A DNA stretch of 64,000 nucleotides from Oscillospiraceae bacterium. GTDB lineage: Bacteria > Bacillota > Clostridia > Oscillospirales > UBA929. The stretch covers positions 1 to 64,000 of the forward strand of contig WRAI01000006.1 of the NCBI GenBank assembly GCA_009780275.1. The letters are read 5' to 3'. Both the position numbers and the translations under genes were made by a program. Under the pieces are notes generated by a model, which was not told the origin of the DNA, made no database searches, and saw only the letters and a program-made list of their open reading frames with translations. Position 1 is the first letter of the stretch. Every line of letters starts with the position of its first letter. Below are positions 1-64,000 of the stretch, piece after piece.

Positions 1-84
1 ACGGTTTTTTCCGTTCTTCATTTGACCGTCTTCTGCCTTGCATTTGGGGCATTGATATTCATTTCTTACGCTTTTATTTTCCAT
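1..84 (-). CDS. Partial zinc-ribbon protein, possibly transposase N terminus
   Basis: A minus-strand frame opens with ATG at 84 and runs off the left edge, giving 28 residues: a polar leader, then CPKC and an EDGQMKNGKNR stretch. A short leader, one CxxC knuckle and a KNGK segment resemble the zinc ribbon that opens IS1 and IS1595-type transposases, whose second knuckle would lie outside the window. This rests on 28 residues, so a transposase is an inference and another zinc-ribbon protein is possible. It lies beside two toxin-antitoxin pairs, which fits a mobile-element scar. Confidence 0.35.
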   Translation of the reverse strand, partial: MENKSVRNEYQCPKCKAEDGQMKNGKNR

Positions 85-125
85 GCTTTTTTATATCATA
101 TTCAACGCTTTTTGTCCACTCCCAA

Positions 126-428
126 TTATAGTCCGAGTAAATCGGCGTGGGTTCCCGTTCCCAGCAAATAAAGAATCATGCCCGTTTCTTGTTTTTCATA
201 TATTAGCAACCAATCACCGGCACCACCGATATGACATTCGCGGAAACGTTTCATGTTTCCCTTTAATTGATGATCCTTCCAATTTAAAGGTAAGGGGATA
301 TCCTTCGCTAATTGGTTAATACCCCAAGCGAGCAGGGATAGGTCCTTTCCTTGCTTTTTTGCGAGTTTATAACCTTTCTTAAACTTTGAAGTCCTAACAA
401 CGAAATATATCGTTTCAATCATCATCAT
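126..428 (-). CDS. RelE/ParE-superfamily toxin, YafQ-like
   Basis: About 100 residues with the compact fold and late conserved tract of YafQ-type mRNA interferases: a basic FKKGYKLAKKQGKD helix, LKGNMKRFRECHI, then DWLLIYE and LGTGTHADLLG. Family members cut mRNA on the ribosome and are neutralised by a RelB/DinJ antitoxin. The start is one of three consecutive ATG codons (428, 425, 422) that overlap the antitoxin stop codon, so the pair is translationally coupled. The catalytic H..D..H/F arrangement appears present in the C-terminal GTGTHADL segment. A real toxin is likely; target specificity cannot be read from the sequence. Confidence 0.85.
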   Translation of the reverse strand: MMMIETIYFVVRTSKFKKGYKLAKKQGKDLSLLAWGINQLAKDIPLPLNWKDHQLKGNMKRFRECHIGGAGDWLLIYEKQETGMILYLLGTGTHADLLGL

Positions 429-756
429 CGTCCTCTGCGTCCAAATCTGCGAAGAGGTCTGCTGCGTTTTTATATAACTTTGCCGTCCCATTTTTGACGG
501 CGGTATGATATTTCTTCGATTCCGTAAGAAGTTCCGATTCAAAATCCGGAGTATACCCGTTTTCGGTTAACCGCATAAAAGATGAATCAGGGACATTTGA
601 AACACCCAAAATAAAAGGCAGGTTGTTAGTTTTCACCGTTTGCTTTAAAAATAAGTTAACCGCTGTAGACAGATCCAAGCCGATGGATTCGAAGACTTGC
701 TGTGCTTGGGACTTTAGGGTTGCGTCGGTTCTTACGTTAATGGTTGCTGTCGCCAT
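415..756 (-). CDS. RelB/DinJ-family antitoxin
   Basis: 113 residues opening with ATATINVRTDATLKSQAQ, the ribbon-helix-helix signature of RelB/DinJ antitoxins, followed by an acidic C-terminal half ending in a run of aspartates. It would dimerise through the N terminus, bind its own operator and wrap the C terminus around the YafQ-like toxin. I chose ATG 756 because AAGGAGG lies 8 bases upstream; an upstream in-frame ATG lacks such a site. Its stop overlaps the toxin start. The promoter should lie in 757-876, shared divergently with hicAB. Confidence 0.88.
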   Translation of the reverse strand: MATATINVRTDATLKSQAQQVFESIGLDLSTAVNLFLKQTVKTNNLPFILGVSNVPDSSFMRLTENGYTPDFESELLTESKKYHTAVKNGTAKLYKNAADLFADLDAEDDDDD

Positions 757-818
757 GTTGACACCTCCTTGTTTATTATCGTAACACATATTAAGTACAT
801 TGTCATCAAAGTAATCAT

Positions 819-848
819 TTGACGCCATATATGACATTGTTATATATT
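819..848 (+). promoter_or_regulatory. Predicted sigma-A promoter of hicAB
   Basis: TTGACG (819-824), a 16-base gap, then TATATA (841-846), or TATATT at 843 with an 18-base gap, upstream of the AAAGGAGGA ribosome site of hicA. It lies in the AT-rich region between the divergent relB and hicA genes. Confidence 0.5.
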
Positions 849-876
849 TATATTATTACACAAAGGAGGATACAAT

Positions 877-1119
877 TTGAGCAAACGTGATAAACAATTG
901 CAAGCCATACGAAACAATCCGAAGGGTGTTAAATTTAAAGCCATACAAAATATATTATTAAACCTTGGTTTTAAAGAAACCGTACCCCGCGGTGGGTCGA
1001 GCCATTATACGTATCATAAAGGTATCTATAGAATTACGATCCCCAAGGACAACCCCGTTAACGGTATTTATATAAAACAAGTCATTAAAATCCTCGATGC
1101 ATTGGAGGCAACTCAATGA
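877..1119 (+). CDS. hicA: HicA mRNA interferase toxin
   Basis: 80 residues with the HicA double-stranded-RNA-binding-like fold: a leading KGVKFKAIQNILLNLGF segment, RGGSSHYTYHK carrying the catalytic histidine, and IPKDNPVNGIYIKQVIK. Members cleave mRNA without ribosomes. The start is TTG at 877, chosen because AAAGGAGGA stands 6 bases upstream. Its stop overlaps the hicB ATG by 4 bases, the usual coupled toxin-first layout. Confidence 0.92.
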   Translation: MSKRDKQLQAIRNNPKGVKFKAIQNILLNLGFKETVPRGGSSHYTYHKGIYRITIPKDNPVNGIYIKQVIKILDALEATQ

Positions 1120-1466
1120 AAAACTTACAATATTATATGGATTTGAAATACCCCTTCACATTGGAACAAGACGAAGATGGGAGCTATCTTATTATATACC
1201 CCGACTTACCCGGATGTATGACTTGCGGATCAACGATTGAAGAAGCCATCGAAATGGGTACAGATGCAAAACAATGTTGGATAGAATCCGCATTACATGA
1301 CAATGATTTTATCCCCGAGCCGCGAACAACGGAGGAATACCCTAATAATTTTAAATTACGCTTACCAAAATCCTTATACAAACAACTCGCGACCAACGCA
1401 AACGCGGAGGGAGTAAGCATGAACCAATATTGCTTGTACCTGCTAAGCGAAAGAGCGGTGAGTTGA
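1116..1466 (+). CDS. hicB: HicB antitoxin
   Basis: 116 residues in two parts: an N-terminal partial RNase H-like fold (YPFTLEQDEDGSYLIIYPDLPGC, then an IEEAIEMG helix) that blocks HicA, and a C-terminal ribbon-helix-helix or HTH part (LRLPKSLYKQLATNANAEG) for operator binding. It is translationally coupled to hicA. The helicase gene starts 4 bases after its stop, so it is probably transcribed with the pair. Confidence 0.92.
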   Translation: MKNLQYYMDLKYPFTLEQDEDGSYLIIYPDLPGCMTCGSTIEEAIEMGTDAKQCWIESALHDNDFIPEPRTTEEYPNNFKLRLPKSLYKQLATNANAEGVSMNQYCLYLLSERAVS

Positions 1467-1469
1467 TAA

Positions 1470-3659
1470 ATGGACACCTTCTCCCGCTTATCCCCCTTCA
1501 TACAGGAGTTCATCTACCGCAACGAGTGGACGGAGCTGCGCGGTATACAGATTGCCGCTTGCGGGGTTATTTTTGATACGGACGATAATTTACTCCTTTC
1601 CTCCGGCACGGCGTCGGGCAAGACCGAGGCGGCGTTTCTGCCGATCCTTACGCAAATTTATGAGGACCCGCCGAAGTCGGTGGGCGTGCTGTACATATCG
1701 CCGCTTAAAGCGTTGATTAACGACCAGTTTAAGCGGCTGGATCAATTACTGCTGGATTCAAACATTCCCGTGACGAAATGGCACGGGGACGCGAACCAGG
1801 ACAAAAAGAATTATTTGGTGAAGAACCCCGAAGGGATTTTGCAGATTACACCCGAATCGTTGGAGAGCCTGCTGACCAACAAGCGGGGGTCGTGCTTGCA
1901 ATTGTTCCGTGATTTGCGCTTCGTGATTATCGACGAGGTGCATCAATTTATGCGGGACGCGCGGGGTTTGCAACTTTTGTGTGTGCTGGAGCGGTTGCAA
2001 AATTTGACGAAGGTATACCCACGGCGGGTGGGCTTGTCGGCGACGCTGGGGGACATAAAGCTGGCGGAGAATTGGCTGAACACGGGCACGGCGCGTAAGT
2101 GTGCTTCCCCCGTGACGGACGAAGGGAAGCGGAGGATCCGCCTGCACATCGAGCGGTTCGTCAATTATGCCGACAAGAGGGACTTAAACGCGCTGACCGA
2201 TTCTTCGGGTACGCAGGACGTGGGCGACCGCGCGCATTACGATTATTTATTTAAGATGACGCTGGATAAGAAGACGATTATCTTCACCAATTCCCGCGAG
2301 GAAACGGAATACGTGATGGCGAACTTACGCGAAATCGCGTTGAAAAATAAATCCCCCGACATTTACCGGGTACACCACGGTAACGTGAGTGCGCTCCTGC
2401 GTGAAACGACCGAGGACGAAATGAAATCGGAGGACGAAAAAATCGTGACGGGCGCGACGGTTACGCTGGAATTGGGCATCGACATCGGCGCGCTGGACCA
2501 AGCCGTGCAAATCGGCGCGCCGCACAGCGTTGCCGGTTTTGCGCAACGGTTGGGGCGGTGCGGGCGGCGGGGGCAGATCGCGCAATTATTATTCACCTTC
2601 GTGGAGAGCATCGTGATTAATGCCGCTGACATTTTGGGACCGATCAATTGGGACTTTTTAAAGACGCTCGCCATCATCGAGCTGTACACCAAGGAACATT
2701 GGATCGAGCCGATTTACCCGCACCACCACCATTACGCGCTGTTGTACCACCAGACGATGAGCTTTTTAAAATCGAACGGGGAATCCTCGCCCGCGGCGCT
2801 GGCTACGGCGGTGCTGGGGCTGGGCGTGTTCAAACACATCCCGCAGGAGGATTACCGTCGGCTGCTTTCGCACATGGTTGATATGCAGCAATTGGAGCGC
2901 ACCGAGCGCGGCGGCTTGATTATCGGGCGGCAGGGGGAACGGATCGTCAATTCGCATAAATTTTTGACGGTATTTAAAGCGCCGGAATACCTGCTGGTAA
3001 AGGACGAAAACCGCACCATCGGCACGGTGGACACGGTGTACCCCGTGGGGACGCGCTTCTCGCTGGCGGGCATGACGTGGGAAGTGCTGGACGTGAACGA
3101 GAAGTCGAAGGTCATTTTCGTTAAGCGGGTACCCGGCGTTAGTATGGTCGATTGGGAAGCGGTTTTCGACGGCGAACTGCATACGGTTTTGGTCAAAAAA
3201 ATCCGCCATATACTAATGGCGGACGTGATGTTCCCGTATTTGAGCGATTCGTGCAAGGAGCGTATCACCGAACTGCGTTACATCACGCAGAACAGCGGCA
3301 TATTGGACAATTTGGTAACGCAAATATCCAATAAAAAGTTCGCCATTTTCCCGTGGATCGGTACGCGGCAATTACTCACGCTTCACTACGCGTTGATAGA
3401 TAAACAAATACCCAACAAGATACCGTGGTTTACCAGCGTATACATCGAGGCGATTTTTTCCGGCACGACGGAGGAGCTGGAGGAAATCATCCGCGGTATC
3501 GCACGGTCGGAAATCGACCTGTATAACCTACCCCTTCCCGGTAAAACGCAGATACGTGCGAAGTACAACGAGTATGTCCCCGCGGACTTGCTAAGGAAGC
3601 AATTCGTGGAGGATTACTTGGATATGGAAGGGGTACGGGAGCTGGCAACCGGGAATTAA
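1470..3659 (+). CDS. Lhr-like DEXH-box superfamily 2 helicase
   Basis: 729 residues. RecA-like lobe 1 has a Q-motif-like RGIQ, Walker A SGTASGKTEA near residue 48, DEVH near 155 and SAT in LSATLGD. Lobe 2 has TNSREETEYV, motif V GATVTLELGIDIG and motif VI QRLGRCGRRGQ. The layout is that of the Lhr/ski2-like DNA helicases; the C-terminal about 270 residues is divergent. Family members unwind DNA or DNA-RNA hybrids in repair, and some short relatives occur in defence loci. ATG 1470 lies 4 bases after hicB without a strong ribosome site of its own. Its 3' end overlaps the convergent gene by 4 bases. The specific role is unknown. Confidence 0.82.
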   Translation: MDTFSRLSPFIQEFIYRNEWTELRGIQIAACGVIFDTDDNLLLSSGTASGKTEAAFLPILTQIYEDPPKSVGVLYISPLKALINDQFKRLDQLLLDSNIPVTKWHGDANQDKKNYLVKNPEGILQITPESLESLLTNKRGSCLQLFRDLRFVIIDEVHQFMRDARGLQLLCVLERLQNLTKVYPRRVGLSATLGDIKLAENWLNTGTARKCASPVTDEGKRRIRLHIERFVNYADKRDLNALTDSSGTQDVGDRAHYDYLFKMTLDKKTIIFTNSREETEYVMANLREIALKNKSPDIYRVHHGNVSALLRETTEDEMKSEDEKIVTGATVTLELGIDIGALDQAVQIGAPHSVAGFAQRLGRCGRRGQIAQLLFTFVESIVINAADILGPINWDFLKTLAIIELYTKEHWIEPIYPHHHHYALLYHQTMSFLKSNGESSPAALATAVLGLGVFKHIPQEDYRRLLSHMVDMQQLERTERGGLIIGRQGERIVNSHKFLTVFKAPEYLLVKDENRTIGTVDTVYPVGTRFSLAGMTWEVLDVNEKSKVIFVKRVPGVSMVDWEAVFDGELHTVLVKKIRHILMADVMFPYLSDSCKERITELRYITQNSGILDNLVTQISNKKFAIFPWIGTRQLLTLHYALIDKQIPNKIPWFTSVYIEAIFSGTTEELEEIIRGIARSEIDLYNLPLPGKTQIRAKYNEYVPADLLRKQFVEDYLDMEGVRELATGN

Positions 3660-4996
3660 ACCTTCGGGGCTCGTAATAAAGGCAATTTGCTCCCCAGCAG
3701 GGTTTTTAAGTTCGGCTCGCCGATTTCAAAGAGGCTGTATTTAATCCGCGTTGCGGGTTTATTTATTTCCAGCACACGTTGCAAATCAATGGGGGTGGCG
3801 ATGATTACGGCGTCGCAGTCCACTTTGTTAATGGTCGCGGCCAGGTCTGCGATTTGCTTTTCGCCGTAGCCCATGGCGGGCAGGAGGTTTTTGATATGGG
3901 GGTATTTGGTGAATACCTCCACCAGCTCGCCGACGGCTGCCGAACGCGGGTCAACGATTTCCGCCGCGCCGAAACGCTTCGCGGCTACGATGCCCGCGCC
4001 GATTTCCATTTCCCCGTGGGTGAGGGTGGGGCCGTCCTCCACGACCAGCACCCGTTTGCCGCGGATGCAGGACAAATCATCCACCGCGATGACGGAAGCG
4101 GCTTCTATGAGGGCGGCGGCGGGGTTAACGCGCTGTATGTTAGCCCTTACGGTTTGGATATGTTCGAAATCCGCGCTGTCTATCTTGTTAATGACCACCG
4201 CGTCGGCCATGCGCAGGGTTACCTCGCCGGGGTAGTAGCTCAGCTCATGCCCCGGGCGGTGGGGGTCAACGACCGTAACCATCAAATCCGGCTGGTAGAA
4301 GGGGAAGTCGTTGTTGCCGCCGTCCCACAGGATCACGTCGCAGCCGTTGGGGTCGTTTTCCGCCGCGCGCAGAATGGCCTCGTAATCCACGCCCGCGTAA
4401 ATCACGTTGCCGCGTTCGATGTACGGCTCGAATTCCTCCATTTCCTCAATGGTGCAATCGTGCTTTTTTAAATCGCCGATTGCGGCGAAGCGTTGTACCT
4501 TTTGCGCCGCCAGGTCGCCGTAGGGCATGGGGTGGCGGACGGTTATTACCTTTAGGCCCATTTCCATCAGGATTTCCACGATGCGGCAGGAGGTTTGGCT
4601 CTTACCGCAGCCCGTGCGCACCGCGCCCACGGCGATTACGGGCTTTGTGCTTTTCAACATCGTACGCTTGTGGCCGAGCAGCGTAAAGTCCGCGCCCGCC
4701 GCGTTCACCTCCGCGCCCAAGCCCATCACGTAGGTATAGGGTACGTCGCTGTAGGAAAAGACACATTCGTCCGCGTTCAGCTCCTTAATGAGTTGGGTCA
4801 ATTGCTCCTGCGGGAAGATGGGGATGCCTTGCGGGTACAGCGAACCCGCCAGCTCGCTCGGGTACACTCGCCCGGCGATGTCGGGGATTTGCGCCGCGGT
4901 GAAGGCGACGACCTCGTATTCGGGGTTGCCGCGGTACACGGTGTTGAAGTTGTGGAAGTCGCGGCCCGCCGCGCCGATGATGATGATCTTTTTCAT
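3656..4996 (-). CDS. Cyclic 2,3-diphosphoglycerate synthetase-like GTPase
   Basis: 446 residues. An N-terminal Rossmann-like segment (IIIIGAAGRDFHNFN) is followed by a P-loop domain with GAVRTGCGKSQTS near residue 128, DGGNNDFPF and VVINKIDSAD (NKxD). This order matches the bacterial branch of the cyclic 2,3-diphosphoglycerate synthetase family. In methanogens the enzyme makes a thermoprotectant; the bacterial branch is poorly characterised, so a metabolite-ligating or other ATP/GTP-driven role is inference. It stands upstream of no obvious partner, is convergent with the helicase, and the next minus-strand gene upstream ends 3 bases before its start, suggesting cotranscription. Confidence 0.75.
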   Translation of the reverse strand: MKKIIIIGAAGRDFHNFNTVYRGNPEYEVVAFTAAQIPDIAGRVYPSELAGSLYPQGIPIFPQEQLTQLIKELNADECVFSYSDVPYTYVMGLGAEVNAAGADFTLLGHKRTMLKSTKPVIAVGAVRTGCGKSQTSCRIVEILMEMGLKVITVRHPMPYGDLAAQKVQRFAAIGDLKKHDCTIEEMEEFEPYIERGNVIYAGVDYEAILRAAENDPNGCDVILWDGGNNDFPFYQPDLMVTVVDPHRPGHELSYYPGEVTLRMADAVVINKIDSADFEHIQTVRANIQRVNPAAALIEAASVIAVDDLSCIRGKRVLVVEDGPTLTHGEMEIGAGIVAAKRFGAAEIVDPRSAAVGELVEVFTKYPHIKNLLPAMGYGEKQIADLAATINKVDCDAVIIATPIDLQRVLEINKPATRIKYSLFEIGEPNLKTLLGSKLPLLRAPKV

Positions 4997-4998
4997 AA

Positions 4999-6513
4999 TT
5001 ATCTCCCTATTCTAAAATTTCCGTCGCGTTCTTCAATAATACGAAAACCGGGGTTAAGTTCCAGCACCCAATACGGGGTGGTTGCGCCGGTTTCGGTAAT
5101 TTCCATTCCGTAGGCGGAAATTTCCCAAAATCCCGGTTCCCTGCCCAGGATCAATTGCCCGCCCGTAATCACGACCCGCCCGAACGCGCCCGTATATTCA
5201 ATATTACCGCAAAAAGCGGCGGCGTTGCCGCTTATATCAGGCAAACTCAATACGTCATACTCGTACAACCCGTCGTCGGAAGCGATAAAATCGCCGCCGT
5301 GCTGGAGGCGCAGCGCCGGATGTTCGAAAAGCGCGTAAATAGCGTCAACGCGGCGTGCGTTGTCCTCCACCCAAGCGGTTTCGGCGGCGCGGATGCTTTC
5401 GTAGCCGTAATGTGTTAAGTCCAATTCGGCGAAGGGCGTGAGGGTCTCGATTCCCGCCGTTTCCTTTAGCAACGCACCCAAGTCGGTTTCCCACCGGAAA
5501 TCTGTTGTCCAATCCGCTTCAAACGCGTCTAATAAAAGGCCGTACAACGCGCCCGTCACATAGCCAATCCCTTGCAAGGACTTCCCGATGTAGTGGGTGT
5601 CGATATGTGCTCGTATCCATGCGATTTTATCGGTCATTTCGTTCATGATTACGCGCATTTCGGTATAAAGTGCCGTACCTTCGCTTATTTCAAACCCGGT
5701 TTCCGCCGACAAAGCGTTCGGGTTGCTTTCATGCCGCGCGGCGCGGGCGGAAAGCGCGGTATGGACGGCTTGCAACCTTTCTTCGCCGGAGGTTTCCAGC
5801 GCATGTATTAGCGCTGTGGTTTCTATCCATATACTGATACGCTCATTCAATCCGTCCATGTGGTTAAGCGGTATCCAATAGGGACGGCGACCGGTGAAAA
5901 GTTTCGGCTGCCACGCATGGAACAATTCATGCGCCATAATTCCGACCACGCGTTCCGTGTCGGGTAAAATAGATTGCACATATGACCATGTCATCATGCC
6001 CCATGTTATTCCGTGCGCTATGGCGGCGGTGTTGCCGATGTGTACACTTGAAGGCAATTCACCCGCGTATACCCCCTCCGTTTGGTACACCAATTCGAAA
6101 CGGTCTTGGCCTGCGGGCCGATTGGCTACGGCTTGCCGCGTCACCGGGTCGGCGAACATAAACGGCCCGTTTAAATCGACGCCCCACATTTCACCGCCGT
6201 CCCAGCTCAAGCGGGCTTCCATCATGGCGAACAGCTCCGCCGCGCACAACAGGCAAATGACCGTCTCCCGTTCTTCGTCGCATATATGGGAAAGGGATGT
6301 TATCGGCGGCGGTGCCGGACGCGGGGGCGGAGTAGGCGCAGGCGTGGGAACGGGTGCGGGGGTAGGCATCGGCGGGGGTTGGATGGGGATGAGCGAAATC
6401 GCGGGGGGGATAGAAGGCGCGGTAATGTCCTCCCGCGTTGCGGTTTCGTTCGCGCCGCTTCCGCAGGCTATAAAAAGGAATAACAGGATGAACAAAGGTA
6501 ATAATTTTCTCAT
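4999..6513 (-). CDS. Predicted lipoprotein metallopeptidase
   Basis: 504 residues. A lipoprotein signal (KLLPLFILLFLFIACGSG, lipobox Cys near residue 17) is followed by a proline-rich linker of PTPAP repeats (about residues 40-70) and a globular domain. That domain has MAHELFHAWQ, an HExxH zinc motif near residue 190, and ISEGTALYTEM about 80 residues later, which offers the third ligand Glu seen in gluzincin peptidases. It should therefore be a membrane-anchored zinc peptidase facing outward. I chose ATG 6513, with AAGGGGG 6 bases upstream, over an in-frame GTG at 6519. The family is not recognised precisely; the catalytic reading is inference from motifs. Confidence 0.65.
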   Translation of the reverse strand: MRKLLPLFILLFLFIACGSGANETATREDITAPSIPPAISLIPIQPPPMPTPAPVPTPAPTPPPRPAPPPITSLSHICDEERETVICLLCAAELFAMMEARLSWDGGEMWGVDLNGPFMFADPVTRQAVANRPAGQDRFELVYQTEGVYAGELPSSVHIGNTAAIAHGITWGMMTWSYVQSILPDTERVVGIMAHELFHAWQPKLFTGRRPYWIPLNHMDGLNERISIWIETTALIHALETSGEERLQAVHTALSARAARHESNPNALSAETGFEISEGTALYTEMRVIMNEMTDKIAWIRAHIDTHYIGKSLQGIGYVTGALYGLLLDAFEADWTTDFRWETDLGALLKETAGIETLTPFAELDLTHYGYESIRAAETAWVEDNARRVDAIYALFEHPALRLQHGGDFIASDDGLYEYDVLSLPDISGNAAAFCGNIEYTGAFGRVVITGGQLILGREPGFWEISAYGMEITETGATTPYWVLELNPGFRIIEERDGNFRIGR

Positions 6514-6534
6514 AGCCACCCCCTTGTAATTGAT

Positions 6535-6588
6535 AAAAGCGTTACGCCTCCACTTCGGAACAATTTGTGCCGAAGTGGAGCGTAACGC
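6535..6588 (-). terminator. Strong intrinsic terminator
   Basis: A 19-20 base stem with a one-base bulge (6539-6558 with 6570-6588, 11-base loop); on the minus strand it is followed by TTTTATC. It ends transcription of the adenylate-kinase-like gene before the lipoprotein gene. Confidence 0.75.
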
Positions 6589-6606
6589 CCGTAGGTTATT
6601 TGCGTA

Positions 6607-7335
6607 CTATTCGTTTTCGATTAATTTCTTTTGGATACTGCGCAGGAAGCCGCATATCCAGCGGTTGATCGCGGGGTTGATTGAGGTTTCGTCGTCGCTG
6701 ACAGCGAAGGTCGTATCCACGTCCGTCATGTCGTAGAAGTAGAGCATATCCACCAAACGCAGTACGTCCAGGAGGAAATTTGAGAATACGACTTCCGAAT
6801 TAAGGTTGCCGTCCAGCGTAATTACGTCGAAGAGGTCGGGGCGGGTCTTGATTTCCTCCATGACGACGGGGTGCAGGTTGTTGTGGTCGGTATGGCGTTT
6901 GTATACGATGTTCAAATTGTCGTCGGAGCGTTTGCGGGCCAGCAGGCGTTCGATGATCTTTTCCATGGAGCATTTGAGGTCTACCAGCAGCACGCGCCAG
7001 TTGTTTTCCTTGATAAAGCGGATCAAGTCGATCGTTTGCTGGCGGTTGCGGGGGAAGCCGTCCACCAAGCCGGGGGTGTGCGACAGCGCGAATTCGCGGA
7101 AGATTTGGCAGGTGACGGAATCGTCCACCAAAATGCCTTGCTCGGTCAGTTCCTTGATTTTCGGGTCTTCCTTGGCTTTGGCGCGGAAGATGTCACCCAT
7201 GCTGGCCGAATACAGGTTGTCCAGCCAATAGTGTTTGATGTTTTTAACCAGCGTACCTTTTCCCCCGCCGGACTCGCCCAGCAGAATCATGAAATCCCAT
7301 TTTTCCAATATCAACGGTTTGCGGTTATGCTTCAC
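6607..7335 (-). CDS. Adenylate-kinase-like nucleoside monophosphate kinase
   Basis: About 242 residues with the adenylate kinase plan: P-loop GESGGGKGTLV near residue 20, an NMP-binding segment SASMGDIFRAKA (adk: S-x-G-D-x-x-R), GLVDGFPRNRQQ matching the DGFPR motif, and ERLLARKRSDDN matching the LID-region arginines. It has no zinc-binding LID and continues about 60 residues past the usual end with a unique tail, so it is probably not the housekeeping enzyme. I chose GTG 7335, preceded by GGGAGG at 7 bases, over the longer ATG frame. Substrate is unknown. Confidence 0.7.
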   Translation of the reverse strand: MKHNRKPLILEKWDFMILLGESGGGKGTLVKNIKHYWLDNLYSASMGDIFRAKAKEDPKIKELTEQGILVDDSVTCQIFREFALSHTPGLVDGFPRNRQQTIDLIRFIKENNWRVLLVDLKCSMEKIIERLLARKRSDDNLNIVYKRHTDHNNLHPVVMEEIKTRPDLFDVITLDGNLNSEVVFSNFLLDVLRLVDMLYFYDMTDVDTTFAVSDDETSINPAINRWICGFLRSIQKKLIENE

Positions 7336-7369
7336 GTCTTTCCCTCCCGTTTTCCATATAAGTACGCCC

Positions 7370-7900
7370 CTATTGTATGGGCAAAAGCCGTATCGCGTCA
7401 ATCACTTCCCCGCGGTTGGCGCGCGTTACGTCAAAACGCTCGCCCGTAACCGCGCCTACGTGGCTGCACCACATTTCCATTTCGGCCAGGCATGTGCCGC
7501 CGCCCGCGCCGCCGCCGCCCGCCGCCGCTATGAGGTGAATCATTTTTCCCTTCGCCGCGCTGCCGGCTTTGTTAAAACATTCCATCCGGCGGAAGCGGTC
7601 GAGGAAGTATTGCATCCGTTCGTTAGGTTGGCCGAAATACACCGGCGTAACGAGGAATATACCCTCCGCCGCGCGTATCTTCGCTTGCAACGCATCCATC
7701 ATATCGCCGATGACGCATTTCGCTTCGGGCAGGCAAGTCCCCCACCCATCGTTGCAAACCAAGCAAGGCGAAATCCTGCCCGCGCACAAATCGATTATTT
7801 CAGCCTCGCGCCCCGCGTTCGTAACGCTATCACACGCGGCCCTGCCGCAGGCGGCGGTCAGCCCGTTTTCATTGGGCGATGCCGTAATCACCAAATACAT
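7370..7900 (-). CDS. Flavodoxin-fold NAD(P)H-dependent FMN reductase
   Basis: 176 residues: an N-terminal VITASPNENGLTA phosphate-binding loop, a cysteine-rich ISPCLVCNDGWGTC segment and TPVYFGQPNERMQYFLDR, the standard marks of the flavodoxin-fold FMN reductase / iron-sulfur flavoprotein family. A glycine-rich AAAGGGGAGGG loop near residue 130 replaces the usual AGG. The Cys cluster may bind a metal or act in thiol redox. GAAGGAGGG lies 6 bases before ATG 7900. It follows addB by 16 bases and may share its transcript. Confidence 0.75.
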   Translation of the reverse strand: MYLVITASPNENGLTAACGRAACDSVTNAGREAEIIDLCAGRISPCLVCNDGWGTCLPEAKCVIGDMMDALQAKIRAAEGIFLVTPVYFGQPNERMQYFLDRFRRMECFNKAGSAAKGKMIHLIAAAGGGGAGGGTCLAEMEMWCSHVGAVTGERFDVTRANRGEVIDAIRLLPIQ

Positions 7901-7916
7901 ACATATCCCTCCTTCT

Positions 7917-10900
7917 TTATATTCCGAACTCGATTTTACATGCCGCCCCATGGTTGCAATATTCGCACGGGTTCCTGCCGCCGCTTACGCAAGGCGCGGG
8001 CGCGATAACGCCTTCCGTCAAACGCAGGGTGAGGTCCTTGATTTTTTCGTTCGCGTCTTTACTTAAGCGGGCGTATTCGTTCGGATCGCTTAAATCCACC
8101 CCCGACATGCGGAACGCCTTTAGTAGTCCCGCTTCGCGCGCGGCGTCGTCCAAAAGTTGGTCGGTTTTAAGCAGCGGGTCGCCGATGGGGAAGTAGAAGA
8201 CGCCGCCGGGTTTGGGGTTTTTATTGGTCAGATCGGGGCTTTCCAGCATCGCGTTCATGTAAAGCATAAGCTGCAATTGCGTACCGCGCCGTACCTCGTC
8301 GGGATTAAAGCGGGCGCGGCCCGACTTGTAATCGATGATCCGTACGTATGTATTCCCGTCTTCGCCCTCCAGCAAGTCCGCACGGTCGATACGCCCCGAA
8401 AGGGAGAGGCTCCGTCCGTTGCCCAACGGGATGGGCGGCGCGGGGGGCAGGTCCAATTCCGTATAGGCGGGGTCGTACTCCCCCTGCTTAAGTTGTTCGC
8501 CCAACGCCCAAATCGACGCCGTGCAAACCCGCCGCGCTTTTTCCAATATATAGCGGTTGCGCGCGGAGCCGTGGTAAACCGTTGCGTTGGTTTCCTCGCT
8601 TTCGGGGACGAGCTCCCGTACGAGCGAACCTACGATTTCCTCGATTTCCGTTTTCGTGCGGGCTTGCCATTGGTACCGCCGCGCGAAATTGGCGACGACG
8701 TCATGGAATAGACTGCCCAAATCGGCGGGCATGATTTCATACAGCTTGCGCGGCTTGGCTTTGAGTAAATAAGTCATGTAATAAGCGAAGGGACAGCGGG
8801 CGTAGGCTTCCAAACGGGACGCCGCCGTGTATACCACCGGCCCGAAAAGGCGGTTTACGGATTTTGGGGAAAGCGAAGGCAACTTCTGACCTATTAGGTC
8901 AGAAGTTAACGGCACGTATTCACGCACGGGCGCGGCCGCTTTCGGTACGACCGCCGGAAACTGCGCCCGTATCGCCCGCACAACGGGCGACGGCCTCAAT
9001 ACCTTCCCGCCCGAATCGCCCTCCGCGTAAATAAAGGCGAGCGTATCGGACGGTTGGGACAACGCGCAATACAGCGCGTAGGATTGCTCGTTGACGCGCC
9101 CCGTTATATCTGGAGCGAGTTCAAGGTCGGCGTTGCGTAAGCGTTCGCGTTCGCCGTCGGTAAACAGCCCTTGCTCGGCGGGTAATGGGGGAAGCACTCC
9201 TTCGTTTGCGCCCAGCACGATCATGGCTTTTATCGCGGGGTATCTCGAGCGCCCCATATCACCCAGCACGACTTGGTCGAGCGTGGGCGGGATGCGCCCC
9301 AACCCCGCCTGCGAAAGCCCCGCGTCCAGCAAAACGGCGAACTCCCGCGGCGTGACAAGCGTATCGCCCAATATTTCAGCCAGCTTATCGAATACCTCGC
9401 ATATCTTCGGCCAAACCTGCTTATGCATCCGCGCGGTATCGTGGTTACCCGCGGCCATACATTCGTCGAACCAACGCGACAGCACCGCGGGGACGTCCAG
9501 CGCGTACAACAGATCGAAAACCTTACGGCAAACGGAAACGACCGAAGACTTCTTTTTAATCCGGTCGAAATCGCCCAACACGCGCATAAAACGTTGGCGG
9601 GCCGCTTCCGCGGCGGGGTCGGCCATTTCGTACCGCCAGCGGTACCCCGCGATGCCGTGCGCCGCCGCGTAGTTTTCCAATATATCCACGGCGTTACGGT
9701 CCAAATCGACCAGGCCCGTTTTTAGGAAGCGGAACACGCTGTCGTACCCGTAATTTCGGTTGACGATTTCGAACGCGGCGCGTATCAGCTCCGTTAACGG
9801 ATGTGACAGGATATCCGTTTCCGTATCCACGAAGAGGGGTATTTTTAACCTGTCGAACGAGAGGCGCAGAATCCCTTCGTACCGTTTGCGGTCGCCGCAC
9901 AATACGGCGATATCCTTAAAACGGTATCCCCGTTCCTGCACCCATTCGCATATACGGCTCGCGGCTGAAAGGACGGCGTCGTACGGATCGCGCGCGGGGA
10001 TTAATTCAATTGGGGAATTTGGGACGGCTCCAAGGGCAGAATCCCCATCGTTCCCCACGTTATATGTTCTCGCTTTACCTGCCCCTGCCGCGGGCGTAAA
10101 ATGCGATACGAAGAACGCCATGCACGGATTGTCGGCATGGCGGTAGTTGTTTTCCATGTAAATGGGCGGTAATAGTTCGATTCCCGCTTGTGCTGCGGTG
10201 CGGCTCAATCTTTCTTGCGTGGTGCGCGGGGCTTCGCACAGCGGATCGGTGAAGCGTTGCGTGTCCCGCGTGGTAAGCGTGACGCCCATGTAAGCGGAAC
10301 GTTTCATTATATGTAGTAATATTTGCCGTTCCTGCGGGGTGAAGCCCGAAAAACCGTCTACCCAAATGTATGCACCGTCCAAAAGCGGCAGCGCGCCTTC
10401 CGTAGCTTCCAACCTTTGCGCCAGCAAATCCAACAAATCATCGGTCAATAGATACCGTCCGCTGACTGCCTCACGGTACTTGGTAATTATCAACGCAAGG
10501 TCGGAGAGCTTCGCGGACAACGCGGGGTCTCCGGTTATTTCCGGGATGCCATGACGCGGGAGGGGAGGGATTCCGGCGACCGACTTCGCCTTCAAGGGAG
10601 CGGAATCCCTCCCCTCCCGTGTCTCCGGAGCCCCCATAATCCCCGAACCCTCCGATGTTCGTAAAAGTAAATCCTCAGCCGTTACCTTATAATGGTTCAA
10701 CTCCGTAAGCGTCTTCGCCAACGCTTCAACGAAGCCGGGTTTGTCGTGCGCGCTTTGGTAATATACAAACGAATCGGAATTTTCAAACAAAACCTTACGC
10801 AAAAGCATCGCCTTGGCCAATTCGTCCGCCATGCGCCCCGGCGGGCCGCCCAGCGCGGAAAACAAACGGTACGCCATCCGATTGAAGCTGAGTACCTGCA

Positions 10901-11105
10901 CCCGTACGGAAGCGGTGCGTTCCGCCAGCAGCAAACGTTCCGATTGCAAGGAGAACTGCTCCGGCACGAGGTAATACAGGGGCGCGTCAACGAAGGCGCA
11001 ATCGGTGCCGCCCGAAGGGGGCTGCGAACGGGTACGCTCGAGTTCCTTCAGGCAATGTGCCGTCTTACCCGCGCCCGGCGGGCCGAGGATGAATTGCAAC
11101 GGCAT
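7917..11105 (-). CDS. addB: AddB subunit of helicase-nuclease
   Basis: 1062 residues, near the usual 1100-1170 of AddB. Walker A GPPGAGKTAHC is at residues 8-18 and YLVPEQFSLQSERLLL near 48, a hallmark of AddB/RexB. The C terminus is a RecB-type nuclease: YARCPFAYYMTYLL, GSLFHDVV, then VRIIDYKSG (catalytic D and K) and a terminal CEYCNHGAAC, giving the Cys set that holds the 4Fe-4S cluster. With AddA it processes double-strand ends for RecA and degrades foreign linear DNA. Oddly no addA follows. Its ATG directly abuts the stop of the nitroreductase gene (TAAATG). A palindrome at 8881-8907 lies inside the frame. Confidence 0.88.
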   Translation of the reverse strand: MPLQFILGPPGAGKTAHCLKELERTRSQPPSGGTDCAFVDAPLYYLVPEQFSLQSERLLLAERTASVRVQVLSFNRMAYRLFSALGGPPGRMADELAKAMLLRKVLFENSDSFVYYQSAHDKPGFVEALAKTLTELNHYKVTAEDLLLRTSEGSGIMGAPETREGRDSAPLKAKSVAGIPPLPRHGIPEITGDPALSAKLSDLALIITKYREAVSGRYLLTDDLLDLLAQRLEATEGALPLLDGAYIWVDGFSGFTPQERQILLHIMKRSAYMGVTLTTRDTQRFTDPLCEAPRTTQERLSRTAAQAGIELLPPIYMENNYRHADNPCMAFFVSHFTPAAGAGKARTYNVGNDGDSALGAVPNSPIELIPARDPYDAVLSAASRICEWVQERGYRFKDIAVLCGDRKRYEGILRLSFDRLKIPLFVDTETDILSHPLTELIRAAFEIVNRNYGYDSVFRFLKTGLVDLDRNAVDILENYAAAHGIAGYRWRYEMADPAAEAARQRFMRVLGDFDRIKKKSSVVSVCRKVFDLLYALDVPAVLSRWFDECMAAGNHDTARMHKQVWPKICEVFDKLAEILGDTLVTPREFAVLLDAGLSQAGLGRIPPTLDQVVLGDMGRSRYPAIKAMIVLGANEGVLPPLPAEQGLFTDGERERLRNADLELAPDITGRVNEQSYALYCALSQPSDTLAFIYAEGDSGGKVLRPSPVVRAIRAQFPAVVPKAAAPVREYVPLTSDLIGQKLPSLSPKSVNRLFGPVVYTAASRLEAYARCPFAYYMTYLLKAKPRKLYEIMPADLGSLFHDVVANFARRYQWQARTKTEIEEIVGSLVRELVPESEETNATVYHGSARNRYILEKARRVCTASIWALGEQLKQGEYDPAYTELDLPPAPPIPLGNGRSLSLSGRIDRADLLEGEDGNTYVRIIDYKSGRARFNPDEVRRGTQLQLMLYMNAMLESPDLTNKNPKPGGVFYFPIGDPLLKTDQLLDDAAREAGLLKAFRMSGVDLSDPNEYARLSKDANEKIKDLTLRLTEGVIAPAPCVSGGRNPCEYCNHGAACKIEFGI
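8881..8907. repeat. 27-base palindrome inside addB
   Basis: AACTTCTGACC and its exact inverted copy flank the 5-base loop TATTA. It reads through in frame as part of addB. The same architecture, AACTTC-N5, 5-base loop, N5-GAAGTT, recurs at 19404-19430 with compensating changes in the N5 arms. Confidence 0.8.
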
Positions 11106-11627
11106 TTATTCGATCCAGATGACTTTCGCCTCGTCGTAGAAGCCCCGCGCGTTGGGGGATTCGTCACGCTCGCCGATTGCGATGATGTTGAAGGGGAGGT
11201 CACTTTCGCTTAGCTCCAACGCTTCCCGTACGGCTTTGATCAACGGTTCCTTCGGGTACACGCCGCACCAACAGGTACTTAGGCCCATCGCCTCGGCTTG
11301 GATCAGGATATTTTCCGTAGCCGCGCCCAGGTCCTGCGGGAAATACCCGCGCGCGATGCCGTCCTGCACGTTCTCCTGCGTTTCCGGCAGGGCGACCATC
11401 ACGATGGCGGCGGGGGCCTTGTACAGCATCTTCGCCCAGTTGTGCGCGTCGGCCAGTTTGTTGAGCGTTGTACGGCACGTAATGGCGATAAAACGCCAGG
11501 GACGTGTGTTGCACGCTGATGGCGAAAGCATCGCGGCTTCCAAAAGCGCTTTCAATTGTTCCTTGGATACGGGGGTGGATTTAAAGTTTCGGATGCTGCG
11601 GCGGGTGGAAATGGGTTGGATAACCAT
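11106..11627 (-). CDS. Nitroreductase-family flavoprotein
   Basis: 173 residues: ISTRRSIRNFKSTPV (FMN phosphate-binding Arg), MLSPSACNTRPWRFI, and LGAATENILIQAEAMGLSTCWCGVYP, the ordered signatures of the nitroreductase superfamily. Such homodimeric FMN enzymes reduce nitro compounds, quinones or flavins with NAD(P)H. AGGAGGGATTCACG precedes ATG 11627. A TATAAT lies near 11664-11669 in minus orientation, without a convincing -35. Its stop is fused to the addB start, so the two are probably one operon by chance or design. Confidence 0.88.
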   Translation of the reverse strand: MVIQPISTRRSIRNFKSTPVSKEQLKALLEAAMLSPSACNTRPWRFIAITCRTTLNKLADAHNWAKMLYKAPAAIVMVALPETQENVQDGIARGYFPQDLGAATENILIQAEAMGLSTCWCGVYPKEPLIKAVREALELSESDLPFNIIAIGERDESPNARGFYDEAKVIWIE

Positions 11628-11774
11628 CGTGAATCCCTCCTGCGTTTGAATAGGTTAATGCCGTTATTATATACATAAAACGAAGCGAATCACACGGATA
11701 TTGACAAAATTATTACATTCATGTTTCATAGGAAGCAATTTATTATTTAAACCGAACGATAAAGGGTGGTTTAT

Positions 11775-12341
11775 ATGCTTACGCTCCCCGCCGCGGAAGC
11801 GATCTTCCGCAAATATAATAAGGAAGCCTTTCACATCCGGCACGCGTTGACCGTCAGCGGCGTGCTCGGGTACTTCGCCCGCCGATACGACCCCGACCGC
11901 GAGGAATATTGGCGCGTTGTGGGTATACTGCACGATACGGACTTTGAATTGCATCCCGGCGCGCATTGCGTGGCGGGCATCGAACTCCTGCGCGCGGAAG
12001 ACGTACCCGAGGACATCATTTGCTCGGCTTTGAGCCACGGCTGGGGGATGACCGATTCGCCCTACGAACCGCGGCACGAAATGGAGAAAATCCTGTACGC
12101 CGTGGATGAACTCACCGGATTGATATGGGCGACGGCGCTAATGCGCCCGAGCAAATCCACGCAGGACCTCGAGCTCTCCAGCGTGAAGAAAAAGTTTAAG
12201 GATAAAAAATTCGCGGCGGGATGCTCGCGTGAAACGATAACAAAGGGCGCGGAAATGCTGGGCAGGACACTCGACGATTTGATCAGCGAGACGATCCTGG
12301 CTATGCGTTCCTGCGAAAGGGATGTGGAAGAAAATGCCTAA
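11775..12341 (+). CDS. HD-domain hydrolase
   Basis: 188 residues of the HDIG-type HD superfamily: HIRHALTVSGVLGYFA, then VVGILHDTDFE carrying the HD metal pair, and SALSHGWG and AVDELTGLIWATAL. The close family acts on small phosphorylated or nucleotide substrates, mostly uncharacterised. I chose ATG 11775, since AAGGGTGG is 6 bases upstream; an in-frame GTG is at 11766. A TTGACA stands at 11701-11706 with only a weak -10 after it. It overlaps tyrS by 8 bases. Confidence 0.78.
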   Translation: MLTLPAAEAIFRKYNKEAFHIRHALTVSGVLGYFARRYDPDREEYWRVVGILHDTDFELHPGAHCVAGIELLRAEDVPEDIICSALSHGWGMTDSPYEPRHEMEKILYAVDELTGLIWATALMRPSKSTQDLELSSVKKKFKDKKFAAGCSRETITKGAEMLGRTLDDLISETILAMRSCERDVEENA

Positions 12342-13563
12342 CGTATACAATACTTTAAAAGAACGCGGCTACATCGCCCAATGCACCCACGAGGACGAGC
12401 TGCGCGACTTGCTCGGCAAAGAATCTGTCACGTTCTACATGGGGTACGACCCTACCGCCGACAGCTTGACCACCGGCCATTTGTTAACCCTTATGGTGCA
12501 CAAGCATATGCAGGACGCGGGGCACCGGTTTATCACGCTCATGGGTACAGGTACGGGTATGATCGGCGACCCCGGAGACCGTACCGACATGCGGCGCGTC
12601 ATGACGCGCGAGGAAGTCAACCACAACATCGCTTGCTTTAAGGAACAATGCGCCCATTTCATTCGATACGGCGAAGGTGGCGCCATCATGGAGGAAAACG
12701 ATTGGCTGCTCGGTTTGTCGCTGGTGGATTTTATGCGCGACTACGGCGTGCATTTCAACGTCAACCGCATGTTGGCGGCCGAATGTTATAAATCACGTTT
12801 GGAAGAAGGGCTCACGGCGTTCGAACTCACCTACATGCTGATGCAGGCCTACGACTTCCTTGAACTCTACAAACGGTACAATTGCCGCTTGCAACTCGGC
12901 GGAAGCGACCAATGGGGTAATATCATCGCGGGTATCGACCTGATACGTAAAAAGGAAAACGTCCAAGTCTACGGCTTAACCAACGTTCTGCTTACCGCTT
13001 CGGACGGCAGTAAGATGGGAAAGTCCGCGGGCAACGCGGTTTGGCTTTCCGCGAAGAAAACCACCCCCTACGATTTCTACCAGCATTGGCGCAACACCGT
13101 GGATGCCGACGTGATCCGCAACCTTAAATGGTTTACCTTCCTGCCGCTGGATGAAATCCAAGCGATGGCGCAATGGCAGGGTGCGGAAATAAACCAAGCC
13201 AAGGATATACTCGCATACGAGGTGACCAAAATCGTCCACGGCGAAGGGGAAGCGCGTAAGGCGCAAGACGCGGCAAGAGCGTTGTTTGCCGGGGGCGGCG
13301 GGGAAGCGGAATCCATGCCCTGTACGGACATCCCGCGCGCGGAAGCGGAGGAAGGCATCAATATCGTGGTTTTGCTTGAAAAAACGGGTTTGGTCAAATC
13401 CCGCAGCGAGGCGCGCCAGCTCATCGCGCAGGGCGGTATTAAATTAAACGATACAAAGATAGAAAACCACGATCGGATAATCAACGTTAATGATTTTGAC
13501 GGTTCCGGTTTCCTGCTGATTCAAAAAGGGAAGAAGATATACCACCGGGGGCGCTTGGTATGA
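12334..13563 (+). CDS. tyrS: Tyrosyl-tRNA synthetase
   Basis: 409 residues. The class I HIGH-type motif is TGHLL within DPTADSLTTGHLL; the tyrosine pocket has LQLGGSDQWGNI, the classic TyrRS signature; the KMSKS loop is SKMGKSAG. An S4 RNA-binding domain closes the protein (KTGLVKSRSEARQLIAQGGIKLN). It charges tRNA-Tyr. ATG 12334 is chosen over a start 12 bases upstream; it overlaps the end of the HD gene by 8 bases. I see no T-box leader. Its stop overlaps the engB ATG. Confidence 0.96.
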   Translation: MPNVYNTLKERGYIAQCTHEDELRDLLGKESVTFYMGYDPTADSLTTGHLLTLMVHKHMQDAGHRFITLMGTGTGMIGDPGDRTDMRRVMTREEVNHNIACFKEQCAHFIRYGEGGAIMEENDWLLGLSLVDFMRDYGVHFNVNRMLAAECYKSRLEEGLTAFELTYMLMQAYDFLELYKRYNCRLQLGGSDQWGNIIAGIDLIRKKENVQVYGLTNVLLTASDGSKMGKSAGNAVWLSAKKTTPYDFYQHWRNTVDADVIRNLKWFTFLPLDEIQAMAQWQGAEINQAKDILAYEVTKIVHGEGEARKAQDAARALFAGGGGEAESMPCTDIPRAEAEEGINIVVLLEKTGLVKSRSEARQLIAQGGIKLNDTKIENHDRIINVNDFDGSGFLLIQKGKKIYHRGRLV

Positions 13564-14165
13564 GCGAGCGGGGCCCCATTGTCATCAACCGCGCCGAAAT
13601 CGCCGCCACGGCGGTGGAGCCGTCACAATTCCCGTCAACGGATTTACCCGAAATCGCCTTCGTGGGGCGTTCCAACGTGGGTAAATCCTCCCTGATTAAT
13701 GCCCTGCTGGGCCGCAAGAAACTGGCGCGCACCAGCCGTCAACCCGGAAAAACCCGCACGATCAATTTTTTCTCGGTGGAGGGTAAGCTCTATTTCGTGG
13801 ACCTTCCCGGCTACGGCTACGCCAAGGTTTCCAAGGCCGAGAAGGAAAAATGGGGCGTGATGGTGGAGGGTTACTTAAAAGACCGCGCGCCCTTACGGCA
13901 TATTTATCTGCTGATGGATATCCGCCACGAGCCGAGCGAAGGCGACCGCATGATATACAATTGGTGCAATTACTACGAACTGCCGTTTACGGTCGCGGCT
14001 ACCAAATGCGATAAACTTTCGCGCAATCAGATCGCGAAGCAAATAGCAATGCTGCGGCGCGAATTGGGGACGCGGGGTATTATCCCCTTTTCCGCCGAAA
14101 CGCACCAAGGGCGGGAAGAACTGTGGTCAGGCATAATAGACAGTTGCGGGCTTTATATGTTATAG
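13560..14165 (+). CDS. engB: Ribosome-biogenesis GTPase EngB/YsxC
   Basis: 201 residues with G1 GRSNVGKSSLIN, G2 region LARTSRQPGKTRTINF, G3 DLPGYGYAKVS and G4 TKCDKLS, exactly the YihA/YsxC pattern. It helps late assembly of the large ribosomal subunit. Start overlaps the tyrS stop as ATGA, so the two are translationally coupled. Confidence 0.96.
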   Translation: MSERGPIVINRAEIAATAVEPSQFPSTDLPEIAFVGRSNVGKSSLINALLGRKKLARTSRQPGKTRTINFFSVEGKLYFVDLPGYGYAKVSKAEKEKWGVMVEGYLKDRAPLRHIYLLMDIRHEPSEGDRMIYNWCNYYELPFTVAATKCDKLSRNQIAKQIAMLRRELGTRGIIPFSAETHQGREELWSGIIDSCGLYML

Positions 14166-14200
14166 TTTGGCAGAAAATACAATTTAAGGCGGGCGATTAA

Positions 14201-14629
14201 ATGGCAGAAAACGCTGTTACGGTTGGGAATATATACACGGGAACGGTGCTTAAGATCAAACCCTTCGGGGCGATCGTATCGCTGCCGGGGGGCGTGCCGG
14301 GCCTTGTGCATATATCGCAGATAACCAACGGGTACGTGCAAAACGTGGCCGATGTCCTTAATGTGGGCGACGAGGTGGACGTACGCGTCGTTTCCTACGA
14401 GGAAGCGTCGGGCAAGATTTCCCTCTCCATGAAGGACGTCCCCCAACAGTCGCACTACGCCTACGACGACGAAGAAACCAGCGAAGACGGCGAATATTCC
14501 TACCGTTACGATCCCCCCCCCGTGATATCAGCCGCGCAAGCGGCTTCTTTTGAAGAGAAATTCAAGTCCTGGCAAAAGATATCCAACGAGCGTATCGCCG
14601 GTATCAACCGGAGGAATAAAAGGAGGTAA
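14201..14629 (+). CDS. S1-domain RNA-binding protein
   Basis: 142 residues. An S1/OB fold fills residues 6-80: VGNIYTGTVLKIKPFGAIVSL, GLVHISQI, VGDEVDVRVVSYE, KISLSMKD. A charged, low-complexity acidic linker and a basic tail (NRRNKRR) follow. Similar small S1 proteins (YugI type) associate with ribosomes or RNA. AAGGCGGG lies upstream of ATG 14201. It probably shares the tyrS-engB transcript. Confidence 0.88.
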   Translation: MAENAVTVGNIYTGTVLKIKPFGAIVSLPGGVPGLVHISQITNGYVQNVADVLNVGDEVDVRVVSYEEASGKISLSMKDVPQQSHYAYDDEETSEDGEYSYRYDPPPVISAAQAASFEEKFKSWQKISNERIAGINRRNKRR

Positions 14630-14633
14630 ACGT

Positions 14634-16388
14634 ATGAAACAACGGTTTTTAACCTTACTGATCGTGGGTTTGTTTGCCTTGTTCGTTTCCGCTTGCGGCA
14701 ATAACGGCGGCGCAAGCGGTCAAGCGGGTTCGGACCACGACAGGCGCGGCGATGACCGCCGGGAATCAAGCGAAAACCCAAGTACGGGCAACACCCCCAA
14801 CGCCGTGCGCGCGCGTATGGATGTGGCGGCCGACCCCAAGGCCTTTTTGGCCAACGTATCGGAGGGCTTGTTCGGTTCGGTGCTGAGCAACATCGGCGGC
14901 TCGTCCGACGTGATCTCCAATATTTCGGGTAACCTTAACGGCGGGGTGACCGGACGGATGAACACGATGTTCTCCCTTAACGTAAACCCGCGGGAGGTTG
15001 ACCGTTGGGCACAGGAGTTCCCCGAAATTCGGGACGTGTTGGGCTTGATCCACCTCCTGTTGGACTCGGGGGTAAATGTCGAAGCGGCCTATAACCTCAA
15101 CGGCAACGATTTTTCCGGCGAGGTCAGCTTGGAATGGTTGTTAAACAACCAACGTATCCTGGGTTTTGACGCGCTGATGGTGGACGATACGGTTTATTTG
15201 GGCGTACCGGAGCTCTACGACAGATACATAGCCATTAACCTGCCGGACTTGGGTTTGGGCTTTAATTTAGCGGAGTTCCTGTACATGGCGCAGGACATCG
15301 AATCCTTTATGGACGACATGCTGGGTGAAATGCTCGGCGGCATGTTCGACGAGTTAATGCCCATCTTCGATTTATTGGAAAGGCATGAACGGGCTCTTGA
15401 CCGCTTGCTGGCTGAAGTGATCGACGCCGCTTTGGCCGAAATCAAGAACATTACCGTCACCGAAAACGTAAGCGTACAAGTCAACGAACGCCCCGTACGC
15501 TACACCGAAATGAACGTGTCGATCACCGAAACCGAGCTGGCCAACGCCGCCCGCGCCGCGATGGTCGTATTGCGCGACAGCCGCGATTTTACGGATATGG
15601 TCATCGATACGGCCAATACCTTCGGCTTCCCGGTAGAAGCGCGGGAAGTCCGTGATGTGCTGGATGAAATCATCAACGAATTCGACCCGTCGTATTTCGA
15701 TGATACGGTGTTTTTCACGATACAGATTTATTTGGACGCAAACAACTCGATTACGGGTATCCAATTCGGGCTGGGGGAAGTGCTGATCCGCGGCTTCCTC
15801 GACTTTAACCACGGCTACGAACTGACGATACACGACCGCAGCGTGTGGGACCCCGGCCGCATCGTGATCCGCGGCGAATTGCGCGGCCGTTCGGATAACT
15901 TCACGGGGGATTTGTGGATCGAATACGAGGACCGTTGGAGCAGTATGGCGGGAAGGCTGGGGACGTTCGATATCCGCTTCCAATCCTTGGACCGCTATTC
16001 CATACGCCTGACAACGGCTGTTTCCGATTGGTTCACTTTTGCGGGGGTAAGCCCGAACGATATGCTCCCGCCGATCTTCGCGGAATACGTGAACAACGCC
16101 GAAATCACCCTGCACATGGAAGCCGCGCCCAATTCGTCCCGTTTTATGCTGGAGTTGGCGGAACCGGTCAACCGTCTTTCCGCCCGGTTGGAAATGAACT
16201 TTGAGGAAAACGTACGCGTCAACGTCACCGCCCCCGCGAACACGATGGGGTTTGACCAAATCGACGTACTGCTGGGCAGGGATTTGTTTACGATATTGGG
16301 CAACGTTTCCGATTTGATAGCGCGGATAGAAGGAATGGGTTACGACGTTGGGATGCTGGATGTGCTGATTGGGGAATTGCTTTGGTAG
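14634..16388 (+). CDS. Large lipoprotein of unknown function
   Basis: 584 residues. Lipoprotein signal: RFLTLLIVGLFALFVSACG, lipobox Cys near residue 21, then a charged Gly/Asp/Arg-rich linker to about residue 60. The rest is soluble, rich in beta-type hydrophobic alternation, with no motif I recognise. The strong signal, AGGAGG before ATG 14634, and a terminator straight after it mark it as a genuine surface protein. It is the last gene of the tyrS-engB-S1 run. Confidence 0.75.
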   Translation: MKQRFLTLLIVGLFALFVSACGNNGGASGQAGSDHDRRGDDRRESSENPSTGNTPNAVRARMDVAADPKAFLANVSEGLFGSVLSNIGGSSDVISNISGNLNGGVTGRMNTMFSLNVNPREVDRWAQEFPEIRDVLGLIHLLLDSGVNVEAAYNLNGNDFSGEVSLEWLLNNQRILGFDALMVDDTVYLGVPELYDRYIAINLPDLGLGFNLAEFLYMAQDIESFMDDMLGEMLGGMFDELMPIFDLLERHERALDRLLAEVIDAALAEIKNITVTENVSVQVNERPVRYTEMNVSITETELANAARAAMVVLRDSRDFTDMVIDTANTFGFPVEAREVRDVLDEIINEFDPSYFDDTVFFTIQIYLDANNSITGIQFGLGEVLIRGFLDFNHGYELTIHDRSVWDPGRIVIRGELRGRSDNFTGDLWIEYEDRWSSMAGRLGTFDIRFQSLDRYSIRLTTAVSDWFTFAGVSPNDMLPPIFAEYVNNAEITLHMEAAPNSSRFMLELAEPVNRLSARLEMNFEENVRVNVTAPANTMGFDQIDVLLGRDLFTILGNVSDLIARIEGMGYDVGMLDVLIGELLW

Positions 16389-16409
16389 TGTGATATCGTG
16401 GTATATAAA

Positions 16410-16446
16410 AAGGTTGTCATGTGAAAACGTGACAGCCTTTTTTTGT
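16410..16446 (+). terminator. Intrinsic terminator after lipoprotein gene
   Basis: AAGGTTGTCA pairs with TGACAGCCTT (one G-U) round a 10-base loop, followed by a T-rich tail to 16446. Confidence 0.85.
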
Positions 16447-16462
16447 TGTAACGGGGGCGGGG

Positions 16463-16493
16463 TTGACTCGACCGTTGCGTGCGGCTTTATGAT
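16463..16493 (+). promoter_or_regulatory. Promoter with 19-base spacer before MerR gene
   Basis: TTGACT (16463-16468), 19 bases, TATGAT (16488-16493). The over-long spacer is typical of promoters twisted into activity by MerR-family regulators, and this one stands before a MerR gene; autoregulation is inference. Confidence 0.5.
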
Positions 16494-16523
16494 GGGTTTA
16501 TTAAAACATTATGGAGGTAAAGC

Positions 16524-17396
16524 ATGAGTGAGCTTAAAAAAATCCGCGAAATGTCAACGCAATATGGTATTTCCGCACGTGCCTTGAAATATTACGAGGA
16601 AATGGGGCTGATAACCAGTACCCGGAATGATGATTATGCGTACAGGCTTTATGACGAGGCTGCCGTACAACGGCTTGAACAAATCTTAATATTGCGCAAA
16701 CTGAACATCAGTATCAAGGACATTAAACGCATTTTCAATACATCCGGTTCAGAAGTTGTTTTAGAAGTGCTTGGAAAAAAAGTTGATGCCATCGACGAAG
16801 AAGTATCTCTCTTGCACGAACTTAAAGAGATAGTTTTGGATTTTATCCGTCAAATTGAGCAATCCGATTTCGGCAATGAATCTGATATAAAATTGTTATA
16901 TGAAAAAACAAGGGAAATCGAAGCCCAGTTTGTTAATGTAGATTACAACGGAAATATTACGAATGCAAATCGGTTGCTTGATGTAACGGATAAGTTAGCA
17001 AGAACACCTGAAATAATCCACAAACGTTCATATTGTTATTTAATTTTTAATTTAAAGGATGGAAAAAGCGTCATTGAAGCCTCTGAACTGTATTGCAAAG
17101 CCTTTGATGCGGAAAAAACATCCGAGGACACATCTGCGGGCGAATGGATTGACGGTTGGATTGGCATAAACATTAGGGTATTTAATTTTGGAATATTCAT
17201 ACAAGCAGTTGACATGCCCGGCAACAGGGGTGCATGTTGTATCAGTTTTGCAACTGAACAAGAACTGCGAAAAGCATATGAATTATTATCAAAAGATGCT
17301 AAAGAATCCAATCTTCACTTGGATTGGCATTGGACATCTTTAGCTGCGACCATAACAGATAAATTCGGTGTTGATTGGTTGTTTGCGTTGAATTAA
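16524..17396 (+). CDS. MerR-family regulator with VOC-like sensor domain
   Basis: 290 residues. N-terminal winged helix: REMSTQYGISARALKYYEEMGLI, RLYDEAAVQRLEQILILRKL, ISIKDIKRIF, the MerR signature. A coiled-coil linker spans about 85-120. The C-terminal part (about 150-290) ends in a glyoxalase/PhnB-like tract (EWIDGWIGINIRVFNFGIFI, MPGNRGACCISF) and probably senses a ligand or is an associated enzyme-like domain. ATGGAGG is 6 bases before the start. No target gene stands directly downstream. Confidence 0.8.
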   Translation: MSELKKIREMSTQYGISARALKYYEEMGLITSTRNDDYAYRLYDEAAVQRLEQILILRKLNISIKDIKRIFNTSGSEVVLEVLGKKVDAIDEEVSLLHELKEIVLDFIRQIEQSDFGNESDIKLLYEKTREIEAQFVNVDYNGNITNANRLLDVTDKLARTPEIIHKRSYCYLIFNLKDGKSVIEASELYCKAFDAEKTSEDTSAGEWIDGWIGINIRVFNFGIFIQAVDMPGNRGACCISFATEQELRKAYELLSKDAKESNLHLDWHWTSLAATITDKFGVDWLFALN

Positions 17397-17474
17397 ATAG
17401 CTACAGTCGAGCGCATTTATACAGTATCGACAAGTCAAAATTATCGTGCGCCCCATTGGGGGATAAAAGACAGC

Positions 17475-17522
17475 GGGCTTTGCTTTTATAAACTCAAACA
17501 ATTCTCCACAAAAGCAAAGCCC
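17475..17522. terminator. Possible bidirectional terminator
   Basis: A perfect 13-base stem (GGGCTTTGCTTTT at 17475-17487 with its complement at 17510-17522) round a 22-base loop, between the convergent MerR gene and rqcP. T-rich sequence follows on the minus side (TCTTTTATCC). The long loop lowers confidence. Confidence 0.5.
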
Positions 17523-17524
17523 CA

Positions 17525-17767
17525 CTAATCGATAAGACGAAACATCGAAGAAGCGTCATCTTTGCGGACGACTTCCCGTACCGCCAGCACTTCGAGCTTG
17601 GTTAATTTATCGCCGAAGCGGATTTCAATCAAATCGCCGACCCTAACCTCGGCGGAAGCCTTTGCCAACTTACCATTAATCGTCACGCGCCCCGCGTCGC
17701 AGGCTTCATTGGCTACGGTGCGTCGCTTAATTATGCGGCTGACTTTTAAGTATTTATCTAAACGCAT
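17525..17767 (-). CDS. rqcP: S4-domain protein RqcP (YabO)
   Basis: 80 residues, almost all an S4 domain: MRLDKYLKVSRIIKRRTVANE, GRVTINGKLAKASAEVRVGD, then LEVLAVREVVRKDDA, matching YabO/RqcP. In Bacillus it works with RqcH in alanine tailing of stalled nascent chains on 50S subunits. AAAGGAGG stands 6 bases before ATG 17767. It follows the GNAT gene by 11 bases, so it may be cotranscribed. Confidence 0.88.
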   Translation of the reverse strand: MRLDKYLKVSRIIKRRTVANEACDAGRVTINGKLAKASAEVRVGDLIEIRFGDKLTKLEVLAVREVVRKDDASSMFRLID

Positions 17768-17778
17768 GTTTTCCTCCT

Positions 17779-18240
17779 TTAAACGTGGAGCCCCGCGGCA
17801 CAACATCCTTGAGGCAACCCAAAATGCTCCATACAAATGTGCGGGATACCCGCTTCTTTAAATTCTTCTCCATAAGAAGCAAACCCCAATTTTTCGTAAA
17901 ACCCCCGCGCCGTAAGCTGTGCGTGAAGTATCTGCCGTTCGCCGCCCATGATGCAACAGGCTTTGATCAAGGCTTGCATAATACCCGTAGCTAAGCCCTT
18001 ACCCCGGTGTTCGGGTAGGGTGGCAACGCGTCCGATCACATAATCGTCGCGGGTGATCTTGATACGCCCGGTGGATACGGGCGCGTCGTTTTCGTAAACG
18101 ACCAAGTGGATACACGCGCCGTCGTCCCCTTCGTATTCATCCTCGGGCGCGATGCCCTGTTCCTCAATAAAAACGCGGCGGCGCAGGAGATAGGCGTCGT
18201 CCAAGCCTTCCTCACCGAAGAAATATTGCATGGTCAGCAT
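17779..18240 (-). CDS. GNAT-family N-acetyltransferase
   Basis: 153 residues of the ElaA-like GNAT group: RRRVFIEEQGIAPEDEYEG, PVSTGRIKI, then the acetyl-CoA loop ATLPEHRGKGLATGIM and ARGFYEKLGF. It transfers an acetyl group to an unknown amine. Start ATG 18240 has GGGAGG 7 bases upstream and overlaps the wecB stop by 7 bases, so translation is coupled. Confidence 0.9.
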   Translation of the reverse strand: MLTMQYFFGEEGLDDAYLLRRRVFIEEQGIAPEDEYEGDDGACIHLVVYENDAPVSTGRIKITRDDYVIGRVATLPEHRGKGLATGIMQALIKACCIMGGERQILHAQLTARGFYEKLGFASYGEEFKEAGIPHICMEHFGLPQGCCAAGLHV

Positions 18241-19385
18241 ATGAACCTCCCCAAAATCGCGTCGATGATCCGCCCGCTCGCGTTGCCGTCGCCGAAGGGA
18301 TTGGGAACGGCGGCCATACGGGCGCGCGCTTCCTTGTCGGCCAATAATTCCGCGGCGGAATTGTAAACGGACGATTCCGCTACGCCGGCCAGCACAAGCG
18401 TACCCGCGTTAAGCCCTTCGGGTCGTTCGGTCACTTCCCGCAGCACGACCACAGGCACATTAAAGGAAGGGGCTTCCTCCTGTAAACCGCCCGAATCGGA
18501 AAGGATCAGGTACGAACGCTTCATCAGGTTGTGCATGTCATGGATTTCCAGGGCATCCGTAAGCAATACGTTGGCACGGTGGGCCAAATATTTTTGTGAT
18601 TCTTCCCGACCCGCGCCGTTGGGGTGCATCGGCCATACCAATTGCACATCGGGGAAATCCGCGGCGATACGCCCGACGGCACGGCAGATATTTTCCATGG
18701 GGGGGCCGAAATTCTCCCTGCGGTGGGCGGTCATTAATATTGTGCGTTTCGCGGGATCGAGGGCGTTGAGCGCGCCGTTTCGGAAGCGGTAACCGTCGGA
18801 GGTCGTATAGGCCAGCATGTCCACCGCTGTGTTGCCCGTGACGAAGACCGTATCGCCCGGGATGTTTTCCTTAAGCAAGTATTCCCGCGAAAGCTCCGTC
18901 GGCGCGAAATGCAAATCCGTCAGGGCCGTGGTCAGCTTGCGGTTCATTTCTTCGGGGTAGGGGCGGTACTTGTCGTATGTGCGCAGTCCCGCTTCCACAT
19001 GCCCGACGGCGACCTTCGCGTAAAAAGCCGCCAACGCCGCGGCGAACGTCGTCGTCGTATCGCCGTGTACCAATAGGATATCGGGCTTGTATTCCTCGAT
19101 CACCGGCTTCATGCCCGTAAGCACGCGGTTGACCACGTCACCCATGGTTTGCCCCGCCGTCATCACGTTTAAATCCCAATCGGGCACGATCCCGAAGGGC
19201 TCAAGCGCCTGATCCAACAGTTCCCTGTGCTGCGCCGTCACGCACACACGCGATTCAAGGACGGGCAAACCCGCGGGATTCACCCCCTTACCCTTCGCGC
19301 GCTCCGCCAGCACAAGCACCAACGGGATCATCTTATATGCCTCCGCCCGCGTGCCGAAAACCGTCAGAATCTTTACCGTATTCAT
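18234..19385 (-). CDS. wecB: UDP-GlcNAc 2-epimerase, non-hydrolysing
   Basis: 383 residues of the WecB/MnaA family: VFGTRAEAYKMIPL at the N terminus, VHGDTTTTFAAALAAF near 105, GHVEAGLRT, then TAHRRENFG and SDSGGLQEEAP with catalytic and UDP-binding residues. It interconverts UDP-GlcNAc and UDP-ManNAc for teichoic-acid linkage or surface polysaccharide. AAGGCGG precedes ATG 19385, with a perfect palindrome (19404-19430) in the leader. It heads a wecB-GNAT-rqcP run. Confidence 0.95.
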   Translation of the reverse strand: MNTVKILTVFGTRAEAYKMIPLVLVLAERAKGKGVNPAGLPVLESRVCVTAQHRELLDQALEPFGIVPDWDLNVMTAGQTMGDVVNRVLTGMKPVIEEYKPDILLVHGDTTTTFAAALAAFYAKVAVGHVEAGLRTYDKYRPYPEEMNRKLTTALTDLHFAPTELSREYLLKENIPGDTVFVTGNTAVDMLAYTTSDGYRFRNGALNALDPAKRTILMTAHRRENFGPPMENICRAVGRIAADFPDVQLVWPMHPNGAGREESQKYLAHRANVLLTDALEIHDMHNLMKRSYLILSDSGGLQEEAPSFNVPVVVLREVTERPEGLNAGTLVLAGVAESSVYNSAAELLADKEARARMAAVPNPFGDGNASGRIIDAILGRFIC

Positions 19386-19403
19386 ATATGAGCCGCCTTT
19401 TTT

Positions 19404-19430
19404 AACTTCGTGTCAATTCGACACGAAGTT
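19404..19430. repeat. 27-base palindrome upstream of wecB
   Basis: AACTTCGTGTC and its exact inverted copy round AATTC. On the minus strand it is followed by A residues, not T, so it is not a terminator for incoming minus-strand transcription; it would fold in the wecB leader. Same layout as 8881-8907. Confidence 0.75.
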
Positions 19431-19493
19431 AGGGAGTATGTAAAAACAACAGCGCAAGCATATTCCATCACCCCAATATGCGCAAGCCCATCC

Positions 19494-19521
19494 TTGACAC
19501 CGCACGAATAAACCGTATACT
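19494..19521 (+). promoter_or_regulatory. Near-consensus sigma-A promoter of disrupted tRNA
   Basis: TTGACA (19494-19499), 16 bases, TATACT (19516-19521), 37 bases before the tRNA-Ser remnant. A small hairpin (AACCCCTT/AAGGGGTT, 19531-19551) lies in the leader. Confidence 0.8.
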
Positions 19522-19558
19522 AAAAATAAGAACCCCTTTATCCAAGGGGTTCCTTTGA

Positions 19559-19597
19559 GGATAGCTGGCCGAGTGGTCGAAGGCGGCGGTCTTGAAA
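19559..19597 (+). pseudogene. 5' half of tRNA-Ser(UGA), broken in anticodon loop
   Basis: GGATAGC acceptor strand, D-arm GCC...GGC with GAGTGGTCGAA loop, anticodon 5' stem GCGGT and loop CTTGAAA (anticodon TGA) are all normal for tRNA-Ser. From 19598 the sequence (TACTGTGG) cannot complete the anticodon stem and no T-arm follows, so the 3' half is missing here. A GCTATCC that could pair with the acceptor strand occurs at 19654-19660 but without T-arm or variable arm. Confidence 0.75.
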
Positions 19598-19694
19598 TAC
19601 TGTGGATTGAGTGACCGTCTTGACCGTGCAAAGCCTTGATTTTAGCGGGTTTCGCTATCCATCCCACTGGGGCAAAAACACGATGTTTGCCATC

Positions 19695-19710
19695 AATGTT
19701 TGCCATTTTT
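19695..19710 (+). repeat. Direct repeat, possible integrase arm site (copy 1)
   Basis: AATGTTTGCCATTTTT is identical to 19930-19945. A shorter copy, ATGTTTGCCAT, stands at 19683-19693. Short direct repeats near an integrase gene fit arm-type binding sites. Confidence 0.55.
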
Positions 19711-19729
19711 CCAGCGGTTGACTTATACT
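19700..19729 (+). promoter_or_regulatory. Possible promoter of complete tRNA-Ser
   Basis: TTGCCA (19700-19705), 18 bases, TATACT (19724-19729), 22 bases before the tRNA. It overlaps the putative arm repeat. Confidence 0.4.
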
Positions 19730-19751
19730 GTGTTTCTTGTTTCATCTTGTT

Positions 19752-19840
19752 GGAGGGTTACCGAAGTGGTCATAACGGGGCGGTCTTGAAAACCGTTTGA
19801 GAGCAATCTCACAAGGGTTCGAATCCCTTACCCTCCGCCA
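19752..19840 (+). tRNA. tRNA-Ser(UGA)
   Basis: A complete cloverleaf: acceptor GGAGGGT/ACCCTCC, D-arm CCG/CGG, anticodon arm GCGGT-CTTGAAA-ACCGT (anticodon TGA), long variable arm TGAGA/TCTCA as in serine tRNAs, T-arm AAGGG-TTCGAAT-CCCTT, discriminator G and encoded CCA. It shares 13 bases (GGCGGTCTTGAAA) with the broken copy at 19585-19597 but differs elsewhere. Confidence 0.96.
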
Positions 19841-19848
19841 CAAACAAT

Positions 19849-19880
19849 GCCAGTAAACTTGCGGGTTTGCTGGCTTTTAT
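19849..19880 (+). terminator. Terminator after tRNA-Ser
   Basis: GCCAGTAAAC pairs with GTTTGCTGGC (one G-U) round a 6-base loop, followed by TTTTAT. Confidence 0.75.
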
Positions 19881-19929
19881 ATTTTGAACCCCAATGTCCT
19901 TTTGGCTCAACTCGGCTTTTTCAGAGCCA

Positions 19930-19945
19930 AATGTTTGCCATTTTT
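19930..19945 (+). repeat. Direct repeat, possible integrase arm site (copy 2)
   Basis: AATGTTTGCCATTTTT, identical to 19695-19710, on the other side of the complete tRNA. Confidence 0.55.
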
Positions 19946-19946
19946 G

Positions 19947-19987
19947 AGCCTGTAATCGCCGTTTTCCCCTGTGATTACAGGCTTTTT
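19947..19987 (+). terminator. Terminator facing the integrase 3' end
   Basis: Perfect 11-base stem AGCCTGTAATC/GATTACAGGCT with a 15-base loop and a T5 tail on the plus strand, insulating the integrase gene from tRNA transcription. Confidence 0.7.
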
Positions 19988-20004
19988 CGATGCTCGGCAT
20001 TTTA

Positions 20005-21228
20005 CTACTCTGTTGCCAATCCCGCAAGCGATGTTTCGTCCAGCCAAGACATTGCCCCAGCCGTAGAGTGTTTAGCAGAGAAGTCCAAATGTGCGTAAAT
20101 GTTGGCGGTGATGGCAAAATCACTATGCCCCAGCCAGTCTTGAATCTGTTTAAGGGGTACTCCGTTTGCCAAGAGCAACGATGCACAGCTATGGCGTAGG
20201 TCGTGAAAGCGAATACGTCTAAATCCGTTGTTCTCTAAAAACTTGGGGAACATGGATGTCAGATAATCGGGTTTAATCCGATTGCCGAGAGCATCCGTGT
20301 AGATGTACGCACTCTCTTTTTTATTGTACGATTTGCCACACAGCTTGCGGTTATGCTCTTGTTCGTCTTTGACTTCCAGCAGTTTGGCTCGGATAGCCGG
20401 AACAAGGGGCAACGTCCTAAAACTGGACTTTGTTTTGGTCGTATCATCGGCTACAAGCACCTTTTGTCCGTCCACGTTAGCAATCGTAACGGTATGCTCG
20501 ATGGTGATGGTGTTCGCCTCAAAATTGATTGATTCCCAGCGAAGTCCAACGAGTTCTGACCTCCTAAGACCGTAGAACGCTCCGAATATAACGCCTAATT
20601 CCAGCTTGTGACCCTTGACTGCCTCAAACAAGTCAACCGTTTCAGACTGTTTCAAAAACTTGCCCGAAAATCGGTCTGCCTTTGGGCGTTTGACCTTTCC
20701 CATCACCGTATGGGGGATGTAACCCTTTTCCACGGCGTATTTCAATGCCTTGCTAATGTTGGCATGAAACTTATGGACGGTCATTCCCTTAACTCGTTTG
20801 AGTTGCTCGGCGTAGAAAGCGTTGATGTCCTCGGCGGTTAGCTGTTGTAACAAAATGCCTTTATCCCGAAAATATGGGGCGATGGCTTTTTGTACGTTCA
20901 GTTGGTAGCCGCCGAATGTGGTTAGCTTAACTTCGGGTCGGATGGCTACAAGCCATTCTTCCATGAAGTCCGCAAAGAGCATTTCGTCCGGGGCTGGCTT
21001 TTCACGCTCGGTACGGTTGGCGAGTATTTCATGCTCTTTCCGTGCCTTGCGGAGCAAATCCTCGGCTCGTTTTGTGTTGCCCTTAACCACAAGCCCTGTT
21101 GTTACGGATTTACGGATGCGTTGTCCTGTGCTGTCAGTCCAAGCCAGTTTTATATGGTAAAAACCTCGGACATCGGCAAGGTGAGCCGCAACCCTTATTT
21201 TTTCTTGTTTGCGTAGATGGTCTGCCAT
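20005..21228 (-). CDS. int: Tyrosine-family site-specific integrase
   Basis: 407 residues. The N-terminal about 60 residues form an arm-binding-like domain (HLADVRGFYHIKLAWTDSTGQ), residues 75-165 a SAM-like core-binding domain, then the catalytic domain: GAFYGLRRSELVGLRW (first Arg), RFHDLRHSCASLLLANG (H-x-x-R) and GHSDFAITANIYAHLD (nucleophile Tyr). It integrates and excises the ICE. AAAGGAGG precedes ATG 21228. Its 3' end points to the tRNA, the common layout at an attachment site. Confidence 0.95.
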   Translation of the reverse strand: MADHLRKQEKIRVAAHLADVRGFYHIKLAWTDSTGQRIRKSVTTGLVVKGNTKRAEDLLRKARKEHEILANRTEREKPAPDEMLFADFMEEWLVAIRPEVKLTTFGGYQLNVQKAIAPYFRDKGILLQQLTAEDINAFYAEQLKRVKGMTVHKFHANISKALKYAVEKGYIPHTVMGKVKRPKADRFSGKFLKQSETVDLFEAVKGHKLELGVIFGAFYGLRRSELVGLRWESINFEANTITIEHTVTIANVDGQKVLVADDTTKTKSSFRTLPLVPAIRAKLLEVKDEQEHNRKLCGKSYNKKESAYIYTDALGNRIKPDYLTSMFPKFLENNGFRRIRFHDLRHSCASLLLANGVPLKQIQDWLGHSDFAITANIYAHLDFSAKHSTAGAMSWLDETSLAGLATE

Positions 21229-21287
21229 TGAATCCTTAACCTCCTTTGGTTGCAGATAATGTCCACCTACTATTGACTATTTAATTG

Positions 21288-21322
21288 TAGCGCGCCAACA
21301 TAAATAATGCAGCCCCCCAAAA
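21288..21322 (-). promoter_or_regulatory. Shared cis element A, upstream of int
   Basis: TAGCGCGC (21288-21295), 13 bases, GCAGCCCCCCAAAA (21309-21322). The same two blocks, 14 bases apart, recur at 48518-48553 upstream of the SLOG gene. On the minus strand TACAAT (a possible -10) follows GCGCGC. Function (promoter, operator or transfer origin) is open. Confidence 0.45.
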
Positions 21323-21344
21323 TCGTTTTTGAGAAGAAAATTTT

Positions 21345-21581
21345 TTATGCCGTGTGCCTTTCCGTCAATAGCGGGTTCAAAACCTTGACATATTTCATTA
21401 TGTTTACCTTTGGCACACGAAACTCCCGCCCAATTTTGAGGCTGTCTATCGTACCGTTTCGCAGTAGACGGTAGACCGTCTTTGTGCTGATGCTCAAAAG
21501 CTGGCTCACTTGCTTAACATCAAGCACATCGGGATAATCCTTGAACACAACACAGAAAACATCTTGGGTACTGATATTCAT
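21345..21581 (-). CDS. xis: Excisionase-like MerR/XRE-type DNA-binding protein
   Basis: 78 residues with a single winged helix: LDVKQVSQLLSISTKTVYRLLRNGTIDSLKIGREFRVPK, the DUF-HTH_17/Xis pattern used by ICE excisionases to bend att DNA. I chose the ATG at 21581, which has GGAGG 7 bases upstream; the ATG at 21587 is too close to it. It lies just upstream of int on the same strand. Confidence 0.85.
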   Translation of the reverse strand: MNISTQDVFCVVFKDYPDVLDVKQVSQLLSISTKTVYRLLRNGTIDSLKIGREFRVPKVNIMKYVKVLNPLLTERHTA

Positions 21582-21606
21582 ATTCATTCCTCCGCTTCAC
21601 GCAGAA

Positions 21607-21626
21607 AGCCGCCTGTGTAGGCGGCT
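21607..21626 (-). terminator. Small GC-rich hairpin, possible terminator
   Basis: AGCCGCC/GGCGGCT round a 6-base loop, between the MazF-like gene and the excisionase gene. The T tail is short (TTTC), so termination would be weak. Confidence 0.35.
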
Positions 21627-21732
21627 CTCGTTTATGTGGTTGCTTTGTTAAAGGTTCAAGTATGTGCAGGGGCATGGCGTACCCTGCACATCGTTTGAAA
21701 CCTTAACCCATATCCTAAATCCAAAGGAGCAA

Positions 21733-22257
21733 TCACGGCATACCAAACACCCCAAAGGTCAACCCCTGCCGTACCTTGCAAAAATCGCAGTCCTCTTTTA
21801 TTTCTTGCCAGCCTTTTTTGACGAGTACATATCCGCTATCCCTAAAATCGCCCTCGCAACGAAAGCAAAGGGTCAGCACCATCATTTCGCCTTTTGAGGC
21901 TCGGCGATTTTCAATCCCAACACAGACCAACAGGGCGGTATCAATGGCAGCTTGTTCTTTTCCGCCAATACGCCCTATGTATCCAGTCATACGAGAGCGG
22001 TCAATCGTCCGTATCTGTTCCACCAAAGCCAGCGAATCATGTTCAAGTCCGCTTTCTTTAAGAAGAACAACGTGCGTAAGTAATGATGTTTTGTTGAGGT
22101 TGCGGGTAATCGGCACTACTACCACCGTGGGGCTGTGGGCGTTTCCGGCATTATTCTGCACTACCAGCACAGGACGAACATCACCCTGCTCCGAGCCGAT
22201 TGTCGGATTGAGGTTAGCGTAGAACATATCGCCACGCTTGATTTGCTTTCTGTTCAT
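21733..22257 (-). CDS. MazF/PemK-like protein with zinc-ribbon tail
   Basis: 174 residues. The N-terminal 110 residues form a MazF/PemK fold: IKRGDMFYANLNPTIGSEQGDVRPVLVVQNN, VVVVPIT, VEQIRTIDRSRM. A C-terminal extension carries CFRC and CDFC, enough for a zinc knuckle, and ends QGLTFGVFG. The MazF fold alone would suggest an mRNA interferase, but no antitoxin gene adjoins it; on ICEs such proteins with tails are often orphan. Its activity is therefore uncertain. Confidence 0.75.
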   Translation of the reverse strand: MNRKQIKRGDMFYANLNPTIGSEQGDVRPVLVVQNNAGNAHSPTVVVVPITRNLNKTSLLTHVVLLKESGLEHDSLALVEQIRTIDRSRMTGYIGRIGGKEQAAIDTALLVCVGIENRRASKGEMMVLTLCFRCEGDFRDSGYVLVKKGWQEIKEDCDFCKVRQGLTFGVFGMP

Positions 22258-22819
22258 TTCACATTCTCCGTTCCTTTATAAAGTATTGGTTGTGAGTTGA
22301 AATCACAGTAACAGGCTGGGTCACGATGAACGCTCCCCAGCCCGATGGCTCTAATTTCAACAAACGTGCGGAACACGCACATTTGAAATAAAGTCAGTTT
22401 TTTGTCTGCCGTATTTGCCACGCACCCCCGGCTGTTGGGAATATCTCAAACCACTTTGGTAAGTGTCATAATGCCAGCCAGCCGTGTTTCCACGGTTAGG
22501 CTCGCACTCCCCCCATGCTGATGGCGGGTCGCTCAATGCTGTGAGGCGTTCAAAGCGAAAGTATCATTATTTCCTCCTGTGGGTCTTGGCGAACAAGCCG
22601 CACCAATGGCTTGTCCGAGGCATCCGTTTATCGCTCTCGCCTTGCGGCGGTCATGGCGGCGGCTACCTCATATCGCTTTCCCTTGCGGGTCACAATCGGA
22701 ATGTATTTGAGATACTGTGTATGACCGCTTTCAAGAGGCGGTATTTGTCAAAGAGCAATCGTGGGAGGAAAGTTCCTCTCATATAGCGTGAAAAAAGGCG
22801 CAGTTTGAGGGGGTGTTTT
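22258..22819. other. 562-base non-coding region with hairpins
   Basis: No convincing gene. It holds a GGCTGGG/CCCAGCC hairpin (about 22314-22353), and a nested hairpin ATTTCAA(22354-22360)/TTGAAAT(22383-22389) enclosing GTGCG/CGCAC, followed on the plus strand by a T6 run near 22400. A plus-strand frame with a GTG start at 22484 could encode a 100-residue basic protein, but it has weak support and may be part of an RNA or conserved cis region. Confidence 0.5.
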
Positions 22820-23326
22820 TCAGCCCTTTGACAAATATTTTTTTATTTTCTTTTCAGCCGCTTGCAAACTCTCGTGTACAGATTTTTGATTTGTTCCCTC
22901 ACGCTCGGCGATTTGATAAGTTGAAAGCCCTTGAACGTGGTACATCAAGTACCGCCGCCGTTGAACATCGGTCAGCTTGTCCAACACAAGAACAGCCGAT
23001 GATTTGCGTTTAGCATACGCCGCCGCTTGCTCTGCTTGTAGAATGACCTCATCTTCTGCGGATGGCACGGTGAACGCATCATTCTTATCATCAGCCAGCT
23101 TGTCCAACGATGTATTTTTCCACGATTGGCGGTAGCCGCTCCTGTCCGTTTCGTAGTAGTCCGCATCGGACAGGGCTTTAAGAGCCTCAAAGTCGGCGGC
23201 GGTTTTGGCGGGGTTTTCACGCAGATAATCCGCAAGGGTAATTTCTACGGTTTGGTCTGCAAAGCGGTAAACAATACCCTTTGCGTTTTTGTTGATGGCG
23301 TAATCACTATCTCTATAATTTTTCAT
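22820..23326 (-). CDS. Sigma-70 region 4-like protein
   Basis: 168 residues. A unique N-terminal half is followed by LDKLTDVQRRRYLMYHVQGLSTYQIAEREGTNQKSVHESLQAAEKKIKKYL, a sigma region 4 helix-turn-helix. There is no clear region 2, so it may act as an accessory activator of ICE promoters and not as a full sigma factor. TGGAGG precedes ATG 23326. Such genes recur in the regulatory part of Tn916/Tn1549-like elements. Confidence 0.78.
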   Translation of the reverse strand: MKNYRDSDYAINKNAKGIVYRFADQTVEITLADYLRENPAKTAADFEALKALSDADYYETDRSGYRQSWKNTSLDKLADDKNDAFTVPSAEDEVILQAEQAAAYAKRKSSAVLVLDKLTDVQRRRYLMYHVQGLSTYQIAEREGTNQKSVHESLQAAEKKIKKYLSKG

Positions 23327-23839
23327 GGGGTTTCCTCCATTCGATTTTTGAAAAAGCCGTAAAATCGAATGGAGGGAGGCGGTGCGCGCGTCCGAAAATA
23401 CAAAAAAACTGCCGTCATTGTGCGTTCTCCCTTTCGAGAGCCACTACAAAGGCGGCAGCTTGGGTTGCGTTAAAAAGACGGGTCTTACAAAACGGCAACA
23501 CGAAGTTGCCGCCTTGTAAGACCCGTCAAGCATTGTGATTCATCGCAAAGCGATGTCATGCGGACTCGGCACGGCGTTTGCGAGTGCAAACGCAAGTGAA
23601 TGATGCCTGCCCGCCTGTTTCGGTCTGTATACGATAGCGGTGGTAGCCTTTTTATCCGCGAAGTCGCAGCCGTTGTCGGGGCGGTTTATGCCGCCATCCC
23701 CAGACTTTCACTGGGTAAGAGCAGGGCAGAACATTCCAACCGCTTGTTTCAGATTCCGTGAGGACAACGCTTAACCGCTCATTTTCAGAGCGATAAGGCT
23801 AATTTACCGATATTCAATTTTTAGTCTTGCTATGATTGA
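23327..23839. other. 513-base non-coding region with four hairpins
   Basis: No gene seen. A 51-base cruciform has a perfect 14-base outer stem (23477-23490/23514-23527) and an inner 7-base stem CGGCAAC/GTTGCCG with loop ACGAA. CATCGC-AAA-GCGATG follows (23541-23555), then GCGTTTGC-GAGT-GCAAACGC (23574-23593), and GGCGG/CCGCC near 23680-23700. Densely packed perfect stems suggest a structured RNA, an origin of transfer or a single-strand origin. Confidence 0.6.
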
Positions 23840-24148
23840 CTATGCGGGGATTTTTTCACCCCTGTACACCACACCCACTTTCTCGTGACACAAGCGACAT
23901 TGCCTGTATTCATGGCAAGGTGCTTTTATCCGTGTTGAAAATCGTAAAAGGTCAAGTTTACGTTTTTCATTCACTAACATGAATCGCTTGCCGCAGTAAG
24001 GGCATTTGATTTCTTTAAGTCGTTCGGATTCTTCGGGCTGTTTACCCTTGCCACCCTTTTTGCGGAAAGCCACGGCAGGCCAAAATTCCGGGGCGTGTCC
24101 GAATACCTCTATTACATATAAAACTTCCTCGCTGGTTTTGTAATCCAT
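23840..24148 (-). CDS. Small zinc-ribbon protein
   Basis: 102 residues: a short N-terminal strand-helix part (EEVLYVIEVFGHAPEFWPAVAF), a basic linker, and CPYC...CRLC, a four-cysteine zinc ribbon over about residues 55-90. It may bind nucleic acid. I chose ATG 24148, with GGAGG 8 bases upstream, over a frame opening at 24202. Family not recognised; similar small ribbons are common in ICE regulatory regions. Confidence 0.6.
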   Translation of the reverse strand: MDYKTSEEVLYVIEVFGHAPEFWPAVAFRKKGGKGKQPEESERLKEIKCPYCGKRFMLVNEKRKLDLLRFSTRIKAPCHEYRQCRLCHEKVGVVYRGEKIPA

Positions 24149-24217
24149 CAGATAATCCTCCAAAAACATTGATAATTCGCAATTTTGCGAACATAAGGGC
24201 AAATAAAAGACGAAAAT

Positions 24218-24985
24218 TTACCGCCTCGACCCTTTATTAACAATCGCTGTTAGCTTTTCCAAACGAATAAGAGCAGCTCGTTTAGACACGCCGAAAGCCT
24301 TTGCCACATACTCCGGCAACTGCTGGGCGTAGCAATCGTCTTGATAACTCGCCCCTCTGATGATGCGGCGGGGTTTGTCGTTGTAAAACTTGAAAAAATC
24401 CTTGAACGCTATCCTCAATGCCGGACGGTTCATAAGAATTGCAGATGCCAAGAAATCCGCTTGTCGCTCCATGCGGGCGATGTCGGTGTTCTCTTTCATG
24501 GAACGGCTGTAATCTACACGCCCCTCTTTGGCGGCGATAAATTGGTTTTCGTATTTGCCAGCCGGACCGAAAGGATTGTCCTCCGCAAATGCCTTACGGT
24601 GCAAGAGCCAATGCGAACCCTCGTGCATCATAGTGAAACGCAAACGAGGAATGTTACGTTTTGCAAGCAAGGTTGGGCTGATAATAACCGTACCTGTTGA
24701 TACAGGGATTTTCTCTGCTAATAAAGTCTGTTCGTTCAAGACCTCAACCGTTCCATCGTTAAACGCTGTAATCCCCAAGATGTTACTACCTACGCATAAG
24801 TGACGATAATCCACATCAAGGTGCAAGTAAAATTCAACAAACTTGTCAACGTCCAATGCGCTGGGTGTTCCGAGGGCATTGGGTGCAAAGTCTTTGACAA
24901 GTTCCCCTGCATAATCATCAAGCGAATCATATGTCGTGTACGGTATCATCGAAAACGAATATGGTGTATCAAACGCTTTCATCAA
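24218..24985 (-). CDS. ImmA/IrrE-family metallopeptidase
   Basis: 255 residues. The zinc motif MMHEGSHWLLH (HExxH) sits near residue 120, preceded by NIPRLRFT, the usual IrrE/ImmA context. The C-terminal part is helical and ends AFGVSKRAALIRLEKL. In ICEBs1 and relatives ImmA cuts the XRE-type repressor to induce excision. The first codon is TTG 24985 or ATG 24982; AAGGAG lies upstream. The XRE gene ends 3 bases before, so the two form an operon. Confidence 0.88.
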   Translation of the reverse strand: MMKAFDTPYSFSMIPYTTYDSLDDYAGELVKDFAPNALGTPSALDVDKFVEFYLHLDVDYRHLCVGSNILGITAFNDGTVEVLNEQTLLAEKIPVSTGTVIISPTLLAKRNIPRLRFTMMHEGSHWLLHRKAFAEDNPFGPAGKYENQFIAAKEGRVDYSRSMKENTDIARMERQADFLASAILMNRPALRIAFKDFFKFYNDKPRRIIRGASYQDDCYAQQLPEYVAKAFGVSKRAALIRLEKLTAIVNKGSRR

Positions 24986-24988
24986 AAA

Positions 24989-25363
24989 CTACTCCTTTCC
25001 TTCGAGTTGCTTAACGAACCGTTGCCAGTCTGCATCGCTTGCCCTTTCTTTGGCTACACGGAGAGCGATACGAGCCGCTTTGCTTTCGTTAATATATTCC
25101 GTCAAGTCGGGGGGAGAGGCCGAACGTGCCTTGCCCCATAAGTCGTAGAGGGTTTGACTGTCCGCATCGTTAAGATGCAAATGGGTAATAAGTGCATCCA
25201 AGAAGTCACGGTCAGCAGGGGAACGCCGTCCGGATTCAATGTCGCAGTAATGCCCCGCCGATATACCAATTTTTTCGGCAAGTGGTCTTATTGACACCTC
25301 TTTTTCGTTACGCTTATCTTTGAGGAACGCTCCGAACCTCTGATAATCATTCAACAGTATCAT
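24989..25363 (-). CDS. XRE-family repressor, partner of ImmA-like protease
   Basis: 124 residues. HTH at about 12-65: FGAFLKDKRNEKEVSIRPLAEKIGISAGHYCDIESGRRSPA, a Cro/CI fold; the rest is a helical acidic tail that could be the protease-cleaved region. Start is ATG 25363, but AAAGGG touches it, so TTG 25354 with proper spacing may be used instead. Adjacent ImmA-like gene points to an ImmR/ImmA-type switch for the ICE or cargo. Confidence 0.85.
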   Translation of the reverse strand: MILLNDYQRFGAFLKDKRNEKEVSIRPLAEKIGISAGHYCDIESGRRSPADRDFLDALITHLHLNDADSQTLYDLWGKARSASPPDLTEYINESKAARIALRVAKERASDADWQRFVKQLEGKE

Positions 25364-25505
25364 CCCTTTCTTGCATTAAATGTTCGATTGCGTTCGTTCG
25401 CAATGATGCGTACTTGCAGGGGATAAATAAGCGGCTTTATCGCCGCTGAGGTCGTTTGCATCTGTTCGCCGTGGTCGGCTTGCCCTGCCGATGCAAGGCA
25501 AGCCG

Positions 25506-25838
25506 TTAGCATTTTCGTTTGTCTTTGACTTTCACAACGACACGGAATTGTCGTTCGGGGTGCGCCTCTAAATCCCTGCCGATAATTTTCGATTCAACAA
25601 CATCGTTATATCCGAAATACAGCAGGGTGCTTAACAAGTCATTTTTCACTTTCGGAACATATCCGAGTTTAGTTTCACCCAGCATGACTACAATCGCTTC
25701 GGGGTCATACGGATTGTCCGGCTCAGACTTCAAAGAAACAGACGTACCAAGTGTAAGCTGCTCGATAACGTCAAGCCCATCGTAGTATGTGAACCCCGCA
25801 ATGTGAAAATCAAGTAGATTACGGCTTTTCTCGTACAT
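25506..25838 (-). CDS. HIRAN-domain protein
   Basis: 110 residues, nearly all HIRAN: FHIAGFTYYDG, LTLGTSVSLKSEPDNPYDPEAIVV and KLGYVPKVKNDLL. HIRAN domains bind ssDNA or stalled or damaged DNA ends, usually inside larger repair proteins. As a stand-alone domain downstream of a WYL regulator it may be a sensor or adaptor for the defence cargo (inference). I chose ATG 25838, with GGAGG 8 bases upstream. Confidence 0.85.
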   Translation of the reverse strand: MYEKSRNLLDFHIAGFTYYDGLDVIEQLTLGTSVSLKSEPDNPYDPEAIVVMLGETKLGYVPKVKNDLLSTLLYFGYNDVVESKIIGRDLEAHPERQFRVVVKVKDKRKC

Positions 25839-25952
25839 TTGATTCACCTCCAAGAATTGATTTGCGGTTGATGAACCCATTATAACAAATAAGCTGTCCA
25901 TTTGTACGGACAGCTTAGAGGAAATCGAAAAGGTGTACCTCAAACTGGACAC

Positions 25953-26933
25953 CTAATCATACATAGCTGTGTTAGACTTGATAAGTTCTCGCATAGAGCC
26001 GACCAAGCTGTCCGGCGATACGATTTTAGCTTTATCACCAAACTGGAACATCCAACCCAAAAACACCGGGCTGACCGCTACATCAACAGACACTTCAAAC
26101 CGTCCGTTATCCTTTGGTATGATTTTCGCATCCATGCCAAAGTAGTCCAGTACCACGTTCACCAAACTATTATCGAAAGCCAGCGTTGCCCTAACGACCT
26201 CGCCACTAAACATTCCAAAAGTCTGCTTGGCATACCTCGTGATATTGAATTTACTGCGGTCAAAATCGGCTTTGTGTTCAGACAACTCAACACTACCCAT
26301 ACGGTCTACCCTGTAATTCCGCAGTTCCTTGTTTTCGGCGTTGTATGCTACGAGGTAGTATTTATCACTATCCCAGCACAAGGTTACAGGCGTGACCTCG
26401 TATAAAGCACCATTTTTGCGGGGTGCAAGTTTCTTCTTCACGTTGTAATCGTAGTATTTGAATGTAATCTTCATCCCTGTGTTTATCGCCTCGTGGATTT
26501 TATCCACGCTGTAAAAAGACTGCTCATTAAATGATTTTGGACGGCCAGTAACGAAAATTTGGCGTTTTAATGCCGCTGATTGGGGGTGACTTGTAAAAGC
26601 AGCTACTTTTGAAATTAACTCCTCGCTCTTTTTTTCCGTGATAAAGCGGGAGGACTGCACCGCATCCACAAGCAGTTTAAGTTCGGGAAGTTCAAAGTGG
26701 CGATGCCCTATGTAATACCGAGGGATTCTACCCTTTGTGACTTCTATATCAAGTCCGTACTGACGGAGAATTTCTAAGTCTGTGTAAATGGACTTGCGTT
26801 CTGCGTGGACATCGTAGGTTGCAAGTGCAGAAATAATCTCCGGCATGGACATGGGGGTTTGTTCGTCAGTTCTTTCAAGTAATATCTTGCGAAGATAAAG
26901 CAGTTTAGCACGTTGATTTGGTGATGCTGGCAT
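25953..26933 (-). CDS. WYL-domain transcriptional regulator
   Basis: 326 residues: N-terminal winged HTH (QRAKLLYLRKILLERTDE, RKSIYTDLEILRQYGL), a WYL domain over about 140-220 (NTGMKITFKYYDYN, CWDSDKYYLVAYN) and a C-terminal WCX-like part. Such regulators control BREX, CBASS and other defence loci and may sense ligands or nucleic acid. GAGGAGGG precedes ATG 26933. It reads divergently from the long plus-strand cargo run. Confidence 0.9.
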   Translation of the reverse strand: MPASPNQRAKLLYLRKILLERTDEQTPMSMPEIISALATYDVHAERKSIYTDLEILRQYGLDIEVTKGRIPRYYIGHRHFELPELKLLVDAVQSSRFITEKKSEELISKVAAFTSHPQSAALKRQIFVTGRPKSFNEQSFYSVDKIHEAINTGMKITFKYYDYNVKKKLAPRKNGALYEVTPVTLCWDSDKYYLVAYNAENKELRNYRVDRMGSVELSEHKADFDRSKFNITRYAKQTFGMFSGEVVRATLAFDNSLVNVVLDYFGMDAKIIPKDNGRFEVSVDVAVSPVFLGWMFQFGDKAKIVSPDSLVGSMRELIKSNTAMYD

Positions 26934-26945
26934 GATATGCCCTCC

Positions 26946-27059
26946 TCTCGTGAAATCGGATAATACTCTAACACCATCACGGTGTATAAATTTTCTTCTA
27001 TTCCTTATATTACTATACAAACGGCAAAATATCAAGGAATTTGAGAATTTATCACGAGA
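26946..27059. promoter_or_regulatory. Inverted operator-like sites between WYL gene and cargo
   Basis: TCTCGTGA (26946-26953) and its inverted copy TCACGAGA (27052-27059) bracket the WYL promoter; between them lies ACACC-N5-GGTGT (26971-26985). Such paired sites could let a dimer bind and loop the region; not shown. Confidence 0.4.
27007..27035 (-). promoter_or_regulatory. Predicted promoter of WYL regulator
   Basis: On the minus strand TTGATA (27035-27030), 17 bases, TAATAT (27012-27007), about 75 bases before the WYL start. Confidence 0.5.
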
Positions 27060-27075
27060 ACGCACGATTTAATTC

Positions 27076-27104
27076 TTGAAATTTGCCTTATTTTCTGATA
27101 TAAT
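27076..27104 (+). promoter_or_regulatory. Consensus promoter of defence cargo
   Basis: TTGAAA (27076-27081), exactly 17 bases, TATAAT (27099-27104). It is the only strong promoter I see before the 19 kb plus-strand gene run. Confidence 0.85.
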
Positions 27105-27161
27105 GGCTGTGTTGTCGAAATCTTGCAATAGGTCGTGTGGATGATGAAAAGAGGTATTCAT

Positions 27162-27377
27162 TTGAGAAAGGCAAGTTACAAAAAACTTTGGAAATTACTG
27201 ATTGACAAGGACATGAACAAAAAAATGCTTGCTGATGCCGCCCATATAAGTTCGTCTAGCCTATCCAAGCTGGCAAAGGGCGAAACCGTCAATGTAGAAA
27301 TTCTCATTAAAATCTGCAACGCCTTGAATTGTGAAATCGGCGATATTATGGAGTTGATTGAACCCGAAGAAATATAG
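27162..27377 (+). CDS. Small XRE-family regulator
   Basis: 71 residues: YKKLWKLLIDKDMNKKMLADAAHISSSSLSKLAKGETVNVEILIKICNAL is split here only to cite it as a Cro/CI HTH that fills the protein. Start is probably TTG 27162 after AAGAGG; GTG 27135 and ATG 27141 and 27144 are in frame too. It is the first gene after the consensus promoter and precedes the ATPase by 11 bases, so it may tune its own operon. Confidence 0.82.
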   Translation: MRKASYKKLWKLLIDKDMNKKMLADAAHISSSSLSKLAKGETVNVEILIKICNALNCEIGDIMELIEPEEI

Positions 27378-27388
27378 GAGGCGGCATA

Positions 27389-29974
27389 TTGAACGCTACA
27401 CCATTTCACGCATACATTACCGCGCGGCGGCTTGCGGGCTTGGCTAATAGCAAAGCCCTTGTTTCTGTGTTCGCCTCGTCCTCCATCGGTGTATACCCAT
27501 ATCAAATCGCCGCCGCACGATTCGCCATGCGGTCAATGTACATAAAAGGTTGCATCCTCTGTGATGAGGGTAGTTTGGGTAAAACATATGAGGCTCTGTT
27601 GGTTGCCGCCCAGCGATGGTATGAGGGGAAAGACCGTTTATTACTCGTGTTGCCGATAAACCTTGTCGGGCAATGGACAAGTAAGTTGGAAAGTAGCTTT
27701 ACCTTGCCATACACCATATGGAACGGCGGGAGCGAAATTCCCGAAAGTGATGGCATTATCATCACTACATATGATTATGCTGTTCGCAATGCTGATGCAA
27801 TCGGTAGCAGAACATGGGATATGGTTATCTTTGACGAGGCCGACATTTTATTCAAACCCGAAAACAAAACCGTGGTGGCGTTAAAAGCGGCTACGGAGGG
27901 TGCTTTCAAACTGCTATTGACCCCAACGCCCATAACCATGAGTGTCATGGATATATACGGCTTAATTCATTTCATTGATGAAACGGTATTGCCGGAGGCA
28001 GACGATTTTTACAAGCGATATTTCCGCAAGCCTCAAAATTACTCTGAGTTGACCTCGTGGGTATCGCAATTCGCTTTCAGAACCTTGAAAAGTCAAGTGT
28101 CGCAGTATGTAAACATCACCGAGCGTTTGCCGATAACGATTGACTACTCATTAACTCCCGCCGAACGGACATTATACGCAAAGGTCGGAGCATACCTCGC
28201 CCTGTCAAAAAAAGCAGCATATCCGAATATGGACAGCTACGAGTTAAACTTGATGTGCTACCACATTCTTTCGTCCTCCCCAAAGGCGTTTTGCCGGACA
28301 GTAGACCAAGCCATTTCACGACTTGACGAGGGAAACGAAAAAACGCAGCTTGAAGAAATCAAGGCATTAGCCGCAGGGATAGCTGAGAGCGGAAAAATGA
28401 TGGCTTTGCAAGCGGCACTCGAATCATGCTCTGCTGTGTTAAAACGGCTCAAAATCCCCTGCAAGGCGATTGTTTTCACCGACAACCTAACCACCCGCGA
28501 CCTATTGGCAGACTGGCTGGGGCAAAAATCCTACCCAATCATAACCAGCCGAGAGAATGACTACATTGTAAAATTCAGAAATAGCCTCATTGCTGTGTTG
28601 ATTGCTACTGACACCGCCGCAAAGGGGCTTGATATGGAGTTTTGCCCTGTTGTTATTAACTACGACTTGCTTTTCAACGCCGTGGAAATTGAGCAACGCA
28701 TCAGCCGATGCCATCGACAAGGGCAGACCTCCGATGTTATTGTCGTAAATCTTCTTTCAAAAGAAAATCTATCCGATGTTCGGGTTTTAGAGTTAATAAA
28801 TAAAAGAACCTTGCAATTTGACGGCATTTTTGGCATGAGTGATGATATTTTAGGTAGCTTTGATGCAGAAATCGAGAGTGTGCTGGGGCAAGCACGAAAG
28901 CCCGCCGAGATACAAAAAGCCTTTGATGCTAACCTCACCGCACACGAAGATGAAAACAGACCGCTCATATCCCACGCCGAGGATACGCTGTTTACCACAT
29001 TTACCAAATCCATCGCCGACAAGATTTCCGTCACGCCACAGTATGTCACGGACATGGCTACTGACATCAATACAGACCTTTGGGAATTAGTAAAAACCCT
29101 CTTTGCCGAGCGTGACGATTACGATATTGATGATGAAAAAAAGACCGTAACGCTAACGGCTGATGAACCCCCGGTTTTGTTTTATCATTGGGTCGGAAAA
29201 TCAAGCCGCCCCTACAAAGGATTGAAAAAATACGGCATGGGGCAAGATTTCAAGCCCCACCACGGAAAAATTACATTGACCTCCGTTGTCGGCAGGGGTG
29301 CGGTCAAGGAAGTGTCGTGTGCTGACATTGGTACGGTTGTGGTGGATGCAGACATCGAACCTTGCGAAATTGGGTTGTATGAAGTGGTTATATCGTCTTG
29401 CAAGACATGGCTTGCCTCGTATGATGTTCTCATTGGCATCACAGAAACAGGCGAAACCATGACGGACGAGCAATGCCAAGCCATTATGAAAATGTCAGTC
29501 CTATCTTACACAGAGGACGGCAACCGTGCCGCTAATTGGTTGCGTAGTGTGACAGGCGAAAGTGGCAGGGGTAGCCAGCTTGACTATCTTGTGCCGAAAG
29601 ATACGTTGATTGAGCGATATGATGCTGAGAGCAACACGGCGAGAGCCGAGGAAATAGAACGCATTAAACTCCGTGCAATGCGGAAAAAGACCGTATTAGA
29701 ACACTCCCTTGATGATTTGCGGGGGCAGATAAAAACTGTAAAGCAAGAACTGGCGACAAACGCTGGCGATAGGTTGAAAGAATACGCCGCAGAAAAGGGT
29801 TTGAAAGAACTTGAAAAACAGTTGCGTGTCGGGGAGCAAAATTTATACTTCGACCAAATGCGGGCTGATGTTGCTGCCGAGGAAGAAATAGCGACATTGA
29901 CGGCAAAAGAGAGATATGAGGCACGGTCAAAGCGGCATTTCATAGTGGGTATTGTGGGGATGGATGAAGAATGA
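27389..29974 (+). CDS. SNF2/RapA-like superfamily 2 ATPase
   Basis: 861 residues. Lobe 1: YPYQIAAARFA, Walker A as CDEGSLGKT (residues 59-66), LVLPINLVGQW, ITTYDYA, and DEAD at 149-152. Lobe 2 ends in motif VI EQRISRCHRQGQ near 440. The Walker A differs from the SNF2 consensus DE-x-GLGKT by G to S, though GK-T is kept. The C-terminal 400 residues have no family I know and end in a long coiled coil. Start is TTG 27389 after AGGAGG. Its stop overlaps the next ATG by 4 bases. It likely translocates on DNA as the motor of a defence module (inference). Confidence 0.82.
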   Translation: MNATPFHAYITARRLAGLANSKALVSVFASSSIGVYPYQIAAARFAMRSMYIKGCILCDEGSLGKTYEALLVAAQRWYEGKDRLLLVLPINLVGQWTSKLESSFTLPYTIWNGGSEIPESDGIIITTYDYAVRNADAIGSRTWDMVIFDEADILFKPENKTVVALKAATEGAFKLLLTPTPITMSVMDIYGLIHFIDETVLPEADDFYKRYFRKPQNYSELTSWVSQFAFRTLKSQVSQYVNITERLPITIDYSLTPAERTLYAKVGAYLALSKKAAYPNMDSYELNLMCYHILSSSPKAFCRTVDQAISRLDEGNEKTQLEEIKALAAGIAESGKMMALQAALESCSAVLKRLKIPCKAIVFTDNLTTRDLLADWLGQKSYPIITSRENDYIVKFRNSLIAVLIATDTAAKGLDMEFCPVVINYDLLFNAVEIEQRISRCHRQGQTSDVIVVNLLSKENLSDVRVLELINKRTLQFDGIFGMSDDILGSFDAEIESVLGQARKPAEIQKAFDANLTAHEDENRPLISHAEDTLFTTFTKSIADKISVTPQYVTDMATDINTDLWELVKTLFAERDDYDIDDEKKTVTLTADEPPVLFYHWVGKSSRPYKGLKKYGMGQDFKPHHGKITLTSVVGRGAVKEVSCADIGTVVVDADIEPCEIGLYEVVISSCKTWLASYDVLIGITETGETMTDEQCQAIMKMSVLSYTEDGNRAANWLRSVTGESGRGSQLDYLVPKDTLIERYDAESNTARAEEIERIKLRAMRKKTVLEHSLDDLRGQIKTVKQELATNAGDRLKEYAAEKGLKELEKQLRVGEQNLYFDQMRADVAAEEEIATLTAKERYEARSKRHFIVGIVGMDEE

Positions 29975-30927
29975 AAAATAAAATTTCCGAAGTGACACGG
30001 CAAGAGATTATTGACCTTTACATCATGGGTTTTACAGACCCGAATACTGGCAAAGAAATTAAGTGTTGTTGGTGTGGAAAATTGCATGAACCCGACTTTT
30101 TATCACGCCTGTACAACCTTAAAGATATGCGTTCAAATGATGGGAGGTTTTCCGATGCGTATAGCGATATATGGCAGCATCGTGTAAATAATTGGGATTG
30201 GGATGAAGATTGGGTGTTTTATGATGGACGGTTTTCAATTAAAACTGCACCCGATGATGAATGGCTAAGATTTTTATGCGAATCATTACATCCCGCAGTC
30301 AGAGAAGAAAAAAACAATTGGAATCATTTTGTTTCGCTCGTAAATCAATTATTGATAGTTGATGGTTTTGAGTTGTACGAAGAATCCCATATATCTGGCA
30401 GGCCAAAATTTGCATGGCGCAAGGCAAAGGGTAAAAACACGATTGTTGAAGCACAAGCGAAAAGCCTCGCTTTCAAGTTTAATTCCGATTATATAAATAT
30501 GCAGATTAAGATTATGGATGAATCCATTGAAAAAAGCCCTGCCGATGCAATAGGAAAAGCCAAAGAACTGTTTGAAAATTGCTGTAAAACCGTTCTCAAT
30601 GATTTGAAAACGCCGATTGATGAAAATTGGGATGTTATCCGCTTAACAAAAGAAACGTGTGGTGTGCTAAAACTAACTCCCGACCATATCACCGATTCTG
30701 TTAAAGCAAGCACTACAATAAAAAAACTGTTGGGGAATTTGTCTGTCATATCACAATCAATGGCTGAACTGCGAAATTCATACGGTAGCGGTCATGGTAA
30801 AGATGCAAAGTTTAAGGGGCTATCACCCCGCCATGCAAGATTGGCAGTTGGCTCAACTGTTGCGGCAGTATTGTTCATATGGGAAACTCATGAAGAACAA
30901 AAGGTGGTGAGTGGTAGTGTTAGATGA
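29971..30927 (+). CDS. AbiJ-like abortive-infection protein with Abi_C domain
   Basis: 318 residues. The N-terminal about 100 residues have a CCWCGK knuckle and FLSRLYNLKDMRSNDGRF, DIWQHRVNNWDWDEDWVF, which I recognise from AbiJ-related proteins. The C-terminal about 80 residues (SMAELRNSYGSGHG, SPRHARLAVGSTVAAVLFI) match the Abi_C domain found in many phage-exclusion proteins. RNSYGSGHG and RHAR are the conserved elements. Likely an effector causing growth arrest upon infection. Overlap with the ATPase implies coupled expression. Confidence 0.72.
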   Translation: MKNKISEVTRQEIIDLYIMGFTDPNTGKEIKCCWCGKLHEPDFLSRLYNLKDMRSNDGRFSDAYSDIWQHRVNNWDWDEDWVFYDGRFSIKTAPDDEWLRFLCESLHPAVREEKNNWNHFVSLVNQLLIVDGFELYEESHISGRPKFAWRKAKGKNTIVEAQAKSLAFKFNSDYINMQIKIMDESIEKSPADAIGKAKELFENCCKTVLNDLKTPIDENWDVIRLTKETCGVLKLTPDHITDSVKASTTIKKLLGNLSVISQSMAELRNSYGSGHGKDAKFKGLSPRHARLAVGSTVAAVLFIWETHEEQKVVSGSVR

Positions 30928-31759
30928 TAACTTTAATAAGTTTTGGGTCAGCTTTAAGGCTTGGCATCGCTGTGACTTGCCGGATTCTTCGATGCTCAAA
31001 GATGAATATGTACAGGAAGGCTATGAATATGTAGCCGCACAATACGGAAATGGCTTTGATTCAATATCTTACAGATATGTCAATGTTGATTACGATTCCT
31101 TATATCAAAAAGAATATGGCGTTGAATGGATTGACCTTTTCGATAGTGACAACACCTCTGTGGCGGCATTCAAACCTTTTATTGAGTTGCTATATGATGT
31201 GTGCGTTAAGACTGATGAAAGATACCGATTTACAATAGCGATTAACGAACGGCTTAGAAAGTTTAAGATTCCATATAAACTACAAAGTGGAAAATTAAAA
31301 AGCGAGGGCTACAAGAGTACAGAGAAAATACAAAAAATCGTCAACTATGAAATGTGTGAGCGGAAAATTAGATTTTCAGAAGAAATGATTATGAGCCAAG
31401 ATTTTTTGGATAAAAAAGCAGCCCTTGATTATATCGTAGACTCACTTCAATACCTTATCTCGGTTGCTTTGGGTGAACGAGTGCGAGATAAATACAAAGC
31501 CCTTGCTTTGACTATATCAGAAGATGAAAACAATAAAATTTATTCCGTGGTTAAAACAGAACTTGATGAACTGATGAAAATTGCAAATGAATTTTTTGAC
31601 ATCCGGCACAACGAATATCTTAATAAAGCCAAAGAAATGAGAGAATCGCTGAACGATAAAATGTTTATTGAGTACCTTTATAATCGGGTTTATGCTTTAA
31701 CGTACTTAATACGACTCAAATATACTGTAAAACCAAAACAGGAGGTTCAAAATGGATAA
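30911..31759 (+). CDS. Helical protein of unknown function
   Basis: 282 residues with GTG 30911 as start, overlapping the AbiJ-like gene by 17 bases; a second GTG at 30917 could also be used. Sequence is polar and mainly helical, with no motif, signal peptide or membrane segment that I recognise. Its stop overlaps the Mod start by 8 bases. The tight coupling on both sides says it belongs to the same module as its neighbours. Confidence 0.6.
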   Translation: MVVLDDNFNKFWVSFKAWHRCDLPDSSMLKDEYVQEGYEYVAAQYGNGFDSISYRYVNVDYDSLYQKEYGVEWIDLFDSDNTSVAAFKPFIELLYDVCVKTDERYRFTIAINERLRKFKIPYKLQSGKLKSEGYKSTEKIQKIVNYEMCERKIRFSEEMIMSQDFLDKKAALDYIVDSLQYLISVALGERVRDKYKALALTISEDENNKIYSVVKTELDELMKIANEFFDIRHNEYLNKAKEMRESLNDKMFIEYLYNRVYALTYLIRLKYTVKPKQEVQNG

Positions 31760-33644
31760 GGTAAACGGCATGAGCATGGACATCGAACAAAACGAGCGGG
31801 ATAAATTGCAAGTCTTGTTCCCGCAATGTTTCAAGGAGGGTAAGCTGGATATTGATATGCTCCTTAACCTTTGCGGCGAGTACATTGACGAAGATTTTGA
31901 AAAGTATAAATTCGAGTGGAAAGGAAAAGCTGAGTGTTTCCGCATTGCTGGCAAGCGTTCCACGGGCACACTACGCCCTGCCCCCGATGAGAGCGTGGAT
32001 TTTGATACGACCAAGAACCTCTACATCGAAGGTGATAATCTTGAAGTGTTGAAACTCTTGCAAACGGCGTATTTCCGCAAGGTGAAGATGATTTACATTG
32101 ACCCGCCATACAACACAGGCAATGATTTTGTGTACAACGATGATTTTAGCGACCCGATAGCCCATTACAAAGAAATCACCAGCCAAGCCACAAAGAGTAA
32201 CCCCGAAAGCATGGGGCGTTTTCACACAGCATGGCTTAACATGATGTACCCACGATTGAGGTTGGCAGCCAATTTATTGCGTGATGATGGAGTAATTTTC
32301 ATTTCAATAGATGATACCGAGTTTGAAAACCTAAAAAAACTTTGTAATGAGATTTTTGGCGAAGAAAACCATCTTGGCACATTTATATGGAAAAGGCGGC
32401 AAATGGTTGATAGCCGTTCAAAAACAGGCGTGTCCTCAGACCATGAATATGTGGTGTGTTATTCAAAGTATGATGGACGTATTCGTGGAAAATCAACAGA
32501 CATGAGTAAATACGGGAACCCCGACAATGACCCCAAGGGCGATTGGATGAGTGCTGATATGACAGGCTTGGCTACTGCATCACAACGCCCGAATTTGCAT
32601 TATGATTTAACCAATCCCGCAACAGGAATAACCTACCCATGTCCTCCGACTGGCTGGCGGTATGAGAAATCACGCATGGATAACCTAATCGCAGATGGAG
32701 AGGTTATTTTTCCAAAAGACCCAAAAGGCAGACCACGCAGAAAAAAATATGTAAAAGACTTATCGGGCGAATTTGCTGGATTCAGTACGGTGCTTGATAC
32801 CGTTTATAACACACAAGCCACACGCGAACTAAGAACAATTTTTGACGATAAAGAATATTTTGATTTTCCAAAGCCTGTTGATTTAATAAAAATGCTCGTA
32901 CAGCAAGGTAGCGTTGCTGCCGATGAGGACGATTCGGCTATTATCCTTGACTTCTTTTCCGGCTCTGCCACAACTGCCCACGCAGTTATGCAATTAAACA
33001 CAGAGGACGGCGGCAATCGAAGATTCATTTTAGTACAGTTGCCGGAAGTCAATGCTGAAAAATCCGATGCTCATAAGGATGGATATTCAAGTATTGCCGA
33101 GATTGGAAAAGAACGCATACGCCGTGCGGGGTTAAAAATCCAGTCCGAACATGAGGCAAATAACACGCAATTATCCGTGGACGGCAACGAACAAGCACCG
33201 ATTGACGTAGGTTTCCGTGTGTTCAAACTCGACACATCCAACCTCCACGCATGGGATGGTACACCTATCAACGATGGGAACACACAAACTCTTTGGGAGC
33301 GTTTTGATGCTCGTGAGAAAACAATCAAGCGTGACCGTTCCGACTTGGATATGGTTTTTGAAGTCATGTTGAAAATGGGTATTCACCTTGATTATGTGGT
33401 GTCTGAAATCACCGTAGGCAACCGCAAGTGCTACTCCATCGGCGAACGCCCCTTTGAATCAAGCCAAGACTGTATGATTCTCGTTTGTCTTGACTTCGGC
33501 ATAACACCCGAAGATATAACCGCCTTTTGCGACCTTGCCCCGGCGAAAATCATCGCCGCAGAGGAGGCGTTTGAGGACAGTACGGCAATGAGTAACGCTC
33601 ATTATATCTTGCGTGACAGGGATATTGAAATGAAATTACTGTAA
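31752..33644 (+). CDS. mod: Type III restriction-modification methyltransferase (Mod)
   Basis: 630 residues of the beta class of amino-methyltransferases: DPPY at 117-120 comes before the AdoMet motif FSGSATTAH at 402-410, the permuted order of type III Mod enzymes. The region between (about 200-380) should hold the target-recognition domain, and residues 300-330 are basic and proline-rich. It methylates adenine in a short asymmetric site and gives Res its specificity. GGAGG stands 6 bases before ATG 31752. The partner res gene begins almost 2 kb downstream, with three genes between. Confidence 0.9.
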   Translation: MDKVNGMSMDIEQNERDKLQVLFPQCFKEGKLDIDMLLNLCGEYIDEDFEKYKFEWKGKAECFRIAGKRSTGTLRPAPDESVDFDTTKNLYIEGDNLEVLKLLQTAYFRKVKMIYIDPPYNTGNDFVYNDDFSDPIAHYKEITSQATKSNPESMGRFHTAWLNMMYPRLRLAANLLRDDGVIFISIDDTEFENLKKLCNEIFGEENHLGTFIWKRRQMVDSRSKTGVSSDHEYVVCYSKYDGRIRGKSTDMSKYGNPDNDPKGDWMSADMTGLATASQRPNLHYDLTNPATGITYPCPPTGWRYEKSRMDNLIADGEVIFPKDPKGRPRRKKYVKDLSGEFAGFSTVLDTVYNTQATRELRTIFDDKEYFDFPKPVDLIKMLVQQGSVAADEDDSAIILDFFSGSATTAHAVMQLNTEDGGNRRFILVQLPEVNAEKSDAHKDGYSSIAEIGKERIRRAGLKIQSEHEANNTQLSVDGNEQAPIDVGFRVFKLDTSNLHAWDGTPINDGNTQTLWERFDAREKTIKRDRSDLDMVFEVMLKMGIHLDYVVSEITVGNRKCYSIGERPFESSQDCMILVCLDFGITPEDITAFCDLAPAKIIAAEEAFEDSTAMSNAHYILRDRDIEMKLL

Positions 33645-33654
33645 GGGGGCGGAT

Positions 33655-34473
33655 ATGGAGGAAATTGTAGATAATCGTTATGGCTTGGTTAATGAGATAA
33701 CAGAGGCAATTACGAATCACCCGATAATTATGATTTTGATTGCATTGGCTATTGTTATCCTATTGCTGTTTATTTCACGGTCTGTTTTCAAGAACACGAA
33801 ATATGCTAGATTTGTTCAACAAAAAATTCTTGGAAATCCGTTTATATCTCTTTTTGCCATTTTGCTAACGATAGGATTAGCGACAATATGGATTTGGTGG
33901 GAGTTTGAGGACGAAATATCGCTAACGGCATGGAGCGTAATAATGAGTAGTGCCGTGGTTATTATGACTATAACATATAGCGTTATACAGTCAAAAAACA
34001 CTTTTCGGCAGCAAGCCGCATTCGCACAACTTGGGCTTATGCCTTGCCTGTATGTGACTACCTCAAAAAACACGGCCATATTAACTCTACCGAGCGGATT
34101 AAAGGAAAATCAACCATTCCGTCAGACGTTCAAGATTGAATGTATTAGCGAGTACCCTGCTTTCGATGTAAATTGGTTTTTATGGACAAGCCCAACCAAA
34201 CCCTACTTGTTTAGGGAATACGAAAAAAGCAAAGTGAAAATTCCTACTCCAACCTATACCCTTGTCAAAGGCAAGAGTTATCAAATTTCTCTCAACATAG
34301 AGAATGTGCATATGGAGCAAGTTTTGGTTGCTGAATATAAAGACATCAGTCGAAGTGAGTACACACAGATTTTTGCTTTGAAGTTAAATAAAGCATCGAA
34401 TGAATTTGATGTTGATGGAGTGGATTCCCCTACACCCATTCCAGTAAATGAGCGAAATGTAAAGAAACGATAA
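33655..34473 (+). CDS. Three-pass membrane protein, unknown, between mod and res
   Basis: 272 residues. Predicted membrane segments at about 23-42, 62-82 and 90-109, then a soluble C-terminal domain of about 160 residues with beta-type sequence. No family recognised. AAGGGGG lies before ATG 33655. It begins 10 bases after mod, so it is cotranscribed. With the next two it makes a membrane-anchored group interposed in a restriction operon. Confidence 0.7.
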   Translation: MEEIVDNRYGLVNEITEAITNHPIIMILIALAIVILLLFISRSVFKNTKYARFVQQKILGNPFISLFAILLTIGLATIWIWWEFEDEISLTAWSVIMSSAVVIMTITYSVIQSKNTFRQQAAFAQLGLMPCLYVTTSKNTAILTLPSGLKENQPFRQTFKIECISEYPAFDVNWFLWTSPTKPYLFREYEKSKVKIPTPTYTLVKGKSYQISLNIENVHMEQVLVAEYKDISRSEYTQIFALKLNKASNEFDVDGVDSPTPIPVNERNVKKR

Positions 34474-34506
34474 TAAAGCGTATTTACAAATTAGGGAGGA
34501 TGACTT

Positions 34507-35025
34507 ATGCCCGATGTAGTAATAACAGGATTGTTTTCATTGTTCGGTGCGATTCTTGGTGCTGTCACATCAATATTTGTCCTTAGCAGAACTATGAAAA
34601 AGAGCCTCCAACTTGAAATACAAAAAATAAACTTGCAAAAGGAGTCAGAGCTATCCATACGCTTATTGGACAAAAAGGAGGCTTATTTTGCGGAATTGCT
34701 GGTGGTTTTATCAACCGTAAGAAATGTGGCGATGGACTTTTGTGATTTTGGCTATACAGATGAAACAGAAACAAGTTTGCGACAAAGTAATGATGCAGTT
34801 TCTTTATACCTCAATTTATATGAAAAACGTAATATCCTTTATGTGCCGAAACAGATTCGCCACAAAGCGGCTGAAACATTGCATGGTTGGAAGTCATTTT
34901 GTACACGCGAAACTTCAAAGTGGAGCAAGGGAAATAGAGAAGATAGAGAACGTGATTATGAACATTTCATTTTGGAGGTCGAACATTTAGTCGAGGTCAT
35001 AAAAAGAGAAATCGGCAGAGTATAA
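34507..35025 (+). CDS. Single-pass membrane coiled-coil protein
   Basis: 172 residues. One membrane segment at about 5-27 (ITGLFSLFGAILGAVTSIFV), then a long charged helix (residues 30-65) and a helical tail. AGGGAGG precedes ATG 34507. It may multimerise through the coil. No family recognised. Confidence 0.65.
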   Translation: MPDVVITGLFSLFGAILGAVTSIFVLSRTMKKSLQLEIQKINLQKESELSIRLLDKKEAYFAELLVVLSTVRNVAMDFCDFGYTDETETSLRQSNDAVSLYLNLYEKRNILYVPKQIRHKAAETLHGWKSFCTRETSKWSKGNREDRERDYEHFILEVEHLVEVIKREIGRV

Positions 35026-35059
35026 CATCGAATGATGTTGTTGTAAGGGGAGATATGCT

Positions 35060-35590
35060 ATGTGTTTTGAATGGGATGTATTTTGGAGTGCTTTGTCCTC
35101 AATAGCAACAATAATTGCCGTTATTACAGCATTTGCGATTGTTAGGTACGACCATAAAATCAACAACCGTAAAAGAATAAAGATTGATTTTAAGCACATG
35201 ACAGGGCAGATAACATACGACGGTTTTCGAGAGGGAAGAACTGTTGACAGCATTTTGATTAAATTTATTAACACAGGCAATCGAAAAGTAATTATTGACG
35301 GTATCAAATTTTCGTTTCCCGATGGTCATTCATATAGCTTTCTGTATTTGTTAGCTGATAATGAGCAAGACATGAAACTACCTTGCGTTCTTGAAATAGA
35401 GGAGGCAAGGCAAATGATTATTCCTCTTTCCCATTTCGTCCGATTGGCAAAACACGCAAAGGAGTTAAACCGATTGAATGAAGAAATTGTCATTATAGCT
35501 ACCGACACAGCAGAAAAAGAGTATTGTTTCAAAACGGGGATAACTTATAAAATCTATTTCGATATGGAGGACGAAACAGATGAAACTTAA
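35060..35590 (+). CDS. Single-pass membrane protein with beta domain
   Basis: 176 residues. One membrane segment at about 10-28, a short basic linker, and a beta-rich domain with FINTGNRKVIIDGIKFSFPDG, a look shared by many Ig-like domains attached to membranes. AAGGGGAG precedes ATG 35060. The gene overlaps res by 11 bases. No family recognised. Confidence 0.65.
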   Translation: MCFEWDVFWSALSSIATIIAVITAFAIVRYDHKINNRKRIKIDFKHMTGQITYDGFREGRTVDSILIKFINTGNRKVIIDGIKFSFPDGHSYSFLYLLADNEQDMKLPCVLEIEEARQMIIPLSHFVRLAKHAKELNRLNEEIVIIATDTAEKEYCFKTGITYKIYFDMEDETDET

Positions 35591-38500
35591 ATTCAAAACC
35601 CAAGACTTCCAAACGGATGCTGTAAACGCCGTGGCAGACCTCTTTGCCGGACAAGACAAACAGACCACTACATTTTCCATCGTTGACGGAGAATCGGACG
35701 GTAATCAGTTGCGTGTCATAAACGAGTTTGGCATAGGCAATGTCTTGAACATACAGGGTAGCGATATTCTTGTGAACATGAACCGCATCCAAAAGCGGAA
35801 CAATTTACCCCGCACCAAAGACCTTTACCCTTTCGCCCATTATCGTGAGGGTGACAGGCGTTTTTGCATTGAAATGGAAACAGGCACAGGAAAAACCTAT
35901 GTCTACACTAAGACGATTTTTGAGTTGCATCGGCGATATGGTTTTACAAAATTTATTATCGTTGTGCCGTCCGTGGCAATCCGTGAGGGCGTGTATAAGT
36001 CATTCCAAATAACCACAGACCACTTCGGGGCGCATTATGACAATGTACCGTGCCGCTACTTCATTTACAATTCGGCGAAATTGTCCGATGTTCGCCAGTT
36101 TGCTACAAGTAATAACATTGAGATTATGATTATCAACATAGATGCTTTCAAAAAGGCCGAAAACATCATCAACCAAGCACAGGACAAGCTGAACGGCGAA
36201 ACAGCTATGAGATACATACAGGACACAAACCCTGTCGTAATCATTGACGAGCCGCAAAGCGTAGACAATACCGAAAAGGCAAAAGAGGCAATCGCAAGCC
36301 TTAATCCCCTTGTCGTTCTTCGTTATTCCGCTACGCACAGAGAAAAGACCAATTTGCTGTACAGCCTAACCCCTGTTGATGCCTACCAAAAAGGCTTGGT
36401 TAAGCAAATCGTTGTTTCCAGCAACACCGTAGACAATGCACACAATAAACCATATATCGCCCTAAAATCCGTATCTCGTGACGGCGGTTTTAAGGCGAGG
36501 ATAGAAATTGATATACAGGGCAATGGCGGGGTTGTGACCCGCAAGACTGTAACCGCAAAGCCCGGTGATGACCTTTATATTCTATCCGGCAGACGAGAAC
36601 TCTACGAGGGCTACCAGCTTTCGGGAATTGATGTAGCAGCAGGGCGAGAATACATCGAATTTTCAAACACAGAAACGCTGGCTCTTAACAAGACCATTGG
36701 CGGGGTGGATGAGGATGTGCTAAAACGCGCCCAAATCTTCCGCACGGTTGAGGCTCATTTAGACAAAGAATTGCGGTACTTGGAACATGAAATCAAAGTC
36801 CTTTCGCTGTTCTTCATTGATGAAGTGGCGAAGTACCGTACCATAGAGGGCGAAAAAGGCATATACGCCCAAATGTTTGAATCTTGCTACGCTGAACTGA
36901 TGAACAGGACAAAGTATGCCCCCCTCAAAACCCAATTCCCTGCCACCGTGGAAAGAGTCCACAACGGTTATTTTTCACAAGATAAAAAAGGTGTGTTCAA
37001 GAATACAAAAGGCGATACGCTGGCTGATGATGATACTTACAACACCATCATGCGAGATAAGGAATGGCTGTTGTCGTTCGAGTGTCCGTTACGGTTTATC
37101 TTCTCTCACTCGGCACTTAAAGAGGGCTGGGATAATCCCAACGTGTTCCAAGTTTGCACGTTGATTGAGCATAAGTCCACATTCACCCAGCGGCAGAAAA
37201 TTGGACGAGGGCTACGTCTTTGTGTAGACCAGCAGGGCAACCGCATAGAGGATAGAGAAATCAATATACTTCATGTCATGGCTAATGAGAGTTTTGCTGA
37301 GTTTGCGGACACCTTGCAAAAGGAAATCGAGGCCGAAACAGGCATTACCTTTGGTATGTTCCAAATCAGCTTGCTGGTGGGAACAACCTACGATGAAGAA
37401 GTCACCGTAGAAAAGACCGTGACCATCGAACAAGCCGCTGCCGCCGTGGAAACCTTAAAATCCACAGGCGTAATTGACGAAAGCGGAAAGATAGTCGCTA
37501 CTATCAAAACAAACGAAATAGATTTGCTCCCATTGCCGGAGCCTGTTAGAGCAGTTGTGTCAAACGCAATCGTAGCATCATTGACTTCCACTCAACAGCC
37601 TATTGCCATTGGAACCTTGTCGGGAGCGGCATACACCGAAACTATCACCGAAGAAAAAACAATATCCTACGATGATGCCGCAGAAATTATTGCCGACATG
37701 GAGGATAAAAAGCTAATCACCAAAGACAAAAAAAGCGGCAATTACAAAATGACCGACACCATGAAAAAACAGCTTGAAACAGGCACTCTTGATTTGAGTG
37801 AACGCCACAGCCAAGCAAAACAGAGAGCAATTATACAAGTCGCTCAACGTGCCAATGCAAAGGTGGTTATTCGTGATGAATCAAAGGAAGTTAAGGTTAG
37901 GCTGAAAAAGCAAGTCATGTTATCGCCCGAATTTATGGAAATTTGGGATAGAATCAAACAAAAGACCACATACAGGGTAAAGATAGACCATGAGCAGCTT
38001 ACGAAAAACTGCCTCAATGACTTTGCCAATATGCCAGCCATACCAAAGGCAAGGATTGTTACTCAATCGGCAGAAATCAACATTGAAAATGCTGGCGTAA
38101 CGCACATGGAAAGCGGCTTGCGAACCATTGACCTCAAAGACGATTATGAATCCTTGCCGGACATTCTTCATGTAATCGCAACAGAAACCCTGTTAAAGCG
38201 TTCCGATGTAGGGCAAATCCTCCGGCAGAGCAACCGTGGAGCAGACTTCCTAAACAACCCCCAAGCCTTTACTGAAAAGGCGTTAGATATAATTACCCGA
38301 AACCGACATAGCCTTGCGATTGACGGAATCAGTTACGTCAAACTGGCGGGGGAGGAATATTATGTTCAAGAAATTTTCGATAGCGCGGAGTTGACCGCAA
38401 ACCTTGACCGCCATGCTGTGAGTGTGAACAACAGCCTATATGACTACATTGACTGTGATAGCGGAACAGAGAGCCGTTTCGCCCAAAGTTTGGATAATGA

Positions 38501-38780
38501 CCCCGATGTAAAGCTGTTTTTCAAAATCCCCAGCCGTTTTAAGATTGAAACCCCCATTGGCACATATAACCCCGATTGGGCGGTGTACTTGGAACACAAC
38601 GGCGATAAAAAACTGTATTTCGTGCTTGAAACGAAAGGCACAACAAGCCTGTACGACTTGCGAACACCCGAACAGTTGAAAATCAAGTGTGGTAAGGCTC
38701 ATTTTGAGGCGTTGGAAAATGAAGTAGCGTTCCCTGCCGAGCCGGTAGCTGATTGGCGGGAGTTCAGAAGAACGATATAA
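35580..38780 (+). CDS. res: Type III restriction endonuclease subunit (Res)
   Basis: 1066 residues. SF2 motor: Walker A ETGTGKTY at 100-107, DEPQ at 223-226 for motif II, YSATHREK for motif III, HSALKEGWDNPNVFQVCTL and RQKIGRGLRL for motifs V and VI. C-terminal PD-(D/E)XK nuclease: D999, E1017 and K1019 in PDWAVY and VLETKG. Length and order match type III Res. With Mod it translocates and cuts DNA having two unmethylated sites in head-to-head order. The ATG at 35580 follows GGAGG. Confidence 0.93.
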   Translation: MKLKFKTQDFQTDAVNAVADLFAGQDKQTTTFSIVDGESDGNQLRVINEFGIGNVLNIQGSDILVNMNRIQKRNNLPRTKDLYPFAHYREGDRRFCIEMETGTGKTYVYTKTIFELHRRYGFTKFIIVVPSVAIREGVYKSFQITTDHFGAHYDNVPCRYFIYNSAKLSDVRQFATSNNIEIMIINIDAFKKAENIINQAQDKLNGETAMRYIQDTNPVVIIDEPQSVDNTEKAKEAIASLNPLVVLRYSATHREKTNLLYSLTPVDAYQKGLVKQIVVSSNTVDNAHNKPYIALKSVSRDGGFKARIEIDIQGNGGVVTRKTVTAKPGDDLYILSGRRELYEGYQLSGIDVAAGREYIEFSNTETLALNKTIGGVDEDVLKRAQIFRTVEAHLDKELRYLEHEIKVLSLFFIDEVAKYRTIEGEKGIYAQMFESCYAELMNRTKYAPLKTQFPATVERVHNGYFSQDKKGVFKNTKGDTLADDDTYNTIMRDKEWLLSFECPLRFIFSHSALKEGWDNPNVFQVCTLIEHKSTFTQRQKIGRGLRLCVDQQGNRIEDREINILHVMANESFAEFADTLQKEIEAETGITFGMFQISLLVGTTYDEEVTVEKTVTIEQAAAAVETLKSTGVIDESGKIVATIKTNEIDLLPLPEPVRAVVSNAIVASLTSTQQPIAIGTLSGAAYTETITEEKTISYDDAAEIIADMEDKKLITKDKKSGNYKMTDTMKKQLETGTLDLSERHSQAKQRAIIQVAQRANAKVVIRDESKEVKVRLKKQVMLSPEFMEIWDRIKQKTTYRVKIDHEQLTKNCLNDFANMPAIPKARIVTQSAEINIENAGVTHMESGLRTIDLKDDYESLPDILHVIATETLLKRSDVGQILRQSNRGADFLNNPQAFTEKALDIITRNRHSLAIDGISYVKLAGEEYYVQEIFDSAELTANLDRHAVSVNNSLYDYIDCDSGTESRFAQSLDNDPDVKLFFKIPSRFKIETPIGTYNPDWAVYLEHNGDKKLYFVLETKGTTSLYDLRTPEQLKIKCGKAHFEALENEVAFPAEPVADWREFRRTI

Positions 38781-38803
38781 AAAATCGAAGGAGTTGTGAA
38801 CTG

Positions 38804-40393
38804 ATGGGATACCGATTTACACTTGAATCAGCACATACAGTAGCCAACCTCACTTTCGGCAAGGTGCTTGCTTGTTTCCGTGAAATTCACAGCTCTGATG
38901 AAAGTTATTGGGGGTTTAGGGCTTTTCTCGACCAATTTAATGAAAATATGTTTTCTAATGAAAACGAGCGATACCACAAGCATATACGCCGTCTGCGTGA
39001 TTTGCTTGAAGGCAAGGACAGCAAGTATTACCATGACAAAAAACATTGGGATTTTTATGAAGATGATATATATAGGTTTAGAGAACTTAGACCTTACGAT
39101 GAAAAAGTATTGGAGGCTCTTAAAGGCTTATCTGATACGTTCTCACGGTGTAGGTTGAAATCCCTGCTATTGCCGAGAATAAGTGACGGAAACTACCGCT
39201 CCATAAAACGATGTATTGATGATGATTTTATGCTCCACACCGATACGTTGCACAACTTGGTGGAATACCATCCGGGTGATTCGTGCTTAATTTTACAACC
39301 AACCGAAAGACCGAGAGCGGTTACACTTTATGATGCCTTTCCAAACTTTGAAATAGCCGTTAGGCAACGCGATATATGGCCAGCGGTGATATTTTGGGAT
39401 GGGAGAGGCGAGTATGCTTTTATTCCAGTTGACGACAAAGGAGATTTGCGACATCTGTTCAAAATCATTCATTATGATAATTTATCCCTCCGTGAATTAA
39501 AAAACATAGCCCAACATAAAAAACGCCCAAGTCATTATATTCTGCATCTTAGTGATTTGCATTTTGGGGCTAAAAATGTTGATGTTACCGAACGCCGCTT
39601 AAAAAAGCTGATACAAAAGCAAGTTGCCAGCCTTGACGATAACGATAGCCTTGACTTTATTATTACAGGCGATATTTCAGATAGTCCCGACCAAAAAAAC
39701 GCCAACAGTTATCGTAATTTTTCAGAAGATATTGAAGAACGATATGGGAAAAAGCCTACTTGTGTTTTAGGTAATCACGACATTAACAAGAAAGGACTTG
39801 CTTTTTGGAAAGGAAAGCAGCACCTTGCGAATATTGTTGGGAACTATCCAATGATAAAAGTTTTAGAAGAACCCAAAGTCATTTTCTTACTATTTAACTC
39901 CAATACCGAGGGAAAGTTAGCACAGGGAGAAATAGGCTCGGCGCAAATGTCGGAAATGGGCAATTTGCTTGATGGTGTCGAGAACATAGAAAAATATCTG
40001 CTTATTGCTGTAATGCACCACCATCTTGTACCGATTTTACGACCAGAGCATTATGATGAACGATGGTACAGGCGAATAATTCCAAGAGGATTGTTGGATG
40101 AGGCTCTACGCCTTATAGATGCTGATGTTTTCATGGAGTGGCTTAAACGCAGAAACGTGAGGTTTGTACTCCACGGACATAAACATATCCCATTTCAAGC
40201 GGAACATGACGGAATCCAAATAATCTCATGCGGCTCGTCAACAGGGCAAATCGTTCACAAAGAGCGAGGAAAAACCTATATAAGTTACAACTTGATTAAG
40301 GTTAATCAAGATACCGTGACCTGTACATTGTTTGTTGAAGATATACTTGGGGCTGGGGCGGTAGATATTAAAGCCCCGCCGCCGATGGAGTAA
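38804..40393 (+). CDS. Calcineurin-like metallophosphoesterase with novel N terminus
   Basis: 529 residues. The C-terminal domain holds the full di-metal set: SDLHFG at 250-255, ITGDISD (GD 289-290), LGNHD (GNHD 323-326), VMHHH and HGHKH, so it should be an active phosphodiesterase or nuclease. The N-terminal 240 residues have no family that I know and may bind substrate or a partner. I chose ATG 38804, with AAGGAG 10 bases upstream, over an earlier in-frame start inside res. Phosphoesterases of this kind occur in nuclease pairs (SbcD, Mre11) and in defence loci; the substrate here is unknown. Confidence 0.82.
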   Translation: MGYRFTLESAHTVANLTFGKVLACFREIHSSDESYWGFRAFLDQFNENMFSNENERYHKHIRRLRDLLEGKDSKYYHDKKHWDFYEDDIYRFRELRPYDEKVLEALKGLSDTFSRCRLKSLLLPRISDGNYRSIKRCIDDDFMLHTDTLHNLVEYHPGDSCLILQPTERPRAVTLYDAFPNFEIAVRQRDIWPAVIFWDGRGEYAFIPVDDKGDLRHLFKIIHYDNLSLRELKNIAQHKKRPSHYILHLSDLHFGAKNVDVTERRLKKLIQKQVASLDDNDSLDFIITGDISDSPDQKNANSYRNFSEDIEERYGKKPTCVLGNHDINKKGLAFWKGKQHLANIVGNYPMIKVLEEPKVIFLLFNSNTEGKLAQGEIGSAQMSEMGNLLDGVENIEKYLLIAVMHHHLVPILRPEHYDERWYRRIIPRGLLDEALRLIDADVFMEWLKRRNVRFVLHGHKHIPFQAEHDGIQIISCGSSTGQIVHKERGKTYISYNLIKVNQDTVTCTLFVEDILGAGAVDIKAPPPME

Positions 40394-40433
40394 CGGCAAT
40401 GGGTTTGTACAAATTGTGCTTGGAGGGTGAAGA

Positions 40434-41705
40434 ATGGAATCATTCTTAATAATAGCAGTACCCATAGCCATTATCGCCGTGATTGCAGTAGTGGTGGTGT
40501 ATTTGAAGAAAAAAGCCAATTCTGAAAACAATCATGCTATGGATGAGAACGTGGAACTCGTGACCGTAGACGGCGGCGTTCCTATTCCCATTGAAAGAGT
40601 TACATCGTTGAGTTTGATTGATGAGAGCAGCTTAACAGAAATCACAGACAGCACCGTTGTTGCTCGAATAACGCAGACCATTCCGACAGTAGCGGAAAAG
40701 GCGGCGAAAACAGTCACGAACACGGCAATGAAAAAAGCTGATTTGTATAGGGTGATAATCCCAAACGGTGAAACCCTTGTACAGTCCAAGAGCATGACAG
40801 GGGCGTTTCGCGGGTTCTTTCGTGGAGCAAAAGGAGCGAAAGGTCATGCAAACTTAGTCAAGGTTGACCCATCCAAGATTACCAAAGCCTCAACCGTGGC
40901 GAACATAGGGGCAAACGTGATGAATGTTGGCTCTTTGGTTGTCGGGCAGTATTACATGAACGAGATAAACGCCAAACTGGAAACTATGAATAAAAACATC
41001 AGTAAAATAAGTGATTTTCAAGATAGGGAGTTTAAGAGCCGTATAATGTCCTTGATTGCTCTTGTCGGTGAGATTTCACAGTTTAGCGTTGAAATAATCG
41101 AAAATGACGAGTTGCGGACAATTAAACTGGCAGCGTTAGAAAATATGAAAGCAGACGGTACTGAATTGCTCGGACAAGTCAACGAAACGATAATTGGAAT
41201 TACGCAGGGCAACCCGACCCCCGATTACAAAGCATACCAAGCCACCGTTGAGGACTTCTATACTTTGGTTGAATATCAAAATATTTTGATAACAATCCTC
41301 GAAGAAATAAGCAAATTATCATACTTGCTCGGTAAAGGGAACAGTTCAAAGGATATGTGCTATTCCTTGTACAGCAAGTATTGGGAATTGTCAGTCCAAG
41401 CGAGAGATGTACTGGAATCATGGCATGACAAGCAAGTTGCCGCCCTTAAAATTGAGATTGACAGGAATAGGCTTGAAAAAAGCGGCGTGGCGGGATTTTT
41501 TGCACAAGTGCCAGCGTTGTTTGACGATAAATGGAAGTATAGGGATTTGAAACAAGGAATTGCTGATAAAATCACTCACCAATCCCAAACAAAGCCGCAA
41601 GCGGCGATTGAACAAAAAGCTGTTTACGACAGCGATGTGCCAATAGTAATTATGGACGGCAAATACTACTACCAACATGATGCACCCGCCACCGCAAAGG
41701 AGTGA
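40434..41705 (+). CDS. N-terminally anchored coiled-coil protein, unknown
   Basis: 423 residues. One strong membrane segment at 4-24 (LIIAVPIAIIAVIAVVVVYL), a short beta-type part to about 150, a small hydrophobic stretch near 155-170 (VANIGANVMNVGSLVVG) and a long helical part with coiled-coil pattern to 380. The beta-type part is followed by RGAKGAKG. No family recognised. GGAGGG precedes ATG 40434. It lies between a phosphoesterase and a possible DNA glycosylase, so a membrane location for the module is suggested. Confidence 0.6.
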   Translation: MESFLIIAVPIAIIAVIAVVVVYLKKKANSENNHAMDENVELVTVDGGVPIPIERVTSLSLIDESSLTEITDSTVVARITQTIPTVAEKAAKTVTNTAMKKADLYRVIIPNGETLVQSKSMTGAFRGFFRGAKGAKGHANLVKVDPSKITKASTVANIGANVMNVGSLVVGQYYMNEINAKLETMNKNISKISDFQDREFKSRIMSLIALVGEISQFSVEIIENDELRTIKLAALENMKADGTELLGQVNETIIGITQGNPTPDYKAYQATVEDFYTLVEYQNILITILEEISKLSYLLGKGNSSKDMCYSLYSKYWELSVQARDVLESWHDKQVAALKIEIDRNRLEKSGVAGFFAQVPALFDDKWKYRDLKQGIADKITHQSQTKPQAAIEQKAVYDSDVPIVIMDGKYYYQHDAPATAKE

Positions 41706-41709
41706 ACGC

Positions 41710-42432
41710 ATGAAACAATACCTACTGGATTATATTCGCCGCCCCATCCCGCAGGGCGTTCCTATCGTGCCGCAGTCCATACCGATTGTTTTCTTTGGTG
41801 ATATTGACAAGGCTAAATATGCTACCATTGCTATAAACCCAAGCAATAGAGAATTTACCAATACCAAGCATGAAATATTCCCGACAAATAAAAAGCGGTT
41901 TGTAGACAGGGATTTCCTTGGAGCGGCTGATGATGAAACACTTAGCTTAGAGCAAGCAGAAATGGTATATCAATCACTCTGTAACTTCTTCCACAAAAGA
42001 CCTTATATGCAATGGTTCGGGCAATTAGAGAAACTTTTTAACGAGGCAGATTTATCATACTTTAAGGGCGATATTATTAACCTTGACATATCGCCGTGGG
42101 CTACCAGCGTGAAGTGGAGTGCCTTGACCGATGAGCAGAGGGTTGGGTTGGTTCGCCACGGCGGGGATTTGCTACGAACGATTCTGAACGCCGGACAAAT
42201 AAAATGCCTGTTTGTGAATGGTCGAACTGCAATGAAATACGTTGAGAAACACATTGCACCTTTAACGAGCCATTGTTTTATTCAATTAAATGCGAGTTGC
42301 GAAATCAAGGTCGGCAAGATAGGCAACCTCACTATCGTTGGGTGGAGTAATTATCTGCAACAGCTAAGACCGCCGCTTTCACAAGACAAAAGAAAATTAT
42401 TGGTAGATAAAATACTCGAACTGGCTTTGTAA
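41710..42432 (+). CDS. Possible uracil-DNA-glycosylase-fold protein
   Basis: 240 residues. TIAINPSNREF (43-NPS-45) recalls the UDG motif 1 loop GINPG, and CLFVNGRTAMKYV recalls the strand and turn before motif 2 of the superfamily; DISPWATSVKWSAL lies between. The last motif (HPSP or HPS) is not obvious, as WSNYLQQLRPP stands there. I chose ATG 41710, after AAGGAG, over a frame that begins inside the previous gene. If the fold is right it may flip out bases; activity is not established. The endonuclease-III-like gene follows by 19 bases. Confidence 0.5.
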   Translation: MKQYLLDYIRRPIPQGVPIVPQSIPIVFFGDIDKAKYATIAINPSNREFTNTKHEIFPTNKKRFVDRDFLGAADDETLSLEQAEMVYQSLCNFFHKRPYMQWFGQLEKLFNEADLSYFKGDIINLDISPWATSVKWSALTDEQRVGLVRHGGDLLRTILNAGQIKCLFVNGRTAMKYVEKHIAPLTSHCFIQLNASCEIKVGKIGNLTIVGWSNYLQQLRPPLSQDKRKLLVDKILELAL

Positions 42433-42451
42433 TACATTCGGCGGGAGGTGT

Positions 42452-44125
42452 ATGGATATGGATGCAGTTCTACTGCGAGAAAACTTCAAACGCTACTTAG
42501 CAGAGCGTTTTCCAAACGATAATTATATCGGTGTCCATGTGTCGGATGCTTTTTACCTCATACGGCATGAGGATGATTTTGGCATGAAGTTTGAGCAGAT
42601 ACTGGCAGATGGCTTTATCCCCGAAACATACAGACCGTGGCTCGAAGAACGGTTTACCAAGAGAGGCGTTCAAAACCCCCGCGGCAATGCGGCGGGGTAT
42701 GAGAAAGCGTTTGATTTGCTTTTGGATTACTACCACAACAGACCATACGACCAACAGACTGCACCCAAGACCCTGCCGCCGCCCACTACATCCATTGACA
42801 CGGCGCAGCTACGGAAAAAATTTCAAGCCCATATGCAACAACGGTTTCCAAAAAATCCGAGCATAGGTTCAACCGTGTCGGGAGCGTTCTTCCTTGAACG
42901 AAAAGGTAATAATTTGGGTTTCGATTTTCAGCAGATTATTGTTGATGGCATCATTCCCGAAACATACAGAGCAAAAATCCAAAAATACTTTGAATCTCGT
43001 GGACGGAAAAATCCTCGCGGCGATGCTTACATTTACGAGCGGTCATTACGCCTTTTATTGGAGTTCATCAGCGGAAACGAGCTACCGATGAGCAAGCCTA
43101 CGCCACCTCCTATAACTGTACCACCCACCGAAAAAGCAATTATGGTGCAAAGGGTTGGCAAATGGCTTGTGAAAATGGGATTGGAGCGTTTCGCCCAAAA
43201 GTCCGAGCATCCGTGGGTACACCTAACAGGCAAAGATGAATATGATGCCGTGCTTAACGATTTGGAAAACACCCCTCACGCTTTTGTGCTTGCTTGTCTT
43301 ATGGATAGAGGCGTTAAGGCAGAGCGGGCGTGGGCTGTGCCTTGCATAGTCATGGCGAAGTATGGGGCAAATATTCATTCGTTGAACGCCGTGAGCGAAG
43401 ATGAGTACATATCATTCTTCCAACAAAATTCCCTGCATAGGTTTCACAGAGAAATGGCGGTTATATTCAAGGGCGGTGTTCAGAGGATTGTAGAAAAGTT
43501 TGACGGCGATGCCTCGCTGATGTGGAAAGGCAAACCGGGCAGTAAAACGGCGGTTAATCACTTTTTAGCTTTTCGTGGGGCTGGCGAAAAAATAGCGACT
43601 ATGGCTGTAAATATCCTCGTTCGCCAATTTCAAATTGAGTTGGCTGATTTTAAGGCGATTGATGTATCGCCCGATGTGCATATATGCAGGGTAATGTATC
43701 GCATGGGGCTGATTGAGAGCGATAAGGACACAAGAGCCGCCATACGCTGTGCGAGGGAATTGCACCCCGACTTCCCCGGTATTATTGACTTTTCATTGTG
43801 GGAAATTGGGCGGAATTATTGCAAGGCGAAAAATCCGCTTTGCGGCGAGTGCATTGTAAAAAACGATTGTGTCAAACGCTTGGGAGGGGAGGTACTGTTT
43901 CGTGACCCCCCTGCCCAAAAAATAATAGAATCAATTTATTCCGAAGATGAACTAAGCGAGGCACTACGAGCGATTAAGTCACTTATTGGCAAATGTGAAA
44001 AGGCATATGTGCAGTTGATTGACAGTACGCCACAGCACACGTTGATGCAGAGGCGGCTGGCAGCTCTTAAAATTTCTGCTGATTTGATTGAAAAGGAAAT
44101 GAGCAATAAACCCGATATAGTATAG
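42452..44125 (+). CDS. Endonuclease-III-like DNA glycosylase with duplicated N-terminal domain
   Basis: 557 residues. Two repeats of about 85 residues (7-94 and 119-206), both with F-x-x-Y/H...RFP, IPETYR and NPRG, are followed by a linker and an HhH-GPD domain (230-480). FRGAGEK holds K380 where Nth has its catalytic lysine, and PDVHICRV holds D408 where Nth has its catalytic aspartate. Cys 457, 464, 467 and 473 make the C-x6-C-x2-C-x5-C loop of the 4Fe-4S cluster. This looks like an active bifunctional glycosylase/AP lyase. The N-terminal repeats are new to me. GGAGG precedes the start. Confidence 0.83.
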   Translation: MDMDAVLLRENFKRYLAERFPNDNYIGVHVSDAFYLIRHEDDFGMKFEQILADGFIPETYRPWLEERFTKRGVQNPRGNAAGYEKAFDLLLDYYHNRPYDQQTAPKTLPPPTTSIDTAQLRKKFQAHMQQRFPKNPSIGSTVSGAFFLERKGNNLGFDFQQIIVDGIIPETYRAKIQKYFESRGRKNPRGDAYIYERSLRLLLEFISGNELPMSKPTPPPITVPPTEKAIMVQRVGKWLVKMGLERFAQKSEHPWVHLTGKDEYDAVLNDLENTPHAFVLACLMDRGVKAERAWAVPCIVMAKYGANIHSLNAVSEDEYISFFQQNSLHRFHREMAVIFKGGVQRIVEKFDGDASLMWKGKPGSKTAVNHFLAFRGAGEKIATMAVNILVRQFQIELADFKAIDVSPDVHICRVMYRMGLIESDKDTRAAIRCARELHPDFPGIIDFSLWEIGRNYCKAKNPLCGECIVKNDCVKRLGGEVLFRDPPAQKIIESIYSEDELSEALRAIKSLIGKCEKAYVQLIDSTPQHTLMQRRLAALKISADLIEKEMSNKPDIV

Positions 44126-44152
44126 TATTTGAGTGTGTGGAGGATAAAGCTG

Positions 44153-45367
44153 ATGGACGAACTTATCATAAATAATTTGCTGGTGACGGCGGGTAGCATC
44201 ATTGACAAATATTCTGCCATCGCTCGTGAAACTGGTAGAAGTTTTAACATCTTTGAGGTTGCTCGTATTGAGGATAAGGAAGTAATCGTTTGCCGTATAT
44301 TAGCCGAATTATTGAATCCCAAAGGACGGCACGGACAAGGCGGCGCATACCTTGAATTATTTTTGAGCGAATGTTGCGACATGGGCGATGCTCTTTCCGA
44401 TGCCGAAATTGAAAATATGCAAGTAGCGGCAGAACGCATGACAGACAAAGGACGGCCTGTTGACTTGGTTATTGAGGGAAACGGACGATGTATTCCTATT
44501 GAAGTGAAAATTTACGCCGCCGACCAATCCGCACAATGTTATGATTATTGTATGTATGCCCGAACGAAAGATAGTGAGGCTCGAATTATTTACTTAACCC
44601 TCTTTGGAGAAGAACCGTCAGATGACAGCAGGGGCAAATTATCAGATGATGATATAATTTTTATGTCGTTTGATGTTCATATTTTACGGTGGCTTGAAAA
44701 ATGCCTCGCCCTACCCGACACAATCAGAAAAACCCCGCTTCGAGAAATACTCATTCAATTTATTTCTGCAATAAGGAACATCACAAATAACTTGGAGGAT
44801 AAGCCCAAAATGGAACTTATAAAATTGTTATCTGAATCACCCCAACATATGCGTAATGCGAAAGTCATTGCGGATACTCTTGACGAATGTAGGTTTGAAA
44901 TAGCAACCAAGTTTTTCACCGCTTTCCATGAACGGTTTGGCTCAAATTTTGAGAGCGAACCGCTTGAAAGCGATTTTGTAAAATGGGGAAACAGCATTAA
45001 CGCCGAGATAAGATATATGTTTGAAAAGGATGTTGTGCCGGGCGTGTCTGTAATTTTTATTTTGAATATGTCAAACTACGACCCCCTCTTAGCTGGGTTT
45101 GGCATGATTCGGGAGGGTGAATCGGCACGACTTGGCGATAGAAATATTGTTAAAAAGTTGAGAACGCATTATGGAGTTGAAGAAAAGAAATCCTCTGCTC
45201 ATTGTGTAGTGTATGAGTATATTTCTTTTGAGGACGATTGGATTAACATGACAAATTTTAACGGCAGCTACGAAAATTATTTTAAGTTGTTTGACCCAAA
45301 AACTTTCGAGGAAATATTAGATAGCACCGTTAAACAGGCAAACGCAGTCCTTGCCAAACTTAAATAG
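44153..45367 (+). CDS. PD-(D/E)XK nuclease-family protein
   Basis: 404 residues. FNIFEVARIEDKEVIVCRILAELL and GRHGQGGAYLELFL are the opening of the PDDEXK_4 family; the active site is D104, E117 and K119 (PVDLVIEGN, IPIEVKI). The rest is helical with no known domain. ATG 44153, after GGAGG, is preferred to a TTG at 44129. The stand-alone family is frequent in defence islands, but its targets are unknown. Confidence 0.8.
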   Translation: MDELIINNLLVTAGSIIDKYSAIARETGRSFNIFEVARIEDKEVIVCRILAELLNPKGRHGQGGAYLELFLSECCDMGDALSDAEIENMQVAAERMTDKGRPVDLVIEGNGRCIPIEVKIYAADQSAQCYDYCMYARTKDSEARIIYLTLFGEEPSDDSRGKLSDDDIIFMSFDVHILRWLEKCLALPDTIRKTPLREILIQFISAIRNITNNLEDKPKMELIKLLSESPQHMRNAKVIADTLDECRFEIATKFFTAFHERFGSNFESEPLESDFVKWGNSINAEIRYMFEKDVVPGVSVIFILNMSNYDPLLAGFGMIREGESARLGDRNIVKKLRTHYGVEEKKSSAHCVVYEYISFEDDWINMTNFNGSYENYFKLFDPKTFEEILDSTVKQANAVLAKLK

Positions 45368-45383
45368 GAGGGAATAATTCATT

Positions 45384-46214
45384 ATGAAAAAACAAGAAAT
45401 CGTAAACGTACAAGGCACGGCGGTTGCCGTCCTCACCCACAGGGAAGATGATTACATATCTCTGACCGACATGGCGAAGTATAAAAATGCCGATACGACA
45501 GGGCTTGTAATTTCCCATTGGATGAGGACAGGCTATACTCTAAATTTCTTGGGTGCATGGGAACAACTCAACAACCCAAATTTTAATGTTACCGATTTCG
45601 GTAACATTAAAATGGAGAGCGTGGACAATAGCTTTATTATTTCCACAAAACAATGGGTGGAGCGAACAGGAGCAATCGGAATTATCGCAAAGCCCGGACG
45701 TTACGGCGGCACATATGCTCATCGTGACATTGCTTTCGAGTTCGCCACTTGGTTAAGCCCCGAATTTAAGCTGTACTTGATTACCGAGTTCCAGCGTTTG
45801 AAACAAGAGGAACAAGGGCGGCTTTCGCTCGAATGGAATCTGCAACGCACTTTGTCAAAAATCAATTATCGAATCCATACGGATGCCGTGAAAGAGCGGC
45901 TCATTCCCGAAGAAATAACCAAGCAACAAGCCTCGTATGTCTACGCCAACGAAGCCGACCTTTTGAACGTGGCACTCTTTGGAAAGACGGCATCACAATG
46001 GCGGGCAGAAAATGCGGGTAAAGAGGGAAATATGCGTGACTACGCAACGCTTGAACAGTTGGTTGTTCTCTCAAACATTGAAAGCATAAACGCATTATTG
46101 ATACGGCAGGGACTTTCCCAATCCGACAGGCTACGACAACTGAACAACACCGCCATATTGCAAATGAAGTCCCTTGTCGGTGCATCACTTCAAAAAAGAC
46201 TCACACAGAAGTAA
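45384..46214 (+). CDS. KilA-N domain protein
   Basis: 276 residues. KilA-N fold: DDYISLTDMAKYKN, VISHWMRTG, FIISTKQWVERTG, RYGGTYAHRDIAFEFATWL. The C terminus is a helical tail. KilA-N occurs in phage regulators and phage antirepressor-like proteins and binds DNA. As last gene of the run it may be an effector, a regulator or a phage relic. GGAGGG precedes ATG 45384. Confidence 0.88.
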   Translation: MKKQEIVNVQGTAVAVLTHREDDYISLTDMAKYKNADTTGLVISHWMRTGYTLNFLGAWEQLNNPNFNVTDFGNIKMESVDNSFIISTKQWVERTGAIGIIAKPGRYGGTYAHRDIAFEFATWLSPEFKLYLITEFQRLKQEEQGRLSLEWNLQRTLSKINYRIHTDAVKERLIPEEITKQQASYVYANEADLLNVALFGKTASQWRAENAGKEGNMRDYATLEQLVVLSNIESINALLIRQGLSQSDRLRQLNNTAILQMKSLVGASLQKRLTQK

Positions 46215-46472
46215 TCTAAGGTAGTTAAAAGCACTTAAACCGCCAAAGGCGAAAATCCAGTTCAAAAGACTGGCAAGCAATGTATTTGTGTAACAAATAC
46301 AGCTTGTTGAGGGAAACCCCTCAAACTCCCCCCAGCAAAAATCGCCGTGAGGCGATTTTTGCTTTAAGCCGCTTTCGCGTCTGCTGGCACTCGTTCCGAG
46401 TGCGTAAAACCATAAACCCCAACCCCTTTCCAAAATCGTTTTTAAGGCAAAGGTAACAGCATAAAAGGCGTT
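46215..46472. terminator. Intergenic region with bidirectional terminator and two more hairpins
   Basis: The main one is AGCAAAAATCGCC (46334-46346), GTGA loop, and its exact complement (46351-46363), T-rich both ways, between convergent kilA-N and relaxase genes. TGTATTTGT/ACAAATACA (46281-46301) and TTGAGGG/CCCTCAA (46307-46324) lie just upstream. CCAAAATCGTTTTT (46430-46443) repeats a 14-mer of cis element A (21317-21330). Confidence 0.75.
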
Positions 46473-47906
46473 TTACCGCTCCGTGCGGTCATTGGCTCTG
46501 CCAATTTCAGCATCACGGTAATCCAGTAGTTGGTGAACATTTTGCTGTGCCATTAGAATCTCTTGCATATGGTTTCGGGCGGCAGAGTAACCAGCATACA
46601 GCTTTTTCTTCTCGGCGGTCAGCGTGGCATACTCCTGTTTTAGAGAGTTGATGGTCGGCAACTTCGCCAGCCCATTCTCGTCAAAGAACGCTTTGGCAGC
46701 TTTACAATCTTCAATGGCTTTTTCGTTCTCGGCATAGAATTTTTTGCTGAATTTACGGCGCTTGTATTCGGCGTAAACATCTTTGGTCTTAACGTAAGTG
46801 CCGATGTGTTTTTGCATGGGCGGTATCTCTTTCAAGCGTTCATCAGCGGCGTGGATGCGGGTTTGCAAATCGTTAAAATCGCCTTTGGCTTTTTGTGCTG
46901 CCTCGGACAACTTCTCTAAATCGTCAAGGTCATTATCCTGTAAAAACATGAGGGTCTTGGCGGCTTGTTTGAGATTGAAAACCTTAGACCACCGCTCGTA
47001 CCCCGGCGAATTTTGAGCCTTGATAGAGTTCTGCACATCAATGAGCAAGCTAAACTTTCGCTCTTGTGGTGCAGGGGCAGTTTTGACAGGGGGCGGTGCA
47101 TCGGCGGTTGGAGTTTCACGCATGGGAGCGGAACGCAATCCAGCGATTCTTTCCTTGATGGCATCCTCGGTGTAATCCTCGGACAAGCCTTTGAGCCGCA
47201 GGAAACACCGCTTGCCCGGTAGTCGCACAGAGCGGCGTGAACGCTTAAATTCGCAATTTTCATCCTCCAACAGCTTGATAAATTCCTCGAAAGTGGCAGG
47301 GTTATGTTGGAGTGCTTTTTCGATAAACTGTTCCAGCAATTCACGAGCGGACGGCTCTTTTTTGCTACCCAGCCAATCCGCATAACTTCCACGGCTGGGC
47401 TTGGGGTTTTCGATAACGGATAATCCGTTTTCTAAGCACACAATATCGCACATTCTACGCAATGCACGAGTTGACCCCCAAAAGTTTTTGAATTTCTTAT
47501 CGGTGTTGAGGTTTACTGCGTTGTACATGATGTGGCAATGGATATGCCCTTTATCTTCGTGGGTGGCAACGACAAACTGATGATTACCTTTCGTCCACCG
47601 CAGGGTCATATCGTGACAGAGTTTAGCCGCATCTTCGGGAGTTATCTCACCCGGCTTGAACGATATTCTGATGTGGTAGAGTAAAACATCTTTTTTATTT
47701 GCCGCTGTGCCGATGCTCTTATCATAATCCTGCTTGTTGAGCAAAAAGTCTAAATAATGAGTGCGAGGGTCGCAACCGTGAGTGCTTATCAATTCGCCGT
47801 TTCTTGTCTTGCTGGGATTTGTGATGTAGTGCAAGCTATCGGCAAAAGTTTGAACAGTCGTTTTGCCTTTCTTGGCTCTGATTGGTTTTATCCATGTTGC
47901 CGCCAT
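46473..47906 (-). CDS. Conjugative relaxase
   Basis: 477 residues. The MobP-type relaxase core: the N-terminal SLHYITNPSKT with Tyr, the HUH triad HEDKGHIHCHIMYNAVN near residue 130 and FKNFWGSTRALRR. The C-terminal half is helical and coiled. It nicks the transfer origin and stays bound to the 5' end by a tyrosine. AAAGGAGG precedes ATG 47906. Confidence 0.92.
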   Translation of the reverse strand: MAATWIKPIRAKKGKTTVQTFADSLHYITNPSKTRNGELISTHGCDPRTHYLDFLLNKQDYDKSIGTAANKKDVLLYHIRISFKPGEITPEDAAKLCHDMTLRWTKGNHQFVVATHEDKGHIHCHIMYNAVNLNTDKKFKNFWGSTRALRRMCDIVCLENGLSVIENPKPSRGSYADWLGSKKEPSARELLEQFIEKALQHNPATFEEFIKLLEDENCEFKRSRRSVRLPGKRCFLRLKGLSEDYTEDAIKERIAGLRSAPMRETPTADAPPPVKTAPAPQERKFSLLIDVQNSIKAQNSPGYERWSKVFNLKQAAKTLMFLQDNDLDDLEKLSEAAQKAKGDFNDLQTRIHAADERLKEIPPMQKHIGTYVKTKDVYAEYKRRKFSKKFYAENEKAIEDCKAAKAFFDENGLAKLPTINSLKQEYATLTAEKKKLYAGYSAARNHMQEILMAQQNVHQLLDYRDAEIGRANDRTER

Positions 47907-47995
47907 TGGGTGAGCCTCCTTTCGTGATTTTAGTAAGTAAAAGGCACGGTCAATGTAGACCGCGCCACGAGCGTTTGTATTGATTGGAAAGCAAA

Positions 47996-48478
47996 TTACT
48001 CTGCAAGATTAAGAACGGATATACCTTTTTCATTGGCAAGGCGAACGGTCTGTGCCGTGCCTGTGCGTTGGTATTTCATGTAAGCAATGCAAAAATCGCT
48101 GTCCTGTACCAAGCGGATGTTCCGTTTTTTCATGCAGTCTTTGGTGTATTCCTCGGACACATAGACTATTTCATCGGCGGCGGCAAGCAGTTCTTTGTAC
48201 GCCGCCTTGTCATTAGCAGACCAGCCTTTGTCTTGCTCTCGGCAGGGTAAAACCATCACCAACCTCATAAACTCATGCCGTGCCTTTAACTCCAAAACTG
48301 CAAACCCGCCGAGCGTGTCAAAACCGATTGCCCCGCCGCAGAGGAATGTACCAACCCCCTCTTTGATGAGTGCCTCAATCGTTTCAGACAGGCGATTTTT
48401 GAGCATAAGCAACTCCGCTTTTCCGATTTTTCTATGCCCTGTAAAACAGCATATACTTTCCTTTTTCAATAATTCCAA
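47996..48478 (-). CDS. SLOG-family (DUF1273-like) protein
   Basis: 160 residues: ICCFTGHRKIGKAEL, FLCGGAIGFDTLGGFAVLELK, and RNIRLVQDSDFCIAYMKYQ, a Rossmann-like SLOG/DprA-related fold. Members bind nucleotides or nucleotide-derived signals. Start is TTG 48478 after AAAGGGG. It lies between mobC and the relaxase, so it belongs to the transfer operon; function on ICEs is not known. Confidence 0.82.
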   Translation of the reverse strand: MELLKKESICCFTGHRKIGKAELLMLKNRLSETIEALIKEGVGTFLCGGAIGFDTLGGFAVLELKARHEFMRLVMVLPCREQDKGWSANDKAAYKELLAAADEIVYVSEEYTKDCMKKRNIRLVQDSDFCIAYMKYQRTGTAQTVRLANEKGISVLNLAE

Positions 48479-48517
48479 CCCCTTTCAAATTCGCTAAAAT
48501 ACTGGATAAATCCATGT

Positions 48518-48553
48518 TAGCGCGCTCAAAAGGGGTAGCGCAGCCCCCCAAAA
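48518..48553 (-). promoter_or_regulatory. Shared cis element B, upstream of SLOG gene
   Basis: TAGCGCGC (48518-48525), 14 bases, GCAGCCCCCCAAAA (48540-48553), as in element A. On the minus strand TAACAT follows GCGCGC. Confidence 0.45.
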
Positions 48554-48628
48554 AATCTTTGTGAAAATCAGAGGCCACGGAGCAATTTTGATAGGTGTTT
48601 GTTAGGCGCATTGCCCGGTCAAAGGTAT

Positions 48629-48670
48629 AAAAAAAAGTGCGGCGGTCACGTTTGATTGTGACCGCCGCAC
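48629..48670 (-). terminator. Strong terminator after mobC
   Basis: Perfect 13-base stem GTGCGGCGGTCAC (48637-48649) with its complement at 48658-48670, followed on the minus strand by T8. Confidence 0.9.
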
Positions 48671-48676
48671 CGTGGG

Positions 48677-48991
48677 CTATATACTCGCCAGCTTTTTCAT
48701 TATGCCCTCTGCCGACACCCACAATTTTTCGTAGTTGTCCTGTAAATCCTTTATATCCGAGGCGAATATGCTGTGTGTTTCGTTGGCTCGTTTCGCCATT
48801 TGGTTGAGATTGTTGGTAGCGTTGCGAAGCAGTCGGACGAGTTCACGCACATCGGAAAAGTCAACACGAACAACATAGCCGTCCAAAATCATTTTGCGGA
48901 CATACGCTCCACGGTTGGCAATCCCAGCCGCTTGCATTTTTTCCTCAATCAGAGCGTTTTCGGATTCAGTCACCCTCGCAGTTACGAACAC
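48677..48991 (-). CDS. mobC: MobC-type relaxosome accessory protein
   Basis: 104 or more residues: RVTESENALIEEKMQAAGIANRGAYVRKMILDGYV is the ribbon-helix-helix and helix of MobC, and LVRLLRNATNNLNQMAKRANE is its conserved tail. It helps the relaxase to open oriT. GTG 48991 is the first standard start but cuts the usual KNR leader; the frame continues upstream as KNNRT, and AAAGGGGGG stands 6 bases before an ATA codon at 49012, so a non-standard start is possible. Confidence 0.88.
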   Translation of the reverse strand: MFVTARVTESENALIEEKMQAAGIANRGAYVRKMILDGYVVRVDFSDVRELVRLLRNATNNLNQMAKRANETHSIFASDIKDLQDNYEKLWVSAEGIMKKLASI

Positions 48992-49029
48992 AGTCCTGTT
49001 GTTCTTTTCTATGAGCAGCCCCCCTTTCG

Positions 49030-52000
49030 TCAGAGTGTAGTTTCTTTCTTTTGGGTCGGAGCATCGCCGCCGCCAAACTCGGCTCTGCTCTTTTGTGCGT
49101 ATCGTTCGAGGTCATCAAGCATGGACGGTCTACCTTTTGCTGAGTTGGACTTCGCCGCAACACGGTCATTAGTTCTGCCAGCCTTGCTAACATAACTAAC
49201 AGGGGCGATTTTCAGCACATCGTCCAAAATCCGTATGGTGTCTTTTTCGGCAGGGATAAAATATCTTGTTTGATACCCTATCCGTTCGGTGAACAATCCT
49301 TTTTTCGTCAGTAAATCATTATGAAGAAAATCAGCACCGATGACCTCTATTCGTTGCTCATTGGACACCCGCCGCTGGACGATTCGCCAATCGTTATCAA
49401 GGTAGACTGTATCGCCGCTTTTAATGTTTTTCAACAAGTCCACCGTTTCGATTTTTTCCTTTTCCCTCGTAGCCCCCAGCTTTTCCAACGTGGCATCAAT
49501 GGCATCTTCGGGTATGACCCTACCGATGAGTAAATCACCGTCAGAAGTAAGAACACGATAAATCCGCACGTTTTCAATGGGGAGTTTATCCCATACAGGC
49601 AACACCGTACCGCCAATCAAGTGTAGATTGTTGGTACGAAATTCGGGCAGTTCAGAAACAGCCTTATCCCAAAGTTTTTCGGCGGTTTCGGGAGTGAGTT
49701 TATTCCAGTTTCCCATCAGTCTGCCGAGGGGCATATACTCGTTACCGTCTTGCCCTGTAAGTCTGCAATTCTCGGTTATATTGCCGTGTTCATCGGTTAC
49801 AGATGAAGTTTTGAACGCCGCTCTAACCGCTCCTGTGTTCTTGCTTTGGTAAAAGCCGATAAAGGCAGAGTTATCGGTTTTGATGTTCTCAAACTCTAAC
49901 GGCTTTATTTTGTTGTGGGTAGTGAGGTTGAAATACTTGGTTGTTGCCCCTGTGCTTTCATCGGCTCGAATATCGGTGACTTCGTTCAACACAACCTTAT
50001 CAGCCTTGAAGTTTTCAAGCCCACGGTCAAGTGTGCCATCTTGCAAGGCTTTCTCGGTGGCAATATGCAGCCGCTCGGCGTAGCCGTCAAAGACAGCGTT
50101 CTGCTCGTTACATTCAAGGGAAAGGATGCGATTCAAAAACTTGTTGACCTCACGCATTTCATTTGCCGTAACAATGATTTGACCGTACTCGTCAACCAGC
50201 TTGTCCTTTAAGCCCAGCTTTTCAATGACTGCCATGCCGTCCTCTACACCCTCAACACGATTGAGGATTAAAGACTTGTAATATCCCGCCAGCACATCAG
50301 CCGCAAAAGCATTTTCCAAGTTATCTCCGGCGGTGAACAGCCCTTGACTGCCAGTTTGCCGTTGCCCTTTCGTCAAAGCCCCAAGCTGGTCTAACCGCTT
50401 GGCGATGGTGGAAATGAAACGCATTTGCCCCTTTAAGTCCGTTGTCACGAGCGAAAACGTAGGCGAGGACACTTGGTTGCTCCTGTGGGAACGCCCAAAG
50501 CCCTGTACCGCCGCGTCAGCTTGCCAGCCCGCTTGCAAAAGATAATGAACACGGTGCTGTTGGTTCTTAGCCGACTTGTCAGCGTGATAACTTTTGCCAG
50601 TTCCCCCTGCTCTTGAAAAAACGATGATACGCTTATCACCGTCTTGGAACGCCGAAACATCGGCTTGCTTTTTGGAGGCGATGTTTTCCTCTCTCGCCTT
50701 GCCGTCAGTAACGACAACACGCCGCTTTCGTCCTGTGTTCTCGGCTACCATATCGCTCCCGAAATGGTTGATAATCATATCAAGAGCGGATGCGGGTACT
50801 TTGATACTGCCTAACTTGTCGAGCAGCTCGTCCTTTTGTTTAACTGCCTCACGGTTGATTACAGCGTTGCCCTCGCTGTCAAAGACTGGCCGACTGCGTT
50901 CATTGCAGTTTTCGTCCTCGTACTTTTCAAATTGCACGGTAGGAAATGAGTTTTCGATATAGGACATCAGCATCTGCTTAGGGGTCAAGTCAAAATCTTC
51001 GAGGTCAAGTTCATGTTCTTGCAATCGAGCAAACTCCCGCTCCTGTGCGCTTTCATTGGTACTCACAAGCTGGATTACCACGGAATTGTCATTGTCCAAC
51101 TGCTTTTGAATATCGGCAATCATGCTCGGCACTTGCATGGCAGTAAGGATTTGATTGAAAAAGCGTTGCTCCGCACTCCAAAAAGCACCGTAAGCCCTGC
51201 CTTTCGCCGTGCCGTCCTTGTCTTGGTTGGTCGTTTTTAATGCGGCGTTCAAGTTTTGGAGAACAACTTGCCAAGACCGCGCTAACTCGTCATATATCTG
51301 CCGCTGGTTGGGTGTGAGTTCATGGACGATTTTATCGTAGGCAACATCCTCGTAGCTGATATTGCGGGAAAGATACACGCCCATCGCTTTCATATCTCTT
51401 GCAATGAGTTCCATTGCGGCAAGTCCTCCGGCTTTGATTCTGTGAACAAAATCGTCACCGTTGGGGAACGCCGTACCCTCGCCCCACAAACCCAGCCGCT
51501 CGGCATACCGTAGGTTTTCCACTTCGGTTGCCCCGGTTGCGGAGGAATAAATGATTTTCGCGTTCGGTAGAGCATCCTGTATGGCAAGCCCCGCCATACC
51601 TCGCTGGCTGGCTTTTTTGATACCCCTGTTGCCTTTGCTGGCGGTGGAGTTCGCCATGTTGTGCGCCTCGTCAAAAACAATTACGCCGTCAAAATCCTTT
51701 CCGAGCCAGTTCACAATCTTTTCAAAGTTTGAATCGCTTTGGTCGAAACCCTTTGATAAAGCAGAATAGGTAGCAAATAAAATAGCCTCGTCATTGCTCA
51801 ACGAGGCATCCGCTTTTTTACCACCCTCAAATTCCGTCACTAAATCGGAGTTGCCGAATAACGCCGTAACATCACGTTTTGCATCCGGCACTAAGCCCCT
51901 GTTTTCACTTAGCCACACGGCTTTTTTATTGCCTTGATTGAAGTTATCCAAGATAATCCCTGTAACCGTGCGCCCCTTGCCTACGCCTGTGCCGTCACCT

Positions 52001-55000
52001 AAGAAGAATCCCCTTGTGTTGCCATTGGGGAGGGTTTGTTTATGGCTTTGCCCTGCGTATGTGACCGCCTCTAACTGCACATCAGACAAAATACCATTGC
52101 TGATTATATCTTGACTTAGAGTAGGCTTGTAGGTAACAGGTGGCGGCTGTATCGCACTCATAGCCGCACTCTCGCTGATGTTGGCGGGGTGGGGCTGTAC
52201 GTTTGTAAGCAGTAGCGGTTGCGGCTCGTAGTTCTCAAAAATGCTGTCGGTGAGTTCTGTTTTAACAGGCTTTGGCGGCGTTAGCCGCGGCTCAATACTC
52301 CCAAGAGATTGTCCGCTAACAGCATCGTCAACTCGTCCAAATTCAGGGTTGACATCATTTCGTCCGTCATTTCCTCTATGTCGTTCTCCGTGGACGATTG
52401 GTGCAAGCCCATCATCGCCGACACTTGCAGGGTCGGGTGGAGTTGAGGGAGTTCCGTCAGATACTGCACCAAGTTCTGATGTAGTGGTCTGCTCTCGTCC
52501 AGTTCCACCAACTGCGGTATCAGTTCTGCCGCTTGGAGCAAATACAGACTCATCGGGCTTGCGTTCCGGCTCTCGCTCTGTAATAGTTTCAGAGCGTGTT
52601 GGTGTAGCGATGATTCGTTCATGTCCACTATCAATTTCAATGCTTGGTCTATCATTCCGAATACCTCCCAAGATATTTTGTAGGTCGGTCAAGTTTTCGA
52701 TAAAAGCGGTCTTTACAGGCTCGACAGTAGCACCGTTCTTGTCTATGACAAGCACTTGTATTCCAAAGGTTGTGCCGTATTTGTTGTAGTTCTTGCCGTC
52801 TACGCCAATGTTCGCCTTGACGTTGTACTGAGCCTTGATGTCACGCCACCAACTGCGGAAAGCGGGAGCATCATCAGCCATTCCTTGCCCGACAATGGCA
52901 ACCAATCGTCCGTTGGGAGCAAGCATCTTTAATGCCTCGTCAATGTGCTTTGCCCCGATTTTCGTGTCGTGGATGTTACGTTCAGCCGATGAAGAAAACG
53001 GCGGGTTCATAACAATGACCGTAGGCTCTAATTTATCACCGTGGATGTTGTTGATTTGCTCGGCATCTTCATTGAAAAATCCGTCAAAAGGTAGATTTTT
53101 AAGGATTTCAAGCCTACGTTTGTCGAGTTCGTTGACGAATACCGTTGCACCGTCTTTCTTGGCAAAAACCGCAATGCCGCCAATTCCGGCGGAGGGTTCA
53201 AGCACAACATCGTCTGCGGTCACGTTCGCCGCCCAATTCGCAAGGTACGCAATGCTCGGCGGGGTAGAGAATTGTTGAAACTTCTCCATTTCAGCGGTGC
53301 GACGGGTCTGTGTGGGGAACAATTCAAGAGCGTTCATCATGCTTTCATGTGAGAGGTTGTCAACCGATAACACATACTGATTCACGCCGAGTTCCATTGC
53401 ATCGTAGGCATCTTTTGAGGTAAAGGCGTTGTTTGCCATCGTATCGCCGTATGCCTGTGTTGCCGCCGCAAAAAGTTCCGCACTTGTAAACCTTTCGCCA
53501 TTTTCCAGTTTGGACTGTACAAAGGCGGCTATTTCCGTTGTCGGGGATGTGGCAGCTTGTACGGTGGTGATTTCATTGACTTGCGGTGGGTCTGTAATTT
53601 CCAAAGATTCGTCATAAGCCCTGCCGATTGCAACGGCGGCATCCATCATTCGTTGTAAACTTGCCTCTGCTGATTCTCGTAATTCGTCAAAGTTTTCAAT
53701 GCCGTATGCCGTCAACTCGTCAATTACGGACTGAGGTACGTTTTCCTTTGTGATTACTACCTCGCCATCAGCGTGAACACGGCCAACAATATCAATTTCA
53801 TCGGGGTCTATATCGTTGAACACGATTATCCTGTCGGGGTCGGATAAAAACCGATAACTAAGGGAGTATTCAGCGGCGGTGTCTTGTTGCGGTTCATCTT
53901 CTGTAATGCTTAATTGCGGTACAGCCTCATGGACGGTAACATCATCCATGCCATGTCGCACAGCAACCCCGAAACCCTCACTCACAAGGCGGTCAACATA
54001 TCCATCAAGTGCGTGTGCGGGAACACCTACGAGCGGCACACGTTCGTCAAGTCCTACGTCACGCCCGACAAGGGCAAGGTTAAGGAATTTCGACACAGCG
54101 TTGGCATCGCTACCCATTACCTCATAAAAGTCACCCAGCCGATAAAATAGGATTTTATCTTTATGCTCGTTGGCAATGGCGGTGTAGTCCTGCCACATCG
54201 GACTGCCCTGCGGTTCAAGCGAGTTATCCGAAACATCCAATAGAGGTTTGCCCTCATGGACGATATTGCCCTCTATGCCGTACCCAACTGCAACACTTCT
54301 TCCATCGTTAGTAAAGCGTTCAATATATTCGTCAAGAGCATGGAGGGGGATGCTGATATAGGGTTGATACTCAGCCAATCCAAAATCGCCCATTACAAGT
54401 GTTAATTCATACTGCTTTGATAAAACGTGTGCATCTTCACCAATGGCATAGAAATAGCCGCCGCCATGCTTTAATGCGATTTTATCTTGATGTTCGCCGG
54501 AAAGGGCTTGATACTCCCGCCACAATTCATTACCCTGCGGCGTTGCAATTTCAGCTTGCAGGGCTTGCTTGTGAGCATCAAGAACGCTCATATAATTTAC
54601 CCGCACATCATCATCGGATAATTCGCCGTTGCGGTAGGCGTTCATTTGCTCCCACACATCACGAGGGATATTTGTTGCCCCTGTTATATCGCCCCACGGA
54701 GTAATGCCTGTTGTGGTGGTGATATAGGTGTAATCGCCCATCTTGCCTACGGCATATTCCACACCGTCCTTGTTATAGCCAATCTTGTCACGGTCTTGGT
54801 ATAGGTTCATATCAAAATCGTGCTGTGCAGCTTGCCAATCTACAAAGAAAACAGGCGGTGGACTGCCTTGTGAGGTTACGCTTGCAGTTTCGGGTTGCAT
54901 TTCGGACGGTTGCTCTGTTTCCTGTGCTTGGGGCGAAACTTCGGCGGCACGAGGCGTAACTGTGGTAAAGACAAACTCTACGTCGTCAATCGTTTCTGTG

Positions 55001-56769
55001 TGTTGGTTAGAAGATAACTGCGGTGTGTCGGGTGTATTTTCATCGGCAAGTCGCTCCCATTCAACATCAAGGGCATTATCAGCCGCCGTCCGCTCGTCAA
55101 CAGTTAAAAATTTGTCCTCATCCATGAGTTGTCCTATGCGGCGTTGCACTTTCGCCCACGGCAGGGTTACAGGCTCGGCGTTGTCTTTAACGATATGCAA
55201 GCCCTCTTTTGAATACGGACTTGGCGTTGTCGCTTGCCCTGCATCATACTCTGCAAGCAGAAATTTGGCAGTATCACGAGCGCGGGCGTGTTCGTACATA
55301 TACTCATAAACACGGATTTTACTAGATAAATCGCCGTTCCAGTCTATAATGGCTTGGTCTATGTCCTCTTGGGTTATGGTAGCAGCTTGCGGTGTCACGG
55401 TGGGATGTTCCACTTGGATAGAGCCACGAATGGTATCAATCTGCTCCTGCTCCGTTGGAAAGTCCATTAGCGAAAGTTGTTCAGACTGCTCAACGATGGT
55501 AATGCCCGCAAACGGCGAAACTAAGCCATTCTCGGAGGGGGGTTCTGTTTCGTGACCCCCCTGTTCAGTTTGCTCTAACTGTGTATCAATTCCTTGACTA
55601 TGACTGCCTCCGCTTGGGCTTTCAGCCCGTTCATGTGTGCTGTCCAGCCCTGCGGGTTGCTCGTTTTGCTCGGCGGCGGGTTCTGTGCGGATAGTTCCGC
55701 TATCAGCGAGTTCAACCGATTGTTCCCAATTACCTCGATTTCGAGGCAATGACGATACAGAGTCCCTTTCAAGCTGTGCCTCGTGTACAGAATCCCCCTG
55801 TGCTTGTTGAGGTATTCTTTCCTCATCATCCCGAATCGCCCCAGCGGTTGGCTCTGCTGGGGTATCGCTATGTTGGGTATTAGATAATCCCCGCAATGGG
55901 AGTATGTTACTTTGTCTACTACCGCTACGCTCATGTCGTTGCCCTCCCAATCCCACGGCTTTTTGCCGTTCGTATTTTTTTATGGTTATTTCAATATCAC
56001 GCAAAACTTCTTCGGACACATCGCTGACCGCTTTGCCGAGGGCGTATACGCTGTCGGGGGTGTTAAAATCAAAAACAGATTGAAAATCCTCGTTTTCGAT
56101 AAACTCCATCGGGTCAATGCCGCACCTTGACATAAGGGCGTAAGCGGTGCTAACCGTAAGAGCATCTTGGAACGTCACACCGATATTAAATTCGTCAAGC
56201 CCATCAAGGAAACTGCCCTCTACGGCATAGTTAATATCACGCCTATTATCTTGATAGTAGCGCGCCGCAAGGGTCTGTGCAATGCTTTGAAGATAATCAC
56301 CGAGCTGATTGCCACGCAGGGGTGTTCCGTTGTTTGCATCATATCCGGCGTAGCTTTCATCATCAATGTCAAACTTCTCAACGAGTGCATCAATCACGGA
56401 ATTTTCATGTTCCCGCTTGACCGCCCACACGAACGGACGGCGGGGTTTCCCATACCGTCCGTCATGTGTGTCCGCTACATCAAAAACATACTTTAATCTG
56501 CTTTCGCCGCTTGTATTATCAATGAGAGCAATACCCTTTGCGCCACGTTTTACAGAGCGGTTCATGGGCTTGTTCCACATTTCAATCGGCGCACAAGCTA
56601 CTGCATCGGGGCGTTGGGCGTGAATCATCAGTTGCTCGTCAAAGGGGTACTTGTAAAGCCGCCCTGCGGTATTAAGAAAACCCGTCCAATCGCCCATGCT
56701 TTGGGTAACTTGGCGGGTCTGCTGGTCGGCAAGGTCGGCGTACATTTGAAGTTTATTCGTCAACAGCAT
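49030..56769 (-). CDS. Very large LtrC-like protein with MutS-like, methylase and helicase domains
   Basis: About 2579 residues. An N-terminal LtrC-type region is followed by low-complexity Gln/Glu/Ser-rich segments, two MutS domain I-like repeats (near 768 and 876: HGGGYFYAIGED, YRLGDFYEVMG), an adenine methylase with NPPF near 1254, a Strawberry-notch-like SF2 helicase with GTGVGKGRT near 1593, FDEAHNMANS near 1700 and a C-terminal GFGRSHRSNQ part. Such proteins are in most Tn1549-like ICEs and may shield or process incoming DNA. ATG 56769 is next to GGAGGGGG; TTG 56763 has better spacing. Confidence 0.88.
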   Translation of the reverse strand: MLLTNKLQMYADLADQQTRQVTQSMGDWTGFLNTAGRLYKYPFDEQLMIHAQRPDAVACAPIEMWNKPMNRSVKRGAKGIALIDNTSGESRLKYVFDVADTHDGRYGKPRRPFVWAVKREHENSVIDALVEKFDIDDESYAGYDANNGTPLRGNQLGDYLQSIAQTLAARYYQDNRRDINYAVEGSFLDGLDEFNIGVTFQDALTVSTAYALMSRCGIDPMEFIENEDFQSVFDFNTPDSVYALGKAVSDVSEEVLRDIEITIKKYERQKAVGLGGQRHERSGSRQSNILPLRGLSNTQHSDTPAEPTAGAIRDDEERIPQQAQGDSVHEAQLERDSVSSLPRNRGNWEQSVELADSGTIRTEPAAEQNEQPAGLDSTHERAESPSGGSHSQGIDTQLEQTEQGGHETEPPSENGLVSPFAGITIVEQSEQLSLMDFPTEQEQIDTIRGSIQVEHPTVTPQAATITQEDIDQAIIDWNGDLSSKIRVYEYMYEHARARDTAKFLLAEYDAGQATTPSPYSKEGLHIVKDNAEPVTLPWAKVQRRIGQLMDEDKFLTVDERTAADNALDVEWERLADENTPDTPQLSSNQHTETIDDVEFVFTTVTPRAAEVSPQAQETEQPSEMQPETASVTSQGSPPPVFFVDWQAAQHDFDMNLYQDRDKIGYNKDGVEYAVGKMGDYTYITTTTGITPWGDITGATNIPRDVWEQMNAYRNGELSDDDVRVNYMSVLDAHKQALQAEIATPQGNELWREYQALSGEHQDKIALKHGGGYFYAIGEDAHVLSKQYELTLVMGDFGLAEYQPYISIPLHALDEYIERFTNDGRSVAVGYGIEGNIVHEGKPLLDVSDNSLEPQGSPMWQDYTAIANEHKDKILFYRLGDFYEVMGSDANAVSKFLNLALVGRDVGLDERVPLVGVPAHALDGYVDRLVSEGFGVAVRHGMDDVTVHEAVPQLSITEDEPQQDTAAEYSLSYRFLSDPDRIIVFNDIDPDEIDIVGRVHADGEVVITKENVPQSVIDELTAYGIENFDELRESAEASLQRMMDAAVAIGRAYDESLEITDPPQVNEITTVQAATSPTTEIAAFVQSKLENGERFTSAELFAAATQAYGDTMANNAFTSKDAYDAMELGVNQYVLSVDNLSHESMMNALELFPTQTRRTAEMEKFQQFSTPPSIAYLANWAANVTADDVVLEPSAGIGGIAVFAKKDGATVFVNELDKRRLEILKNLPFDGFFNEDAEQINNIHGDKLEPTVIVMNPPFSSSAERNIHDTKIGAKHIDEALKMLAPNGRLVAIVGQGMADDAPAFRSWWRDIKAQYNVKANIGVDGKNYNKYGTTFGIQVLVIDKNGATVEPVKTAFIENLTDLQNILGGIRNDRPSIEIDSGHERIIATPTRSETITEREPERKPDESVFAPSGRTDTAVGGTGREQTTTSELGAVSDGTPSTPPDPASVGDDGLAPIVHGERHRGNDGRNDVNPEFGRVDDAVSGQSLGSIEPRLTPPKPVKTELTDSIFENYEPQPLLLTNVQPHPANISESAAMSAIQPPPVTYKPTLSQDIISNGILSDVQLEAVTYAGQSHKQTLPNGNTRGFFLGDGTGVGKGRTVTGIILDNFNQGNKKAVWLSENRGLVPDAKRDVTALFGNSDLVTEFEGGKKADASLSNDEAILFATYSALSKGFDQSDSNFEKIVNWLGKDFDGVIVFDEAHNMANSTASKGNRGIKKASQRGMAGLAIQDALPNAKIIYSSATGATEVENLRYAERLGLWGEGTAFPNGDDFVHRIKAGGLAAMELIARDMKAMGVYLSRNISYEDVAYDKIVHELTPNQRQIYDELARSWQVVLQNLNAALKTTNQDKDGTAKGRAYGAFWSAEQRFFNQILTAMQVPSMIADIQKQLDNDNSVVIQLVSTNESAQEREFARLQEHELDLEDFDLTPKQMLMSYIENSFPTVQFEKYEDENCNERSRPVFDSEGNAVINREAVKQKDELLDKLGSIKVPASALDMIINHFGSDMVAENTGRKRRVVVTDGKAREENIASKKQADVSAFQDGDKRIIVFSRAGGTGKSYHADKSAKNQQHRVHYLLQAGWQADAAVQGFGRSHRSNQVSSPTFSLVTTDLKGQMRFISTIAKRLDQLGALTKGQRQTGSQGLFTAGDNLENAFAADVLAGYYKSLILNRVEGVEDGMAVIEKLGLKDKLVDEYGQIIVTANEMREVNKFLNRILSLECNEQNAVFDGYAERLHIATEKALQDGTLDRGLENFKADKVVLNEVTDIRADESTGATTKYFNLTTHNKIKPLEFENIKTDNSAFIGFYQSKNTGAVRAAFKTSSVTDEHGNITENCRLTGQDGNEYMPLGRLMGNWNKLTPETAEKLWDKAVSELPEFRTNNLHLIGGTVLPVWDKLPIENVRIYRVLTSDGDLLIGRVIPEDAIDATLEKLGATREKEKIETVDLLKNIKSGDTVYLDNDWRIVQRRVSNEQRIEVIGADFLHNDLLTKKGLFTERIGYQTRYFIPAEKDTIRILDDVLKIAPVSYVSKAGRTNDRVAAKSNSAKGRPSMLDDLERYAQKSRAEFGGGDAPTQKKETTL

Positions 56770-57004
56770 CCCCCTCCAAAAGCATTTCATCATCGGCTAT
56801 AAAAAAGCCGAGTTCCGCAAATTCCTCGTCCGTAAGGCCGTCCAACTTTTCAAGCGTTGAGCCGAATATCTCAATCATGTCCGGCTCATACACATCATGG
56901 AGGGCTGTCACGAGGTCATTCCGCAAGATTTCACGGTCTGCGGTATCGAAAATGCTCATAAGGTTAAGTTCCTCGGTGCTGAATTTATCAAGGGCGATTA
57001 TCAT
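56753..57004 (-). CDS. Transposon-transfer assisting family protein
   Basis: 83 residues, acidic and helical: FSTEELNLMSIFDTADREILRNDLVTAL, then EKLDGLTDEEFAELGF, the ordered pattern of this ICE family. Its part in transfer is not known in detail. I chose ATG 57004, with GGAGG 9 bases upstream; the frame opens earlier inside the previous gene. It overlaps the large gene by 17 bases. Confidence 0.75.
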   Translation of the reverse strand: MIIALDKFSTEELNLMSIFDTADREILRNDLVTALHDVYEPDMIEIFGSTLEKLDGLTDEEFAELGFFIADDEMLLEGDAVDE

Positions 57005-57008
57005 AGGA

Positions 57009-60000
57009 TTAAACCTCCATTTCTGTTTTCTTTTTGGACTTGTCGGGGGTATCAAGCCCCGGCTGTGCCTTGCCGTCATACTCGGTTTTGCTTTTCTTTT
57101 CCCCTGTGGCGAGAGCGTTCATCAATGAGGGCTTTTCTTTCTCTACCTTGCGGAATTTATCTACCAAGCCCTCTATCAATATCTTGTGTGATTGCAAGTG
57201 AACATCGGGCGTAGGTGTGTCAAACCCTTTCGCCCATTCCTTGCTGGCGGCGGTTAATCTGCCGTCATGGTCGGAGTAATTCACGTTGCTTGCCAAAACC
57301 CACGCCACACGGTCAGCACCGTATTTATCAATAACACCACGGATGGCGGTATCAAGGTCATAACGGTGTGTGTCGTAATTGCTTGCGATAACGGCATTAT
57401 CAATCGCATTACCGCACTCTACGTTTAGCTTGCGGCTGTCGTGAAATTCCTCGATTTCGCCCTTTTGCAAAGCCTCATCAGCCGAAAGCGAATATATGGG
57501 CTGGTCTTTGCGGGGAATATCGGGTATTTCAGCGGTGGGCGGGTCTGCGGGTGTCGGCGGTGGTTCGTTACCGCCTTGCTCCACGGCAGAGGCAGCTTGC
57601 TCCGGCTGTTTTTCTACCCCAAGAAATGCAGAGAGTTCAGCAAATCCAACCCTGTCAACAAAATGAGAAGTTATCTCGCCGCCTTGATTAAGAACGACAA
57701 CATCACTCACAGACAGGCTATGCCCCGAAAAATCCTTTGGCGGGTCATTGAATTTTTGAAAAATGCCCTCCAACGTGGTGTCGGGGGCAAGCGGCTCGGT
57801 GTGAACAATCACATAATTATTACGGTTGACTTCCAATCCCCGCTGTTCAAGAGAATCAAGCCCCTCAAAGCGAACATCCCTTGCTTTTTCTACACCGTCC
57901 ATAATCTGATAAATGGCGAATGTGTCCTCTTTGGCATTGATAAAGTCGGATTCGATTGCCGCCTCTTGTTGCTGATTGGTCTTGTTTTCGTTTTCCCTGT
58001 ATTCAAGGGATTTTTGCCAGTCCTCACGTTCGATGCCGTAGATACCCTCATGGGCTTTGAGTTCATTCAAATCGTAAGCCATTGCCTCCGTGCCGTCCTC
58101 GTAGAGCATAAAAATGGTATGGTCTTGTTCGTGCAGCTCGGCGGCTCGGATATATTTCAAGGGCAACATATCATCGGAGGTATAACCGTATTCATCCCTG
58201 TCACCTACGCTGATGCTGGGGTCGGGCATAAATTCTTTATCCCACGGCGGCGGGGGCGGGTCGTAATCTTTGCCAGCCATTTCAACGGCATAAATCTGTT
58301 TCCAGTCCGCAGTTGATAACCGCTTAATTTCGATTTTGACATCATCGGGCAAGGCATCATCAAGAAAGGTGATTTCACGGTCAAAATTGATTGTGGCGAG
58401 AAATTTCGGCTGTCCGTCCTTGTCCTCGGTTTCGTTCCAGTTCCAAACTTCTACGCCGTTTTCCATTGGCCCCGAACCGATGTGATAAAAGGCGGGTGAT
58501 TGCCTGTCAACTTCGGCTTGATGGGTCTGCTCGTTAATCAGCTTTACATCGTTGATTATTTGCACTACTTCGGGCGGTAGCTTGTCCTCGAAATAGGTCA
58601 CGTTCCGAGAAGAATCAACATGAGCCACTTTCGTTATACCGCCAACGGTTTCAATCGCCCCTGTGTTGTCTTTTTCAAGATTGTTGAGTATGGTCGTACC
58701 CTCGTTGTCGTACACAAACGCAAGGCTAAACGGCTTTTTGTCGGTATTAAAGTACACGGTGGGGTCGGAGTATTCCTCGTCACGGAGTATGGCGGTAACA
58801 GGCGCAAAACCTTGATTGTCAATGTTCACAAGCCAACTCGCCGCAAAATCATTTATCTGCCCCTGCAAGCCTGTGATTGTCCGCTCGTTGCCGTTGCCGT
58901 CAATGCTGTGTCCTACGCCGTCCTCGATACGCTGGTAGAGCGGCGGCATAGATTGTTGAAACTCTACGGCGGTGGCGGTTTTGGTTGCTTGGTCTACATC
59001 AAACACAATCATGGGGTCGTACATCAAATCGCCGTTCATGGTGTAGGTGTGCATGATTGAGAGTTTGTCGGTATCAATCCACTCTAACGACAACGGCATA
59101 AACCCAGCCCCAGCCTCGCTACGCTGATACGAAAATTCGCCGCTCGTAATCTGCGGGAATAATGCCGCCAGCTTTTCATAGTTGCGTTGTTCAAGCGTGG
59201 CGGGAGCAATCGGCGCAACCTCGGCTTGTTTGGTCGGTTCGGGCTTTATCGTCATGTTGTTCACCATTTGCACTACTTCATTGACGGTAAATTCCACTCC
59301 GGCGATTGTTTCCGTGGTGCTTTCGGTGGTAAATTGCGGCTCGGTGGGAGTTTTAACCGCTTGGGTCGGCGGCGGGGTTTCGGCAGCCTGTTCAGCAGGA
59401 GCGGTCATATCAATGCCACGTTCTTTACAGATAGCCTTAAAGCGGTCATCAATGGCGTTGATTAGAGTGTTCGCCTCTTTGCGAATGGTGTCTTGTGATG
59501 CCTTAAACTCGTTCATGTCATGCGTACCCCAAGTAGCAAGGTAGCCGAATGAGTTTGCCCCGGTTTCAATTCCGTATTTTTGGCACACGACATATGAAAC
59601 GCTCTCTGCCTCAATTTCCTTAACGTCCTTTGAGGCGGGCTTTTCGTTCTCGGCGGCGTTTTCACGGTCATGCAGTCGGGCATGGGTGATTTCGTGGATT
59701 ATGGCAGACACGGTTTGGATTTCGCTCATGCCCTCACGGATGCCGATTTTTTCACCGTAGCGGCAGTAGCCGTCTTGGTTCTCGTTCATCGGTTCAAACA
59801 CAATCGGCAGGGGCGATATTTCCCGCAGGGTGTCTATAAATGCCTCGTAATGCTCCACGTTCCCGGTCAAGTCCTCGACAAGCTGGGGCAAAGGTTCACC
59901 CGCCGTTTGGCTCACATCAAAGACAGGCACTAATTTGAACGCCACACTACGCTTGGTGAGTTCGGTCAATTCCTCCATGACAGGCTTGCCGTTATCGTCC

Positions 60001-60362
60001 AAAACTGCTTTGCCTGTTTGCGGGTCAATTTTTTCAAATAGCTGTGTCTTGGGCTTGATTTCAATGGGTGCAAAAATCCGCAGAGCAGTTTCTCCCCGCT
60101 TTGGAGAGCGGTTAAATTTTTCTTTCCACAGCTTAAAACTGGCTACCCTTGTGGCTTTTGGCATTTGTGAATGAATAAGCATGATGTTACGGCTTGAATA
60201 ATTGTGGAAATGTGACATAGATTTCAAATATTCCTTGTACTTGTCGCTTGAAAACAAGTCTTGTACGCCCGCCTCCAACTTGTCGGTGAGTTCTTTGGTG
60301 CGGACTTCGTTTTCTTCTTGCCAAGCCTGTCTATCGAATTTTGGTTTTGCTGTATCAGCCAT
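57009..60362 (-). CDS. ArdC-like antirestriction protein, multidomain
   Basis: 1117 residues. The N-terminal 130 residues are an ArdC ssDNA-binding domain (HNYSSRNIMLIHSQMP, FKLWKEKFNR); an IrrE-type peptidase motif, HEITHARLH, follows near residue 222. Then come several repeats of a domain with FDREITFLDDALP, YodL-like and DUF3849-like (CGNAIDNAVIASNYD, GADRVAWVLASNV) parts. ArdC-like proteins guard incoming ssDNA against host restriction. ATG 60362 follows AAAGGAGG. Confidence 0.88.
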   Translation of the reverse strand: MADTAKPKFDRQAWQEENEVRTKELTDKLEAGVQDLFSSDKYKEYLKSMSHFHNYSSRNIMLIHSQMPKATRVASFKLWKEKFNRSPKRGETALRIFAPIEIKPKTQLFEKIDPQTGKAVLDDNGKPVMEELTELTKRSVAFKLVPVFDVSQTAGEPLPQLVEDLTGNVEHYEAFIDTLREISPLPIVFEPMNENQDGYCRYGEKIGIREGMSEIQTVSAIIHEITHARLHDRENAAENEKPASKDVKEIEAESVSYVVCQKYGIETGANSFGYLATWGTHDMNEFKASQDTIRKEANTLINAIDDRFKAICKERGIDMTAPAEQAAETPPPTQAVKTPTEPQFTTESTTETIAGVEFTVNEVVQMVNNMTIKPEPTKQAEVAPIAPATLEQRNYEKLAALFPQITSGEFSYQRSEAGAGFMPLSLEWIDTDKLSIMHTYTMNGDLMYDPMIVFDVDQATKTATAVEFQQSMPPLYQRIEDGVGHSIDGNGNERTITGLQGQINDFAASWLVNIDNQGFAPVTAILRDEEYSDPTVYFNTDKKPFSLAFVYDNEGTTILNNLEKDNTGAIETVGGITKVAHVDSSRNVTYFEDKLPPEVVQIINDVKLINEQTHQAEVDRQSPAFYHIGSGPMENGVEVWNWNETEDKDGQPKFLATINFDREITFLDDALPDDVKIEIKRLSTADWKQIYAVEMAGKDYDPPPPPWDKEFMPDPSISVGDRDEYGYTSDDMLPLKYIRAAELHEQDHTIFMLYEDGTEAMAYDLNELKAHEGIYGIEREDWQKSLEYRENENKTNQQQEAAIESDFINAKEDTFAIYQIMDGVEKARDVRFEGLDSLEQRGLEVNRNNYVIVHTEPLAPDTTLEGIFQKFNDPPKDFSGHSLSVSDVVVLNQGGEITSHFVDRVGFAELSAFLGVEKQPEQAASAVEQGGNEPPPTPADPPTAEIPDIPRKDQPIYSLSADEALQKGEIEEFHDSRKLNVECGNAIDNAVIASNYDTHRYDLDTAIRGVIDKYGADRVAWVLASNVNYSDHDGRLTAASKEWAKGFDTPTPDVHLQSHKILIEGLVDKFRKVEKEKPSLMNALATGEKKSKTEYDGKAQPGLDTPDKSKKKTEMEV

Positions 60363-60576
60363 CGTTTACCTCCTTTGCGAGTTTTTCTTTGAGCATGAGC
60401 AGGGTCGGTTTGTGCTTGTTATCGTACGTTTCGGCGTTTGCCACCGCCGCACGGAAAGCCTTGTCTTTCTTCAAATCATCAAGAAATTCCATGATGTGGG
60501 GGCAGATGCCAAACTTGCCTTGTTTACAGTAAAGGCAATAATCACAGTCCATGTCGGCGTATTTGTACTTGTACAT
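60355..60576 (-). CDS. Small cysteine-rich ICE protein
   Basis: 73 residues, with CDYCLYCKQGKFGIC near the start, enough for one metal site, and a helical tail. AGGAGGG precedes ATG 60576. It overlaps the ArdC gene by 8 bases. No function known. Confidence 0.7.
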   Translation of the reverse strand: MYKYKYADMDCDYCLYCKQGKFGICPHIMEFLDDLKKDKAFRAAVANAETYDNKHKPTLLMLKEKLAKEVNDG

Positions 60577-60603
60577 AGAATCGCTCCCTCCTTGTGAAAT
60601 TGA

Positions 60604-60636
60604 AAAAGCCGCCTACGCGCGCAGTAGACGGCTTTT
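60604..60636 (-). terminator. Hairpin between DUF4316 and cysteine-rich genes
   Basis: AAAAGCCGCCTAC pairs with GTAGACGGCTTTT (one mismatch) round 7 bases; a T-run follows on the minus strand. It may attenuate reading from topB. Confidence 0.65.
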
Positions 60637-60652
60637 CGGTGCAGATTAGTGG

Positions 60653-60877
60653 TTAAATATCGTCAAGGGATTGGTTGCGGTCATCTTTGTGTCGTTCCCG
60701 CCGAGCATCGGCAATATTACCCTTGTGCCGTTCTCGTTTTTGTTGCTCCAATGCCTCCAAATGCTCTAAAACAGAGGGGCGAGAGGCGTTATTGATAATG
60801 CCGTCACCGACCAAGTTATAGTTGTCCTCGGCGGCGATTTCAGCCGCACTAAGGTAGTTCGGTTTCTTCTTAGCCAT
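60653..60877 (-). CDS. DUF4316-like small protein
   Basis: 74 residues: YLSAAEIAAEDNYNLVGDGIINNASRPSVLEHLEALE, then a charged basic tail. It matches short DUF4316 proteins that accompany topB on ICEs. It overlaps topB by 8 bases. Confidence 0.7.
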   Translation of the reverse strand: MAKKKPNYLSAAEIAAEDNYNLVGDGIINNASRPSVLEHLEALEQQKRERHKGNIADARRERHKDDRNQSLDDI

Positions 60878-62966
60878 TCATCGCCCCCTTTGATTCAAAC
60901 TCCATTTTGAAAGACGGATAACCCTCGCCGCTATCGTCCAAGATGATTGTGGCGTTGTAGGGCTTGCCCGATTTTTCGGAGTGCAGCCCTTTCAAAAAAA
61001 CACGCCCTTTTGTGATAAGGGCGGTGGCAATTTTGGCTGTGAGCGTTACCCGCTTTGTCGTGAAGTATTTGCTTTCCTTGAAAATAGCGAATTTGCAACC
61101 CTTATTATTGCAGAAGAAACCCTTTGGGGATTCAGCGACACCGCCGCCGCATCGAGGACACTCGGCGATAACCGCACCGCCGCCAGTAGACGGTTTGTTT
61201 GACGGGAACAGGGCTTTAAGCTCGTCCGGCACGGCGTTGTGTGTTTTCACCGTGTCGGCAACGGATTGATTGATAGCCGACATGAATGTGTCAGCGGTCA
61301 ACTCGCCCTGCTCAATGCGTTTAAGGTCATGTTCCCATTCGGCAGTCAGCTTGGGGGATTTCACGGCATCGGGCAGTACCTTGATGAGATTCACGCCCTT
61401 GTCGGTAGGAAGTAGTAGCTTATCCTTGCGTTTCAATAACTCCGATTTCACAAGGTTTTCAATGATTGCCGCTCGTGTTGCGGGAGTTCCAAGCCCCTTG
61501 CGTTCGGCATCATCGGGCATATCTTCCGCTCCCGCCGTTTCCATTGCGGACAAGAGCAAATCCTCCGTGTAATGCTTGGGGGGGTTGGTGAAACCCTCAC
61601 GGACGGAGGTATTCACCGTAAACTGCTCCCCCTCGGTCATTTCGGGCAAGGGTTTGTCCTCGTCCTTTTTGGTTTTACCGATACTGACGAAAAACGCTTG
61701 TTCCACGGCTTTCCAGCCGTTTTGCATGATGGTCTTGCCCTTTGTCGTAAAGACTTCGCCGCCACATTCCAGCGTTATTACCGTTTCGGCGTAAAGGTGC
61801 TTATCCGTTACGGCAGATACAAGGCGGGTGCAAATCATCAAAAGGATATTCCGCTCGGCGGTAGGCAGGGCAGAAATGTCAGCTTTTGGCATGGTTGGTG
61901 TGGGTATGATTGCGTGGTGGTCGGTGACTTTGGCGTTGTTCACCACTTGGGGAACATTCACGCCCTCGGCACTAACCGTAAACGGCAGCCCAGCCGCTAC
62001 GCTCTGCACAAGAGCAGGGATGCCGCCCGCCATATCCTCGGTGATATATCTGCTATCTGTTCTTGGATAGGTGACGATTTTCTGCTCGTAGAGGTTCTGC
62101 ACGGCGTTCAAAGTCTGTGCGGCGGTGTAACCGAAAAGCCTGTTAGCCTCTCGTTGTAGGGTTGTGAGGTCGTGCAGCTTGGGGGCAGATTCGGACTTGT
62201 CCTTTCGCTCCACGGACTTCACAACGGCGGCATTGCCGTTGCAAGCGGCGGCGATAGCCTCTGCGGTTGCCTTATCCGTCAGCTTTTCCCGCTCGGCTTT
62301 GATAGCGGCGGTTGCCTCTACTACATAAAATGGCTCTTTGATAAAGTTCGAGATTTTATCCTCCCTTTCCACAATCATGGCAAGGGTCGGGGTCTGAACA
62401 CGCCCGACACGGAGTTGTGCGTTATACAGGACAGAGAATAGGCGGGAGTAGTTCATGCCGACAAGCCAATCGGCTTGCTGGCGGCACTTGGCAGAGTGAA
62501 ACAGCCCATCGTAATCCCCGCCGTCTTTAAGGTTGCGAAAGCCGTCAGCGATTGCGGATTCTTCCATACTACTAATCCAAAGTCGCTTGATAGGCTTTTT
62601 GCATTTTGCGTGTTCGTAGACAAGGCGAAAAATTAACTCGCCCTCTCGTCCAGCATCACAAGCGTTTGTGATTGTGCCAATATCCTTGCGTTTCATTAAA
62701 TCTACAAGGATTTTCAACTGCTTTTTCGTACTGGCGGCGGGGGTGTATTTCCACTCTTGCGGAGCAATCGGCAAATCCTCATACCGCCACTTGGAATGTC
62801 GCTCATCATAGGCTTGCGGCTCGGCAAGCCCCAGCAGATGCCCGACACACCATGAAATTACATAACCATTGCCCTCATAACTACCGTCACGGCGGGTCTT
62901 TGCGCCCAGCACATCAGCCAAAGCCTTAGAAACAGAAGGCTTTTCGGCGATAACGAGGTTTAGCAT
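60870..62966 (-). CDS. topB: DNA topoisomerase III
   Basis: 698 residues, type IA. TOPRIM: VIAEKPSVSKALADVLG and TNACDAGREGELIF (DxD-type acid cluster). The catalytic Tyr is in TYPRTDSRYI near residue 300. VGRVQTPTLAMIVERE is intact, and a zinc ribbon, CPRCGG...CNNKGC, lies near the end. It decatenates single-strand joins during ICE transfer or replication. It overlaps its upstream neighbour by about 40 bases. Confidence 0.96.
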   Translation of the reverse strand: MLNLVIAEKPSVSKALADVLGAKTRRDGSYEGNGYVISWCVGHLLGLAEPQAYDERHSKWRYEDLPIAPQEWKYTPAASTKKQLKILVDLMKRKDIGTITNACDAGREGELIFRLVYEHAKCKKPIKRLWISSMEESAIADGFRNLKDGGDYDGLFHSAKCRQQADWLVGMNYSRLFSVLYNAQLRVGRVQTPTLAMIVEREDKISNFIKEPFYVVEATAAIKAEREKLTDKATAEAIAAACNGNAAVVKSVERKDKSESAPKLHDLTTLQREANRLFGYTAAQTLNAVQNLYEQKIVTYPRTDSRYITEDMAGGIPALVQSVAAGLPFTVSAEGVNVPQVVNNAKVTDHHAIIPTPTMPKADISALPTAERNILLMICTRLVSAVTDKHLYAETVITLECGGEVFTTKGKTIMQNGWKAVEQAFFVSIGKTKKDEDKPLPEMTEGEQFTVNTSVREGFTNPPKHYTEDLLLSAMETAGAEDMPDDAERKGLGTPATRAAIIENLVKSELLKRKDKLLLPTDKGVNLIKVLPDAVKSPKLTAEWEHDLKRIEQGELTADTFMSAINQSVADTVKTHNAVPDELKALFPSNKPSTGGGAVIAECPRCGGGVAESPKGFFCNNKGCKFAIFKESKYFTTKRVTLTAKIATALITKGRVFLKGLHSEKSGKPYNATIILDDSGEGYPSFKMEFESKGAMNG

Positions 62967-64000
62967 AGGCTTTTACCCCCTTTCCTTTGATTGATTTTTG
63001 CGTTTGTTGGGTCAGTATTACGACACCACACAGTAGGGCAACCGCCAAGAACAGCACACCCAGCACATAGTTCATCACAGGCGGCAATTCGCCTGTTTGC
63101 GGCAAGTTAATAACGCCATAATCGGCGTAGGGAATGTTGGGGTCACGTTGGATGGTTATATCAACGGAAACATCACTCGTACCCACGGTGAAGAAAATCC
63201 TTGACCTCTCACGCAAAAAGCCAAACTGGACGGAATTGTTACGCAAGTAATATTCACCCGCACCCAGCGAAATTGTGGCTCTACCTTGTGCATCGGTAGT
63301 GACTTCGCCAACACGTTGGTTATCTACGGCACGATAAACCGCAAAGGTAGCACCGTGTAGTGGATTGCCGGATTTTTCGGTTCTTGTGATGATGTCAACA
63401 CGGTTCTGTGTCGGTCTTGCTGGCGTTGCGGGTTGTGCAGGGGTAGTTGTGGCTGGTGGGCGTGGGGTTTGCGTTGGGGTCAGAGTTGGTTGCGGCGTTG
63501 GTTCGGGGGTCGGTTGCGGAATTGCACTTGCCGTAACTGTCATATTAGATACCGCACCCGCTCGGATGGTGAAATTGATACGCTCCATATCACGGCGGTA
63601 GCCCTGCGGCATGAGTGCGTTTCTTTTGAAATATTGCCCCGGCGGTAGGAGTGCCGATGCCTCACCAAAGGCGTTCGTGGCAATGGTTGTGATAACTTCG
63701 TCCGTCATTACATCATGGATTGTATAAACCACACCCTCTAACCTATCCCTCGAATCAGAGGAAATGGCGGTAATAAGCAGTCTGCCATACAACACTTCGG
63801 GAGTTGGGGTCTGTGCGGGTGGCGTGGTGGTGGCTGGTGTGCGGTTTGTGATTGAAACTTCTCTTATCGCTCCCGCCGCTATCCTCACGTTCACACGCTC
63901 GGTATCAAATTCAATGCCCTGTGGGGCGTGGAGTTGCCGTAAGAAATAATCATCGGGCATCAAAGAAACAGCCGCCTCGCCGAATCGGTCTGTGATTAAC
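62926..64000 (-). CDS. LPXTG cell-wall protein with Cna-B repeats, partial
   Basis: At least 357 residues, cut by the right edge; the frame stays open to base 64000, so the apparent start at 63963 is not real. It has three Cna-B/SpaA-like repeats (FGEAAVSLMPDDYFL, FGEASALLPPGQYF, QGRATISLGAGEYYL), a Pro/Thr-rich linker with PTPEPTPQPT, and LPQTGE, a membrane helix and a basic tail KGKGVKAYAKPR. Sortase should link it to peptidoglycan. It may aid mating contact. Confidence 0.88.
   Translation of the reverse strand, partial: LITDRFGEAAVSLMPDDYFLRQLHAPQGIEFDTERVNVRIAAGAIREVSITNRTPATTTPPAQTPTPEVLYGRLLITAISSDSRDRLEGVVYTIHDVMTDEVITTIATNAFGEASALLPPGQYFKRNALMPQGYRRDMERINFTIRAGAVSNMTVTASAIPQPTPEPTPQPTLTPTQTPRPPATTTPAQPATPARPTQNRVDIITRTEKSGNPLHGATFAVYRAVDNQRVGEVTTDAQGRATISLGAGEYYLRNNSVQFGFLRERSRIFFTVGTSDVSVDITIQRDPNIPYADYGVINLPQTGELPPVMNYVLGVLFLAVALLCGVVILTQQTQKSIKGKGVKAYAKPRYRRKAFCF

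Follow-up and report, generated by a model that had tools for sequence, protein, structure and literature searches.

An endonuclease III-like DNA glycosylase with orphan tandem repeats, adjoining a probable UDG-superfamily gene in a defence island of an Oscillospiraceae bacterium

Gene content and defence setting of the locus

The window analysed in this study is a stretch of 64,000 nucleotides from an Oscillospiraceae bacterium (GenBank assembly GCA_009780275.1, contig WRAI01000006.1, positions 1 to 64,000 of the forward strand). An open reading frame of 557 aa with an ATG start occupies exactly 42452-44125 (+), and the sequence GGGAGG lies upstream of its start. It forms part of a co-directional run of genes (27389-46214) separated by small intergenic gaps, with small membrane-like proteins encoded between the genes for the type III methyltransferase (Mod) and restriction subunit (Res). 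The gaps between the UDG-like, HhH, PDDEXK_4 and KilA-N genes at the end of the run are 19, 3 and 16 bp, respectively. The original prediction had placed the glycosylase in a defence run, and this setting proved genuine: type III Mod and Res, AbiJ, an SNF2/DrmD-like helicase, a metallophosphatase and the candidates PDC-S26 and PDC-S22 were all identified (Table 1). The divergent WYL/WCX gene is a candidate regulator of the island.

The GC content of the island (0.39-0.47) is lower than that at 2-16 kb (0.54-0.58), which is consistent with acquisition of the island. No tRNA-Ser attachment repeats of 20 bp or more were found. Elsewhere in the window, a 2587-aa protein (49030-56793, -) with MutS_I-like, AAA_34 and strawberry-notch helicase C-terminal domains adjoins an ArdC_N/DUF3849/YodL protein (57009-60362), a pairing typical of large mobile elements.

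Table 1. Features of the glycosylase gene and of the surrounding island (positions in the window)
Feature	Position	Strand	Basis or remark
Integrase	20005-21228		frames island region
WYL/WCX regulator, divergent from island operon	25953-27065	-	domain search
SNF2-type helicase, partial similarity to DISARM DrmD	27389-29974	+	domain/PADLOC searches
AbiJ_NTD3 + Abi_C abortive-infection protein	29971-30927	+	domain search
Type III methyltransferase (Mod)	31752-33644	+	PADLOC search
Type III restriction subunit (Res)	35580-38780	+	domain/PADLOC searches
Calcineurin-like phosphoesterase, weakly similar to anti-phage phosphoesterase DS9_1	38753-40393	+	domain searches
423-aa protein, N-terminal hydrophobic segment, no family match, between phosphoesterase and UDG-like genes	40434-41705	+	
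Probable UDG-superfamily protein, 251 aa, putative partner	41677-42432	+	TIGR04274; AINPSNREF motif; relatives L062, L064, L096
Two N-terminal repeats + HhH-GPD/Fe-S glycosylase + small C-terminal helical domain	42452-44125	+	ORF, domain searches, relatives
Repeat 1, aa 8-93, with IPETYR and NPRG	42473-42730	+	self-comparison with repeat 2
Repeat 2, aa 120-205	42809-43066	+	self-comparison with repeat 1
HhH-GPD glycosylase domain with Fe-S loop, aa ~225-482	43124-43897	+	TIGR03252, nth, family profile
K380, predicted Schiff-base lysine, in GAGEKIA	43589-43591	+	Nth alignment; kept in 9/10 family members
D408, predicted catalytic Asp, in SPDVHI	43673-43675	+	Nth alignment; kept in 10/10
Fe-S loop C457-C464-C467-C473	43820-43870	+	PF10576; kept in 10/10
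C-terminal ~60-aa domain, aa ~495-553	43934-44110	+	matches to stand-alone or tandem small proteins
PD-(D/E)XK nuclease-fold protein (PDDEXK_4; PADLOC candidate PDC-S26), 3 bp downstream of glycosylase gene	44129-45367	+	
KilA-N domain protein (PADLOC candidate PDC-S22)	45384-46214	+	
Relaxase	46473-47906		frames island region

Catalytic domain of the 557-aa protein

The protein had been described as an endonuclease III-like glycosylase preceded by two repeats, with its catalytic and Fe-S residues in place. These parts of the description hold; the C-terminal domain, an insert between the catalytic residues and the adjoining UDG-like gene had been left out of it. The architecture is new among the genomes and sequence sets examined, while the chemistry is of a known kind.

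Alignment with endonuclease III (Nth) of the same genome and of relatives places K380 on the lysine of GVGRKTA and D408 on the aspartate of ADTH. The Fe-S motif reads C-x6-C-x2-C-x5-C and passes the PF10576 cut-off (23 bits against 20.5). All six residues can be read directly from the protein. K380 and D408 are spaced 28 residues apart, which amounts to an insert of about 10 residues relative to Nth. The corresponding lysine and aspartate of Escherichia coli Nth are 18 residues apart. Across ten aligned family members D408 and the four cysteines are invariant, and K380 is kept in nine, being replaced by Gln solely in the most distant relative (L048). Loss of K380 or D408 in close homologues, which had been named as evidence against the prediction, was looked for and not seen. 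This retention of catalytic and Fe-S residues supports the earlier view of a likely active enzyme; judged by its sequence, the 557-aa protein is probably an active HhH-GPD/Fe-S DNA glycosylase of the EndoIII type, carrying the residues that base removal and AP-lyase nicking require.

The closest named families were matched below their curated cut-offs. The glycosylase domain matches TIGR03252 with an E-value of 2.5e-13 (48-50 bits; cut-off 136.5) and TIGR01083 (nth) with 1.6e-5 (22-25 bits; cut-off 211.7). All ten family members match TIGR03252, the best with an E-value of 2e-19. A family profile built from nine relatives, with the window protein left out, gave the window protein 291 bits and a Tsukamurella TIGR03252 protein 63 bits; the three HhH-GPD enzymes of the host genome scored 28 (its own Nth), 23 and 14 bits. 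The protein thus shares with Nth the HhH motif GxGxKxA, the catalytic aspartate and the Fe-S loop, but differs from it in profile score, in the Lys-Asp insert and in its extra N- and C-terminal domains. The Tsukamurella protein, in contrast, has neither a lysine in register nor the Fe-S cysteines. By these comparisons the family is a sister of TIGR03252 that carries Nth-like catalytic and Fe-S residues and is distinct from both Nth and MutY. It is rare and patchy: of the 398 genomes sampled from the same phylum, two gave a strong match.

N-terminal repeats and C-terminal domain

The original prediction of a duplicated domain of about 85 residues with IPETYR and NPRG motifs was borne out. The repeats are 86 aa each, align without gaps, share 39 of 86 residues (45%; pairwise E 2e-28) and both contain the two motifs. 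At the DNA level they are 57% identical, and the codon is shared at only 19 of the 39 identical residues, which points to an old duplication. The repeat had been called unfamiliar, and we found no significant match to it in Pfam, PHROGs or PDB sequences, although a domain that has no match in these collections need not have a new fold. Nor were relatives found in phages, plasmids or viral contigs (the last also scanned by DNA pattern), in 97 relatives, or among the genomes sampled from the order (394) and from the phylum (398). A match to a housekeeping repair family, which would have spoken against the prediction, was likewise looked for, and none was found. The repeats are also absent from every relative found of the glycosylase family. 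By sequence comparison they are therefore an orphan domain, seen solely in the 557-aa protein among the sets searched. Two candidate matches were rejected: Crov588 (E 2e-5, PDB sequences), a repetitive protein whose score adds up many repeats that are each below significance, and phage terminases, which were matched weakly (E 0.06 or worse).

The AlphaFold model of the full protein has a mean pLDDT of 44.7, too poor for structure search. In this low-confidence model the repeats are all-helical. By eye, the repeats may resemble SAM-like DNA-binding domains of integrases. Most likely they would contribute DNA binding or target selection.

The C-terminal domain (pattern EELxEALRxISSxISKCEKA...GTSQHTL...RIKALxIS) finds matches among short proteins of many genomes from the same order and phylum. 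There it makes up an ORF by itself, of about 62 aa (L003, L028), is present in tandem copies (L005, L031) or forms the tail of another protein (L010).

The upstream UDG-like gene

The gene for the 251-aa neighbour ends about 20 bp upstream of the glycosylase gene; an alternative start at 41710 would remove its overlap with the preceding gene. No Pfam match was obtained for this protein. The sole NCBIfam match across its four-member family is TIGR04274 (DNA-deoxyinosine glycosylase), found in two of the four, with a best E-value of 8.3e-4 in one relative and of 0.075, far below cut-off, in the window protein. In a search of 1510 frames with a family-6 UDG profile, the window protein and its Leptospira relative were the first outsiders, at non-significant E-values of about 0.3-0.4. 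Comparison with UDG alignments by hhalign was weak (probability <10%). The structure model has a pLDDT of about 45, and TDG/MUG recur in its structure search at Z-scores of about 5, not above unrelated folds. The protein has a motif, [AS][IL]NPSN (here AINPSNREF), which we take to resemble the GINPG-type motif of MUG/TDG. Together these sequence signals suggest with fair confidence that the neighbour belongs to the UDG superfamily, and a UDG fold is likely.

Three relatives of the neighbour were found, on a Leptospira interrogans plasmid (L062), on a phage contig (L064) and in a genome (G493) where the gene lies among IS elements and near an N6-methylase. On the phage contig (L064:4861-7676) and the plasmid (L062:7018-9579) the gene order is thymidylate synthase, UDG-like gene, aGPT-Pplase3 (ADDT), possibly a mobile cassette for base modification or defence.

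Genomic contexts of glycosylase relatives

Relatives of the HhH glycosylase in Brachyspira are stand-alone, single-domain chromosomal genes, found in several genomes at syntenic positions between ordinary genes. Their neighbours, in conserved order, are proC-, thrC- and ispG-like ORFs (names assigned by eye). Two further relatives (L066, L067) lie on contigs classed as viral, near head and portal-like genes. A phage contig with 7-deazaguanine genes (L068, 2636-6693) encodes QueC, a preQ0-type transporter (Vut_1) and a ParB-like protein; next to these genes, on the opposite strand, lies a stand-alone HhH glycosylase gene of the family. One family member (G211/L047:6790-12118, -) is apparently truncated by an in-frame TAG and overlaps the gene for a 1606-aa ATPase with weak similarity to Cap4-nuclease and NACHT.

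Comparison with known base-excision systems

Anti-phage DNA glycosylases were first described in 2024 and, as far as the available excerpts of the reports extend, those reported so far belong to the UDG superfamily. It has been shown that Brig1 excises alpha-glucosyl-hmC and Brig3 excises 5hmC as a means of phage defence, both being UDG-superfamily enzymes that leave abasic sites, and Brig2 is reported to be active against phages with modified thymine (excerpts of PMC11078745, PMC13160076). The locus described here shares with these systems the logic of base excision and a setting in a defence island, and its UDG-like gene probably encodes a member of the same superfamily, a likeness drawn at superfamily level. 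The 557-aa protein, however, is an HhH-GPD and not a UDG-superfamily enzyme, and the same excerpts report no HhH partner for Brig.

An aGPT-Pplase system and a UDG both figure among the predicted, unvalidated systems of DefensePredictor (PMC13092281). The operons of thymidylate synthase (TS), UDG-like gene and aGPT-Pplase3 around the Leptospira plasmid and phage relatives of the neighbour resemble the predicted systems of this kind, whereas the window has no TS or aGPT-Pplase gene and its UDG-like gene is followed by an HhH glycosylase.

Possible function

We tentatively favour the reading that the HhH glycosylase belongs to a base-excision module of the mobile defence island, probably working with its UDG-like neighbour, although we would put its probability somewhat short of even. 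The active-site lysine and aspartate are kept; the island is rich in defence genes, its co-directional genes lie close together, and a divergent WYL regulator, an integrase and a relaxase are near; the neighbour shows UDG signals, with two relatives in operons of TS and aGPT-Pplase3 and a third among IS elements near an N6-methylase; and the HhH family is rare and patchy. These observations, together with the precedent of the Brig enzymes, argue for the module. A defence function of the glycosylase is plausible from sequence, and the argument for it draws largely on the UDG-like gene next door. Excision of modified phage bases, as the original prediction proposed, is a candidate activity of the protein. 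The pair is seen as an excision module by analogy with the Brig glycosylases, from sequence and gene order, and we infer in this way its joint action, its substrate, its anti-phage role and the role of the repeats. One or both enzymes would act on incoming DNA and excise a base that is non-canonical or modified. The HhH enzyme could nick the resulting abasic site by its AP-lyase activity, or supply a second specificity, and the nicked site might then stall replication or let other nucleases of the island act. The more specific proposal of a two-glycosylase immune module, in which a UDG-like enzyme and an HhH-GPD lyase form a dedicated pair for base excision and strand nicking, and the tandem orphan domain guides the latter to DNA that is modified or foreign, is considerably less probable.

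Several points weaken the base-excision module: the pair was seen at one locus alone, the Brachyspira relatives sit among ordinary genes, the HhH enzyme is also encoded by a phage that has queuosine-type genes of its own, both structure models have a mean pLDDT of about 45, and a place in a defence island is indirect evidence. What is seen in Brachyspira favours the main and strong rival, which is that the protein is an accessory DNA-repair glycosylase carried as cargo, removing ordinary oxidised or deaminated bases either as a passenger of the island or as a protector of the mobile element while it is transferred. Among well-placed relatives, the closest are these single-domain chromosomal genes with conserved order, and TIGR03252, to which the family is related, is named as a base-excision repair protein. 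Yet the host genome is already supplied with three HhH-GPD enzymes and a UDG, the glycosylase family is sporadic in distribution, and repair would account neither for the repeats fused to the enzyme nor for its UDG-like neighbour and its defence setting; we regard this rival as somewhat unlikely. More doubtful still is a role of the HhH protein chiefly as an AP lyase or as a sensor of AP sites, setting off killing or signalling by effectors of the island (AbiJ, PDDEXK_4), while the bases would in fact be removed by the UDG-like protein. Such a role would suit the tight operon of UDG-like, HhH, PDDEXK_4 and KilA-N genes and the presence of a lysine for AP-lyase chemistry, but the stand-alone relatives of the glycosylase have no such partners, and Brig1 immunity is described in the available excerpt as independent of host Nth, XthA and Nfo (PMC11078745).

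Base-excision restriction enzymes exist (PMC10273834, PMC4357717), and the type III Mod and Res of the same island raise the question of an R.PabI-like restriction glycosylase, in which the tandem repeats, which could fit a sequence-reading role, would read unmethylated sequence, the HhH domain would excise a normal base, and Mod would protect self DNA. The likeness lies in a glycosylase encoded near a DNA methyltransferase. The island Mod, however, already has a Res of its own, and R.PabI belongs to the HALFPIPE superfamily, a different fold from HhH-GPD. The catalytic domain of the 557-aa protein matches HhH-GPD, and no HALFPIPE match was found for the protein in PDB sequence searches. This reading is very improbable.

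If the preferred base-excision module does act on phage DNA through the 557-aa protein, base-excision immunity would extend to the HhH-GPD superfamily and would gain an enzyme that can follow excision with a nick, and the orphan repeat would acquire a testable role in target choice. Given the link of the neighbour family with genes for thymidylate synthase and aGPT-Pplase3, modified thymine suggests itself as a candidate substrate.
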